The position numbers and the translations under genes were made by a program. From assembly GCA_022925895.1 (NCBI GenBank), contig JAKSYS010000165.1, positions 35,528 to 99,527 on the forward strand: 64,000 bases of DNA, given 5' to 3'. Of the stretch, positions 1-64,000 are shown in pieces (the stretch's first letter is position 1; each line of letters starts with the position of its first letter). The notes below the pieces were generated by a model that was given only the letters and a program-made list of their open reading frames with translations, had not been told where the DNA came from and made no database searches. Source of the DNA: Fragilaria crotonensis. Taxonomy: Eukaryota; Bacillariophyta; Fragilariophyceae; Fragilariales; Fragilariaceae.

Positions 1-244
1 AAAACTGCATTGGACAGCAGAATCAGTGAGTAAAGTAGTACAAGTTGCTTGGCGCGGATTGAAAAGACTTCGATACGAAACAATCCTAAACGTACGCAGC
101 GTCCATCTCGCGCAGGTTGACGACTCGTCCAAACTCAATCCCCACTTCATCGCGCGCGAGCTTTCTGGGGCCAACACGCATGGTCGATAGGCCAGCATCC
201 ACCGCACAGATAGAACTTGCAACGAAAACGGTGGCAAACTTCAT
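1..244 (-). CDS. 5' end of a secreted/membrane protein gene, tandem paralogue of the gene at 10258-11705 (runs off the left edge)
   Basis: Only exon 1 and the first four bases of exon 2 lie in the window. Exon 1 (244 down to 96, 149 nt) encodes a signal peptide, MKFATVFVASSICAVDA, then LSTMRVGPRKL and a short acidic stretch. The donor is GTACGT at 95; an acceptor ending TGCAG at 5-9 gives a 91-nt intron. The paralogue at 11557-11705 has an exon 1 of exactly the same length and phase, the same LSTMRVGPR motif and a similar 5' flank, so the two arose by tandem duplication. Product function is unknown. From the paralogue I infer a type I membrane protein, but the body of the protein is outside the window. 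Confidence 0.7.
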
Positions 245-1198
245 GATGCTGTGTATGGGACAAGTTGTTGTTTGAATTTTTTGTTGAGAGTTTGTGAGCG
301 GGGTCGTGAGACACCGTCAAAAAAGGTTATGTACTACAGAGTACTCGGAGTAGATACCATGTGTATGGTGTAGAGCGTAGAGACATAGTATCAATCATGA
401 ATCGTCGAGCTTGATTTAGGCAGAGATTTTTCGTTGTTTAGGAAGGGTTCGTACAGAACATTGGACAAGATTATACGACATAAATGGCCAATTCATTATG
501 CTACGGAATGTTCACTCACCTTGTAATAAAAACCATTTCTAGAATCGAATGAGACCTGAGTCAAAGTTCTATAATAAGATATTTATCAATGATGAATTTC
601 AATAGGACTAATATGACTTGTCAAGTAGAGTCTTCTTGCACATCTCACGGAACAAAAATGACTGTACGTCGTACGATGCGACATACGCGAATTCAACACT
701 CTGCGCAAAGTGCAGCGAAAGACATGTTTGGGTTTGCGACGCAGACACTAATTATTAGATGAACCAAATTCGGCTATCAAATGTTTCCGGCAAATTGAAA
801 CATTTGAGACCTTCTAAACGAATGGCATTTTTCTGCTGCATACGTATATGTATATGTATTACTGTTTTTGAAGATGTCTTGTTGTGTGTCCAACACACGC
901 AACGAACCGGAAGTGTGAAGTCTTGCCTCATGGTAAACTTCTGCTCGATTGTTGAGAAGTTTGAAGTGGCGGTTGGTAAGATGCAAATGAAGCCTTCACA
1001 GGGGTGATTGAAACATGAAGGGGGGAACAGAGGCATTTTGATGAAGAAGTTAGGCACAGTCTATCCTAAATGTCAGTTGGAAGCGGCGTCAAACAGGCAT
1101 GTATTGTACTTGTAGCGTGCAATACGACAAAAGCTCTCTCTCTAAAATAGTATTACTGACAATAACTCTACGTTGATCCACACTCGATCCGGCAGCAA
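245..1198. other. intergenic region with no convincing gene
   Basis: This lies between the two tandem paralogues. Bases 245-330 resemble the 5' flank of the second paralogue (11706-11790) and probably hold the promoter of the left copy. Short overlapping ORFs on both strands at about 755-1057 have no recognisable domain and no intron/exon support. I see no RNA gene or repeat here. Confidence 0.5.
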
Positions 1199-1274
1199 CT
1201 AGACCGAACTACCCCGTGTTGCATGTGCAGTGATGTCGTCGGCTGAAACGGTCAAGCTGTCACACTTCGATCCA
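1199..1274 (-). pseudogene. displaced 3' end of the gene at 10258-11705, cut off by the LINE
   Basis: Reading the minus strand from the left copy of the target-site duplication (1258-1274) continues the frame of the interrupted membrane protein: after ...EDGSKCD come SLTVSADDITAHATRGSSV and a TAG at 1199-1201. This is very probably the original 20-residue cytoplasmic end of that protein, now 9 kb from the rest of its last exon. It supports both the insertion model and the exact insertion point. Confidence 0.75.
1258..1274. repeat. left 17-bp target-site duplication of the LINE
   Basis: The sequence tgtcacacttcgatcca at 1258-1274 recurs exactly at 10314-10330, directly flanking the LINE. Both copies read as the same coding sequence of the interrupted gene, as expected for a duplication made by target-primed reverse transcription. 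Confidence 0.9.
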
Positions 1275-1347
1275 CACAATTTCCTAGTTTGGAGTTTTTA
1301 CATCGAGTTCTGTCCTTCGACCGTCCATCAGTAGAAACAGTAGGAAG

Positions 1348-4240
1348 TTGTTGCGTACCTCCGCACCGTTCACCATGACTGAAGGAACGGCCCCGTTGCC
1401 GTTCTTTGCGTCTGATAACCCCCCTGATGTTACCGCATCTGTGTTCAACTTTACCATCGTTGCCTATGTTCAAACTCCTGCTTTGATTGAGCGCGAGAAT
1501 GATTCGAAAGCAGCGATTGAAAATCGAAAAGTCGATGATGATAGTTACCGACGCTCGGTTTCACCGACCAGTTGGCACCGGTTCACTACCTTAGGATTTC
1601 AAGCAACGCATGGCAAAGACTTCGATATGATTTGGAGAGACCGTAACTCCAATCCCTTTGTTTTCATCGACTCGTATGGTATAACTACAAGGCTTACGTT
1701 GATCGTGAATGCAATGTTAACCCTAAGTTACACGCATGGGCAACCAACGTCTCGCATCCATTTTTACTCGAACATTCACCAGAATCGTTGGAAATGGACA
1801 CAGAACGGTTTAGTTGGCCACGCATTCTTGCTCATTTTGCTAAACACTTAGACAAAGGTCTGTGGAAAGCAGTAAAGGAACGAATAAACGTAACGAAAAA
1901 ATGTCGACAGATCTATCTCCAACCAAACATTTCGACAATGAGGAATTGGACAACCACGGGAAAAGCGCACGATTCAACATTCCTGTTCCCGAGATAACTG
2001 AAGACAACAATTCGGATCAGTTGAGACCAGAAATCGAGGAGGTCGCTACGTTGATGACAAACATGACAAACCAGGATGTCAGGTGGATTCGGACTCTGAG
2101 TCTGATGCTAAGCAATCGGCGTTTACGCTGAGCAACGAGGTTAGGACAAATGACGGCACGCATCGCATTTCGATTAAATGGAAATTATCCCCGAAGGAGT
2201 TCACGGAGCTGGTCGATAACAAAACTCGTCTCCACTCAGAAATCTTTTCGGTTTTGGGCGTTGTATTTCAGGAGACTGACGGGTATTTCTACCAATGGGA
2301 TAGTGATGAATTGATCTATCCAAAAAGAGCCCACGAGTTGACTGTTTCGGATTTGAAAGACTACTTAGAGCCTCAAATCACGACAGCTCAGTCTCTGCAC
2401 TTGGTCGTTTTTGCAGTACGCTTCGCTTTCGCCGAGAATCCTATTTCGTGGAGGAATTCCACTCACGTCCAATCCGCTATGAAACTGAACAATCTTCAGA
2501 TTCATGAATCCAATGTCAACACTACCGCAGGAATTCCAGTGGTGGCTGGGTATATTCTACTGAAACATCCGACGATGACTTTAAGGCATAAGTATACACA
2601 ATTCCTCAGGTCTCGAATCGTGGATACGTTGCCTTACTTCGACATTCGCCTCCATCGGAAGACACCAACAGACAAGTCGATCGCCCATTTGGTGGTATAC
2701 TGCGGGGAAAAACAGGTGACAGATCTATGCCAAGAGCTCTCGACAATCTTGAACGGACAAAACACGGCTGTGTTCCTCCCTCGATACACATTTGCAAATA
2801 TGACAAACGATCAAATCGACAACCATTTCAAGATGCATGAAACGTACATCCGGGCATTACAACCAATCTCATTGGCACCGCTTGTGACAACGTTAGATTT
2901 GAAACGGGTGGAGTACTTTCCAGATGGCACGACAATCGAAAGGTCGACTCGCGATTGGGTTTTGTCCCTCAGACGAGAGGACGGGGACACACATGCACAA
3001 TGCGATGTGGTAAATGGAGTAAAGAACGTCAGAACTGCATATGTCATGGCTCCTGCGGCTTATGTGTCAGAAATTCGAGCGATGGTGGCGAAATACAAGG
3101 AACGTCTACGACCGATTGCTCGCCGAGAAGCAAAGTATCGAGAAGGATTCCAGACTTACCAGATGTCATTCACATTACATCTACTGTTCAAACTAACCTA
3201 GACTTTATGGCAAAAATGTCCTCCAGCGATATTTGGAGTAAAGCTCCGCCATCGGTCAAAGCCTTGTCTTCTGCTGTCGCATCAGCTGCAGCAAACCGTA
3301 CAGCTCCGTCGGACGCATCGGCCAACAGTGACAATACCGCTCAGTGGCCGTCGTTGGTAAAACGACCAGGACTTGACGTCTCTAATCCGATCAAGTCAGT
3401 ACCTAAGTCGGGTGCCAATCTACCGCGTAAGGGGAAACTCAACTGGACATGCATGGTAAATCATCCCATATCAGTCTCACGTCGGAAGAAGTTGATGACC
3501 GAGCCGACACAGCCTCTACCCATTCTCTGACCAATACGTTGAGATCGTCAACGACCATGCGGATGATGGAGTTGGAAAACCAGATGCGCGAATGTCGAGA
3601 ACTCCTACGTTCGAACAGGGAAGCAGCTCGAGACTCGTCGGACAGATTGGCGGCAAACGAACAAAGTCTTCGAGAAACTATGGAGACCATAACGGAAATG
3701 ACACATACAGTGGCTGGATTACAAACGCAGTTCGCGGGTTTCAACATCACGATGGAGAGCATGCGACTCATGTTGCACACACTGATGCATCAGTCAAGCG
3801 GCAACAATGTTCCAGTCGAAAGTAACTTTTCATATTCAGCTTTTCCGTCGTTTCCAATGCCGCATCATCAGTTGACGACAATTTCTGAATCCACTCGCAC
3901 AACTGAGTTACAAGGCACGGGGGACAGCACATCCGTGGCATCAGAGGACTCAATGTATCGCAGATCTCCCGAGAAGAAGAAAACGAGGAAATACGATGAG
4001 CAGAATATCTCGAATTCAGCAAGTCCCCCAGTCGACCTTGAAGATGTTCAAATGTGCCTTTTCGAGGAAGGACCCCCAGCAGATGAAACTCAGGACACTG
4101 TTATTGCCAATGCTTTATCGGGCCAATCTAATGACGACCTCGTTCGACAATCCACGTCACAAACTCACAAACAAAATTCAAGCCCCCCGGACGCTCAATA
4201 CACAAATCCAAGTGATCCGGCTGGGCGAGAGGACACGTAA
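1348..4240 (+). pseudogene. LINE ORF1-like region (broken)
   Basis: The region lies upstream of the endonuclease and is spread over at least five frames (1348-1851, 1788-1997, 1862-2131, 2083-3201, 3207-3530, 3449-4240). The longest clean piece (2083-3201) has no domain I recognise. The piece at about 3530-3790 is a clear coiled coil, with heptad-spaced Leu/Met/Ile around MELENQMRECRELL and LRETMETITEMTHTVAGL, consistent with the oligomerisation helix of LINE ORF1 proteins. The remainder is Ser/Thr/Gln-rich. The role as an RNA-binding ORF1 is inferred from position and the coiled coil only. Confidence 0.65.
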
Positions 4241-5320
4241 TGAGCCAATACAAGCGAGTGTCGATGGCATCTGAGACGGAAACTGAGTTACCGTCAAACG
4301 ATGCACAGTCAGTCGATTCCGGAACTTCGATTCCTATCGACAATGAAACGTCAATTCCCATAAGTATATTGGATAGCGCGAAGTTACAATGGCGACAGCT
4401 ATTTTCCAAGCCGATTACGGACAATGATTCGAGACCAACGACACTGACAACTCTGAACATGCGTTCTAACGTCCCTTGGGGAGATGACTTGGGACCCAAA
4501 GACTCGAGTATCATAAGACTCTATTCAATTAATGTCAATGGCATTTCTATCGACCGGAGAGGAGGCACGTTTGATGACATTTGCCGGTCAATCAAAGAGG
4601 TCCAGCGGACATCTTCTGTGGGCAGGAACATAACTTAGACACTACGCAATTTCGAATTCGGAGCGCCTTGTTTGAATCAGCAAAACAACATTGGAAGCGA
4701 CATCGAATATCTCTCGGAACGACACCAATAACGGTGGAAAATTCTTATAAACCGGGGACAATGATTTTGACGGTAGACAGCTTGATGGGACGTATTGTTC
4801 GTCAGGACCGTGACCCATGGGGACGATGGGTAGTTCAGGAATTCACAGGCAAAGGAACACGCAAGATTGCTGTTTTTCAGCCTATCAACCCGTGGACAAG
4901 GCGATTAGCCCAGGTACCATTACAGTGGCGGCTCAACATGCGAGCCTCCTCAGACTGACACAAGATCAAGTTCTGAACCCGCGAACAGCGTTCCGGAGGG
5001 ATCTGCTGAAAGCGTTACAGACATACGCATCGGTCGGCACGATGTTGCTGGTAGTAGGAGATTTCAACGAAGTTTTTGGGCTGACCCAGATGGTATGAGC
5101 AAGATCGCAGGGCAATTGGGTCTCATCGATGTCTTCGCAAGGCGAAATTCTTCTACACCCCAGTCACTTATGCGTGGTACGAAACGTCTGGACTATGCAC
5201 TTGCTAGTCCGCTGTGAGTGATGCTGTGATTTCCGCTGGATACGAAGCATTCAATGCACATATAGTGTCTGATCACAGAGGCTTCTATCTCGATTTTGAC
5301 TCCAATGTCCTATTCGGTTC
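4240..5320 (+). pseudogene. LINE APE-type endonuclease domain (broken)
   Basis: Family signatures appear in order but in different frames: YSINVNGISIDRRGG near 4520 (N-terminal strand with the Asn), FCGQEHNLD near 4612 (metal-binding Glu), LLVVGDFNE near 5050 (the GDFN motif), and SDHRGFYLDF near 5270 (C-terminal catalytic Asp-His). This order is diagnostic of exonuclease-endonuclease-phosphatase nickases of non-LTR elements, which cut the target strand to prime reverse transcription. At least three frame changes separate the motifs, so the enzyme is dead as read. Confidence 0.8.
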
Positions 5321-7749
5321 CGACACTCAAAAATTGGTATCAGCAGAAAAGAGGGACCTGTCGTCGAATAATACACAACAAGTGACGGAGTACATCCGGG
5401 AGAAATATCGGATTCTGTTCCATCATCACAACGCCTTCGTTAGGAGCGCACAATTGACACAACCTGGCAATCGTCATGCTTTTGCAGAACGACTGGACCA
5501 AGATGTTTTGACGGCAAGCTTGGCAGCAGCAGCAAAAGTGAAAAAGTTTGGAGAACCCGCATGGTCGGTGGAACTTGCCGAAGCTCGCAAACAAGTTGTT
5601 GTACTGAAGAAGCATTTGTCAGCTCTTCGCACACTACGACCATTCCAGTGTCTTAGCGCGCGAGATGGCTCAATTATCAACACCAGTGCCGTTGCCCCTA
5701 CACCGCGTGAGTGTTCTGCGGAAATTCGCAAGGTTGAATCATCCATCAAGGCAATCATAGCTGAGAGCTATGAACGTCGAGATCAAGAACGCCAACGAAA
5801 AATTGCAGTACTCGAAGCGACTGGGAAGCAAGCGGACAAAGAATCAGCAACTCGGTTGAGACATATGAAAAAGGCCGAAGATATCAAGCAGTTATTTCGC
5901 AAGATTAGTGGCGTACGGAAGAACAAATTAAGACAAGGAGTAACGAGAATTGAAATCCCCTTGCATCCAGACGACAATCCCAAGATGTGTACTGAATGGC
6001 GACAGATAGATGTGCCAACTGAGATTGTTCGGCTATTACAGGAACGCAACCGGGCTCATTTCGGACAAGCAAAGGGAACACCCTTCACTGTTGCACCACT
6101 TCTTGACGACTTAGGCTTTTGTGGGGATCGACCCTCGAGTACGAGGATTTTGGACGGCACATATCAACTCCGGACGAACGATGACGATGACGTGAGTAAA
6201 AATGTGAGACTCTTGTTGCAGCACATGACACAGGTTCACGAAATGGCAGCGTCCCCCTCGTTTCCAACCATCTCAATGGACGACTTCATGAGTAAATTGC
6301 GCGTCTGGTCGGAATCCACCACCACGTCTCCGTCAGGATTACTCATCAGACCTCCCAGATGATGAATTGACCCCAGAGTTCCGAAGAAACCGAGACGAGC
6401 TTGACATGATGCAAAACGACCTGCGGACTTTGCACTTGAATCTGTTGAATTATGCGCTTGAGCGAGGCTATTCGTATAAACGTTGGCAAACAATTGCCAA
6501 TACAATCCTCTTCAAAGATCCGGATAACGTTCGGTTACATCGTACTCGAGTGATTCACATTTATGAAGCGGACTTTAATCTCGCCTTGGGAATCAAGTGG
6601 AGGATTCAGATGTATCAAGCCGAGGCCCTGGCAGCATTAAATGATGGGCAGTATGGGTCTCGACCACGACGAAATGCAACGGATCCAGTGTTCATCGAGG
6701 AACTCCAGTGTGAGATCTCTCGGGCCACTCGACGGTCAGTGGTCTTGATCAATTATGATGCGCTTGCATGTTTCGACCGAATGATTCAAAATGCAGCAAT
6801 GATTGTTAGTCGGAAGTTCGGCGTTCCGCTTCCAGTAACTCAGGCCAATGCAGTAACCTTGGAGAGAGCGGAGTTCAGGGTCCGTACAGAATTAGGCCTC
6901 GCTCCAAATGGTTACGTACATTCGGATAGCAAGCCCATCTATGGCACGGGACAGGGCAGTGCCAACTCCCCAGCGATCTGGTGTTTTCTGTCGAGTTGTC
7001 TCATGGATGCCTATGACACGACTGCAACACCTGCGGTATATTATTCACCGGATGAAAGCACGTCAGCGTCTTTGGGATTAGTAGCTTTTGTGGACGATTG
7101 CAATGGGCAGGCGAACAATTTTTTAGCACCAGGATCTGATGAGACGCTTCGGGATATCTTGGTACGCACGCAGAAGAATGCACAATTGTGGAATGACTTA
7201 CTCCACTCGAGTGGTGGCGCACTGGAATTATCCAAGTGCTCGTGCCAAGTACTCCATTGGTGGTTTACACAGCAAGGAGCACCATTTTTGGCCCCAAAAC
7301 AATCTGCTCACCAAGAAGTGTTGCGTGTCATAGATCGCGCCACCGGCACGACCCATCAACTACCTTTACTGTCACCGTATGAGGCACATAAGACATTAGG
7401 GCACTATAAAGCACCAGCTGGGAATCAAACCGAACAATTTCGAAAACTCAAATCAAAGAGCGACGAGATAACGACCTTCCTGTGGACATGCCCCCTTACG
7501 CGACTCGAAACATGGACTTTTTATTATGCCTGCTACCTCCCAAGTGTTGGTTATCCACTAGCGTGCTCATCCCTTACACGACAACGACTGGATCAGGTAC
7601 AACGGAAAGCGATGGCGATCATTGTCCCACGTTGCGGTTTCAATCGGCATACCAAGGGCGAGATCCTCTACGGTCCTTTGGAGTTGGGTGGGGCGAACTT
7701 CCGTCATCTCTATGTTGAACAAGGCATTGGGCAAGTGTCCTCTTTATGA
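5214..7749 (+). pseudogene. LINE reverse transcriptase region (broken)
   Basis: Two long frames (5214-6362 and 6367-7749) form the linker and the reverse transcriptase. Recognisable RT blocks are YGSRPRRNATDPVF (near 6652), the motif A equivalent LINYDALACFDRM (near 6748), motif B GTGQGSANSP (near 6940) and motif C FVDDC (near 7088), giving the aspartates for catalysis. The frame breaks around 6362 just before the fingers, and an in-frame TGA at 7747-7749 ends the second piece although similar-looking coding sequence continues from 7753 to 8493. The region upstream (5700-5990) is Arg/Lys-rich and helical. Confidence 0.85.
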
Positions 7750-8399
7750 GGAATGGAGATTGAAATCGACAGCGGGAAACTCCTTCGCATTGCAGTCGGA
7801 TGGTTCCAACACCAAGTCGGTACCTCATATTCAATTCTGGAACGAGTCGACACGGTCCTCCCCCATCTAGAATCCAAGTGGCTGGCCTCGCTACGCGACT
7901 TCTTAGCTTCCATACAATCAAACCTCCAACTTGACAATCCGTGCATTCCTAAGATCCAACGTTACCATGACACACATATTATGGACGCTATATTGACTTC
8001 TGCGTGGTTCTCAGCATCGGAGATTCGACGCCTCAATTATTGCCGCCTTTACCTTCAGGCCCAAACAATTTCCGATCTCACAGAGGTTTCGGGGCGTTAT
8101 CTGGATCGAGCGAAGTATGAAGGTCGCTTCTCGCATAATAGTAGCTGCACGCACGGCATGTGGATCCACCAGCAATGCCCGTCGCCTGCGGAGTGGAAAT
8201 TGTGGCAGCGAGCGAATTTGTTGTGGAGTGATGAATCTGGGAAGTTACATCAGGCATTGGGTCCATGGTTAGACACCATTGATAATCATCGTCAAACTCA
8301 CTCAGCCTATCAACTGAACACGCGTTTGTGGCTGCGAGAACATCAAGATTACAGACTGTGTAAATTGTCGAACAGGACCGAGGAGGGACAGTACGGTTA

Positions 8400-10184
8400 T
8401 TGGAGGACTGGAACACTGTGCGAATGGCAACAGATTCCTCTCGAGGCGTTTCCTGTGGAGGTTTGTCAAGTTGCCGGGAAGAATGGACTGTAGTTGAGAG
8501 AAGCGTCGTTCGTGTTCCTCATCATCTGGTACATGCTGCAACGTTTGAACAATACGTTGAAGATCTTGAGCCGTGGGAGTATGACTTATTATCTCGCACG
8601 AACCTACCGACGGATCCCTTTTCGGTCGGACTCGCCTTATCTCAGGGAGTCCGTGGTGTCAGTGACGGGTCGGTTTGGCTTAAGCAAATGGGTGCGTTCG
8701 GATGGACGTTGAGCACAGATTTGGGAGAGCGATCGGCTGAAGGGATGGGCCCAGCCCCAGGAGCAAATCCTAATTCGTATCGGTCTGAAGCGTATGGAAT
8801 GTTGGCCATGTTGTGTTTTTTGAAACGCCTCGCAGAGTTTACGTACCAACATGAACCGTGGTGCGGCACACTCGCGACCGATAGTTTGAGTCTGGTGGAG
8901 ACGGTTCTTGGCATTAAACGGAAACCATCTGTGATGGAGGCCGCGGTATCGGAACCGGAACCCGTGCAGCTTCCATTGGATCCTCTGAGCCCAGAATGGG
9001 ACTTGATCGTTAATATCCGTCGGTTGCTTTGCGAAATGCCGGGGCTAAGCCTGGAACATGTACGAGGTCATCAAGATCGTCGCGGCACCTATCAGCGATT
9101 GAGTCTCTTGGCACAACTCAATGTGGATGCCGACGACCTGGCCAACACTTTCCAGCGTGAGTATGGCGCGATTCGACCGCTTGCCTTGTTGACAGAGGAG
9201 GCTGGCGTTCACTTGATTACACCGAAGGGAACCGTCACCACGAAATATAAAACAGCCATTCGACATCAAGCGACCTATGGTCCATTATTAGCTCATCTTC
9301 AAGCACGAAATGGATGGAACGCTAGTACGACAGAACGGATCAATTGGAAAGCGCACGCTGCATGCCTCCACAAGCGCATCAAGCGACGAGATCACTACAT
9401 CAAGTTAGTTCAAGAAATACTACCGACTAATCACCGGCAGCATAGACGGGATCCTAGCCGCAGAGGGTGTCCGGTGTGTCCGTGTGGTGATGAGGATTGG
9501 GACCATATTCTGCGATGCGCGCATTCGAGTCGAGCGGCGTGGCGAGCGAACTTACTCACGGTCATTGGAAAGACTTGTGCCAAATGGGAAACTCGTCCCG
9601 GTCTACGAAGTATCCTCCTGGATGGTATCAAGGGTTGGTTTGAGTGCGATGATCCAGAGTCGTATCAATTAGAAACGGCGATCTACGACGACGAATACGA
9701 ACGCCTCATTACACAACAAAACAAGATTGGTTGGAGACACATATTTCTTGGCAGATTCAGTTGTGAGTGGGTCGATTTGCAGGACGCCCATTATGCCACA
9801 AGACCAAATTATAACTCGAAGAAAAGCAAAAAAGGTTCCAAGTGGCAGGTTGCTATGATTGGGCGATTGTGGGACAATTGGTATCTGCTATGGGAAAGCA
9901 GAAACAATGATTTGCATGGAGCAGATGCCAGGCTGAGCGCGCTTGCGGACAGGAGGAATGCATTACAAACATTGAGGGAATTGTATGCGTTACGCAACAT
10001 GTATGAACCGACTGTTCAGGAGTTATTGATGGAGGATGTTCGAGATCACGAAGCCAAGTCAACGTGGCATATAAAGACCTGGTTGCAGATAAATGAACCG
10101 ATTCTGAGATTAAGCGTGAAGAGGGCGACTAAATTAGCGACTTCGGGGATGCGATCGTTAAAGTCATATTGGGCACAACGATAG
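8400..10184 (+). pseudogene. LINE RNase H domain and zinc-knuckle C-terminus
   Basis: This is the longest open piece of the element (594 codons), in a different frame from the RT. RNase H1 hallmarks are GVSDGSVW (first Asp, near 8658), SEAYGML (Glu, near 8784), LATDSLSL (second Asp, near 8872) and HVRGHQD...VDADDLAN (His and last Asp, near 9058-9142). Downstream, CPVCPCGDEDWDHILRCAH (near 9470) is the Cys/His knuckle often seen at the end of LINE polyproteins. RNase H removes RNA from the DNA hybrid during copying. No ATG context is expected because this is the tail of a polyprotein. Confidence 0.85.
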
Positions 10185-10257
10185 GACATGAGAAACTACC
10201 AAGTTTGTGGGGTCCAGCCTACTCCCAGGCTACGGTCTCACCGTGTGGGTCGAGCGT

Positions 10258-11705
10258 CTATATAACCCGGACACAGCGGCAGCACGTTAAATTAGATATG
10301 GTGTTTTTTTTTTTGTCACACTTCGATCCATCCTCGGCATAGCTGGTTTCTCTGATGGCTCTCTTCTTGCGGTAAACAACTAGCACAATCATTGTCAACG
10401 CCAAAACTGCCATTGTGACCAAGACAGCAATTGCGATTGTACGATTTGTGAAATCGGAGGACTCCCGTGGCGATTCTTGGCCGCCACCAATGGAAGTTGT
10501 CAAGCCAACTGGGACATCTGGTGTCTCATCATCTTGATGCAGGCGCACCGCAATGATATCATCGTTGATGAATTCTCCGGCCAGAAGATGGTTGACAATC
10601 TCATCGCGCACTTGCGTTTCAGCGGCGACAGAAGAATCGTTGCTTCGGCTGTAAACCGTCAACACCAAATCAACAACGGTACAGATAGCTCCGTCAGTCG
10701 CTGGCGTGCATGAGTCTGAAGATAGGGAAGCAAGCACGTGAGACCAATATGTGTCAGCAAATGGAAATGGTTGATGGCATGCATTATGACAAAGGCTGTC
10801 ACACAAGTACAACGTTTTATGTCCGTCCAATCAACTTACCTCCGGCATTCCCCGTAGGCGACGCTGTTGCTTCCAATCCAGTGACTGCACTTTCAGTTTC
10901 GGTTTCATCTAAGTTGGTTTGGTATTCCGACATCATGCGGTTTCCAGGGTGCTGGCAAAGTGAGAAGAACATTTCTCCGTACGAAACAACGTCGATAGTC
11001 AGGCTTGCGAGACTGTCAAGAAAAATGCTGCCACTGCTCAATGAGTCGACATCAAGTCTCAAATCGACAGTAGCATGGGCAGTCATGTCTTTTGGTGTGC
11101 ACTTCTTGATCTCATGGATTGCAGATGCAGGAGAAGGTGTTGCATCAAGCAAAATGCTAGTAGGCGCAAAGGAGGGCGACGCGAAGGATGCACTTGTGGG
11201 CACCTGTGTCGTCATTGGGAGAATCATACCAGGGATCGGAACCGACATGCCTGGAACGGGCAACGACATGCCTGGATTCGGTAGCGACATTCCTGGATTG
11301 GGCAACGACATTCCTGGATTGGGTAATGACATGCCTGGGTATGGCAATGACATGCCTGGATTCGGAAATGACATGCCAGGATATGGAACGGACATGCCTG
11401 ATTCCTTCCCGAAGGAAGTGTCCTGCAGGTATCGCATGTGGGCGAACCTCAACTCCTGCAAACTGAACGAACAGAGAATCAATCCAGTGAGTGCATCCGT
11501 ACCAGCTCATTTGTGCATGTTTCACGCCATCCGACAATGATTGAGACCCTACTTACGCAGCATCCACATCGCCAAAGTCAACTGGTCGTCCAAACTCCAT
11601 GTCTTGGGCACCGCCGTTGAGCGTTCGGGGTCCGACGCGCATGGTCGATAGGGCAGCATCCGCCGCACCCGTAGAACTGACAACAATAGCAATGGCAAGC
11701 TTCAT
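10258..11705 (-). CDS. type I membrane protein with PGMS heptad repeats, C-terminus altered by the LINE
   Basis: There are three exons on the minus strand: 11705-11557, 11462-10840 and 10715-10258, with GTAAGT/AG introns. Exon 1 is a signal peptide (MKLAIAIVVSSTGAADAA) plus LSTMRVGPR. I chose the ATG at 11705, not one upstream at 11783, because it starts the hydrophobic signal. Exon 2 holds about nine seven-residue repeats of the type PGMSLPN, then a Ser/Thr/Asp-rich domain. Exon 3 has a domain with two Cys, then one membrane helix (TIAIAVLVTMAVLALTMIVL) followed by YRKKRA as a stop-transfer signal. After ...GSKCD the frame enters the LINE and ends KKKNTISNLTCCRCVRVI, replacing the original 20-residue end found at 1199-1274. 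Function unknown; probably cell surface or secretory pathway. Confidence 0.75.
10314..10330. repeat. right 17-bp target-site duplication of the LINE
   Basis: Exact copy of 1258-1274. It sits immediately after the T run and inside the last exon of the minus-strand membrane protein gene. Confidence 0.9.
11225..11402 (-). repeat. 21-bp tandem repeat encoding PGMSLPN-type heptads
   Basis: About nine imperfect 21-nt units inside exon 2 of the membrane protein gene. On the plus strand each carries a GACATGCCTGG-like core. The variable seventh residue (N, Y, V, I) and F/L/V before the proline show drift between units. Such arrays can change copy number. Confidence 0.8.
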
Positions 11706-13245
11706 GATGTTGTCTATCGGACGAGTTGTGACTTGATTGATTTTTTCTTTTGGTTGAGATTTTGTGAGTTGATTGCGAGACACAGTCGCAGACGTGACAA
11801 GGTTGCAGTTTGCGAACCGTGTGGACAGTCATGAATCGTGAGTTGATTTCGGTAGCATGTTGCGTGTCAAAACGGTTCCTACCGAACTCCGAACAGGTTC
11901 CAATTATCGGACAAACATTCAACTATAGTTACGAAAACACCGTATAAAGCGTGCACTCCATCTAACGAGGGGCAAATTTGAAAGTCTCCATCATTTTCTA
12001 TTCGAACACAAGTGTCTATACTCTTTGATGTTTTGCTTTGTTTGAAAATCCTTCCACGTATGAAACAGAGGCGATTCTGCCACCATTTCTGATCCAGCGT
12101 ATGCACACCTCTTGATCATGGCGAGGCTATCGGCAAGATACGATCACGGAGTGGCCATCGCTTCCATTCGACAGCGCACTTTGCCCCACACTTCCTGATT
12201 CTAAACATTTGGTATCCATGCAAAAAGATTTTGCAACTGGTTCCAGATTGTTCTCCCAGTCTTGTGCAAGTGGAAGAATGTCTTGACTGTGTTGGTTGCA
12301 CACCGATATGAGAATTTTTGCTTGAGCCTTGAAAACTTGCCGAACCGAAAATATTGTCAGATGCGAATCCCAGGTCCGCTTAGAGGCAGGTAAGTGACTA
12401 CACCGATGATCGCCTATCAGCTTGATGGGTTCATAGTCCACGGGAACAAGGATTTCTTTTCGTTTCCATCAGGCCGTCGTGTTGAACCCTGGTGGAGAAA
12501 TTGCAGCTAGTTGTAAATCTCGAATTTGACACCCCTGAGACCTACACGAGTTTCAATGGTCACATTCGTTGATATTTAGTGAGATGTGACGCACATGTTG
12601 GCGTGGTCGTTCCTTGAGAGTATTATACGTTCATGACTTCGTAGCGTATCAAATGTTGCATGGCACCGCCATTGCCAATGCCAAACGCTAGTGTCTGGCA
12701 AACATCCACTTCACAACCCTCTAGAATTCGTCATCGAAAAGGAGGTTTGTGGGGAGCTATCCACGCGATTTCCAACCTCGTTTTATAAAATCTTCATGCA
12801 ACAACGCTTGAGATGAGTACAGTACGTAGTAGTTTTTAGTATTCCAGTACCCCTAGCTAGTACCAGATTTGGGCAAAAGCAGGAAAATCGACACTGTACT
12901 GTAAAACTTGAAAAGATAGTACTCGTACTAGCTAGTAGTATGTTGTACGTTGTACTCGTACCGTAGTACAGTGCTGATGGACAAATTCGTCGGCATGCGA
13001 TTCATAGTCCGCCGTACAATACCGTTGGTGAGTACGGGAGTCTTTTGAAGATGAACGAGGTATGCAAAATGGTACGACATGTACGAAGAAGAAACAAGAC
13101 GTTTCTCAATTATGGAACGATGCTTGTCGATCAGGCATTGAGTCACGGGAAGTCCCTCCACCCACTTATTTGACGGGTTGGATTAGGACTACTGGTACCG
13201 GTGTGCACAAACATTCAAGCACAACTCGAAAAATTTCATTTGACC
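11706..13245. other. intergenic region
   Basis: Bases 11706-11790 match the 5' flank of the left paralogue and probably form the promoter of the membrane protein gene. Two minus-strand ORFs (11879-12106 and 12127-12441) have no domain I recognise; the second (104 codons) could be a decayed gene piece, but I cannot support it. Bases 12820-12975 form one of the GTAC-rich tracts of the window, just upstream of the GH99-like gene. Confidence 0.45.
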
Positions 13246-14627
13246 ATGACTTCAAGTTCGATGCATTGGCTGTCTATCCTCGTTCCCATCCTCTTTATCT
13301 TCTCATTCTCCGAGGCATCCTTCAATGAGTCTGATTTGGAGAAGGTGACTGTTGGTGCATATTACTACCCTTGGTATGGCAATGATTTCCATAGAGGGGG
13401 CGGATATCTACGAAAAGAAGTTGGACATATCCCAGCCCTGGGAGAGTATGACGATTCCACTCGCAGCGTTGTTCAAAAGCACTTACAGTACAGTCGCCAA
13501 GCAAACATTAATCTTTGGGTCACAAGTTGGTGGGGGAGGTACTCACGGGAGGATAACACGACGCGAACTATCATCTTGCCGGAAATTGAGGGAACGGACC
13601 ACAAAGTCGCAGTTCTGTACGAGTCAACGGGTTTGCTCAACGAAGACGATGGCACGCGAAGCATTCAACGCGTGACAGATGATACCGAGTTCATTCTTAA
13701 GAACTATGTCGGTCATCCAAATTACTATACAGTCAGAGGTCGACCTGTCATCTTTGTCTACCTGGTAAGTCATTGCAACTCATTCTTTCGTTCACCTTAT
13801 ACATATCTGTCCTAATTTCTCTTTTTTTTCAATCAGACGCGAGTTCTAGGCGAAGATCTGGCTCCAGTGATATTGCTCATGCGAACTGCCGGGGCCAGAC
13901 TGAACATTAATCTTTTCATTGTTGGAGACCAAACCTTTGGCCCACCTCCTGACAGTGGAGGTCATATCTCCCCTTCAATTACCTAGATGCCGTCACCAAC
14001 TACGATATCTTTGGAACTCTTCCAAAGCCTTACGCCACAGCGGCAGGTATTACAAAGTATTATCGTCGACAGGCTCAGTGGCGCGAGGTGGCTCGCACAC
14101 AGGTATGCAAGTACATTCCCTCCGTCTCGCCTGGCTACAACGACCGAGCGATTCGGATCGAGAGGAATCACCCTCCACTGAGTCGCAAACTGAATGGTGT
14201 AGAGAGTAGCTTTGGGTCTCTTTTCAAATATGCACTCCGTAAGGCAATTCCTCAAGTCGATCGTGGTAGTAACTATTTGCTCATGGTGAATTCGTTCAAT
14301 GAATGGCATGAAGATACTCAGATCGAACCCGTCAATGGCACTTTGACGACCCTGCCTTATAATTACACTCAAGGAATCGAGTATGAAGGCTACGGGACGC
14401 GATATCTTGATATTTTGAGGCTAATGACAACTGATGGGAGTTGGATCGCTGACGAAGAGGAAGATATCAATTGGCTGGAGCAGTTGGAAGGGATGGATTT
14501 CACGGCTGGCAAACCCAGGCGGCCTCCGAAGCTTGAACGACCACAGCGAACGCGACCGCAACGAAAGAGACGTAGACGTGATGTGTTTGATGCGCCTCGC
14601 GAACGAGGGCAAATTCACCAATGGTGA
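13246..14627 (+). CDS. secreted glycoside hydrolase family 99-like protein (apparent frameshift)
   Basis: Exon 1 is 13246-13764 and exon 2 is 13837-14627; the 72-nt intron has GTAAGT and a T-rich acceptor. The ATG at 13246 starts a signal peptide (hydrophobic WLSILVPILFIFSFSEA). GAYYYPWYGND near residue 35, NLWVTSWWGR, GRPVIFVYL and YLDAVTNYDIFG follow the pattern of GH99/WbsX-type endomannosidase-like TIM barrels, which act on mannose-containing glycans. The C-terminus is Arg/Lys/Pro-rich. Within exon 2 the frame runs into TAG at 13984, while the conserved FNYLDAVTNY continues one frame over from 13974, so one base is missing (or two extra) between about 13950 and 13974. No intron explains it. 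It is either a sequencing error or a recent pseudogene. Substrate is not predictable. Confidence 0.75.
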
Positions 14628-14961
14628 CATGGGAAATCAAAACAGCAACCAAGCTAACAACAAGGACGCAATTCCACACTTGCACACGTCGCAACACCGG
14701 ATCATTCAGCCTCCACTAGTTTCCTCACCTTTCTTTAGAATCAGGTGGGCTTTTTGGCATTATCAATCGTTTGATGCCTAGGGATATGAATAAGGAACCT
14801 ACAAGGAATAGGAACTGACTTTTTCTGGATCTTGCTAATCAGCACAATCGGAACAGGTATCATACATCATCTCTATTACGTTATATTGCGTCTATAATTG
14901 GGAACGTGAACAGACTCACATCCATCACAGTCACGCCCATCTCCACTCGACTACTCCTTCA
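14628..14961. other. convergent intergenic spacer
   Basis: A 334-bp gap between the 3' ends of the GH99-like gene and the M14 peptidase gene. I see no gene or repeat in it. Confidence 0.4.
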
Positions 14962-16371
14962 TCACTGATAGTCTGGTGTTGGACAAATGTACTCGTCCTC
15001 CAATGGCAACTGCGTCCAAAACTCAGTGTCATCTCGTAAATACGGATAGATATGATTCAGTGCATCAAGTACACTGGCTCCCAACTGTTTGGATCTTGCT
15101 GGCGACCACCCACGTTCCGGATCTGGATTGTTGTAACAATCCTTATAGGGCATCTCCAGGGTTGCCGCGAAGCAATCAAATCTCATTCCAATTTGATTGG
15201 AGCAAACAATGGGTTTGGCGGCATTGGGAGCATCGGGTGCGTACCCGTGGTAGGGTTGCATGTCGGAATTGGCACGGGAGTAGGCCGCCATGAAGGCACC
15301 GTGCAACCCTTGAAGACGTGGACCCCAATTGGGCAATCCCTCCGATCCAGCCAAGAAATTGAAGGGCAATTCTTCATCGCCGTGCACATCTAGGAAGGCA
15401 TCGACACCAGTTTCTTGTATTTTGGAAAAGACGTGATACACTTCGGGCGATCGTTCCAAGGTTGGGGCATCGTAATTTTCGGAGGGGGCCCATTCGCGAT
15501 TGAGATTGTGACCCCCCGCGTTGGTTCTCAAGTGACCTCGGACGCTTCCATCAGGACACATGTTTGGGACGATGTAGAAGGTATACTTTTTGAGGAGTTG
15601 AGCGACCAGTCCATCGACGCTCCCATTGATTCCCAAGAGTCGTTCCAAGACACCTTCGGCAAAATATTCGGCCATGGTTTCTCCTGGGTGTTGACGATGA
15701 ATCAACCAACAAATTTTATCCCCAGTGCCAAGTTTGACGCATTCGAGATCCCGACCATCCAAGGTCTTTCCCAAGGACATGACGTTCTGGTACCCGCACT
15801 TGGCGATCAGGTCCAAGTGCCGATCGTAGGAATATGGTGGAAAGTACGAAAAGTAACCACTCTGGGAATGAGTCCAGGAAAGTTGACCATCTTGATACGT
15901 TGTCGAAAGAACACGCCTCCAAGCGTGAGGGTCGTTCAAGGTGGGAGCATAGAAAATGGTTGTTCCAGTCCATGCGCAGGGAAAGGAGGCATCACCAGCA
16001 TTCGTAATGACATAGGTCAGCTCTTCGTTGTTGGAGCAGAGAGCGCGGAAGCAGAAGTACTGCAAATGCGTCTTCTTTTCGAGCTCAGTGAAGGGATCCG
16101 GCTTGATCTCCAACGTGACTGTTGATCCTTGTTGGGAAATGAACTTGATGTTACCTCCGTCGAAGGAATCTGATATGGTTACGGTTGAAAGTGCACGTGA
16201 AATTGCATTGGTCGGCATTACATTTGTACTCATGCTTCTGATTGATCCTATGCGATGTCCAACAGGAGAGCTTCTACAAGACGGAACAAAGGCAGTCAAA
16301 GGACGCAACGTTAGTACAAGGCAGGAGGAGGAGAAGAAGAAGAGTGACTTGTAGCGACTCGACGTCATCAA
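14962..16371 (-). CDS. M14-family zinc carboxypeptidase (cytosolic carboxypeptidase-like) with a plastid-type presequence
   Basis: Single exon, 469 residues. An N-terminal beta domain (about 65-185) typical of CCP/Nna1-like M14 enzymes precedes the carboxypeptidase fold. Zinc ligands are visible: HPGE (His228, Glu231) and DVHGDE (His330); NLNREW near 289 is the substrate-carboxylate-binding Asn-Arg, and ATLEMPYKD supplies the catalytic Glu406. The enzyme should remove C-terminal residues from peptides or proteins, and in this subfamily often Glu from tubulin tails. The first 30 residues are hydrophobic and end LTAFVPS, matching the diatom bipartite plastid signal (signal peptide then A-F-x-P), so the protein may enter the plastid instead of the cytosol. 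Location is inferred; the enzyme class is firm. Confidence 0.88.
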   Translation of the reverse strand: MMTSSRYKSLFFFSSSCLVLTLRPLTAFVPSCRSSPVGHRIGSIRSMSTNVMPTNAISRALSTVTISDSFDGGNIKFISQQGSTVTLEIKPDPFTELEKKTHLQYFCFRALCSNNEELTYVITNAGDASFPCAWTGTTIFYAPTLNDPHAWRRVLSTTYQDGQLSWTHSQSGYFSYFPPYSYDRHLDLIAKCGYQNVMSLGKTLDGRDLECVKLGTGDKICWLIHRQHPGETMAEYFAEGVLERLLGINGSVDGLVAQLLKKYTFYIVPNMCPDGSVRGHLRTNAGGHNLNREWAPSENYDAPTLERSPEVYHVFSKIQETGVDAFLDVHGDEELPFNFLAGSEGLPNWGPRLQGLHGAFMAAYSRANSDMQPYHGYAPDAPNAAKPIVCSNQIGMRFDCFAATLEMPYKDCYNNPDPERGWSPARSKQLGASVLDALNHIYPYLRDDTEFWTQLPLEDEYICPTPDYQ

Positions 16372-16947
16372 AAAGTTATTTTGTGGAGATCATCAATCAT
16401 CCATGTGAACGATCACGAACCACATGACATCAATCCCAAATGACAAGGCCACCACCGCGACCGCATATTTCCCAGATTTTCAGAGATGAGGACATGGATT
16501 AAATCTGCAAACTTGAACATTGTTTCTACAGTGATCTAACTACCATACTAGCAGCAGTACTCAGTGCTCTGTACCTCACATACCGTAACTGGCGGAATAG
16601 CAGTAGTTAGACTACAGTATCGCAAACCCTATCGAAACATATAGTATACTCCAAAACTAAGTACAATATTGCTGTACTACCAGTGCTGTATCATTGCATG
16701 AGCGCTGAAGTCTTGTGTCGACCATAAACACTTTCGACGAATGACTCTGGATAACGGTTTCAGCGTTGCGCACTAAATAAGACTATATACAAGAATACAA
16801 GTACCTGGTACGTGTAACGTGGAACGAGTATCACATGTACGACGCATAATACCGGGTACATTCTGTTTGCAGTTTGCACACCGTTCCTAAGATTTTTCTG
16901 ATCCACTCCAAATTACTTCTGTTGCAGTTGTTGGTGCCTCGAGGAGA
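16372..16947. other. intergenic region with a GTAC-rich tract
   Basis: Separates the divergent M14 peptidase and small secreted protein genes. Bases 16535-16690 and 16795-16865 are rich in GTAC, AGTACT and CAAGTAC words. No coding sequence seen. It presumably carries both promoters. Confidence 0.45.
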
Positions 16948-17868
16948 ATGATGTTGTTCCGCACGACGTTGGCTTCACTGGTCCTCCTCCTTTTCCTTCT
17001 CATTACCCTTGTTCATGCCGACATTGATAAGAAGTTTGAAAAATTCTTTCGAGATCGGCATGATTTAGATCGTGGTGGTTCGACAGTTACGGTGCGTCAA
17101 GTAACAATCGATGTTTTCGAGTATGGATTGCATCGTTCCTATGTTGGATTCGAAGCAGGTTGTTTGTCTGTGTTGCTTTGGAAAATTAGGATTGTATGTC
17201 ATGGCTCTTGTCACATACTTCAGAACAGTTACAAGTGTATTTGAAGTGTGCAGCTATTCCTAATTTTATTTACAGTGCATCGAATTCACACTCACGCTCG
17301 TGTACACTCATCTCATTCTTGTTCGTTACAGAAGGATGACATCAAAGCCAACATGGAACGACGTAAACTGCACCTTCAAAAAATGTTGGCGGATTCCCAA
17401 GATAAGGTCGAACGACATTTGGCCGGCGAACAAGGAGTCTTTCAAGGCGAAGAGGTACGTTAGGAACATGACATTTTGCGCGAATCAACACCCATGACTG
17501 TAGGAAAATTATTTATTCTAACCAAACCACTCATTGTCAATATTGTTTATTCATGCAAATCACTACCTTGAACTGGATACATGAATAATCTGCACTAAAT
17601 GATTATTGCACACTTTATAACAGACTCACGACATGCTAGTGAAACGTATGGATGCGATCCGACGAAAGCTGGAGCGAATGGAGGCTGTCGACGACCAGGT
17701 ACGTCCGATTCGTCTCATGGTGACTGAACATGGTACCCAAGTCGTGACTGTGCATGTTCCATCCTCACTCACTCTCTTTACCTTGTGCTTTTTCAGGAAC
17801 TGGATCGCATGCATCGCCGTGAAACCAGACGTTCGGAACGGAGACGCAGTTTATCACGAGAATTGTAA
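16948..17868 (+). CDS. small secreted or ER-anchored, highly charged helical protein
   Basis: Four exons, all in phase 0: 16948-17091, 17332-17454, 17624-17698 and 17797-17868 (137 residues in all). The introns have GT(G/A)CGT donors and CAG acceptors. The N-terminus is a strong signal sequence or anchor (LASLVLLLFLLITLVHA). The rest is charged and helical: FEKFFRDRHDLDRG, then ERRKLHLQKMLADSQDKVER, a coiled-coil stretch MLVKRMDAIRRKLERM, and an Arg-rich tail RRETRRSERRRSLSREL. No family recognised. The gene would be missed by simple ORF calling because each exon is under 150 nt; the exon model rests on splice signals and frame continuity. Confidence 0.65.
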
Positions 17869-18164
17869 GAAACAATAACGGAAGAACCAGGGGGGGAAGA
17901 GAGAAATTACGGTCGCCAACCATCACAAGTTAGGTTTAGATTTTTAGGGAAACGTCTCGTTCGTCCCATGAGCACAAGAGGCGCGTGAAAAAAAATACTA
18001 GAAAGCAATTCAACTCTGTAAAACGGAGGAGAAAGGTCTGATACGTACTACGAACAACTACACCGTTTAGACAGCAACCACCACGTAATTAAAGTGCTAT
18101 CTAGCGGCTGCTTTGAGCGCAACGATGCAGCCATAAGAACCATTTGTGAAATCATACATGACAT

Positions 18165-19175
18165 CTAAACTTGAAAGACATCATCCCCATTAGCTCCGGA
18201 CTGAGCTTGTACGTCTTCTTTCACTTTCACCTCCTTATCCGCCGCCATCAACAGTGGCATCATGGCTGGATCATGACCATTTGCATTCGACGCATCCCAC
18301 GATGCCTTCCACTGTGTCAAGAGATAAAGTGCTTTCGAAGCACTGGTGAATGCTTTCTCATATAGAACATCGGTATCGTCATCGTCGTCAGTACTAGTAG
18401 TATGCTGTTGTTGCTGCTGTTGTTGCGCTATCAGTCCAGTCGATGACGCATCCACCGCAGCACTAGTCACTGCAATATCCGAAGGAATGAGGTGATTGTT
18501 TACTGCAGCGGCAGCAGCTGCTGCTGCATAGGCGACTGCACTCGTTTCTGGATTTGGGTGCAGTCCAGTCAAGAGTCGTTCTGTATCGGCAAGTGCTTCT
18601 CTCATCAAGACGCGTAAATCGGCTGCCAGTTCTTCCGAGGTGAATCCCTCAGTATGTTTCTTAACTCCATCCATGGGACCATTAATAACTAACGCATCCG
18701 ACGACAGATCAATGACCTGACCATTGTGTTTGACTCTCTGACCACCCTGAACAACATCACTCTTGCGTTTGCGTTGCGTCCGTCGCTTCTCATTCAAATT
18801 GCGCTGACAAGTAAAACAAAGTCCACTTCGCAAATACAGCGACGCCGCCTCGGATGGTTCCGAATCGTACAAGAGGACTGGAACGCCCACCTTGGGACAA
18901 TTGGGCGTGACGCATTTCGTCTTGCCGGCACCGTCGGGTGTTGCGACGTGCGCGTGGATTGCAGCCGCTTGCAGATCCGCTTGGGTCGGGACAATGCCAT
19001 AGTCGATCACGATGAACCGTTTCTTCTTCAGTCGGACCATGATTTGGCCGTCGTGAACGTCCTCCGCGCCGGGTTTTCGGATATAGATGTTGCCATTTGC
19101 TCGACCCAAGTGACGATCTAAATCATCGGAAAATTGCTCAAGAGGGACAATGACCGAAGAAGCGCCAGTTTCCAT
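18165..19175 (-). CDS. conserved-looking protein of unknown function with a Cys4 cluster
   Basis: Single exon, 336 residues. The N-terminal half is compact: HLGRANGNIYIRKPGAED, then a strand-rich region KKKRFIVIDYG. Two Cys pairs, CVTPNC (about 98-103) and CFTCQ (about 129-133), could bind one zinc. A basic RRTQRKRKS stretch follows as a possible nuclear signal. The C-terminal half is low complexity: an Ala run, a Gln run and an Asp run at about 215-270. I do not recognise the family. A nuclear role is only an inference from the zinc-like cluster and basic patch. Alternative: cytosolic scaffold. Confidence 0.65.
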   Translation of the reverse strand: METGASSVIVPLEQFSDDLDRHLGRANGNIYIRKPGAEDVHDGQIMVRLKKKRFIVIDYGIVPTQADLQAAAIHAHVATPDGAGKTKCVTPNCPKVGVPVLLYDSEPSEAASLYLRSGLCFTCQRNLNEKRRTQRKRKSDVVQGGQRVKHNGQVIDLSSDALVINGPMDGVKKHTEGFTSEELAADLRVLMREALADTERLLTGLHPNPETSAVAYAAAAAAAAVNNHLIPSDIAVTSAAVDASSTGLIAQQQQQQQHTTSTDDDDDTDVLYEKAFTSASKALYLLTQWKASWDASNANGHDPAMMPLLMAADKEVKVKEDVQAQSGANGDDVFQV

Positions 19176-20556
19176 CGCGACATCTGCATTCTCAGACGCA
19201 GTTGGAGAGTTGTAGGAGGAGAATTGAAGTTTGAACCAAGCATGTGAGTGATGGTGCTCGGTGTTGATCTTACAATCAATGATCGATATGCATAGTATCC
19301 ATCATTGTTAACAACGATCCACAATACCAACTACCAATTACTACTTCTCCACGTAGAAATCCACGAAAGACAAGCAACGCATCAAACATCTACCAAAGGA
19401 TCAATCCCATGGAAGTTACTGTTGGTTCTCAATCTGGGTTGTACCGAGAGTATACTCGGAGTTTGCATGCCGACAGAATTGCGCACGCAATAATCTCTAA
19501 AAGAACGTACCATCCGTAGTAGCATGAGTAGTACCCTCCGACATGTCTCTCACTGCGTGCCCAACGATGCGCAGGAAAGAGAGAGTTTGATCAAATTCAG
19601 AGAGTGCAAGTCTGGGAGCGCAGGTGTGTGCGATTTCTGTCGCGCTCCTGCGCTTTGCAGGAGAGAGGGGGTCTCGGCGAGTCTCAAAACTCGAAAACCG
19701 ATATTCTCTGCCTGTGTTGCTGCTTGTTGGTTTGTAGGAGAACCAGAGGTATCATATATGCGTACAGTACGTACACTGGAGTAAGAGGTTTGGGGGTACA
19801 TACTTTTATCTTGTACTGCTACTCGAGTAATAGCAACCATAGTACTTGTACCAAAGATACGTGCATACCTGTTCGAACTGGTTTTGGTCCGATTTTGGGG
19901 ATTCTTGGACAAATTGACGATATCTTCGGTTTTAATCCTACCTTTGTAATATAATCGGAGTATTTATTTTTGAACCTCAATTCCGTTCCTCCTGTTTATC
20001 TTGATTGGTTGTTACATACCTGGTACGAGACTTAATCCAGTTCTCGAATTAGTAGACCTACCGTAGTCGCTAGTCCGCTCGTCGGCACCATCTGGTTTCT
20101 ATGCATAGAGCGCTTAGGAGGAGGGACCAGTTCGTGGGATGTAGAATGTAGATGGACTGTAGTTGGGCAGGTCCTCTGATGTGCACAAGGCTCTCGCAAA
20201 AATGAATATGGGAAAAAATCAATGCAGCAAGACCGCATGTGCGCCCTTGGTGAGATCCTGTAACGCACCACCCTGTTAGATTGTGCCTTACGTCATCGCG
20301 ACCAACACGAAGTTAATCTAATAATGCAGCCAACCAACCTCTTGGAAGCAAGGACAAAATCATTAAACTGAAGTACACGAGCGAGCTGGAGAATCTATTA
20401 AAGTCACAGCGACAAGAGATGCGGCTACACCACACAAGTCTTCCATACAATCAGCCTACTATTTACTACTAGGACAAGTTTGATTTGAGAGGAGGTGGTA
20501 ATGGTATGCAAAATTTGTCAACAGCGGACGAGAGCAGTGACAGACCCGTTTCGTTG
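19176..20556. other. intergenic region, no gene supported
   Basis: Overlapping short ORFs near 19524-19954 on both strands have no domain and biased composition. GTAC-rich words occur at about 19500-19540 and 19755-19880. Nothing else is seen. Confidence 0.4.
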
Positions 20557-21246
20557 CTACGGTGGGGCACGGAGTCCAGGTCGTAGGGTAAGAACGAACA
20601 AGGAGGTAATGCAGACTTCAAGCTGATGCCAACCTCCATGCTGTTCTCGGTATTTCTGTAAGCGAAGAATTTTGCCTTTCTGATTTAGGCGTTGAGCTGT
20701 TTTGACCATTGATATCCAGTCAAAGTCGTGAGGTGTCGCGTAGAAACGATCGTACAGATTTCGAAGCGATGATTCAAGATGCGCCTCGGATTTCTTATTG
20801 AAATCTCGAAGTGCTTGCCCGACCGTTTGTCTTGCCTTCTGGAAGTCATCTTGTTCCCATCCTTCACCGCGTGGTCGTCTCTGGAGAAATCTACCTCCGG
20901 ACTTGTGAATGGTGTCGACAACAGCACTGAGATATTTGCCCTTCTCCAGCCGAGTTGTCAAGCTCGCATAGCCCTGGAGGCAGCATCCAATCATTGAACG
21001 AAAGCACACATTTCCAACGTGATGGATGCTGGTTGAAATCAGCTTGTCTCCGAAGAAATCTCCCCCCTGAAATTAGAATGGATTCGACAATAGCATTACA
21101 AAACTTGTTCTTTTGTTCTGTTGTTGTCGACAACGTCTTGTAGTGTTCAAGGTTGGAGCAAACCACTTCTCGAAAACATTTATTCCCCACGTGCCTAATA
21201 CTCATTTGGTCTCTAACCTGCAGAATGTCCCAAACGGTCGGCTCCA
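20557..21246 (-). pseudogene. broken protein with two DUF6824-like domains
   Basis: Two copies of the domain common in diatoms (pattern HxGNxxFR ... GGRFLxR) lie head to tail on the minus strand. Copy 1 (21246 to about 21040) has HVGNKCFREVV and ILISGGRFLRR. Copy 2 (about 21050 to 20700) has HHVGNVCFRSMI, HKSGGRFLQRR and a Trp/Gln-rich end QKARQTVGQALRDF. The two copies are in different frames and the end of copy 1 overlaps the start of copy 2, so sequence between them appears lost. The domain's biochemical role is unknown; the locus is probably a decayed gene. Confidence 0.6.
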
Positions 21247-21742
21247 TGATTGATTCATTTCCCCCCTCCCCCCAGAGTTGTGCTCCACTTCCTTGTTGTG
21301 CATTTAGTGAGTTGATGATAGCGTATCGAAAGCTTGGGATGCGGGAAATAGTACGCGAAGCGTCGTTGCTGTACTCGTACCTGGTATGATACTTGTGCAT
21401 GACACGGTCTTAAGTAATGTACTGTACTACTGTACATAGGAATAGCGTTCGCAAGACCACAAAATCTCGACAGGTAGAAAACTGGCCGACACACAGACCA
21501 AAACAAACCCTAACATATATCCCTATCTACTCATACACAGTACAAGTGGCTCTACCCTGGACGAACTCCAAACGCACAGTACAAAACCACCGACTGGCGA
21601 CTGGGTCCAAAACGTTAGTGTCCATTGCTTCTCTATCGCATTGCAAGCCAAGCATTTGTGTGTTGTGTTAGTTAGCAACGACTTGTGCCTCTCATTGAAC
21701 TACTCAGCCATTACAGTTGGATCGAAACGAAAGAGAATCATA
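21247..21742. other. intergenic region upstream of valyl-tRNA synthetase
   Basis: Contains a GTAC-rich tract at about 21370-21440 and the 5' leader of the synthetase gene. An in-frame ATG at 21641 would add 34 residues to the synthetase; I see no clear targeting character in them. Confidence 0.4.
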
Positions 21743-24700
21743 ATGTCAGAAGAAGGAGCAGCGCCATCCCTTGGGGCGACGGAGGAGGCCTCCAAACAAA
21801 ACGAAGCCCCTGGCATGCCTGTGACGGAAGGGGATAAACCGCTCTCCAAGAGCCAGCTAAAGAAATTGGCCAAGGGAAAGGGAGTAAGTTGAACGATGTG
21901 CATCCTCATTCACTGGAATTTCGTTGGATACATGGTAACCATGTAAAATCCCATGAATCACATACTAACCTGTGTTGCAACACCCTCTTCCCGTTCCTCG
22001 TGATCCGACTAGCAGAACAAGGAAAAGAAGGAGAAACCTCAGTGGGGCGACGGCAGCGCCGCCAAAAAGAAAGAAGTCAAGTTGGTGCCCATTGCTCCAG
22101 AGTTTGTCAACACCACTCCAAAAGGCGCGAAGAAAGACATGTCAGCTCCTATGGCTGATGCTTACCATCCCAAGGCCGTCGAGGCTGCGTGGCAAGATTG
22201 GTGGGAGGCGTCGGGCTTTTACAAGGGAAACGCTCAACAGGCAATGGGAAAATCAAGGGATGAGAAATTCGTCATGGTGATCCCCCCACCGAACGTTACG
22301 GGTTCATTGCATCTCGGACATGCCTTGACGGCAGCTGTAGAAGATACATTGACAAGATGGCATCGCATGAAGGGCCAAGCCACTCTCTATGTTCCAGGTG
22401 CGTAACGTTTTGTTATTCGGGTCGACATACCAATCATATTATACATGTATATGTATAAATACACGCATGAGATCTCTGGGCAGCAAAATTGTGGCCGGGT
22501 CATCGCTCAACAGTGCACATTCTAGCAATCACCTCATGCAATAATCAAGCGAGTTCCTCGCACAAGGAAAATCTTCGCACCTACTGAAATTCCTTGTTTT
22601 GGTACTCACACTTATACCTATTCTCTCCCCCGATTAAATCATTCCTTACCAAGGTACGGACCATGCTGGCATTGCGACCCAGTCGGTTGTGGAAAAGATG
22701 TTGATGAAGAATGAAGGAAAGAATCGTCATGATCTTGGTCGAGAGGAATTTGTCAGGCGTGTCTGGGAGTGGAAGCAGGAGTATGGCGATCGCATCACCA
22801 ATCAGCTTCGTTGTCTTGGTAGCAGTGTGGATTGGTCTCGCGAACGATTCACCATGGACGAAATGTTGAGCAAGGCCGTCGTTGAGGCCTTCAATCGCTT
22901 CCACGAGAAAGGACTCTTGTACCGAGCAAATCGATTGGGAAATTGGTCATGTGCACTCAAATCGGCCATTTCTGATATTGAAGTCGATTACATTGAACTA
23001 GAGGGTCGCACGTTCCTAGACGTGAAGACTCACAAGGGCAACCCAAATGATCCGAAAGGCCGCTATGAGTTCGGAACGCTTACGAGCTTTGCATACCCAA
23101 TTGAAGACTCAGACGAAACCATCGTTGTGGCAACCACCCGCTTGGAGACAATGTTGGGTGATACCGCTGTTGCTATTCATCCGGAAGACCCTCGTTACAC
23201 ACACTTGCACGGAAAGTTCGTCGTCCATCCATTCAATCACCGCAAGATACCAATTATTCAAGATGCGACCTTGGTGGATATGTCATTTGGTACTGGTGCT
23301 GTCAAGATTACACCTGCTCACGATCCAAATGATTACGAATGTGGGAAGCGTCATGGGCTGGAATTTATTACGATCTTTGACCAGGACGGTGCTGTGAATC
23401 GCAACGGAAGTCAATTCGAAGGCATGATGCGCTACGATGCTCGTATTGCTGTGGAGGAAGCGCTCAAGGAACTTGTAAGTAGCTTGCGTCGCTTGCAACA
23501 TGTCCAAGATCCTGTTCCTGACGCCCTGTTTTCAATTTTCAGGGATTATTCATTGGAAAGGAGCCTAACAAGATGCGCCTCGGCTTGTGCTCTCGGTCCG
23601 GTGATATTCTCGAGCCAATGATTACACCACAATGGTACATCAACTGCGACGGTATGGCCAGGCGCTCCACAGACGCTGTCCGCAGTGGTGAGTTGACAAT
23701 CCTTCCAAAGGACCAAGAGAAGACGTGGTTCCATTGGCTTGACAACATCCGAGACTGGTGCATCAGCCGACAATTGTGGTGGGGCCATCAAATTCCTGCC
23801 TGGTTTGCTTCCAAAAAGGGAGAAGAAGGTGTTGGCAAGAATGATATGGCATTTAACGACCGGTGGATTGTCGCTCGAAACGAAGAGGAAGCCTACGAAA
23901 AGGCTGCTCAGAAGCTAGGTTGCTCCCTCGATGAAATCGAGCTTGATAGAGACGAAGATGTCCTTGATACATGGTTTTCGTCTGGACTTTTCCCGTTCTC
24001 CGTCCTCGGATGGCCAGATAACACAGAAGATATGCAAGCGTTCTATCCTACGTCATTACTGGAAACGGGATCTGACATTCTTTTCTTCTGGGTTGCGAGA
24101 ATGGTTATGATGGGTCTTGAGATGACCGATCAACTGCCCTTCCATACCGTGTACCTGCATGCGATGGTTCGAGACAAAGACGGAAGGAAAATGTCCAAAT
24201 CGCTCGGAAACGTTATCGATCCTTTGGAAGTCATCAACGGAATCGATCTTCCCTCGCTGCTGCAGAAGCTCGATGGTGGAAACCTTCCTGAGAAGGAAGT
24301 CGCAAAAGCCAAGAAAGACCAGGCTGCCGATTTTCCAGATGGCATCCCCGAATGTGGGTCAGATGCTCTTCGATTTGGTCTGCTGGCCTACACGGTGCAA
24401 GGTCGCGACATCAATCTTGATATCAAGCGCGTGGTTGGATACCGTCAGTTCTGTAACAAGCTTTGGAACGCCACGAGATTCGCGCTTCAGTTTCTGGATG
24501 ACTTCAAGCCGACCGCAACCCTTCTCGATGACGTGATGGCCAGCGGTAAAATGACGATTCGTGATAAGTTCATGATCTCGAGACTCATGAGCGGTGTTGA
24601 GTCTGTCAACAACTTCTTCGCGTCATACAGTTTTGGCGATGCTCAACACGCCTCCTATGCTTTGTGGTTGAATGATCTGTGCGCTGTGTACCTCGAGCTC

Positions 24701-25438
24701 GTCAAGCCAACGATGTATGATACCAGCGATGAAAACAAGGACGCCAAATGGGCAGCCCAGGCGACGCTCTGGGTTACCATTGAAAGCGGCCTCCGGCTAT
24801 TGCACCCGATGATGCCTTTCGTGACTGAAGAATTGTGGCAACGACTTCCAGGAAGAGGCACCCTTGGTGAGACTGAGACCGAGACTATCATGTTTGCTCC
24901 GTTCCCAGAGTGCAATCCTTCGTACAAGGACCTAGGTGCTGAAAGCTCAATGGATTTTACTATGAAGGTCGTCAACGCTTGTCGGTCGCTCCGCTCTTCG
25001 TACAACATTGCCAATAAGGTCCTAACCCACTTCTTCGTCAAGATTACGGGTGAGGGCGAGCAGGCGATATTGAACCAGATTGATGATATCAAGACCCTTG
25101 GGAAAGCTTCGTTTGTGGATGTCAACCCAGACGCTTCAGGCATTCCTGCCAGCGTTGGTTTGGTTGTGATTGACGACCAAACAACCGTCCTCATGGACCT
25201 GACTGGCCTCGTTGACTTCAACGCCGAAATCAGCAAATTGGAAAAGTCGTTGAAGCAGACGTTGCCCGCCCTTACAACGTTGGAGAAGAAAATGGGAGCT
25301 GCTGGGTACGAGGAACACGTGAAGGAGGACTTGAGGCTTCAAAACATTGAGAAACTTGAAGGGCTGAAGAAGAAGGTTTCTGATATTGAGGAGGCTATTG
25401 CGAATTTCAAGTCGTTGTTAGCGTTGGAGCAAAAATGA
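21743..25438 (+). CDS. valyl-tRNA synthetase
   Basis: Four exons (21743-21883, 22016-22397, 22654-23474, 23543-25438) give 1,079 residues, the usual size for eukaryotic ValRS. It charges tRNA-Val with valine. The Lys-rich N-terminal extension (about 1-70) is typical of the eukaryotic enzyme. The class I HIGH motif appears as HLGH in [14 protein letters not shown] (residues 146-149), and KMSKS in [10 protein letters not shown] near 664. Between them sits the editing (CP1) domain, with [33 protein letters not shown] leads to the anticodon-binding domain, and the C-terminus is a coiled coil ([21 protein letters not shown]), as in bacterial and eukaryotic ValRS. One copy often serves cytosol and organelles; an upstream in-frame ATG at 21641 could give a second form, but that is speculation. 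Confidence 0.95.
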
Positions 25439-25531
25439 TAAGACTACTTAGATGATATGCCGACATGTGAAATAAATTTGACCAATAGAAAAAACACAAA
25501 ACAGTCGAATTACAGGCGCTCTAATTGGTGG

Positions 25532-27483
25532 TTATGCATACTTCCAACCTGAAACTCCAACAACTGCCGCAAACTTCTCATTGTGCAGATTGTAAAATCG
25601 TTGCAAATATTGTTCAGTATCCACGGACATGCGGTCATAGGTTCTAGTATTCCTCGCTGTCGTATCCTCAAATTGGTATCGTGGTAAATCCAAGTGATCC
25701 CAGACCTGATCCATGATTCTCGTCACACCTTTCTCATTCATTTCCTCCAGCCTTATGATCATGAATCGATTACGTTCAAAGAACTTGAACCACGGTCGAA
25801 GTTGCAGTTCATAAAGACCCCGCGCAATGAGAGAATGGGATCCCGTGTTCATCGGAATGTCCATTAGAAAACGATCCCATGCGTCATTCTCAGCCTTGGT
25901 ACCCGAGAATGATCGGAACATGGTCATATCGATCTGCCCTTTTTCAGTATTGAAGTATGGTATCAATCCGTATTCCTGCATCTTTTTCATTTCTTGTTGA
26001 ATCACCTGTTCGAACGACAAGCCCCGCCACTCTGTTCCTCGAGTCTGGATCTGTTCAGGAGTGCCCTCGGTCGAGGTGACCATTTGATAATGAGAGAATG
26101 CGCGAGCAACTGGATCACGAACCATGACAAAGAACTTAAGGGGGTGCGGAAAAACCAACTTCAGTCGGGGATGACCCGTCGGCTGTCAAGCAGGTATGAT
26201 GGTGTCGAGTCTCCGGTGAGACAACTGGGATGAAATTCCAATTCCTTTGTGTGAAAGAATTTGAGACAATGTTCTCGTCTTGCTTTCGTTGTTTTTGCCT
26301 TGGCATTCCATCTCCAATCAAGGCAGTGCGTCTCACGTCGTCGAGCTCTGACAGCAAGGGGGTGCTGGACAATGAATTCGTACAACGACGTGGTACCTGC
26401 CTTTTGAGCGCCCAAAATCAAAAACGACGGCGTCGGTCGTGTTCCTCGCTCCGAAAGACGGTCGATAGACCGTCGAGTTTGGAGTAATCGTTCACCCGGT
26501 TGTAGTTGCATCCTACGGCGAAGGACAAAGTCTTGGTCCACAAAGTCAAGAATCAGATGTACGCGATGATCGCTGCCGCAATTCGACACTGCGTGCTTTG
26601 CTTGATTGTTCATTTCAAAAACGTGACCGGGCGTACAATCGATTCGAGAGAGCGTCTCTTGATTGGGTCCACAACGAAAGATAACCTTTGTCGGATCAGT
26701 CAGTATCACTGGCACATGAACCCGATGGGTCTTTCGGACCCATTCCCCTGTATCATGATGGATAGGAATTGTTACTCCAGGTGGTAACGCAGCCAGCAGC
26801 ATGCGAACGATTCTATCCGGCTGGATCTTAAGGGTGTCTAACACTGGCTGAATCGCTTGTCGAAGGTCTGACCTAGCATGCCACCATGGCAATTCAAATA
26901 CGTCTCTCAAAAAGTCATCACAAAAGATGAGAACAATCTTCTTAATGCCCCATGCATCGTGGGAGGGTCTTGTCACCCAAACATTATTTGCAATCACATT
27001 TGAATCATCCCACAAGTTGGTTGGGCTAAAATTCTCTCGAAATTTGGGTGAGAGGTTCTTGCGACTCCTTGGTGGACTCTTAGGAGTACTCCCATCTGCT
27101 GTATCGCTCCTGACGTCGTCCTCCTCGCTGTCGTCTCGATTTGGATCGTCGTACCCCTCATAAACTAATTCTTGGAGTTGAGAAACGTCAACTTGACCGC
27201 GAGATGAGATGCAAATGATCTCCGACATGTGTGTGTCTTGTTTCTTTTCTTCGTCATCCACTTGACAACATGTCGTTGGACACTGTTTTTGAGTCAATGG
27301 AATTTCGCCGTAGTCAATTCTTTCCATATACGGCATGTCCAGAAGTGAACAAGCCTCGTGATGCTGTCGACTTATCTCTTCTGGTGGTGTCGCCATTGGA
27401 AGGTATTGAAAGTTGCTACCGGTAGTTGGTGTGCTGTTCTGTACAATTGCAACCAACAGGGCTTCGCAATTCGCAAATCGCAA
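25532..27483 (-). CDS. Asp/Asn beta-hydroxylase-like domain fused to a sulfotransferase (one-base frameshift)
   Basis: The first frame (27483-26161, 440 residues) has an acidic linker, then a cupin-like region with IPIHHDTGEWVRKTHR, TPGHVFEMNNQAKHAVSN and RVHLILDFVD, matching the His/Arg pattern of aspartyl/asparaginyl beta-hydroxylases (Fe(II)/2-oxoglutarate). The start of a PAPS-dependent sulfotransferase follows: FLILGAQKAGTTSLYEFI is the 5'-phosphosulfate loop and GDSTPSYLL follows it. The rest lies in the next frame (to 25532), with VMVRDPVARAFSHYQM, the 3'-phosphate site. The frame breaks at a run of four G at 26167-26170, where five would keep it open; this may be an assembly error. 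The gene is convergent with valyl-tRNA synthetase (93-bp gap). No signal peptide or membrane helix is obvious at the N-terminus. Confidence 0.8.
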
Positions 27484-28014
27484 AATCAGTGAACACTTGA
27501 AACCGGAATCAAAGGTCGTGGGCCTCTCGGCTCTCGGTGGCTGAGAAGAAATAGCCTTGAGTTTTACTCGGTAACCCTGGTATTGTACTCGTATGATCTA
27601 CCGGTATATATTGATTGATGTACAGTCTAATACTGGAATAATAAGCCACATTACAGAACTACGGTAGCTTTTTTTGTATAATAGTAGTATGTATAATGTA
27701 TATATGGCATACATGTACAAGACTCATCGTATTCCACAGTACCAGTTACTCCGTATGAGTACGGTAGACGGTAGACTATGTGGAATCTGGAGTACCAGTG
27801 AACGTGTCAGCGCAGCATAGGAGGCAGGCCATGACACACCCACAATCTCCAATTACTCGGACAGCCTCACAACCATGGTCGGTCGAGAACTACACTAAAA
27901 AAGCCAGTTTACGTGTGTGTAGAGTTCGTTTCTCACGTGCAAGTATCATATCATTGAACGTCTCCGTTCGCCATTGCGCCATAAAGCTCAGTGCCACACA
28001 ACATTGCAAGTATC
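27484..28014. other. intergenic region with GTAC-rich tract
   Basis: Divergent promoter region between the sulfotransferase fusion and NOT3. Bases 27565-27790 are AT- and GTAC-rich with TATA-like words. No gene seen. Confidence 0.4.
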
Positions 28015-30177
28015 ATGTCGGGGGCACGTAAATTACAGAGTAAGTCAAGTGGAGAATATGCTTTCTTGAGGAGAGAGAGAATGACAAAGTTTGCATTGAA
28101 TATGCTTGCGTTCATTGTACTGTGTTTGGTGTACCGTTGTATGGCATTTTCCTGTTGGTGTACACGTATCGTAGTTGCTGGTTTGTATAGGAGGTGCATC
28201 TGGATGATTGCATTCACTCATTTTTTTCATTGCTCACATATGTTACTTCTCTGTAAAACACCCATTCCACAGCCGAGATTGAAAGGGTTATGAAGAAGGT
28301 GGACGAGGGGGTGGAATTATTTGATGAAATTTGGGAAAAGGTGTATGCTGCCGAGCAGCAGAATCAGAAAGAAAAGTACGAAATGGATTTGAAGAAGGAG
28401 ATTAAAAAGCTTCAAAGATTGCGAGACCAGATCAAGACATGGATTGGTAGTTCTGATGTCAAGGACAAGGACGACCTAGTAGATGCGCGAAGGTTGATTG
28501 AAACGAAAATGGAACAATTTAAAGTATGTGAGAAAGAAACGAAAACGAAGACCTATTCGAAGGAAGGTTTAGCACGAGCGGAACGATTGGATCCAAGCGA
28601 ACGAGCAAAAATGGACACAGAGAACTGGATACGTGACTATATTGATCAGCTGCAACAATTAGTGGAAGATGCCGACGTAGAAATTGAACGATTGTCCGCT
28701 GGTAAGGGAAAGAAGACAAACAAGACACAGATCGAAGAGTTCATGCACCGTAATGCGCAGCACAAGTTTCACATTCATAAACTGGAAGGCATTATCCGGC
28801 TTGTCATCAACGATGTGCTTGATGTAGATCTCGTTGATCCACTCAAGGATGACCTGGATTATTACCTCGACTCTTACACGGATGATGATTATCAACAAGC
28901 GTACGATGAAGACTTCTTTTACGAATCCCTTGGCTTGGATGAGCTTGATGTTGTCGACGTCGACCGCGTCACTCAGATCGACGTAAAGAAAGATACAGCT
29001 GCAAAATCCGATGATTCCTCAGCTTCTACCGGCCAAGATGGCGGTAAGAACAAGAAGGACAAGAAAGTTGCACCCGCTTCCATTCCTCTCAAGATTGGAC
29101 GCGCCACTAGTAAGACGAAGACCGCTGAAGAAGAGAAGGCGGCAGTGGTGACTCCTGTCAAGAAAGTGCTGGCTCCACCGCCAGTGCGGCCTCCACCTCC
29201 AGCCCCGCCGAGTGGTGGAGCTTCTATGGCGGCCATTCTCAAACGAGAACAGGATCAAGAGAAGGAGCGACAACAGAAGGCAATATTGCTGCAGGTACGT
29301 CATTTGGATTCGATTCCGTCATTCAGCTCATTGAGGACTATTTCGTGCTTTTATCTCACCTAACGATTTGCAATGACAGAGGCAACAAGCAGAGTTGCAA
29401 CGGCAACAACAACTCCAGCTTCAGAAGAAACAGCAACAACAAGCAGAACTCCAGCGTCAAGAAGAAATCCAACGCCAGCAAGCTCAGAAGAAGGCTCAAG
29501 AAGAGCAGCTGCTGCTTCAACAACAACTCTTGGAACAGCAGCGACGACAAGAAGCTGCAACTCAAAAGCAGAAGCAACTCCAGATGGCCCAGAAGGCGGC
29601 AGAGCAAGCAGCAGCCGCTCAGCAAGCAGCCCCTGCTGGAGACAGTATGGATATGCTCAATTATGGTCTGGGTGGCCTGTCAATCGGCAAGTCCCTTGAC
29701 TCAAATGGTGATTCATCTGCCAACAAGAGTAACGGTTCATCGTTTGATGCAGGTTACCTATCAGCTATCAACGAGTCGTTCGTGCACATGCCAACGCTTG
29801 CGGATAGTGATCGCCAGAAGCCGTATACACCTCGTAATCCTTATCCCTGTCCGAATTCGTACCCAACAACGCCATCGCCAATTTTCGATAATCCTGCTGT
29901 GTTCGAAAAGTTGGGAACTGATGCCCTGTTCTTTATCTTTTACTACGCACAAGGGACGTATCAACAGTACTTGGCAGCAAGAGAGTTGAAGAAACAGTCT
30001 TGGCGGTACCACAAGAAGTATATGACTTGGTTTCAGCGTCACGAGGAGCCTAAGGTAACAACGGACGAGTACGAGCAGGGAGCTTACATTTATTTCGATT
30101 ACGAGACCGGTTGGTGCCAGCGCATCAAATCGGACTTCCGCTTTGAGTATTCGTTCTTGGAGGATTCTCTTCAATAG
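28015..30177 (+). CDS. CNOT3: CCR4-NOT complex subunit 3 (NOT3/NOT5)
   Basis: Three exons: a 25-nt first exon (28015-28039, MSGARKLQ), then 28273-29294 and 29380-30177, giving 614 residues. The N-terminal Not3 coiled coil is unmistakable: VDEGVELFDEIWEKV, NQKEKYEMDLKKEIKKLQRL, RDQIKTWIGS and RLIETKMEQFKV. The middle has a Pro-rich patch and a long Gln-rich helix (about 350-430). The C-terminal NOT2/3/5 box is present (DALFFIFYYAQGTYQQYLAA, KKYMTWFQRHEEPK, GAYIYFDYETGW). The protein is a core part of the cytoplasmic deadenylation and mRNA decay complex. The short first exon was placed by matching the conserved KRKLQ-type start and in-frame splicing. Confidence 0.93.
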
Positions 30178-30257
30178 GCAACTATTAGTCTTCTAATCTC
30201 GGTGTAGACTTGATTATGCAACAACCGTGGAACCATTGCTCCTTTTCCGATGCCTTA

Positions 30258-31608
30258 CTATGTATATGTAGCATCCGCTTCTGGTTCAGGTTCGATAACA
30301 TTAACGCCTCTCTGAGAATTCTTGGCGTCTCTGGCCAACCTTCGTGCCGTGACCCCACCTCCAGTTCCCACCGCTTGCGCCGGAAACTTGATAACAAGCG
30401 TTGTCATGTTATCTTTGCTGCCCATCGACAAACACAAATCGAGGACCTGGTGGCAAATTTCAAGGATTTGGTATGCATGTGAGACGAAAATGACGCAAAA
30501 TGCAAGGTTTTCGCGCGAGAGTAATCCAAATATAACAACATACCTCTTCGCACAAAAGGCCCAAATCGGTTTCTCCCTCAAGAAAGATGTCGGCAATCAT
30601 CTTCACACACTCAATATTAGTTTGAACATCCCATATACCATCACACGCAACGACGATAAACTCATCGTTCTGCAAGTTTCTATTTTGCACAATGATATCT
30701 GGAATCGGCGAGACTTTCTGATCCTCTGGTTTGACAATCTCCTCAGAACCCTCTTGGTCTTCAGAGAGTGGATTGGTCGCCTGCAAGACGGTGGCGGGGA
30801 TTTTGAAACGAAAGTCTCCCAACCCGCGGGACACGGCCAAATCTCCTTCGACACGGCCTCCAGAGACATGACCACCAGCCGCTTGAATACGACGCTGTTC
30901 ATCGGAATCGTCTGGTTTGTGATCGTACGACAAGGGGACCGCTTTGCCCGATTGCTTAGACGCAACCGCGCGACTGTCTCCGGCATTTGCACATAAAACC
31001 CACTGGGGCGTGATCATGACGACCACAGCCGTTGTTCCAGAATCTTCATCATCATCCTCTGACGAGCGCCTCTGGGAATTTGAATCTGACTTCTCATCCA
31101 TGGAAGAACCATGATTGTCGTCCTCCGTCGGTGGATGATAAGGGCTATAAGCGTCTGGTTCCCACTGACCGCGCCTGGCTTTAAACATCTCACAGTCTAT
31201 TTCAACAAAAGCATCTCGTAAGGCTCCCTCCAAAAGGTCCAGACCTGCTCTCACATACTGGACACGCTCTGCCTCTGCCAAGAGTGGTTCCTGTGTTTGT
31301 CTTTCATGGTGAAATTTCGCATATTGGATGAATTTGCTCTGGCGACTCAGCACCCGCAGCATGTTGGCACCTGCATATTCGGCGGCAAATGTTCCCCCGT
31401 GACCGTCAAACACGGCGAACAACGAATGGTCGTGGAGATCGGTCTTGGTATCTCCTTCCTTCGCGTAGAGTCGCGACTCGCAAATATGAGCATCTTCCAT
31501 ATGAATGCGCCACCCTTGCATCGACGAAACGCCGAATTCCAGTCCTTCGTCGGTTCTTCCAACATGTGTTTCTTTGTCAACTACAGGTGATCCTAATAAG
31601 TTACCCAT
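30258..31608 (-). CDS. PP2C-type Ser/Thr protein phosphatase, likely N-myristoylated
   Basis: Two exons (31608-30544 and 30446-30258), 417 residues. PPM/PP2C motifs appear in order: GVSSMQGWRIHMEDAH, FAVFDGHGG (metal Asp), CANAGDSRAV, GGRVEGDLAVSRGLGD, EFIVVACDGIWDV (metal Asp) and, across the intron, MGSKDNMTTLVIKF. The enzyme removes phosphate from Ser/Thr using Mg/Mn. The start MGNLLGS fits an N-myristoylation signal, suggesting membrane attachment. An acidic, Ser-rich insert (about 160-190) lies between motifs. The C-terminal tail after the catalytic core is short and charged. Confidence 0.92.
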
Positions 31609-32656
31609 ATTGATCGAGGCTTTGACGTTGATGCAAGGATGTGTGTGTGTGTGTGTCTATACTCTCGTCTGAAAGTATGTATTCCGTGGAAAAGGCACAA
31701 GAAACGATCGTAATCGCTTGACGATTTGGATATGACAGAATTTGAAACGATTTTTATTGGTGCACCGTCCATATTCTCAGTCAACTCACCTGGAGACCAC
31801 GAGCGTTCCGAACAAATACTCTTCACAGGAGTTAGAAGTTAGAAGAACAAGTAGACGTTCATACTGCATACATGTTACCTTCTACAGTACTGCACCAGGT
31901 AGGACCCATATGCGATCCTACTTCAAAATAACGATGTGTTTCGAAACAGCCGCCTGGACCGCCTTGCAGCTGACATCTGTCCGTCTGACGTCAACGACTT
32001 GAATGATGGTTGTGAGATGTGAGATGTACAAGTACTCGTACTCCTACTCCAGTTCTCGATACTTGTACTGGCTACTAGCTGTACTGGAGTACCAACCCGA
32101 TACATACAACAACTCAACTAAACAACTACCACGTATGACAGGTAACTTTGAAACGTGTACATACGTCCGAGTATAAGCCACGGAACTCACAGAGCAGGAA
32201 GACTACATCTCCTACATCTACTATCTACTACTCTACCGTAGTGACACTTGCTACTGGTGGTGTAGAATAGAGTCTAGTAGGTTCATGTAGGAGGTACTAT
32301 TTACTACATTGCTGGCGGTTGGGAGTGATAAGGCCTTGGGTGTGTAACATCACGGAAGTCCAGGTAAAAGATTCAATGATCCACACTCCACACCCTCTAG
32401 ACCCTAGATACTTGTACCAGCTCGATCGAATTCAGTCAAAAATTGGTTGTTATATGCATTAGTGCTGAGGTCAATAAATCAAAAGAAAGGAGTGGCAAAG
32501 ATATCAAGAAGCCAAAGAATAAACAAAATCTCACAGGTGTACAAAATAAAAAGGTAGATCGAGGCCATCTTCAAATAAATAAGATGCGATCGTGAGAAAG
32601 GAGGAGACAAACAAAAAAATTGGTCAGATTTCAAATTGCGAAGGAAGAAAATTGCG
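31609..32656. other. intergenic region with GTAC- and CTAC-rich tracts
   Basis: A (GT)n run lies at about 31639-31656. Bases 32020-32310 are packed with GTAC, TACTAC and TAGTAC words. No coding region is supported; the antisense ORF at 32479-32784 overlaps the 3' end of the next gene and has no domain. Confidence 0.4.
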
Positions 32657-35117
32657 TCAGCCATCTGGAACAACAGTGGGTGAAACTTCGCGAGACCTTC
32701 CAGGCCCAGTAAGCAATGTAGGTTTCGAGCTGGCATGCTCGTCAAAGCCATGACGCCAGTGCATAAGCTTGGAAGAGTCTCCATAATTCAATGCTCCCGA
32801 CTGCATCGGTTGGCCGGAGGGGGCTTGAAGCGGGGGACACAAAGGACTGCGCTGCTGCACAACAGGTAATGGAGCGGTTACTTGCTGAAACGACGATGAA
32901 AGAAACATCCAATCTCTGACCAGTAGCAAGGCGAGCTCGGAGTCCTGTCGTTTCTTGTCTTTGGAGAATCCCATGAAACTCTGCTTGACAATATCAACAA
33001 GTTCGTTCTCTTGTTGGGTTCTACGACCTTCAGGTCGGAGCAGGAGAAGGCGCAAATGCATGAAGTGCTGGAGCATTGAGGCATTACTTGAGCCTTCATT
33101 TAACGGCATATGGTCCCCAAGTAGGGTGGCAATGTGATGATCAATATCCTCGAAAGACTGAGGCGTCGGTGTACTTTCGGAAACCTGTGAAATGGAAGAT
33201 GTGTTGAGGTCGGAGGCATCATATAGGGATTTGGATATCACACACCGAAGATCACGTACAGCTTTCATGTCGGTCGACAGCGACGCGCTGGAAACCATAG
33301 CAGCTGCAGCCTGGATATGGGAAGTTTGTGACACAGAAGATTCGACTTTTTTCTCGAACTCAGGTTTTTTACTCTTCTCGCCCAATTCCACAACCAGTTT
33401 CCATCTAGGCTCAGGGATCCACTTGGCAAATTCAGCAGAGAAGCGTTCAAGTTGTTGCCTGTTCTCCTCAATAGGACGGGTACTGTATAGTGCCAACACA
33501 ATTCGCCCGACAGCAACCGCTTCCAAGGGAATACCAACAGCAGTCTTCACCCCATAGACCTGCGCGCCTCCAGCGCGCTCGAAACGAGCAGGATCGGCGT
33601 TGTCTACCCGACACTCCCACGAGGGCTGCCCGTTGACGTACACGCGACCTGGAAGTCCCACGCCTGGTGCAAAGGAAAAATTGGTGCTGTATACACCGTA
33701 TTCGTTGAGCTGGGAGGAAGTTAAGGAATCTAGATCAGATCGCGTGGCGTGACCGGCATGGAAAAGGCGAACCGATTCTGCACTGTCGTCACCGTCCTGA
33801 CCATCAGACACATGCGAAGCGACCCACAGATCAGCATGTTCAAAAGGTAGGTTCTGCCTCTCCACATAACGGATAACCTTATCGAGAAACGGACCGCAAT
33901 CGCCGAGCTCGTTCACAGGCGGAGGAGGCGCATCGCTAACCATGTTAATAGGATCCTCAAGGTCCTCAAAACCAGTCAAGAAGTCTTCACTCAAAGTGCG
34001 TGGTCGCCCCAGGCTGCCTGTTTCCATATCAAGGTTCGCGAGGAAGTCCCCTGGATCATCCGAAATGTCAGATTTTAAATTCGACGTCTGCTGCACTACC
34101 TGACTGTCCATTTCGGCAACAATGTCAGAAGAGAAGGTAACTTGTGGCGCAATGAGTCCTCTATTGGCTGGAAGACCGCCTATGAATACCCCATCTGTTG
34201 AACCAGGGCCCACATCTTGGCGAAGTGCCATTCCCATGCGACGACGTCGAACGGCGCGAACGAGGTCTTCGACATCGGAGGCTCGGCGTTCCATCTCTTC
34301 TAGGGACGTCAACCATTCGCTGGCGTCGAGCATTTCGTATCCAACTTGAAGGCATAAATTCGAGAAGTGCGTCCTCCACAGTTTGGTGATGATGAACTTC
34401 AATTCCAACTGCATGGGCTCGGACGACACAGACTTCAAAAACTTGTCTTGGAGCGTCGATAGCGATGCACACTCTTCATCAGTCAAACACTTGATCTCAT
34501 TTTTTAAAACAAAGGATCTGGTGCTGAGTTTCGCGTTCTTCATTTTCTTGGTGAGGCGAGAGGACTTGCAAAGCAACATATCGCCGAGGAACTCATTCAA
34601 TTTGACGCCGTGAGGCAAGGGCAACGAGCCTTGGTCAAACGCTAGCGCAACCTGATCCACGAACGCAACCTCGTCCGCTGACCATCGTCCAGTTCGATCG
34701 TTCTGGTGGTCTCTCGCACCAGGTGCTTTCGAATGAGACAGAAGCAGATAGGCCGAATCGGATTGAATGTGGTGAAACGAATCGCCCTCTCCAAAGTCAT
34801 CACGAGAACGCTTTCCGACTCCGGCACTGGCGTTTTTCGCAGTTGCATCGGCTCTCGCTTGTTCAGCCATCGTTCGGAGTTCAATGGCTCTCTCGAGATC
34901 TTGGAGACCCATGTGCAACAGCTGAAGACCATTCACAGTCCCGCAACGACAAACAGGACATAGAACCCCATTCGACTTAACAGGGGTGGGAATGCCTCCA
35001 TACTGATAAGGGGCACCTTGCTCGATTACCAACGACAACGGCGTGCAACGCTAGATAGAAAGAAGAGGATCACAATTAGAAAGGCAATACTTCCACTCCG
35101 CAGTTCGCAACTCCCAT
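32657..35117 (-). CDS. GAF-like domain protein, putative transcriptional regulator
   Basis: The main exon runs from about 35062 to 32657; no ATG starts its frame. A T-rich acceptor (TATCTAG) ends near 35053, and a candidate 9-codon first exon (ATG at 35117, MGVANCGVE) splices in frame to it, so I place the start there with modest confidence. CPVCRCGT near the N-terminus may bind metal. TGRWSADEVAFVDQVALAF and LPHGVKLNEFLGDMLLC form a block I associate with stramenopile regulatory proteins. The centre (VRLFHAGHATR, FSFAPGVGLPGRVYVNGQ, YGVKTAVGIPLEA, VGRIVLALYS) resembles the GAF-like domain of plant NLP and MYC-type factors. The C-terminus is Ser/Pro/Gln-rich. DNA binding is not shown by any motif I can see. 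Confidence 0.6.
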
Positions 35118-36106
35118 TCCTCACACAATTTGTCGGAAGTAAAACAGCTTCATCACGATCGCTTATCAAGTAACCCAATCAAAGCGTCTCATTCAGTCAC
35201 GAATAACAACATGGCTCGTGATTCAACTCGAAAAGGCCGGTATTTCGATAGAACGAGAATTCTGAACCGACGACAGCAGACCAAAACACTGACAAGAAAA
35301 GCGATACACCGCGTACAGTCTACGGTGCCCTGGTACTTGGAGCACAGATCCAACACAGCCACTAAATACTTTATGCCAGTAGAGACGAAGATAGTAGATA
35401 CAAACACGCGTGCAACGACGATGACGATCTCCTTACCGCATGAAGGAGGCAAGAACAGCCAATGATGCGCAAGTCAGGGTCTGCATGACCGCACCGTCTA
35501 CAGAACAAATGGCTTCCCGTTGGAGAGTTGGACATCATCTCGATCGCTCACCACACCGACGAGAGCCTTTCCCTCAACAAGATGTGGTCTTTCGTGATTT
35601 TGTCAGCATCCGTTTTCTTCCCCTGCCAGCGGGCTTGCAATATACACAATAGGTGTTGCCACAGGCTTCTACGTCCAGTTGAACAAGAATTATTCCCTAG
35701 ACACTGTATTTTGTCCACGGTACTGATCTGTTTAGTACTCCGACCACGAGGTCGTTTGTTGTACAAAGTACAAGTACCAGAACGAAAGAAATAAAGATTC
35801 GAACACACCATTGATCGGGTAAATGACGGTTTCTGTTTTAAGTGAAGATTGCCGACGTTGTGCTCTACTACCACAACTTCGTTGAACGTGGCAAGTTCTC
35901 AGCGCTTCCATGCTACAAACTGCAAACATAGCATGAGTCCCGAATCCTGACTGTATACATTTTCATTCATACCAGCTGTACGTATGAAGTGACGATATTT
36001 ATGTATCAATGTTTGATAAAAATGATATCAAATATCGAGGATGCATATAGTCAACATTCGTAGCCAGTTGCAGGTTGCGACTGACTATGGTCTTCTACAT
36101 GCAACC
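35118..36106. other. intergenic region
   Basis: Short ORFs on both strands at 35130-35930 have no domain. A GTAC-rich patch lies at about 35690-35780. It presumably holds divergent promoters for the GAF-like gene and the oxygenase-like gene. Confidence 0.4.
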
Positions 36107-37187
36107 ATGACGTCCATGTCGCGGCACCGCTCAATCCTTCGCCTAGTATTACTTGGAGCCTTGTTGTTGCTTATGACGAGCCTCCCCATCACTGCTTTTG
36201 CACCTCGATTCCTACCAAGCAGCGGCAACACCAGGAAGTTGTCTGGAATGTTGGCGGTTGGACCTAGAAGTGAAGGTAGCGGTCGACGTCATATGGCTCC
36301 GACCCGACAACCACGACGCCGTCAGGAAGAAGTTGCCGTGGAAGAATTCGACGGAAGAGCGCTGACAGCAGCACAAATACCAAACGAAGGAGCTCCGCCA
36401 TTGGATTTGAAGAATTCAAATCTACTCTGCATGAGTGATGATAATTTGAACATTAAGGAATCAAGTTCAACGTTGGTCCGACAACCATGCTTTGAATTCA
36501 AGTCCTTGGACGAAATACATGTTGGCTTGTCGGCAATTTTCAATTCAAGCGCTGGTTTTCGTAATGCGCTTCGTCTTGCTATTCGCCAGGATATATTCGA
36601 CTCGACGCCAGCCTACGCTACATTGTCCGCCAAGGCAGCATCCATACTATTGCTCCCAGATTCATCCTTGCAGGGTTCATGGAGGAGGTCTTCATCCAAT
36701 AGCCATGATTCGACAAAAAAACGATAGAATGATGCGATTGACCAAGGTATTGCAGGAAGCATTTGGTGACAGTGCCCCGACGGGCGACGAACTCCTGCAC
36801 AAGATTGGTGCTCTTTGCGGAAGCCAACCGTCCACACATTTCATCGATATTGTTGGCGTCCAAGATCGCAAACTGTCACACTCATGGCACCTGGATACAG
36901 GCTTGTCACCCGAACATAGCAAGACTGTCCTATGGGGCTTCCCGGCAGACGATAACTACAGCGGATGTGGTGTCTTTTCTCATGTGGTGCCCTTGCTATA
37001 TGAATGTCATGCTCCTGAGGGACATGCAAGGATGGAACCTATTCTGTTTCAAGGGGCAATTGATGAACAATTCATCATTCGTCCTTCCTATTCAGCAGGA
37101 AGGGAGCTGCTTATCTACCGAGATATTGATGTGTTGCATTCGAGCCCCGATGTGGCATACCGTTCAAGTGTAATGCGGTTTATGTAA
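36107..37187 (+). CDS. plastid-targeted 2OG-Fe(II) oxygenase-like protein (apparent frameshift)
   Basis: The ATG at 36107 starts a strong signal peptide that ends ITAFAPRF, the diatom plastid-entry motif, followed by a basic transit-like stretch. The first frame stops at 36727 after an A7 run at about 36716. The conserved-looking body continues in another frame to 37187: [37 protein letters not shown] and DIDVLHSSPDVAYRSSVMR. The W-H-x-D ... H-x(8)-R spacing is that of phytanoyl-CoA/2OG-oxygenase cores, which use Fe(II). The assignment is tentative. The last ~75 codons are duplicated at 41868-42090. The frameshift may be an assembly error in the A run. Confidence 0.55.
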
Positions 37188-37291
37188 TTTTAGGCTACCG
37201 ATAGTAGATGTTACTTATACAACCGTTCTTCAAGGCTGTCGACCGCGAATAGATATGTAGTTAAGAAGATTCTTGTGGTACGAACAAACAT

Positions 37292-38559
37292 TTATTCGTA
37301 TTTGAAGGAAGGTTCTCCTCCAGAGATGTTCATTGCCCCGACAATATTGCACAATTCTGCCATGCGTTTCGCGTAGCCACATTCTGTTGAGATAAACGGG
37401 CAGACATTCGTGTGAGCTATTGGTGATGTCCAGTTTTGAATCAGGTTGATTAATGCAACACATAATCTTGAGACTTACCGTTGTCGTACTGAGGAACGCG
37501 AGGACGAGAGGTTTCGTGAAGAGTGGTGAGCGAGTGAAGTAGTGAGAGGTACGCTGCATTCCTAGTAACACATAACATTCACGTGAAAATGAATCTTCAG
37601 TAACGTACCCATGCATAGATCTTGACCATCGTTCCATCGATAACTTGAGTGCTCAAGGCATCAATGATAGAAGAACGAGTGTCGTTTGTGTAGTCAGTGG
37701 AGACAAGTGGCTTGGTCTCGTATCCGAGAATGCCCTTGAGGGGTCCGCTTTCAGAGGCCGCCTTGAGAGCCGCATTGACCTCATCCACGGTGACTGGACG
37801 ATTGACTTCGAAGACGCAGTCCGTCAAACTACCGTTGGTAAGCGGGACACGTACCGCCAAACCATTGAGCTTGCCCTTGAGTTCAGGATAAATCTCCACG
37901 ATGGCAGTCGCAGAACCAGTGCTGGTGGGACAAAGGTTTACCATGCCACTTCTGGCGCGACGGAGGTCATCCTTCTTTGTGTTTGGCATGTCTACGAGAG
38001 TCTGAGTTCCTGTGACGTTGTGAATGGTTGTGATGCAACCGTGCTTGATGCCAAAGTTTTCCTGAATGACCTTGACGACGGGGGCCAAACAGTTGGTGGT
38101 ACATGACGCGTTTGTAACAAGAGTCGTCTCGCTGGAGAGCTTATTATGATTGCACCCGAGAACGACGTTGAGAGCTCCAGCCTCCTTGACTGGAGCGGAA
38201 ACAACGACTTGTTTGATGCCTGAGACATCAAAATAGGGTTGAAGCTTCTTGATGCTCAGGAAGACTCCCGTGCATTCCATGACCATCTCAACTCCCATTG
38301 CCTTGAAGTCGATCTGCGTGTAATCTTTTTCGCGGGAGAATGTGACAATCTTGCCGTCCACGGTGAAGGACGATTCCTGGGTCTCAACTTCCTTATCCCA
38401 TGTGCCATGGACGGAGTCATACTTGATCAAGTAGGATGCAGATTCGCAACTGCAGAGGTCATTGACGTGAACGATGTCGAGCTCAGGATCATCCCAAGCA
38501 TAACGAAACATCAAACGACCAATACGGCCGAAGCCATTCACAGCGCACTTGATAGGCAT
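37292..38559 (-). CDS. ArsJ-associated type glyceraldehyde-3-phosphate dehydrogenase
   Basis: Three exons: 38559-37609, a 10-nt microexon 37498-37489 (encoding YDN plus one base), and 37383-37292; 350 residues. The NAD-binding start is GFGRIGRLMFR. The catalytic Cys153 lies in ASCTTNC and His180 in TTIHNVTGTQ. Several segments depart from glycolytic GAPDH and match the arsenate-resistance form: LRRARSGMVNLCPTSTGSA, LTNGSLTDCVFEVNRPVT and YDNECGYAKRM. In bacteria that enzyme uses arsenate in place of phosphate to form unstable 1-arseno-3-phosphoglycerate, which ArsJ exports. An ArsJ-type permease gene starts 503 bp away on the other strand. No signal or transit peptide, so it is probably cytosolic. 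An ordinary cytosolic GAPDH role cannot be excluded from sequence alone. Confidence 0.88.
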
Positions 38560-39062
38560 ACTATGTGTATGGAGGAGACTGACACCGGGTAGATTTCTTT
38601 TTTTTTTGTGAAAGAGATTTGTGTGAGACCTGACGACAGAATTTGGAGACGTAGCGGGATGCAGTAGAGCTTATAGTAGACTTGTACCGAAACTGAGAAT
38701 ATGAGGCTGAAAGTGGTGCTTCGGGTTTGCGAATCTCACAAGATTTGCTCTATGGATTTGATTACCAAATAAATAGCTCAAGGACAACTGTCGAACGCTT
38801 TGGCCTGACACGGATACGAACGTGTCGGCGACGCCGCCACACCCATAATCACGAAACATTTCCATCGACATCGAAAAGGCCTCATTGACTTGTCCATTGT
38901 CTGTTGTGAATCCCAACGTCCTCACATTGGGCTTGTGCTTCAAGTTGCCAATTGCAGACTCACATAACATAACTCACGGAAAGCGAAACTCTTTACATTC
39001 CATTCTCCAGACGCAGTGACTTAGTCATAATTCGACAGGCTTCAAGCACCGAATCCCGGACC
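38560..39062. promoter_or_regulatory. shared divergent upstream region of GAPDH and ArsJ copy 1
   Basis: The 503-bp head-to-head spacer must hold both promoters. A T10 run lies just upstream of the GAPDH start (about 38597-38607). From about 38911 to the ArsJ start the sequence is similar to the 5' flank of ArsJ copy 2 (about 49485-49594), so the ArsJ-proximal part was duplicated with the gene. I see no defined operator or arsenic-responsive site. Confidence 0.5.
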
Positions 39063-40905
39063 ATGTCACGCCTTCACCAAGACCCTCCAGCCGCTCAAGG
39101 CGGATACTTGGAGGGCACCAAAAGTGGTGTCGAAGAACGCAATGAAGAAATCGAGCTAGAAAATTCGAAAAAGGGGGGAGGTTTCATGTCAGCAGCTCGG
39201 AGTAAGGCCTTACGCCCATTCGTCATTATCAGTTCGTCGTATCTCTTGTTTACCATCACAGACGGGGCAATTCGGATGATTGTTCTGCTGCATGCCTACA
39301 ACAAGTCATTCTCAGCGCTTGAAGTTTCCATCATGTTCAGTCTCTACGAACTTGCCGGCGTACTCACAAATCTGGCGGCGGGACTAATGGGAGCGAAATG
39401 GGGGATCAAGTTTACTCTCATCATCGGACTCTCGTTGCAGTTACTGAGTTACGGCCTGATGTTCGGATGGCAAGATAGCTGGACCAAATCCGAAGCAATT
39501 ATTTACGTTACAGGTAAGTTCACAAGTTCAGTTCCTGCCATGAACGTAAACATGCTCAAATACAAAAACGTCGAGGCTGTATTGGTCGTCTCATCGAGCA
39601 TCCGTTTGTGACACAGTGGCACAAATGTTTGCAGGCATCGCCAAGGATTTAACGAAATTGGGTGGAAAGACAGTTACGAAGCTGGTCACACCGGATGAGA
39701 AAGAAACTCAGCTTTTCAAACTTGTTTCCTTCATTACTGGATGGAAGAACTCTCTCAAGGGTGTCGGATACTTTGCTGGAGCCGCCTTGCTTCAGGTGTC
39801 CTACGTGCTTGCCCTCAGTGTCATGATGGCGTTAGTCCTCATTGCCATGCCATGGGCTATCTTTGGTCTTGACAGAAGTCTTGGGACGGCAAAGAAGAAG
39901 AACGCTACATGGAAAGATGCCTTCAAGATGGATAACCAAAAGCTCAATCTTCTCTCTGCCGCTCGATTGTTCTTGTTCGCCTCAAGAGATTTCTGGTTTG
40001 AAGTACCACTCCCGTTCTTTCTTCGCGCTCCAGCCTGCGAAGGTCTTGGAACTGAGACATGTTTCCAATCGTCAGATTGCAGTCAGGGGGCAATATGTGG
40101 ATCATCTGGATACTGCGAGAATATCAATCCTGGCGGGGGTTGCGGTGGCCTTGGTCTCGAGCGAGTCGTCGTCGGCGCTATCCTTGGAGGATACATCATC
40201 CTGTACGGCCAAGTTCAATCACTCACTCCACAGCTTGTTACCGGTCCATTGCGGCAATCGTAAGTTGCCAAACACTTGGATTCATGTTTCGTTGAAGTTA
40301 CAAGAGCTCACATCGTATTTGAAAGCCCACCCAACAAATTGACTGAAGTCTTCTGGGGTTTGATCAATTGTGTCCCAACGCTCATCATGGCAGTGGCCAT
40401 GAAATTGGCGCCGTCCTTTGTAAACGCCGATGCAGACGAAATGACAATTTGGTTCGCTGTCAATGTCGTTGCCTTCGCTGTTATCTTCGCTATCAACTCC
40501 TCGATCCACTCATTCTTGGTAGTTAACTACGCCGCAAAGGACAAGGTCGCCGTCAGCGTTGGCTTTTACTACATGAGCAATGCTTGTGGTCGCTTGATGG
40601 GGACAATCGGTAGTGGGGTCCTCTACACCTTCATTGGCGAAAATATAGGAAGTTTAGCTGGTACCGATGCGGTAGCGGGCCTAGCAGCGTGCTTCCTGGC
40701 TGGTACCATAAGTTCGCTGATTGCGGCCGTCATTACCATCATGATTGACGATCAAGAAGCAGGACTCAAATGCGGACCATGTCTCACTCTGGTACCGGCG
40801 GCCTCCTCTGACGATGCCGCTGATGACGAGGAGGAAGTCAAGGTGGAAGTCAAAGTGGAAGTCAAGCAGGAAGTCGAGGAGGAATACGAACTTGCATATG
40901 CCTAA
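39063..40905 (+). CDS. arsJ: ArsJ-type organoarsenical efflux permease, copy 1 (major facilitator superfamily)
   Basis: Three exons (39063-39513, 39617-40259, 40305-40905) give 564 residues. Family signatures in order: LFTITDGAIRMIVLLH, SLYELAGVLTNLAAG, AQMFAGIAKDLTKLGGK, KNSLKGVGYFAGAALL and LLSAARLFLFASRDFWF. These are the conserved ArsJ stretches of bacterial permeases that export 1-arseno-3-phosphoglycerate. Unlike the short bacterial loop, a Cys-rich insert (six Cys in about 40 residues, TETCFQSSDCSQGAICGSS region) follows the sixth or seventh helix. The C-terminal tail has CGPC and a run of alternating Glu/Val/Lys. No signal peptide; about 12 helices. It is head to head with GAPDH, which supports a joint arsenate-resistance role. 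A second copy is at 49595-51392. Confidence 0.88.
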
Positions 40906-41090
40906 GGGTTGAGGATGGAGATGTCCGAGCGCCTCAACGCAGTTATCGCTAGGAGTGTCCTGGGCGCAGGTCGAGTGTTTATCTTGGTGCCTTGTTTGGC
41001 TTGATCGAAAAGTCTGCCCTAGATTTCATTCTCGATCTTCATTTCAAGAGAATCAAGGACAGAGGATATCAGATCTACAAACGGATTATT

Positions 41091-41867
41091 TTACTTCTTC
41101 TCGTCATCCTTCTTCTTCTCCTCATCCGATTTCTCGGTGAAGTCTGCATCAACAGTGGAGTCGTCCTTCTTCTCCTCTTCGCTAGCTTGTTGCTTGCTGT
41201 GGATCGCCTGTCCAATCTTTTGACTTGCTTGGCTTAAAGCTTCTTTCTTAGCAATGATAGCGTCAGAGTCGTCCCCATCCTTGACCTCCTTTGCCTCGGC
41301 AATAGCCTTCTCAACTTCGGTCTTGGTGTCTGTGTCAATTTTGTCCGCATTGTCTGTCAGACTCTTTTCCGTGCTATAGATCAACGAGTCGATTTCGTTC
41401 TTTGCCTCAAATGGCTGGCGTCTCTTCGCATTAACTTCGGCGTTGGCCTCGGCATCTCGAACCATCTTTTCAATGTCAGCTTCAGACAGACCTCCGTTTG
41501 ATTGAATGATAATGTTCTGTTCCTTGCCAGTTCCCTTGTCCTTGGCTCTAACGTTCAAGATACCGTCAGCATCAATGTCGAATGACACCTCAATCTGTGG
41601 AACACCTCTTGGCGCCGGCGGAATTCCAACCACGTCGAATTGTCCAAGCGATTTGTTGTCGGCGGCCATTTCACGTTCTCCTTGAATAACCTTAATTTGC
41701 ACTTGTGGCTGGTTGTCTGCTGCGGTAGAGAATGTTTGCTGCTTCTTGGTTGGAATTGTCGTGTTTCTAGGAATCAACTTAGTCATGACACCACCGAGAG
41801 TTTCAATTCCAAGCGACAGAGGAGTGACATCCAAAAGGAGAATGTCCTTGACATCCCCTTTCTTCTC
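41091..41867 (-). pseudogene. truncated mitochondrial Hsp70 (C-terminal part only)
   Basis: Encodes the substrate-binding half of Hsp70 from [17 protein letters not shown] to the stop, nearly the same as 51819-52590, but has no ATPase domain and no start. It carries changes at otherwise constant sites relative to the full gene (for example NVRAKDK for NVSAKDK and RRQPFEAKN for RRQTIEAKN), fitting loss of constraint. The open frame runs on through the breakpoint into unrelated sequence up to 41945. Confidence 0.9.
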
Positions 41868-42150
41868 ATTTGGTGCCCTTACTATATGAATGCCACGCGC
41901 CTGAGGGACATGCAAGAATGGAACCCATTTTGTTTCAAGGGGCAATTGATGAACAATTCATCATTCGTCCTTCCTATTCAGCAGGAAGGGAGCTGCTTAT
42001 CTACCGAGATATTGATGTGTTGCATTCAAGCCCAGATGTGGCATACCGTACAAGTGTAATGCGTGCGTTTTATGCAAATGTAGGCTACCGGTAGTAGATG
42101 TTACTTATACAACCGTTCTTCAAGGCTAAACGACAGCGAACAGATATGTA
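41868..42150 (+). pseudogene. truncated copy of the 3' end of the oxygenase-like gene
   Basis: Near-identical to 36980-37262: it reads [20 protein letters not shown] through DVLHSSPDVAYR and continues into the 3' flank (the shared gatgttacttatacaaccg stretch). It starts abruptly at the junction with the Hsp70 fragment. No promoter or N-terminus, so not functional. Confidence 0.88.
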
Positions 42151-42387
42151 ATTTATGGTCCTTATCTCGTCTAGAGTAGAACGTAGTTTTGCACAAGAGG
42201 TGGTTTGAAAAGTGGCGCTGAGAAAATCAAAGATAAAGATTCCGTACAAGTTAATTTCCGCAACAAAAGTGCTGAAAAGTGCTGACGTCAAATTGGTGAA
42301 ACCTAATCGGACCCTATGAGGATTCACAAGTTTTATTGCTTAGCCCCTTTTACTACCGTGTTAGTTACTCTATATCGTTACCGGTAA

Positions 42388-42423
42388 GGGGCGTTCTTAA
42401 CTCAGCAATTTTCGGGTAGGATG
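42388..42423 (+). repeat. left terminal inverted repeat of the Harbinger-type interval
   Basis: Starts GGGGCGTTCTTAACTCAG, preceded by TAA. Inverted partner at 49396-49431. The adjoining bases to about 42570 also contain the reverse of this terminus and subterminal GTAGGATG words, so the left end alone could fold back. Confidence 0.85.
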
Positions 42424-42504
42424 GTACTTCTAGTAGGAGGGTAGGATGATTTTTCGGTTATATTCGTTTTTTAACATTATTCGACCGGGAAAAACCGGAA
42501 AAAT

Positions 42505-43082
42505 TTGAGCGTTATAATGGTGTTATCAACGCCTGTGCCTCCTACCATCCTACCAGCTTCCTACCCGAAAAGACGAGTGAGCACCGAACGAGACGACGAC
42601 GATCATGAAGCAAGAAGCAATACAACGACGGTCAGTGGATCGCTGTCCGCAACGAGGTCCGAGGCCGGAACGAAGCGGAAGCGACGAAAGTCTGGAGATG
42701 ATTCTATGATGTCGTCGGCACCAAAAACAGCAGCACCTTCAGTCGGCGAACAACAAGAGAAGAAACTGAAGGTTTTAGAAGATCATCTGAAGGCGATGGA
42801 GGACATTGAGAGAGAGAGAGATTGTCGCATCGAACAAAACGAGATAAACTAGCGAACCACCTGTCTCTGACTGCAGAGCTGAAGACGATTGAAGAGATGT
42901 TAAGTATGAAGCGAACCGAAGTCCAGCAGTATGACACCTCCGACCCAGAATGGGAACTCTTGGATAGACAACTTAAGAAGTTGCGAAAGCGGCGAGATCG
43001 GCTGATGGAATTGGTTTGCGACTCTGATGGTGAAGAAGCGGATGATGAACAACCACTGACGATGCATACGGAATTGGTCTAG
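42505..43082 (+). CDS. Harbinger accessory ORF: basic coiled-coil protein (frameshifted at a GA repeat)
   Basis: The ATG at 42505 lies in the left terminal region of the element. The N-terminal part is Ser/Arg/Lys-rich with a nuclear-type KRKRRKSGDD. The frame stops at 42850, but a second frame (about 42822-43082) continues a coiled coil (LTAELKTIEEML, LDRQLKKLRKRRDRLMELV) with an acidic end. The change falls at a GAGAGAGA run near 42806-42822, a likely slippage site. PIF/Harbinger elements usually carry a second DNA-binding protein; this one fits by position, but I see no Myb/SANT triad. Confidence 0.55.
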
Positions 43083-43164
43083 TAACAACAAAATATACTA
43101 CTCCTCGCAACTGCTTTAACTACTATACGCTGCAACTACAAGCTAGTATTTGTTGTTGCGGAGT

Positions 43165-44544
43165 TCACATCAAGCCAATCTCGTGTAACTCGTACCTCCT
43201 CCTCTCTAAGTTGGCATTCGGTCGTCTCATTCCCCGTTGTTCGACACGTTGCAGGATCATATCCCTTGTCATGCTTGTTCCCGAGATGGGCGGACGATAT
43301 GTTTCTACCGTTGGGAGAAACGGCCACCCAAGTGGTGCATTGCGTGGTGGTGGCATTCTTTGAAGACGACTGATAACGGCACTGTTGTCGTAGTATGGTT
43401 CCCCAGAATGCTGATCATTCACGTCAATGCAGTAGTTGTGTAGGCGCGCGCATGCCATAAGAATGTCGCTAGAACGAGCAAGCGAAGTCTGGAGTGGTGC
43501 ATTCAATACCCGCCACTTATTGGTCAAGAGACCAAAAGCCATCTCAATTCTGATTCGAAGTTGGCTCAAAAAGAAGTTGTATGCATCCTTTATTGGGTCA
43601 TTGCGATGTCCACCAGTAAATGGCGTCAACAGGGACTCCCCAACTGAATAAGCCGCGTCTCCAATCAAGTAAAAACCTGGAGGTAAGTTCCGGACGTAGT
43701 CGTAAAGAGGTGTTCGCTCAAATGCAACTTGATCGCCACATTTTCCTGGTGCAACAACACCAAAAAAAAGGAATCGAGACTGCCTGTCGCAAACTGCTTG
43801 CACATTTAGGCCATACATACCATAGTGACCCGACAAGAAAGCACCCGGGTTGTTGTTGGAATCCTTCATAGTTGGTCTTCTTGTTACTGCAAGAAACCCA
43901 TCAATGCAACCAATACAACCTCGAATCAATTGCGATGTGCTGTGCTCCTCAAACCCCCTTGCCACAGCAGCCATTTCTTCCAGTGTCTGAGGAAGCTTGA
44001 TTCTGTCAATTAAATCTGGGCAGGAATTCACAGCGTCGATGAAAATATCACGAGTTCGATAGACCGAAGGCAAGCTTAAGCCATACGCATTCTTAAGGTC
44101 AAGGCACTTGCCCCCACTTAGGTAACGTATTCCAACTGCCATCACCAGCTCAGGGTAAATCGGTTCTGGGACTGGAGATCTGTGTGCTTGAAGGTAGATG
44201 CTTTCTCCAAGCAGTTCCCTAAGGTTTCGGAAGGCATCAACAGACATTCTGTAGGTGCGTCCGAACAAGTTCTCGTGTACAAGAACTGCAACATGAGACT
44301 CCCAGCAAAGACGAAGATGGATCCATTTTGGTTCTCTGGTACTGACGCGCGGCTGTTGTATAGTTTCGTCGTCGTCTTCATCCTGCACATCTTTGTCGTT
44401 AAGGAAGTAGAGGGAAAGTACTGAATTTTCACCGATGCCAAAGAGCCTGATTGCATGACGATTAGAGCGGCCATCTTCATCTTCCAACGAGGAATCATCA
44501 TCAGGCTCGTTCCTAACAGAACGAACGCTTCGCAAGTTTCGCAA
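43165..44544 (-). CDS. PIF/Harbinger DDE transposase
   Basis: Single open frame of 459 residues. The helical N-terminal region has FRNLRELLGES and YPELVMAVGIRYLSGG. The DDE_4-type nuclease core has GCIGCIDGFLAV (first Asp), FYLIGDAAYSVGESLLTPF (second Asp) and RIRIEMAFGLLTNKWRVL (Glu), with ACARLHNYCID after it. All three catalytic acids are present, so this copy could be active. The acidic N-terminal 60 residues are poorly conserved in type. It is convergent with the accessory ORF, the common layout of these elements. Confidence 0.9.
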   Translation of the reverse strand: MRNLRSVRSVRNEPDDDSSLEDEDGRSNRHAIRLFGIGENSVLSLYFLNDKDVQDEDDDETIQQPRVSTREPKWIHLRLCWESHVAVLVHENLFGRTYRMSVDAFRNLRELLGESIYLQAHRSPVPEPIYPELVMAVGIRYLSGGKCLDLKNAYGLSLPSVYRTRDIFIDAVNSCPDLIDRIKLPQTLEEMAAVARGFEEHSTSQLIRGCIGCIDGFLAVTRRPTMKDSNNNPGAFLSGHYGMYGLNVQAVCDRQSRFLFFGVVAPGKCGDQVAFERTPLYDYVRNLPPGFYLIGDAAYSVGESLLTPFTGGHRNDPIKDAYNFFLSQLRIRIEMAFGLLTNKWRVLNAPLQTSLARSSDILMACARLHNYCIDVNDQHSGEPYYDNSAVISRLQRMPPPRNAPLGWPFLPTVETYRPPISGTSMTRDMILQRVEQRGMRRPNANLERRRYELHEIGLM

Positions 44545-45133
44545 GCTTCACAAGGATTTGGGCCGGAAAAAATATTCTTCTTTTTCATGACACGTCACTG
44601 ACAACGCATACCACAAGTCTCCGTTCTTATCAACCATTTTTGTTTTGCAAGGTTTGCTAATTCGCAAATTTCCCTAATTAATTCCGCGTGGAAGTTCCAT
44701 ACGACGAGTATCTTGTTGAAATAATTGTTTGACGATAATTGTTCTGTGGATGGCACCTTTTTCTTCCACCTGCTGCTGTGTCGGTGCTTCCATTGCTTCA
44801 CAATTATTCACAATTAATACCCTTACAACACAGGCTGGTTGCAATTGAGAATAACTTATTTGTTGCGCCGCTGGAGCAGTCATTATGATGACAACGACAG
44901 ATGTGACTGAGTTCTACAAATTTTAAGCAGCAAAAGTGAAACAATGACATTCGGGAACAACATCATAGGAGTAGAATAACAGCTGTTTATCGCATTAATT
45001 GTTTGCCGTGTACGTGGGCAATCGAGTGTTGATTGGATGTTGACGTACCTGTTCGTAATGATGAATAAGATAACATGACTGAGTACAATCGCTCATGAAC
45101 AGTACAAAAAGAAAAATGCTGGCATTAGGAACA

Positions 45134-45622
45134 TCATCGGTCCTTACCAGTAAAGAATTGTATGTCGGAGTAAGAACCGCCAGCCAAAAATTGCAAGCAA
45201 GCATAGAGACAAAGCTCAGGATTTATTTGACCACCTCGTCTTCTTCTTGCCATCTCTGCATCAACCACTAGCAGCGGTCGGATATGGGACAACAGTTTCG
45301 TGAACAAATCAAGTGACATTCAAATAAGCCTCTTGAAATCAGCCCTTCTGACAAATTGCTGAATGAAGTGGTCCCATTGAAGACGCTCATTGAACAAAGC
45401 CGGATTGCGTGGAATTCTCCTTGACCCCTGTCGCCGATTGAGTTCCTTCAGCAACCATGATGCAAGTACCCCAGGAATGTCTGCATTAAATTGCACGGCA
45501 GATGAGAGATACAGTAGTTGTTCCTCCTCCTCCTCCTCATCATCATCATCACTGCTATCATTTCGTAGTACTAGCACCTCCCCCTCATTGTCGTTCATGA
45601 TGTTGTCGTCAAGATTTAGCAT
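45134..45622 (-). pseudogene. remnant of a second Harbinger-like transposase (N-terminal part)
   Basis: An acidic start (a run of Asp and Glu), then QWDHFIQQFVRRADFKRLI, an in-frame TGA at 45320-45322, and MSLDLFTKLLSHIRPLL, PELCLYACLQFLAGGSYSDI. The second part has the same plan as FRNLRELL...PELVMAVGIRYLSGG of the intact transposase. The nuclease core is missing. It points to an older or nested element in the same place. Confidence 0.65.
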
Positions 45623-45862
45623 GTTGTTGTGACGAGCGATGAAATATGGGCGATCTGCAGAACGATCTGCGCTAATCGCTTAGCCTTCATTTAATCGTAG
45701 TACTGGAGTACGAGTTAGCAGTAAGATGTACCTTTGTTACGTTTTGCTCTCGTGCGAGTCATGTAAGGACTACTGTACATAGGAAAACCTACGTATTGCG
45801 TTACTTTCGTCCGAATCATAGTGGGAGTACGTAGGAAAATCTACGTATGCGCTTCGATTATC

Positions 45863-45949
45863 TTGCGCTTCACAAAATGGTGCTCATAACCCGCACAAAC
45901 GACAAACCTCGGTTTGTGCGGGTTATGAGCACCATTTTGTGAAGCGCAA
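45863..45949. repeat. perfect 38-bp inverted repeat (hairpin) with 11-bp loop
   Basis: The left arm 45863-45900 and right arm 45912-45949 are exact reverse complements (the arm begins TTGCGCTTCACAAAATGG), separated by 11 bases. On either strand it can form a 38-bp stem. No coding sequence covers it. It could be the fused ends of a foldback element or the residue of a TIR pair. Confidence 0.9.
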
Positions 45950-46194
45950 CTGTGAATTTTGGAGGAAAGTGCTTCACAAGGTTTTTGGTTTTTTTTGTGA
46001 CGTCAAAACACGGATTTGCGAAACGCTTGCTCTTCGCAAGGATTTTCGCATGATAGGAACGAGCCTCAGCAACATTGTTCATCATGAATCAGCGTCAAAG
46101 TGCTGGGAGGTGGGGTAAACCGTGCTATTGCATGCACACGCGTGCATTTATGTGAAAAACATGTATGAAAATAAGTCTCCCCGCTTTTAAAAGC

Positions 46195-46730
46195 CTCTCT
46201 CGATTTACGCTGGAACCTCTACTACCGGTAGTCTAGTAGAGAGAATATTTCTGGAGGATTTGCACTACATACATACTCGTCCTTCTAATTTCGAATTCCA
46301 AAAAATCCTCTTTCCTGGGTTCGGTTTGGGGTGTGCGCGGTGTTGCGGACGTCGTCGTACTGTACAACGCAGTACTGTACTACAGATACATACGACTATA
46401 CTCGTACTTGACATTTATTTTGTACGAAAGCTCAACTCTAGTATCGTACAACATGCTACCGCTAACGCATACTCGAGTACTCGAGTAGTTGGACTTGTAC
46501 TGGAGTACTACTCCATTCACGTTGCTACGGTACAAGTATGTAGTACTGGTGTACTGTAATCCTCGAGAACGTGGAAGGTCCAGTATCCGAGTACAACCCT
46601 GGTTGTACTCTGAGTTAACGAGTCCTTGTACTATTGTGCGTTGGGTGGTGAATAAAAGGCGGGTACCAGGTACTTGTACTCCTACTGTACAAGTTACAAG
46701 TCCTCCAGTACCTGGTACAAGTACCAGGCC
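46195..46730. other. GTAC-rich intergenic tract
   Basis: Dense in GTAC, AGTACT, ACTCGTAC and CAAGTAC words, with ACCGGT in the middle. Overlapping ORFs on both strands (46260-46872) follow from the biased composition (Tyr/Thr/Val/Ser-rich) and are not supported as genes. Confidence 0.6.
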
Positions 46731-47065
46731 GTGGATCAAAATGCTGCTTCACGTCGTACAACACTCTGTGGATTGTGGATGTGCATCGAATCTTTGTACA
46801 ATACTACCTGTACTTGTACGAGTGTATGTCATACTTGAATTGTACCGACAAAGAGGGTCACATGACACGTGACGAGTTAAAGCAGTTGACGTGTGTCTGA
46901 CGATTCCCACAGTAAAATGAAAGTTAGACTTTTCCATCTTGTCTTCGGATCTCTCTATCCCGGCACCAAGTACTCGTACTACTAGTAGTGGATTGAGATC
47001 GTTGGCTGCTTTGATCTTCTCTGTTCGCGCTTTGTGTTTTGAGTTTTGACGTAGCCAGTAGTAGT

Positions 47066-47538
47066 CAGGGTTGGCAGGCAGGTGTTTTTTGCGGAGTGGT
47101 TTTTTGGTTTTTATTCAAAAAACCACCTCGTTTTGGGTGGCAGTGGTTTTTTATTTTCGAGCTAAAAAGGTGTTTTTTCAAAGAGTTCGTACGTGTTTAT
47201 GCAGTACTGTATACTGCATGCCACTGTATACTTGTTACTGTATCACGTAACGATACTACAGTACACAGTTTCAAACTTCTCCACATTCAGATATGCAGTT
47301 GCAAACTACAAAGAAGGTTGAATAAGGATGTAAATATGTTAAAGAACAATTGCTTTGGTGTTATTGCAAGCATCCAATGTAGAATATTGGGTCCAACATC
47401 AAATAAAATGAATGTAGAATTAAAGACCTTACTGTGTAAAAAACACTAGTGTTTTTTGGGTGTTTTTTAGGTGTTTTTTGGTGTTTTTTAAAAAACCACC
47501 TCGGCGAAAATCGGGACCGGTGGTTTTTCACAACCCTG
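47066..47538. mobile_element. hAT-like miniature element (MITE), 473 bp
   Basis: Starts CAGGGTTG and ends CAACCCTG, the terminal motif of hAT elements. It is flanked on both sides by the same 8 bp, gtagtagt (47058-47065 and 47539-47546), the right length for hAT target duplication. Beyond the termini both ends carry GGTGGTTTTTT-type subterminal repeats. It has no transposase, so would need one in trans. The flank is a GTA repeat, so the duplication is slightly less compelling than a complex sequence would be. Confidence 0.75.
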
Positions 47539-47747
47539 GTAGTAGTACATACTCAAAGTACGGGCATACTTTTGGGGGGAGGCAACGTTCTTTATCTCAA
47601 AATGAGTGTTTTTATTCAGTTGCTCAATCATGACAATATGTGTAAGTAAATGTGCAGAGTCAAGGATTGTCCATTGGCTACATATGGATGTGTACCTAAC
47701 GATAATTCTAATTTAAATGAATGCATACAGTATACATGCGAGGAGCA

Positions 47748-47962
47748 AAAGCATTAGAATTCTCGAGCATGCAATGGAATGCTCGAGAATGCAATCGCAT
47801 TCTCGAGCATGCTATGGAATGCATTCGAGCCGGCCAGACGTCGTTCACTATGAAACTATAACTACTAAATACGTTTTGATAAAAAAATCGCATTCTATGG
47901 CATGCTCGAGCATTCCATTGCACGCTCGAGCATTCTATGGCATGCTCGAGACAATTCGAATG
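47748..47962. repeat. palindromic foldback cluster of CTCGAGCATGC-type units
   Basis: At least seven short units built on GCATTCTCGAGCATGC and ATGGAATGC, arranged so that 47748-47830 is approximately the reverse complement of 47888-47962, with an AT-rich centre. It may be a foldback MITE. Reading frames through it are made only of the repeat. Confidence 0.7.
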
Positions 47963-48229
47963 CACTGAAATTTTATACCAGTGCCAATCCTTGTAAACAT
48001 ACATATGCATATATAAAGTATAAAGATGCTACCAGGTACAAATATATCCTGATGGTCATCAATGAGAATGAACTGATACCAATGGACGACGTCATCAGAA
48101 TATCATATATCAAGCTATGAATAAGAGTATAAAAGCAACCCATCTAATTGATGAACCGCACAGTCGGCATTTCGCATTCCACAGCACGCAAGACGGGAGG
48201 GAATCGTCAGACGCACGTCAGCTGCTGTA

Positions 48230-49000
48230 ACTTGTCCCATGTCCCGTGTCCCGTGACCCTTTTCATGTGTACTCTATCGGTAGTAAGTTACAAGTACTTG
48301 TACCAGTACTCGTAGAACGAGATGTTCATTTTCACAGCGTGTACTCGTACACTCCGATAGAGGCACTTGTTCTTTGTACTGCCTGGCACCATGGTTCTGG
48401 AGTTCGACTACTGTAGTACTGTAGTACTTGTACTGGATTACCCTTATTGACCATCCACCGTACTACAGTACCAGGTACTACCGGTAGTAATGTACTGGTA
48501 CCAGGAACTCGTTTACTCGTACGTACTACAGCCTACACAGTACAACCCATGATTGTACTACTACATCGTACAAGTACTGCATACCTACTGGAGCTTCCAG
48601 CCACGTTCTCCAGTACAAGTAGTCGGAGTACTCCAGTACCCCGAGGACTCCAGTATTTGTACTTAAGTATTAAAGAAACGCGAGACTCGAAAGGAGTGCA
48701 AGTGCTGCAGTAGCAACTTTGTAATTTTTCCCCTTGCTAGCTAGACTACTGGTAATCTTAGCAGGTGCGTATTGCTGCCTGCTCACAGAATGCGGTGGCT
48801 TAAAGTACTATGCCTGTAGTGCTATCGTCAACAGCCAAGGTCAATTATGGAGTAGTAGTAAAGTACAACGCTGTACAGTACGACGTGGTCCGCAGTACGC
48901 AGAACCCGCAACACCGCAAATTACGAGAGTGACCAGTGACCACAGTTCAGTCGTACGGAATATTCTACTACTAGCTAGTAGAGTACTGGAGTACAGGTCA
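48230..49000. other. GTAC-rich tract inside the Harbinger interval
   Basis: Repeated GTACTAC, CCAGTAC, ACAAGTAC and GTACTCGTAC words with ACCGGTAG; no gene supported. ORFs here (48447-48713, 48734-49213) are compositional. Confidence 0.55.
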
Positions 49001-49395
49001 AGCATAAATCAAAAAGCTTTTGAAAGTGGTGAATTTTTTAGATGTTCTTCATATGAACGCACATGTTCATGTGTGAATGCTATGGCACGGCTTACCCCAC
49101 CTCCCTGCTTCAAAATTAGAAGCACCAAAATTTGTAGTTCGAAGTGCTGTGCTGCGTGGAAGCACCCACTTTTCAGACTATTATTCGCGCCTTTTAACAT
49201 ACGTGATTATTAGAACGAAACGCATATTCTTCTATGTGTTTGATAGATTTTTAATTAGGTAGAAACAAGGTCGTTTTCCTAAGCAAATGAAGTTGGATCA
49301 AAGGAGGGAAACTGAGTTGAGAACGGAGAGGTAGGATGAAATTTTGAGCGTTATAATGGTGTTATCAACTCCTTTGCCTCCTACCATCCTACCAG

Positions 49396-49431
49396 CATCC
49401 TACCCGAAAATTGCTGAGTTAAGAACGCGCC
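49396..49431 (-). repeat. right terminal inverted repeat of the Harbinger-type interval
   Basis: Reads as GGCGCGTTCTTAACTCAG on the minus strand, followed by TAA on the plus strand. The 70 bp inside it (about 49342-49410) also repeat, in direct orientation, the sequence at 42505-42570 that encodes the start of the accessory ORF. Confidence 0.85.
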
Positions 49432-49484
49432 TAAGAATTCCCCATCGCGTACGATTGAAACTTGAAACGATACTACCGGTAACA

Positions 49485-52400
49485 TCCCAATGTCCTCATT
49501 GGGCTTATACTTCAAGTTGACAATTACAGACTCACGTAACGCAAGGAAAGCGAAAGTCATAATTCGACAGGCTTCAAGCACCGAATCCCGGACCATGTCA
49601 CGCCTTCACCAAGACCCTCCAGCCGCTCAAGGCGGATACTTGGAGGGCACCAAAAGTGGTGTCGAAGAACGAAATGAAGAAAGCGAGCCAGAAAATTCGA
49701 AAAAAGGGGGAGGTTTCATGTCAGCAGCTCGGAGTAAGGCGTTACGCCCGTTTGTCATTATCAGTTCGTTACATCTCTTATTTACCATTACAGACGGGGC
49801 GATTCGGATGATTGTTCTGCTGCATGCCTACAACAAGTCATTCTCAGCCCTTGAATGCTCCATCATGTTCAGTCTCTACGAACTTGCCGGGGTATTCACA
49901 AATCTGGCGGCGGGACTAATGGGGGCGAAATGGGGGATCAAGTTTACACTCATCATCGGACTCTCGTTGCAGTTACTGAGTTACGGCCTGATGTTCGGAT
50001 GGCAAGATAGCTGGACCAAACCCGAAGCAACTACTTATGTTACAGGTAAGTTCAGTACCTGCCATGAACGTATACATTCTCATTGCAAAATCTCTGGCAC
50101 TCAATTGGTCGCCTCATTGATCATCCACTTGTGACGCAGTGGCACAAATGTTTGCAGGCATCGCCAAGGATTTAACGAAATTAGGCGGAAAGACCGTTAC
50201 GAAGCTGGTCACACCGGATGAGAAAGAAACTCAGCTTTTCAAAGTTGTTTCCTTCATTACAGGATGGAAGAATTCTCTGAAGGGTGTTGGGTACTTTGCC
50301 GGAGCCGCACTGCTTCAGGTGTCCTACGACCTTGCCCTAAGCGTCATGATGGGGTTGGTCCTCCTTGCCATGCCATGGGCTATCTTCGGTCTCGATAGCA
50401 GTCTTGGGACGGCTAAGAAGAAGAACACAACATGGAAAGATGCCTTCAAAATGGATAACGAAAAGCTCAATCTTCTCTCTGCCGCTCGATTGTTCTTGTT
50501 TGCCTCAAGAGACTTTTGGTTTGAAGTCCCCCTCCCGTACTTTCTCCGCTCCCCAGCCTGTGAAGGGTTTGGAACCGAGACATGTTACCAGTCGCTAGAT
50601 TGCAGCAAGGGGGCAATGTGCGGATCATCTGGATACTGCGAGAATATCAATCCTGGTGGCGGATGCGGTGGCCTTGGTCTGGAAGGAGTCGTCGTCGGCG
50701 CTGTCCTTGGAGGATACATCATCCTGTACGGCCAAGTTCAATCCCTCACTCCACAGCTTGTTACCGGTCCGTTGCGGCAATCGTAAGTCGCCAAAGACTT
50801 GATCTGACGTATCGTTTAAGTCGCAAGAGCTCACGTCGCCTTTGAAAGCCCACCCAACAAGTTGACTGAAGTTTTCTGGGGTTTGATCAATTGCGTCCCG
50901 ACGCTCATTATGGCAATGGCCATGATGTTGGCGCCGTCCTTTGTAAATGCCGATCAAGGACAAATGACTATTTGGTTCGCTGTCAATGTAGTTGCCTTCG
51001 CTGTTATCTTCGCTATCAACTCCTCGATCCACTCATTCTTGGAAGTCAAATACGCCGCAAAGGACAAGGTCGCCGTCAGCGTTGGCTTTTACTCTAAGAG
51101 CAGTGCTTGTGGTCGCTTGATGGGGACAATCGGTAGTGGGGTCCTCTACACCTTCATTGGCGAAAATATAGGAAATTTAGCTGGTAGCGATGCGGTAGGG
51201 GGCCTAGCAGCGTGCTTCCTGGCTGGTACGATAAGTTCACTCATTGCGGCCGTCATTACCATCATGATTGACGATCAGGAAGCAGGACTCAAATGCGGAC
51301 CATGTCTCACTCTGGTACCGGCGGCCTCCTATGTCGATTCCGCTGATGATGAGGAGGTAGTCGAGGAGGAACACGAAGTTGCATTTGCGTAAGGGTTGAG
51401 GATGGAGATGTCCGAGCGCCTGAACGCAGTCGTCGCTAGGAGAGATCTGGTCGTATGTATTCCTTCCATTCCAAGACTAAAGTTCTGCGATGATTTCAAT
51501 GGCAATGTCATTGAACCGTACCTTTTCCAATCCTTTTCGCAAGGCACCCCACAAGTACACGTCCATATGCCTCTCGTCCACTCGATTTCTCCTCATCTTG
51601 CCAGGACTAGACTGCTACTGGGGCAGAGGTGGCATAGTTACGAAGAAGGAACTACTCGTGTGAGAAAGGTGGATGCCCTTCATATGGAGGATCGCAGGTC
51701 GTGGATTTATTTTCCTACCTTATTTGGCTTGATCGAAAAGACTGACCTAGATTTCATTCTCGATCGTCATGTCAAGAGAATTAAGGACAGAGGATATCAG
51801 ATCTACAAACGGATTATTTTACTTCTTCTCGTCGTCCTTCTTCTTCTCTTCATCCGATTTCTCGGTGAAGTCTGCATCAACAGTGGAGTCGTCCTTCTTC
51901 TCCTCTTCGCTAGCTTGTTGCTTGCTGTAGATCGCCTGTCCAATCTTTTGACTTGCTTGGCTTAAAGCTTCTTTCTTAGCAATGATAGCGTCAGAGTCGT
52001 CCCCATCCTTGACCTCCTTTGCCTCGGCAATAGCCTTCTCAACTTCGGTCTTGGTGTCTGCGTCAATTTTGTCCGCATTGTCTGTCAGACTCTTTTCCGT
52101 GCTGTAGATCAACGAGTCGATTTCGTTCTTTGCCTCAATTGTCTGGCGTCTCTTCGCATCAGCTTCAGCGTTGGCCTCGGCATCACGAACCATCTTTTCA
52201 ATGTCAGCTTCAGACAAACCTCCGCTTGATTGAATGATAATGTTCTGTTCCTTGCCAGTTCCCTTGTCCTTGGCGCTAACGTTCAAGATACCGTCAGCAT
52301 CAATGTCGAATGACACCTCAATCTGTGGAACACCTCTTGGCGCCGGCGGAATTCCAACCAAGTCGAATTGTCCAAGAGATTTATTGTCGGCGGCCATTTC

Positions 52401-52590
52401 ACGTTCTCCTTGAATAACCTTAATTTGCACTTGTGGCTGGTTGTCTGCTGCGGTAGAGAATGTTTGCTGCTTCTTGGTTGGAATTGTCGTGTTTCTAGGA
52501 ATCAACTTAGTCATGACACCACCGAGAGTTTCAATTCCAAGCGACAGAGGGGTAACATCCAAAAGGAGAATGTCCTTGACATCCCCCTTC
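49485..52590. repeat. right copy of the ArsJ-Hsp70 segmental duplication
   Basis: Same orientation and order as 38911-41867. Here the segment continues into a complete Hsp70 gene. On the left it is cut short, 50 bp from the Harbinger right end. Confidence 0.85.
49595..51392 (+). CDS. arsJ: ArsJ-type organoarsenical efflux permease, copy 2
   Basis: Three exons (49595-50045, 50140-50782, 50828-51392), 552 residues. Exons 1 and 2 have exactly the lengths and phases of copy 1. All ArsJ blocks are kept (TITDGAIRMIVLLH, AGIAKDLTKLGGK, KNSLKGVGYFAG, ARLFLFASRDFWF), as are the six-Cys insert and the CGPC tail. The tail is 12 residues shorter, lacking most of the Lys/Val/Glu repeat. There are scattered substitutions, such as CYQSLDCSKGAMC for CFQSSDCSQGAIC in the loop, but no stop or frameshift, so the copy looks functional. 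Its partner GAPDH is missing. Only about 110 bp of the upstream region is shared with copy 1, so regulation may differ. Confidence 0.87.
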
Positions 52591-54154
52591 AACACTCCAC
52601 CCTGAATGGCAGCACCCATCGCAACGACTTCGTCAGGGTTGACACCTCGGGAAGGCTTCTTGCCGAAAAATTGTTCCACGGTGTCTTGCACCTTGGGCAT
52701 TCGAGTCATACCTCCGACGAGGATGACGTCGTGGATTTCAGACTTGCTAATATCAGCATCCTTCATGCATTTCTGTACAACCAAATTGTTAGCTGGTCTA
52801 ATGGAGGACGCGACACACGCAATCCTTGAAAACATCATCACAGACACTCACCTTGCAAGGATCAATCGTCTTGTCAATCAAATTCTGAACCATCGCTTCG
52901 AACTGGGACTTGGAAATCTTTACGGACATGTGTTTAGGTCCAGTAGCATCGGCGGTGATGAAAGGAAGTGACACATCAGTCTGTGCGAGACCATCGAGTT
53001 CACGCTTTGCCTTCTCGGCCGCCTCACGCAGACGCTGCATGGCAAGATTGTCGCTCTTCAAATCAATGCCACTCTCCTTCTTGAAATCCGCCAACAAGTG
53101 CGCAAGTAGCTTCTCGTCGAAATCTTCACCTCCCAACATGGTGTCACCATTCGTTGCCTTGACCTCGAAGACACCGCCGGAAATCTCCAAAATGGAGACA
53201 TCAAAAGTACCTCCTCCGAGGTCAAAGACAACAATGGTCTTCCCGTCTTCCTTGTCCATACCGTACGCAAGAGCAGCAGCAGTTGGCTCGTTGATGATAC
53301 GAAGAACGTCGAGTCCAGCGATCTTTCCAGCATCCTTGGTTGCCTGGCGCTGGCTGTCGTTAAAGTAGGCTGGGACAGTGATGACAGCCTTTGTGACATC
53401 ACGTCCGAGGAATCCTTCAGCCGTCTCCTTCATCTTTCCGAGAACCATCGATCCGATTTGAGATGGACTGTATTTGGTACCTCTTGCTTCGACCCATGCA
53501 TCTGAATTGTTGTCGCTCTTGACGATTTTGTAAGGAACCAGCCCTGAAATTGTCTTGACTTCTTTGTCGTTGTATGAGCGACCAATCAAACGCTTGACAG
53601 CAAACATGGTATTTTCTGGGTTTGTGACAGCCTGACGACGAGCAGCCATTCCGACAAGTCGAGTTCCATCCTCAGTGAATGCAACCACAGACGGTGTAGT
53701 ACGAGACCCCTCCGAGTTTTCAATCACACGTGCATTCCGACCTTCCTGTGGAAAAATTGGGATTCCGATCGGTTAGATGAATTCATCTTGGTTGGGACAA
53801 CGATTCTGGAGCGAAACGAGTGACAGCGAGTATTGCTAAGGCCACAATGGACTCGCGCTTGAGTTGATTGACGGCAATTGAAAAGGAACTCGACTGATGC
53901 ATACAAACGTGCAATTTTGATGATGGCCAACGAAACTATGCGTCACCCACGTAGCGTTCGTACGAAACGAACGGTGAAGAAAATCTTACCATGACGGCCA
54001 CACATGAGTTGGTGGTTCCCAAATCAATCCCAATCACATCTCCAACATCTGTACTCTTGTATCTTCTGCTCACATCAAGGAACGAGGTACCAACGGATCC
54101 TTTCGAAGCCTTGAATGAAGTTAACCCACGACGCACACTCAATTGCAGCGCCAT
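51819..54154 (-). CDS. mitochondrial Hsp70 (DnaK-type chaperone)
   Basis: Three exons (54154-53990, 53745-52852, 52772-51819), 670 residues. The N-terminus is Arg/Ser-rich without acids ([19 protein letters not shown]), a mitochondrial presequence, followed by [18 protein letters not shown] (phosphate loop). [47 protein letters not shown] and [14 protein letters not shown] complete the ATPase domain; [17 protein letters not shown] starts the substrate-binding domain. The Lys/Glu/Asp-rich end lacks EEVD, consistent with an organelle form. It folds imported proteins and powers import. The gene is tail to tail with ArsJ2 across a 426-bp spacer in which I see nothing else. Confidence 0.95.
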
Positions 54155-55035
54155 TTTTGCACTGTGTATCTTTTTACTTTGTGAGCGGCGGCGACGGTTT
54201 GCGGCCTCGAACTTGCCTCCATCGAACGTTCCAAGAAAATCGGTGGTGGTCTGTGTGAGGTCGGTGATTATCGCTCTGCTGACGTCAACATCGACACATT
54301 CGATAGAGTTGATGATCGCGGAGGTTCGACAAGGATTTCCTTTTACGTGATCGATTAGGATTTTCAAATTCAAAGAGATTCCGCACATCAGGATTCCAAA
54401 TTCCAAGTCTGTATGGGGAGATGGCAGATGGGCAGGCGCATGGACTGGCGAGATGGCAGCCACAGCAGACAGCAGCCACCAGCGATAATTGAGTAATTGA
54501 GACGATGAGACGGACAGCCGGACAGCCGGACAGCACAACAAAGCACACAATCTGAAATCCTCCGAGTAGACTCTACGACGTAGTACAATTGTAGAGGAAA
54601 AGAGGAAAATAGCCCCTAGATGACTTCAGAGTTGGAATTCAGTAGCGTCTCGACGGAGAATAGTTTAGGTGTATGGAGCATGGAGTGGGTATGGTTCATC
54701 ACTATTGAAGTCAAGAGGTGAGTGTTTCAGTTCAGAGCCCTGAAGCGATGGGTCGTTCCACAGCCTTGTGCATCTAAGGATCTCGCCAATCATGACGCTT
54801 CTCGATACGTAATAGTAAAAAGTCATGGATGCCAATCTGCAGGATTCACTCCAAGGCCAAATCCTTGGTATAAAAACTAGATCATCGAATGTTAAGCAAT
54901 AGCGTTCTATATCTATTTCAATTTACCGTTGCACGACAATAACCGCTTCCCAGAAGCGCTTCCCTGTCCTCTCAGAGATCTCTCCACCGATGCAAAGTTT
55001 TCATTTAGCGTTAGGTTGTATCCGATATAAGGCAT
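54155..55035. other. intergenic region
   Basis: Upstream of mitochondrial Hsp70 and downstream of the Cys-rich gene. Short ORFs at 54285-54588 on the minus strand are upstream leader frames without a domain. A repeated ACAGCCGG unit occurs near 54515. No gene supported. Confidence 0.4.
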
Positions 55036-58000
55036 TTACTCTAAGTTGTCCTCCGCGCCGCGAAGCGCACGTTTGGTACCTGTCTGGGACGTAGCCCCAC
55101 CTGCGCTTTGAGGCGGCCTGGTAATATTGAACTGGTCAAACTCAGCAATGGCGTATTCAGTAGGATTGTGGGACGTCACCGCCATGCCGATCTGCATTGT
55201 GCCAGTGGAGTTGAAGGCGATGTTCGAAGCGTCAAAACTTCCAATCAATTGCCACACGCATTCTCCCAACTTCGTGCCCACCAAGGACCTGTATGAGTTG
55301 AACACGTTGCCTTCTCGCTTCAAACGAAGCCACATTGATTTGGGTTTGTCATACGTCTGATAGTAGTTAGACGTCGAACCGCCGTACGTGCTGCGGAGTT
55401 GAATCATCGCACCTTGGAACGGCGCGAACAAGGGACAAATTTGTTTCGATTTGGGATCCAAGGAATCTCGGGCCATCAAACCGAACTTTGTCCAGGCATT
55501 TTTGGCCACAATCGAAGTAATCTTCGCCGTCATGTCGAAGTCACCTGTCACCGTGAAGTTCACAAACGAGAACGAGTCGTCTGAACCCCAGATATCACTA
55601 CCAGCAGCCATGATGACGTACTTGGATTTTTGAAGTCCCACGTCGGAAGGATACCTCCTGTCGTAAGTTGTGCCGATATCGCGAGCTGGAGTGTAGGTAA
55701 TGTCACGCGAAGGAGCTTCCGATTGCGAAGGAGCTGCGCTCGGAAAGTAGTAGTTGGAAGTGTCGAAGTTATCGAAGGTGGCCTCAATCTGTCTCCAATT
55801 ACCGGCAGATGTCAGCCCAACACCAATCTTCAAGTCTGTGGCGTTCATAGACAACGTTTGCGGGGTGCCTACAATCGTCCACGCTATGCCGTCAGCTGAT
55901 TTGTATGCGGTAAACTCATTCATACGCTTGGTCAGCTTCAGCCAGACTCGGTTCGACACGCCTGGCTGCTCGTCCCTGTACTGCACCCAATCATCAGTCG
56001 CGGCGCGATAGAGGTTTACAACACTCAACTTTCCGTGGATGAATACTCCAAAAGTCTTCGATCCTGGTGCCAAGGATTCACGAATCATCAATCCTGCCTT
56101 TCCATATTGTTCTGAGGATACACAAATCCAAAGGTCAGTTTTGATCTTGAAATCGAGGACATGGCTCATGATGACTGTTGTTCATACCTTTGGTGTCCAT
56201 TGTGTTCACTCTCACAACCATCGTCACATCGCCGCTTGCTCGTCTGTACGCGAACTTCAAGCTGTCCGATTTCCCGGATATATCCTGGTTGTGAGTGATG
56301 AGGACAGAACGTTAGCAAGAACTGAGAGAATGCCAGATGGTGCCACAAGAAAGCCGATTATCTTACCGCGCCGGACGCCGACATAAACAGTGTCTTGCCG
56401 CTGCCTTCAACGTATGCCTGTCCAGGAATCTTGTGTGACCCAATGTTGATGGCAACCATGTCGTAGAAGGAACCAAACACCTGCGAACCACTGGACCTGG
56501 ATTCCGTCTGCGGAAGCGCATTGAGGACCCTGCCCTTGTTTTCAACAAACCATGCGACATCAGGCTTGGTCCAAGACGAGTCGAAAAAGCCACCCTGGCT
56601 GCTGCGCTTGTTGCCATTCGGGTCGCAGTTTCCAGGAAAACCATCGCTGTAACTATACCCGTCGCATTTCCATGCATTCTTGTTGTCGAGAGCATCCTGG
56701 TAGCTTCCGTAGATGTTGAAGTCAACTCCGTACAGGTTTCCCACCGTGCCAGTGCTCGAGTCCTGACCATAGAACTGCAATTGATTCCAAAGATCGAAGT
56801 CCGATGGAATGGGGGTAAGACGTTTATACCAGAGCCATTGCTGATCGAAGTAGCATGACGCACACGCGCGCATAAGAATCGCAGGAGTGTTGTTCTTCGA
56901 GTCCATCAGGTAGTTGAAAGCCTCCTTTCCGTAGTACCTGTTATCGAAGAGGGCATCTTTGCCTCTGAGAATGATCCATTTATCGTCAAATTGCTTGAAG
57001 CCGCGAGTCAAGTTATTCATATTCAGGTTACGGGCTTCGGCAATATGGCAATTTTCATTGCCAACCAGCTTTTGTGTGAGGGCTTGAAGTTTTTCGCCAC
57101 TGACCTTATCATCCAGGTACAGACGATTCATGTAACTCCATAGATCATTGTTTTTGGCTACTCCGTCCTCGTCGATACCCTTACAAGCGTTAAACTTGAT
57201 AAACACGCTAACAAGCCTTGCCGAAAATGCACCGTTTCTGAAGGTGAACTTAAAGTTGTGCTCACCATCTGTTCAATGAAAAGTGGTGAGAGAACGAAAA
57301 TCAGTTTGAAGTTATATAACCTTCACCAACGGGCGTGTCGCGGTCAAAACTCACTTTCAAAGTCAATCTGTGTACAATCGGCACGAGACACAGTTGGCAT
57401 CTGCTCAGCGCATGCGCACATTGGAGCTGCAGGAATATTCTTGACGTAACCACGGGTGTACATATGATCGTAGAGGGACACAAAGAAGAGGTTGTTGCCG
57501 CGATAGACAGCACTAGGATCGGTAGCATCGTCCGCCCACGCGAATCCGTCTGAAGGTAGGTAAGCGGCCGTTAGAGCTTTCACCATTTCGGTTCGGTCAT
57601 GCATCATGCAAATGCACATAGATACGTACGACAGTGGATTGGACCCTCTGCAGAGAATTGATTACTTCCATCATCGAATGGAAAGTTAAGCCACCCTGAG
57701 GACGCCTTGCTCCCAGTCGACTTGGCACCTTCAGCAGGATTCACGAAACAGAGATCAGTATTGTCTGCAGGGTCAGAATCGACGCAGCGAGAATCGTACG
57801 GCTGGTTACAATTTCCGTTGTTGTCCTGTGCTTGGCGGTCCTTGGGCCAGCAACAGTAGGCTTTGTTGAAAAAACAGACGTCAGAACAGGAAATGCACCA
57901 CACGATTATTCCGATGACGACTGCAATTGCACTTACCAGCATTCATACTACATTTGTCGAAGTTTGGCAGATTGGGAACGGCGACAATGCTGCGGCGCCC

Positions 58001-58478
58001 TTCATCATTGTAAAACGTGTCGACAGTCCTCGCATCACGTTTCAGAAGCATGCTTTCGATTGGCTCTCCAGCCGCTAAAACGCCGTCATACGTAGGAAAC
58101 AACGTTGCGACCTGCTCATTCCAGTCTCCGTTTCCCTTGAAGTACTCCTCAACAAAACGGTCGTTCGAACCAGTACTAGTCGCAAATGGCACTTTTGTGT
58201 AGCGACTGAAAGCACCAGCACAAAGCGAGGTCACTACGGCTGAAGCATTGCCAGTAGTTGTCTTGAGCAACGAAGTCAGCTCTTGTTCAGCAGGAATAGA
58301 ACATCCTGCAGCAATATTCCCTGGCTGAGCGTACCATGCCGTAAACGACTTCAGGAGGGCTTCGTAGGAGCAGCTTCCTTTCACATCTAGGACAAAGTTC
58401 CCCGTGACGCAACCAGCGGAGACACCCGTAGGGGCAAGCGCAAACACAAGGGCAAGTAATAAACGAGAGATTTTTCAT
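55036..58478 (-). CDS. large Cys-rich secreted protein with two DUF1349/concanavalin-like C-terminal modules
   Basis: Six exons: 58478-57937, 57860-57630, 57549-57355, 57268-56367, 56284-56188 and 56111-55036, about 1,013 residues. The first codons read ATGAAAAAT; with one A fewer the frame would open a good signal peptide (LLLALVFALAPTGVSA), so an extra A in the A5 run at 58471-58475 is a likely error or lesion. The middle is Cys-rich (AYCCWPKDRQ, GYVKNIPAAPMCACAEQMP) and shared with the divergent gene at 59108. The C-terminal half has two related modules (GKAGLMIRESLAPGSKTFGV and TKFGLMARDSLDPKSKQ) of the DUF1349/regulation-of-enolase type, a concanavalin-like fold that often binds sugar. 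Likely extracellular or cell wall. Function unknown. Confidence 0.75.
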
Positions 58479-59107
58479 CTCGACTGCGTAGAAGAGTCGT
58501 TGGTTGGTATGAGAATGTGCTACTTATCAATTGGATTAATTCTCAACTTCTGAGACATGAAACTGATCACCTGTTCATGGTCATCTTGGCTTCTGCGTTT
58601 TGTTGTTTTAGCAAGTCATCAATGTTAAGAGACATGATTGACAGGTCTTGCAGAAGGGAATGTCCATCCAATCAGACTCAAGTCATCATATCGAACTTTT
58701 GCATGTTAAAGACCATACGCGCCACGGATGATGACCTTATTCCACATTTTTCTTCTTCTGTTTAATTAGCGAATCTTCTTTTGGACAACATGTTTAATCG
58801 TGGTTGTCAACATTCTTCCGTTTGCGTTGCTGTCATGTGCATGATGACCGTTGCGAAGTTCCGAACAAATGCAAGACACTCAGAATACTGATTAAGAAAG
58901 AACCAATAAGATCACTGAGTGCTCTAGTGGAGGGCCTAAAACTCCCGTCGAAAAGATACCCCGCACTTACAGCCGAACAGAAGAAGTGTCCTTTGTCGAA
59001 CGGTCATCCACCTTCCAGCACGACAGGACAGGAACAAGTCAACACAAAACACCTTGTCTTCAAAACAGTGGACATAAATGCTCAAAACAAAAATATTCAC
59101 GACAACG
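58479..59107. other. divergent intergenic region between two related secreted-protein genes
   Basis: A 629-bp head-to-head spacer presumably holding both promoters. Small ORFs (58517-58765, 58804 onward) have no domain. Confidence 0.4.
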
Positions 59108-60771
59108 ATGAAGCACGTCATCCTCACCATTCTCGCCTTACTTCCCCTTGCGCATGCGCAATGCCCTTCTACCGGCGGTGCAATATCTTGGAATGGTCCC
59201 TGCACCTACGAGACCATCTTGCAAGCGACTGGATGCGCGTTGAATAGTCTTGGCAGATCTATCGAGGACGTGCAAGAAGCCTGTGACGCGGCCGCGTTGT
59301 AAGTTGAAATCTTGGGCGAATTATTGGCTTTACACGTCGTGTTTCTGACCTCACTTTTGTTTTGCTTTCCGCAGCGCCTTCTCCTCTGTCAACAACGTAT
59401 CCAGAAACTTTGACGAGAGATTCTTCAACGGGGAAGGTCCGTTCAATGACAACCGCGAAAGCGATGGACCAGAAGCAGAAATGAGGACAGGCGCCAACAG
59501 ATTGTACCGCATCAATGACAACGTCGTTTCTTCCAGGCGTATTCTTATGCCAACTTATGACTCTCTCCTAAACTACACTTATGAATCCTACTTTGGCCCA
59601 GGGGTGAAAGACAAGGCATTCTACGACGCCAATGAAACTGCCCGTGAGATGGTCGATGATTTTCCTCCGTACATTGCGAATTTCAATCTAACTTCTGACT
59701 GCAAACTCAAGACAATGATGTGCTGCTTCACAGACACTCGATTGACCACCGCCTTTGAAGACAACGCAGACGTGTGCGCCCATGACTTTTCCATGTCAAC
59801 GTTTGCCAACAATGTGAAACACGGCTTTGGCGTGTACGACTCCAATGCTCCGACTTACTGCACCGCCTTCAAGTGGGATGACGATCGACGCTCTGCGAGC
59901 TATCAGTACAGAGGGAACGCGCTATTCGACATCTCGTTCGGCACATTTATGAGAAAAGGTTACGTCAAGAACATCCCTGGCGCACCACTTTGCTCTTGTA
60001 TTGAAAACATGCCAATTGTTACCAATGCTGCTTGTCGCAAGCTCAATGTTGCCAGCGAACGTTACACTCTCAATAACAATGGGACCAAGATCTCGATTGT
60101 CCAGAACAGTGTGAAAGTTACCTTTTCTGATTGCGGCCAAGACTTCAAACCGTTTCACTACGGCGCCTCCAAGAATGTGACGGCCGAGGTGGACAAACGC
60201 ATTGTGGGCTCGTGCCCTGCATCGAAAGAAAAGTTCCTCAATGATCGTTTCTTGGTCACTGGTTCGAGCAACAAGTTCGATCTCCCCCCCTGCCTCGAGC
60301 TGGACGCAAGTCGCTGGAAGGGGTATCAGCTACTTCCCAACCAAGACTCTGGATCTGCAAATCCGGGACCGAGATTTCCGTGCTTTGTTCGACAAGAGCC
60401 CGAACAAGATCGTCTACCGCCACTGCCAATTATGTCTCCAATCGCACCAACACATTTTCTATCGTCGTCTCACGCCACTGCCCGACGCATCGACCTTCAA
60501 CTTCATCGATCTCTTCATGAACAACTGGTCCTCAAAGAACAACACTCTAAACTTGGACTTCAAGCTTTACTCGTCTTACGAAGATGCTATCGCCAATCGA
60601 AACGCATGGAACTACTGCAATTATGACGACGCCAGTGTTGGCTTTCCTCGAGACTGTGGTGTACTTGATTACACTCCGTGTCAGTGGAACAGCTACGTGA
60701 GAAGTACTTGTGGCAAAGCTGAGTACAGCTCACACAATCATGGCTTCTACGTCGAGCGCGGTTCCTCTTGA
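59108..60771 (+). CDS. Cys-rich secreted protein, shorter paralogue of 55036-58478 (apparent frameshift)
   Basis: Exon 1 is 59108-59298 and exon 2 is 59375-60771. MKHVILTILALLPLAHAQC is a clean signal peptide, so I start there and not at 59078. Shared blocks with the neighbour: a Cys pair (TMMCCFTDTRL), YRGNALFDISFGTFMRKGYV, KNIPGAPLCSCIENMP, FYRRLTPLPDASTF and YEDAIANRNAWNYC. The frame breaks at a GGG at 60365-60367; one base fewer would join DSGSANP to DRDFRALFDKSPNK in the frame that ends at 60771. The concanavalin-like modules of the neighbour are absent. Probably secreted; function unknown. Confidence 0.7.
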
Positions 60772-61396
60772 TGGCTTGGTTGGAAATCATAACACATATA
60801 TACTAGTAGAGTCGCTACGATTGAAAACACCACACAGTTTCCCAGGTATCAGACTACAGTGTAGTAGTAGTATGTGGCAAGCGGTTTTCGCACTGCTGTG
60901 TGCGCTATGGCCGCCAATTGCAAGGAATAGGCATGGTAGTGATGTCAGACTCACTACCCTCGGGATTCAGCCATTGTTTCTGGTGTAATCCGAGAAGTTC
61001 AGGACGCTTTCAAATGTTCACGACCTGGGGATGAATGATCGATCATAGTACAAGTTCGGAGACCAGAACAAGTTGCTGATTTCAAATGGCACCAATATTT
61101 CGCAGGACTTAGTGAAGGAGGGGCAATATCACCGCCGTGGCTAGTCCAACAGGCGGATTTCACCACTTTGAATACAGAAATGCTACTAGTAGAGAGAACA
61201 CATGACTATCGCCCAATGTAAGCAGTCGAAAACGCCATTGAACTCATACGAAAGTAACATTGCCACAGTAAAATCAGAACAGAACGAGCCGAACTTTAAC
61301 TCCTGCGGTTGCCACTCGTGTGCTCTGCCATTCAGACTGCCACCACATCAAACCCATACGTGTCATGACAACCGACAGACGTCAAAGAAGGCGTTG
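60772..61396. other. convergent intergenic spacer
   Basis: Between the 3' ends of the Cys-rich gene and the choline-transporter-like gene. ORFs at 60710-60988 and 61202-61441 have no domain. Nothing else seen. Confidence 0.4.
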
Positions 61397-63557
61397 TTAA
61401 TCATTGAAGTTCGTTTCGTACTTGTCGATCCAACGTTGTAAGTCACCTTCAGCAAAGCACTCATCTCCGTCAAACATTTCCTCATCTGCGATGAAGCACT
61501 GCAAGATGGTGGAGATGCCCATTTCGAAAACGTCCAAAAACATGTCCGAAACAAAATACGACATCAGAAAAATGAGGACGGTCGGACCCCACAAACTGGA
61601 GAGCTCATCCGCAATCAGCGACGACATCAAATAATAGGAGAGCGCTGTCGTGACAGAACTTATGAACAACTTGCCGATGATCAGGATGGCACCTGAAACG
61701 TAGCTTACCGCACCGATCCTGGCTATGTTGCGAAGGATCAGAAAGAAAGCTTCTCTAGCTGATGCACAGAAGGGTGTCCCAAAGATGGCAGTTTGAATGT
61801 AGGCATTCTTGTTCAGGAACTTGATGCATTGTTCGAAGCACCAGAGGCAGCACTGGCAGCAGCAAAGCAAGCAATTGGCGATTGAGGAGTTTGCCTTTGC
61901 TACTTTCTCTTGAATTTTAGCCAATATGGCACGAATAATTTGGACAATGGCCAGAACAAGACTCCCAAAAGCCAAGGTACCGATGTGATACGTGCCAGTA
62001 TCCCAAAAGGCGGATAATACTGTGATATTGCCTACATCGCTCTTGTCCCGGGTAAAGTACCACTTGGCGATGGACATGGCGACCACCATGTCCCCATAAG
62101 CAACGATGAAGTTGGCAGTCCAAAAGAAGCAAAACAATGAATACCAGAGGGCATAGTAGATGTAGTTATCAAAGCTGTATTGACGGACCTGACAGAGCAC
62201 GCAAGCATGAGAATATCTGATGCCGATGTACGGGAATACGTTGCATACAGAAAAAACGAGCATGTGTCTCATAACGTACCGTAATTTCCAACCCGCTCAG
62301 ACTCACTGGCAATTCCAGGACCGTGATTTTCCCCTGTGATGCAAGGTAAATCCCGTAGGTAAGGAATGCGATCATGAAGATGATGAAGCCAATGGCTTGA
62401 ATGACAGGAACAAAGAGAATAGCAGGCATATGTGTGACGGCTTTTCCTGTTTCCTTGACACATCCAATAGCAAGTTGGATCTGTTGGCGAAGGCAGATCA
62501 TGAGCAGTAAGAGGATTCCTCCAAGTGCGAAGAGGACGTACGATGAAATCCGCGTCGCCGTGATGGATTGATCTGACCAAATTTGCGGATTTGCAGCTGC
62601 CCATGCTCCTGCGAGTGAGTAAGCGTAGTAGCCAATAACAAAAATGATTGCAATGGTCGCAAAGAGAGAACCCCAAACGACTGCATTCAGAAGAACAGGA
62701 AGACGAAGTGCTCCGATGTATAGGAAACTGATAAGACAACAAAGTCCAAAGCCAAATCCAAAGATGTAAGCCTTGGCGGTCCAAAGGTCTGCGTACAGAT
62801 TGTTCCTGATTTAATGCGTTGTCCATGTTAGTGACGCTAGCCAAGGAAAAAGCATGCAAGGACATTCCATGATATACGCGTCTTACCAAATCCTGGCTCC
62901 GTCGCTCGCAGCAGCAAGCGTCGAGTTCGCGCCCACGATTTGAGCAATTCGATCAGAAGCCGCGTTCGTCAAGAAGCACCTTGAAAGTACCGAATACGAA
63001 TCCCCCACATAATAGGCAAACCCATAGCCTTCCGCAATGCCATCCGACGTCCAACTTGTGGCTGGGTCCGAAGCATTGGGGAAGCATGTTTGCTGCGTGC
63101 ATTGGAGCGCGTCCGGACTGGTGGAATAATCCGCCATTTGGACAAAGTCTGGACTGAGTTCAGCACCTTCCACAGAGTAAATCCCTCCATATGTGATGAG
63201 AGTACGCACATCAGTCAAGTTGTCCGACGTTTGACCTGCCAAGGCAGGGCACTCCTTCACACAGACGCCACCGCCCCAATTGTTGATGTACGTGAAATAC
63301 GGATACTCAGTCATATCCTGCGCGAAATCGGTTCCACAGATGTTGCCATCATAATCCAACGGATAAAGAATGACTCGAAAGTCCCCGCCAGCAACCGCTT
63401 GAGCCCCCAGTATGGTCATGGAGATCCACATGAGGAAAATCAGAAAAGTGCAGAAGACATCGGTGCAACGTCGATCTGATGTGGGTCCGTCGAAATCAGG
63501 TGGCGCCTGAAACTTGTCACCCATGTAAACAGTATCGCCTTCATCTTCGCCGCCCAT
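61397..63557 (-). CDS. choline transporter-like protein (SLC44/CTL family)
   Basis: Three exons (63557-62887, 62805-62280, 62188-61397), 662 residues. The ATG at 63557 (MGGEDEGDTVYMG) fits the short cytoplasmic start of the family. One helix (TFLIFLMWISMTILGAQAV) precedes a long Cys-containing extracellular loop (about 60-225), then a group of helices through SFLYIGALRLPVLL and LLLLMICLRQQIQLAI, and the conserved CTL core: YYALWYSLFCFFWTANFI, TYHIGTLAFGSLVLAIVQ, CLLCCCQCCLWCFEQCIKFL and NAYIQTAIFGTPFCASAR. The acidic C-terminus carries several Glu/Asp. CTL proteins move choline and related amines across the plasma membrane or organelle membranes. The CLWC...FLNKNAYI block is diagnostic. Confidence 0.92.
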
Positions 63558-64000
63558 GGTGTTGTCTATTTTGTACTTGGAGTAGATGTGATGTTCAAGT
63601 ATGTCTACGAAGATTGGAAGGGTGCGGTGCGTGAGATGCAAGTGCTAGGAAATCACACAAAATCAACCAGCCGATTTCGTAGTGTAAAATACAAGATGTC
63701 ATAGCAGCGAGACATGCATAGCGAGATCCACCATGTTGTCTTGACAACAGGCAAGAGATCACATTGCAATGGATCTCCACATTATCACCTACCGGTACTT
63801 CCGAGTCAAAGGTGACAAGACTTATAGAACTACTTGTCCTGTAAGACAGAGAGAGGAGCGAGGAGCTAAAACAGAGTTTGTTGAAAGCTTTCAAAGTCAA
63901 ATTGCCATCAATCTGAATAGCCGTCAGTCAACGTCGATTTTGAAACAGCATTGTCTCCATACCTGGCAGTTCGCGTGAAGCACGTAGGCCCACTTTCTTT
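63558..64000. other. intergenic region at the right edge
   Basis: Upstream of the choline-transporter-like gene. The plus-strand ORF at 63769-63978 has no domain. No gene supported. Confidence 0.4.

Follow-up and report, generated by a model that had tools for sequence, protein, structure and literature searches.

A tandemly duplicated cassette carrying a probable arsenate-detoxification pair, an ArsJ-associated GAPDH and an ArsJ homologue, in the diatom Fragilaria crotonensis

The nuclear genome of the diatom Fragilaria crotonensis encodes a GAPDH of the ArsJ-associated type next to an MFS transporter homologous to ArsJ, and the two probably form an arsenate-detoxification pair, in which arsenate is trapped as 1-arseno-3-phosphoglycerate and then exported. 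GAPDH would accept arsenate instead of phosphate on glyceraldehyde-3-phosphate, the product would be the labile 1-arseno-3-phosphoglycerate, and ArsJ would move it out of the cytosol ahead of its hydrolysis. For this alga we infer an arsenate-resistance function and, with it, the substrate, the direction of transport, the membrane involved and the induction of the pair by arsenate. Since arsenate mimics phosphate, the locus is relevant to the cycling of arsenic and to growth where water is poor in phosphate. The GAPDH-ArsJ cassette is tandemly duplicated within the window, i.e., the stretch of 64,000 nucleotides that was analysed (Table 1).

An earlier, sequence-only reading had described a GAPDH and an MFS gene lying head to head, 503 bp apart, and both gene models confirm this arrangement; after splicing and translation, the interval 37292-40905 given there is the exact span from the end of one stop codon to the end of the other. 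Two GT-AG introns interrupt each gene. Between the GAPDH introns of 120 nt and 95 nt lies a predicted microexon that contributes Y-D-N plus the first nucleotide of the E codon, and it was chosen because it restores the conserved WYDNE motif; the YDNECGYA motif quoted earlier is present, but only in the spliced product, and the quoted ArsJ blocks are all found in the MFS translation. Given the head-to-head order, one region may drive both genes. The GNATATNC motif has no site in 38560-39062 and nine in the whole window; a single site, at 49222, lies upstream of ArsJ copy 2, and the motif is not informative.

Table 1. Features of the GAPDH-ArsJ locus (window coordinates)
Feature	Position	Strand	Details and basis
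3' end of gene preceding GAPDH; left end of duplicated unit	36977..37262	+	sequence comparison
ArsJ-associated GAPDH gene, 350 aa	37292..38559	-	start codon 38559, stop codon end 37292; exons 38559-37609, 37488-37479, 37383-37292; splicing, NF033735, tree
Predicted 10-nt microexon, TACGACAACG, completing the WYDNE motif	37479..37488	-	picked by eye
503-bp intergenic stretch (ATG to ATG), putative shared promoter region	38560..39062		gene-model ends
ArsJ homologue copy 1, 557 aa	39063..40905	+	start codon 39063, stop codon end 40905; exons 39063-39513, 39617-40259, 40326-40905; NF033734
40-residue six-cysteine loop of ArsJ copy 1, aa 287-326, between predicted TM7 and TM8	40024..40143	+	coordinates computed from exon map
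HSP70 3' fragment, truncated, at duplication junction	41091..41862	-	sequence comparison
Duplicate of 36977-37262 (91%), start of second cassette	41863..42153	+	2 copies found in genome
7.3 kb in place of expected second GAPDH	42154..49483		frame and profile scan
DDE_Tnp_4 transposase frame inside 42154-49483	43165..44547	-	profile scan
ArsJ homologue copy 2, 545 aa, without GAPDH partner	49595..51392	+	exons 49595-50045, 50140-50782, 50849-51392; NF033734, 313.8 bits
More complete HSP70 gene, following ArsJ copy 2	51819..54625	-	frames 51819-52847, 52798-53772, 53936-54625; Pfam scan covers the first frame

The profile search of the GAPDH that the sequence-only reading had proposed was run against NCBIfam; the top family is NF033735 (ArsJ-associated GAPDH) with 482.1 bits, above the curated cut-off of 450 bits. 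With the same model, two bacterial ars-GAPDHs score 580.7 and 556.3 bits, a canonical bacterial GAPDH scores 382.8, below the cut-off, and so do pieces of three of the four paralogues from the same genome (299.6, 297.2 and 224.5 bits). In a 70-row tree, the window GAPDH groups with all 48 bacterial ars-GAPDH rows (sampled from 82 available, with viral GAPDHs kept outside the tree) with support of 100/100, and the four paralogues are placed elsewhere, with the canonical rows. Of the 98 positions conserved across 79 ars-GAPDHs, 95 have the common residue in this protein; the set of 79 was made without three cut GAPDHs and without loci L023, L074 and L089, which have no GAPDH frame of at least 200 aa. 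It is ars-type at 10 of the 11 positions that discriminate ars-GAPDHs from 19 canonical rows, and it retains the Cys and His that we take to be catalytic. Five type-I GAPDH genes were found in the 62.1-Mb genome, the one in the window being the only one of ars type. Profile, tree and residues thus support its membership, proposed earlier, in the ArsJ-associated clade, distinct from the cell's other GAPDHs; a glycolytic GAPDH is rejected by the profile, the tree and the discriminating residues. Placement among glycolytic eukaryotic forms, named earlier as the outcome that would tell against the assignment, was not seen in the tree, where the eukaryotic rows, as in the ArsJ tree, are sequences of this genome. 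No presequence is seen in this GAPDH, which points to a probably cytosolic enzyme.

The identification of the MFS protein as ArsJ stands in part. NF033734 (ArsJ) is its sole NCBIfam match at E <= 0.001 (339.9 bits, E 2e-101, profile 2-376 of 392), the ArsJ tree and the residues agree with homology, and Pfam MFS_1 is matched at 36.4 bits (cut-off 33.4). But both copies fall under the curated equivalog cut-off of NF033734 (339.9 and 313.8 vs 400 bits), and for this reason they are called here ArsJ homologues and not equivalogs; four bacterial ArsJs scored alongside reach 504.4-584.5 bits. Comparison was made with 86 ArsJ rows, i.e., 80 prokaryote genomes (the best 80 of at least 585 confirmed), five plasmid records and one viral contig (L098), with the partial viral ArsJs L099 and L100 left out. 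Copy 1 retains 80 and copy 2 retains 76 of the 109 near-invariant positions. The 29 changes in copy 1, the low profile score and the branch of 4.5 changes per column leading to the transporter in the ArsJ tree (52 of the 86 rows sampled) suggest that its substrate may have shifted. Hydropathy averaged over the 86 aligned rows gives 12 segments with alternating charge, and a stricter single-sequence scan gives eight transmembrane segments in copy 1 and eight in the L013 protein. The 40-aa loop with six cysteines in copy 1 is not present in any of the 86 prokaryote-type ArsJs compared; against Pfam, it has no family above the cut-off and weak matches to squash-inhibitor and Dickkopf-like families. 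A search of the 62.1-Mb genome, in which best candidates were scored and introns ignored, returned four ArsJ matches, which are pieces of two genes, both within the window.

Linkage of the two proteins is common in prokaryotes: an ars-type GAPDH frame lies upstream of ArsJ on the same strand in 77 of 80 loci (the best 80 of at least 585 confirmed), and in one MAG both are fused in a single reading frame, each domain scoring above its cut-off. ArsJ relatives are also carried by 66 plasmid records, every one of them below 60% identity, and by three viral contigs (31-35% identity); GAPDH relatives occur at 66 loci of viral contigs, with 34-44% identity and with two short pieces at 48 and 50%.

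The duplicated unit spans 36977-41862 (4886 bp), the duplicated blocks have diverged by 4-13%, and the junction interrupts one gene on each side. A GAPDH remnant was sought beside ArsJ copy 2, in 42154-49483, with chance-level matches only. The reading frame of copy 2 is intact and dN/dS between the two copies is low; copy 2 has, however, lost Y60, Y447 and N450, which are invariant, and M448, which is conserved in 85 of the 86 rows. The invariant motif and the GAPDH neighbour are both found in copy 1 and neither in copy 2. The locus can be seen as a natural experiment on ArsJ cargo. A speculative and rather improbable extension would be that the orphan copy changed its substrate after the loss of GAPDH, the four replacements uncoupling it from the GAPDH product, and that the alga has two exporters, one for 1-arseno-3-phosphoglycerate and another for free arsenate or another organoarsenical, with the Cys-rich, putatively outer loop being a feature of the diatom form. 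The second ArsJ, the duplication and the missing second GAPDH had not been described in the sequence-only reading. Direct repeats of 290 bp flanking the unit were considered as a mobile element and rejected; they match the ends of the tandem duplication and have two genomic copies in a search that passes over very common words.

The bacterial type of both proteins raises the question of contamination, and a misjoined haplotype pair could resemble a tandem duplication. Contamination is nevertheless very unlikely because of the four GT-AG introns in the pair, eukaryotic neighbours (HSP70, a choline transporter and a class I tRNA synthetase) and silicon transporter genes in the same assembly, and it was rejected on these grounds, as the sequence-only reading had argued from the introns; moreover, no ArsJ is more than 38% identical among the best 80 of at least 585 confirmed prokaryote matches. 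The divergence of the blocks and the gene cut on each side of the junction argue against a haplotype artefact, and we give contamination or artefact hardly any weight. Transfer of the genes was also proposed earlier, and of this the bacterial-type kinship of both, apparent in the trees, has stood; the phylogeny with bacteria that was called for places the GAPDH in the ars clade but does not place a donor, since no bacterial group lies near either gene in the GAPDH or ArsJ tree, and transfer into this alga or into diatoms is not supported. Direct gain by diatoms from a bacterium, as opposed to inheritance from an early alga, would agree with this kinship but is doubtful, given the absence of a close bacterial group and the available text of PMC9812998, which states that the arsJ of its red algae clusters with that of Viridiplantae and of eukaryotic lineages.

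The cargo of ArsJ, 1-arseno-3-phosphoglycerate or free arsenate, is disputed in the available text of PMC9601151, and this provides the main rival to our interpretation: arsenate resistance in which ArsJ exports free arsenate and GAPDH is a temporary buffer that holds it as 1-arseno-3-phosphoglycerate. According to that text, Vibrio cholerae is more sensitive when arsJ is mutated than when the GAPDH is, and neither extracellular 1-arseno-3-phosphoglycerate nor additional 3PG is found, which favours export of free arsenate, as does the retention of copy 2 without an adjoining GAPDH. The strong linkage (77 of the best 80 of at least 585 loci) and the one-frame pair suggest coupling instead, even if a buffer role is compatible with them too, and we consider this rival unlikely, though worth keeping in mind. 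Distance of the transporter from bacterial ArsJ, and the fact that this GAPDH out of context would receive a glycolytic annotation, could also suggest that the pair acts on phosphate or on some three-carbon metabolite in phosphorylated form, with arsenic not its main role; this is quite improbable in view of the ars-type residues at discriminating sites, the conserved linkage and the arsenate sensitivity of a Chlamydomonas ArsJ-like mutant (available text of PMC7826186). Export of 1-arseno-3-phosphoglycerate, our preferred reading, draws on the NF033735 score, clade and residues of the GAPDH, on the exclusive NCBIfam match and near-invariant positions of the transporter, on the same prokaryotic linkage, and on the arsenate sensitivity of Chlamydomonas mutants in the ArsJ-like and PGK-like genes reported there. 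It is weakened by the missed NF033734 cut-off, the 29 changed positions and the long branch, by the V. cholerae data, and by the lack of a PGK match on this contig, unlike in most green-algal cases described.

Among other arsenic-related genes, PGK has eight genome matches on five contigs and none on the contig of the pair. Genome searches gave three matches to ACR3 (26-29.8 bits, cut-off 282.8), none to ArsB, and 16 to ArsM, the best at 167.6 and 156.5 bits and none above the cut-off of 263; the weak ArsM matches mean little, because this model gives matches below its cut-off in most of 14 control genomes.

The GAPDH-ArsJ pair of the bacterial ars operon was reportedly described by Chen in 2016 in Pseudomonas aeruginosa, work that PMC7826186 cites. 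With such pairs, including that on the plasmid of Leptolyngbya boryana, the diatom locus shares both proteins, their linkage and the family residues of GAPDH. In contrast to the same-strand bacterial genes, the diatom genes are divergent and intron-bearing, no ars regulator or arsenite pump was recognised next to them, and the diatom ArsJ has longer N- and C-termini and the Cys-rich loop between predicted TM7 and TM8. The varG-varH-arsJ operon of V. cholerae likewise combines GAPDH and ArsJ in arsenate resistance, but includes the VarH phosphatase, and export of free arsenate is argued for it (available text of PMC9601151). Cyanidiales red algae share an ArsJ homologue, which is reported there alone, outside a gene cluster, whereas diatom copy 1 is paired (available text of PMC9812998). 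The closest system is the ArsJ-GAPDH3-PGK neighbourhood of green algae (Foflonker and Blaby-Haas 2020, PMC7826186), in which, according to the available text, PGK adjoins the pair in most but not all species, and mutant evidence is provided; ArsJ-GAPDH in eukaryotes is, therefore, not new. Both systems have a nuclear, intron-bearing gene for a bacterial-type ars-GAPDH beside an ArsJ-like MFS protein, with a likely role in arsenate detoxification; the diatom differs in the contig without a PGK match and in the duplication of ArsJ, with one copy lacking GAPDH. The ArsJ-GAPDH arsenate route, already known in bacteria and in green algae (some red algae have arsJ by itself), is thereby extended to a diatom genome, and it is the diatom lineage and the orphaned second ArsJ copy that look new.

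The two genes lie 503 bp apart in divergent orientation, and each is predicted from splice signals to contain two GT-AG introns; the coordinates, the spacing and the introns in both genes bear out the existence of the pair noticed in the sequence-only reading. The WYDNE motif of the GAPDH appears to be completed by a predicted 10-nt microexon (37488-37479, minus strand), the source of YDN(E).

Coordinates of the gene pair, the second ArsJ copy and the repeated segments
Feature	Position	Second position	Strand	Remarks
GAPDH gene	ATG 38559, stop ending at 37292		minus	
MFS gene (ArsJ copy 1)	ATG 39063, stop ending at 40905		plus	
ArsJ copy 2	49595-51392		plus	545 aa; intron positions same as in copy 1
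Homologous block	36977-37262	41863-42153		91%
Homologous block	38910-40966	49484-51453		87%
Homologous block	40965-41862	51693-52590		96%
HSP70 pieces	41091-41862	51819-52590	minus	

The best NCBIfam family of the GAPDH is the ArsJ-associated type (ars-GAPDH), at 482.1 bits with a cut-off of 450. Scored on the same model, two bacterial ars-GAPDHs reach 580.7 and 556.3 bits, and pieces of three of the four other type-I GAPDHs of this genome 224.5-299.6 bits, their best score being to the ordinary GAPDH model. In a tree of 70 rows (the window GAPDH, its four paralogues, 48 of 82 available ars-GAPDHs, and 17 bacterial GAPDH/E4PD sequences), the window protein groups with the ars-GAPDHs (support 100/100); it branches as the sister of all 48, its own end branch measuring 0.97. 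The paralogues cluster with canonical GAPDHs, away from it. Of 98 columns conserved across 79 ars-GAPDHs, 95 carry the usual residue in the window protein, which also shows the ars state at 10 of the 11 columns that discriminate these 79 from 19 canonical rows. Profile, tree and residue columns thus uphold the assignment to the ArsJ-associated type. The closest relative in the tree set is a Leptolyngbya plasmid protein (60% identity); because its basal position, on a long branch, is insecure, no donor can be named.

The names given to the pair are in the main correct. ArsJ is the only NCBIfam match of copy 1: the alignment spans profile positions 2-376 of 392 and scores 339.9 bits, short of the curated equivalog cut-off of 400, and four bacterial ArsJs score 504.4-584.5 bits. 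Identity to prokaryotic ArsJs is 32-38% among the matches listed (up to 43% in short pieces), 80 of 109 positions at least 95% conserved across the 86 compared ArsJs are retained, and both diatom copies lie on a very long branch outside the 52 of these 86 placed in a tree. For these reasons we call the protein an ArsJ homologue and claim no equivalog status. Averaged across the 86 rows, the hydropathy profile shows 12 segments and an alternation of positive charge (loops 2-3, 4-5, 6-7, 8-9 and 10-11 are charged, the remaining loops hardly so), and a stricter single-sequence scan just 8 segments. From the alternating charge, loop 7-8 is predicted to be non-cytosolic; it has 2-3 residues in all 86 rows and about 40, with six cysteines, in the diatom proteins, where we infer disulfides.

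The 91% and 96% blocks abut at 41862/41863, and the two copies of the 91% block are 4886 apart, the length of 36977-41862. We interpret this as the trace of a tandem duplication. The duplicated unit would start in the gene before GAPDH and end inside HSP70, leaving cut genes at the junction and whole genes outside; the sequence 36977-37262 has two copies in the genome search. The gene before GAPDH (36026-37187, plus strand) has no Pfam match; it has an HxD...H pattern and a hydrophobic N-terminus with TAFAP, which resembles an algal plastid-targeting motif. Where GAPDH would be expected in the second unit, there is a 7.3-kb stretch that includes a transposase frame, and no GAPDH remnant was found in it beside ArsJ copy 2. 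The frame (DDE_Tnp_4, 43165-44547, minus strand) is of the Harbinger type. The HSP70 pieces have a dS of 0.07, below that of the ArsJ copies; both seem to come from one duplication, and codon bias or gene conversion may account for the lower value.

Between the ArsJ copies dN is 0.040 and dS 0.219 (NG86), and the ratio of about 0.18 looks, on informal reasoning, too low for free drift of either copy since the duplication. Copy 2 changes Y60H, Y447S, M448K and N450S (copy 1 numbering), at positions whose residues, all retained in copy 1, are present in 86, 86, 85 and 86 of 86 rows; the last three changes fall in the GFYYMxN block preceding TM11. By these changes copy 2 differs from copy 1 as a transporter. 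Another 29 departures from near-invariant positions are common to both copies. At polarisable sites the commoner state is in copy 1 at 11 and in copy 2 at 5, small numbers that favour copy 1 in the role of conserved GAPDH partner; the same counts could also be read as decay of copy 2. Work by Chen in 2016, as cited in PMC7826186, is reported to have shown that ars-GAPDH produces 1-arseno-3-phosphoglycerate and that ArsJ exports it. By analogy with the family, the window GAPDH would make this compound and ArsJ would then export it, and this is the most likely route. For V. cholerae, export of free arsenate by ArsJ, with GAPDH as a buffer, has been argued (PMC9601151), and this model fits somewhat better the survival of copy 2 without a GAPDH.

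In a genome search that takes no account of introns, and may therefore have missed weak or split genes, ArsB has no match, ACR3-like matches reach 29.8 bits at most (cut-off 282.8), and the ArsM-like matches, two stronger and 14 weaker, are all under cut-off. Three consecutive weak ACR3-profile matches (26-30 bits) on contig C467 of the assembly, 25364-31975, are perhaps bile-acid-symporter-like genes. The window comes from a contig of 99.5 kb, one of 881 in a 62.1-Mb assembly; among ten proteins scanned with Pfam, adjoining frames have matches to HSP70, a choline transporter, a class I tRNA synthetase and a DDE transposase, with a reverse transcriptase match under the cut-off. The silicon-transporter family has 19 matches in the assembly, 18 above cut-off and some with internal stops, and matches one of 14 control genomes, under cut-off, which supports a diatom host; silicon transporters are known from some other algae too. 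On contig C97 (29749-33762), three silicon-transporter units lie within a single open frame of 1456 aa.

Among the best 80 of 585 confirmed prokaryote ArsJ loci, 77 have a GAPDH frame of at least 200 aa, in all 77 on the same strand, upstream of ArsJ or fused to it, unlike the divergent window pair. In one locus, L063 from a Filomicrobium MAG (1855-4269), both form a single 805-aa open frame with each domain above its cut-off (569.1 and 474.4 bits). In published work, green algae have an ArsJ-GAPDH3-PGK neighbourhood, and Chlamydomonas ArsJ-like and PGK-like mutants are arsenate-sensitive (PMC7826186); arsJ of Cyanidiales stands alone and groups with Viridiplantae and eukaryotic lineages (PMC9812998); and arsJ is absent from the main text of PMC11370035 and PMC8618186. 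No report of a diatom ArsJ-GAPDH pair was found among open-licence PMC papers, judged mainly from listings. The window pair is a diatom-like addition to an already known system. Its unusual features are the divergent order, the lack, in contrast to the green-algal neighbourhood, of any PGK found nearby (the genome search gives no match on this contig), the Cys-rich loop of predicted outer position, and an extra ArsJ copy, from the duplication, that has no GAPDH and whose most conserved motif is altered.
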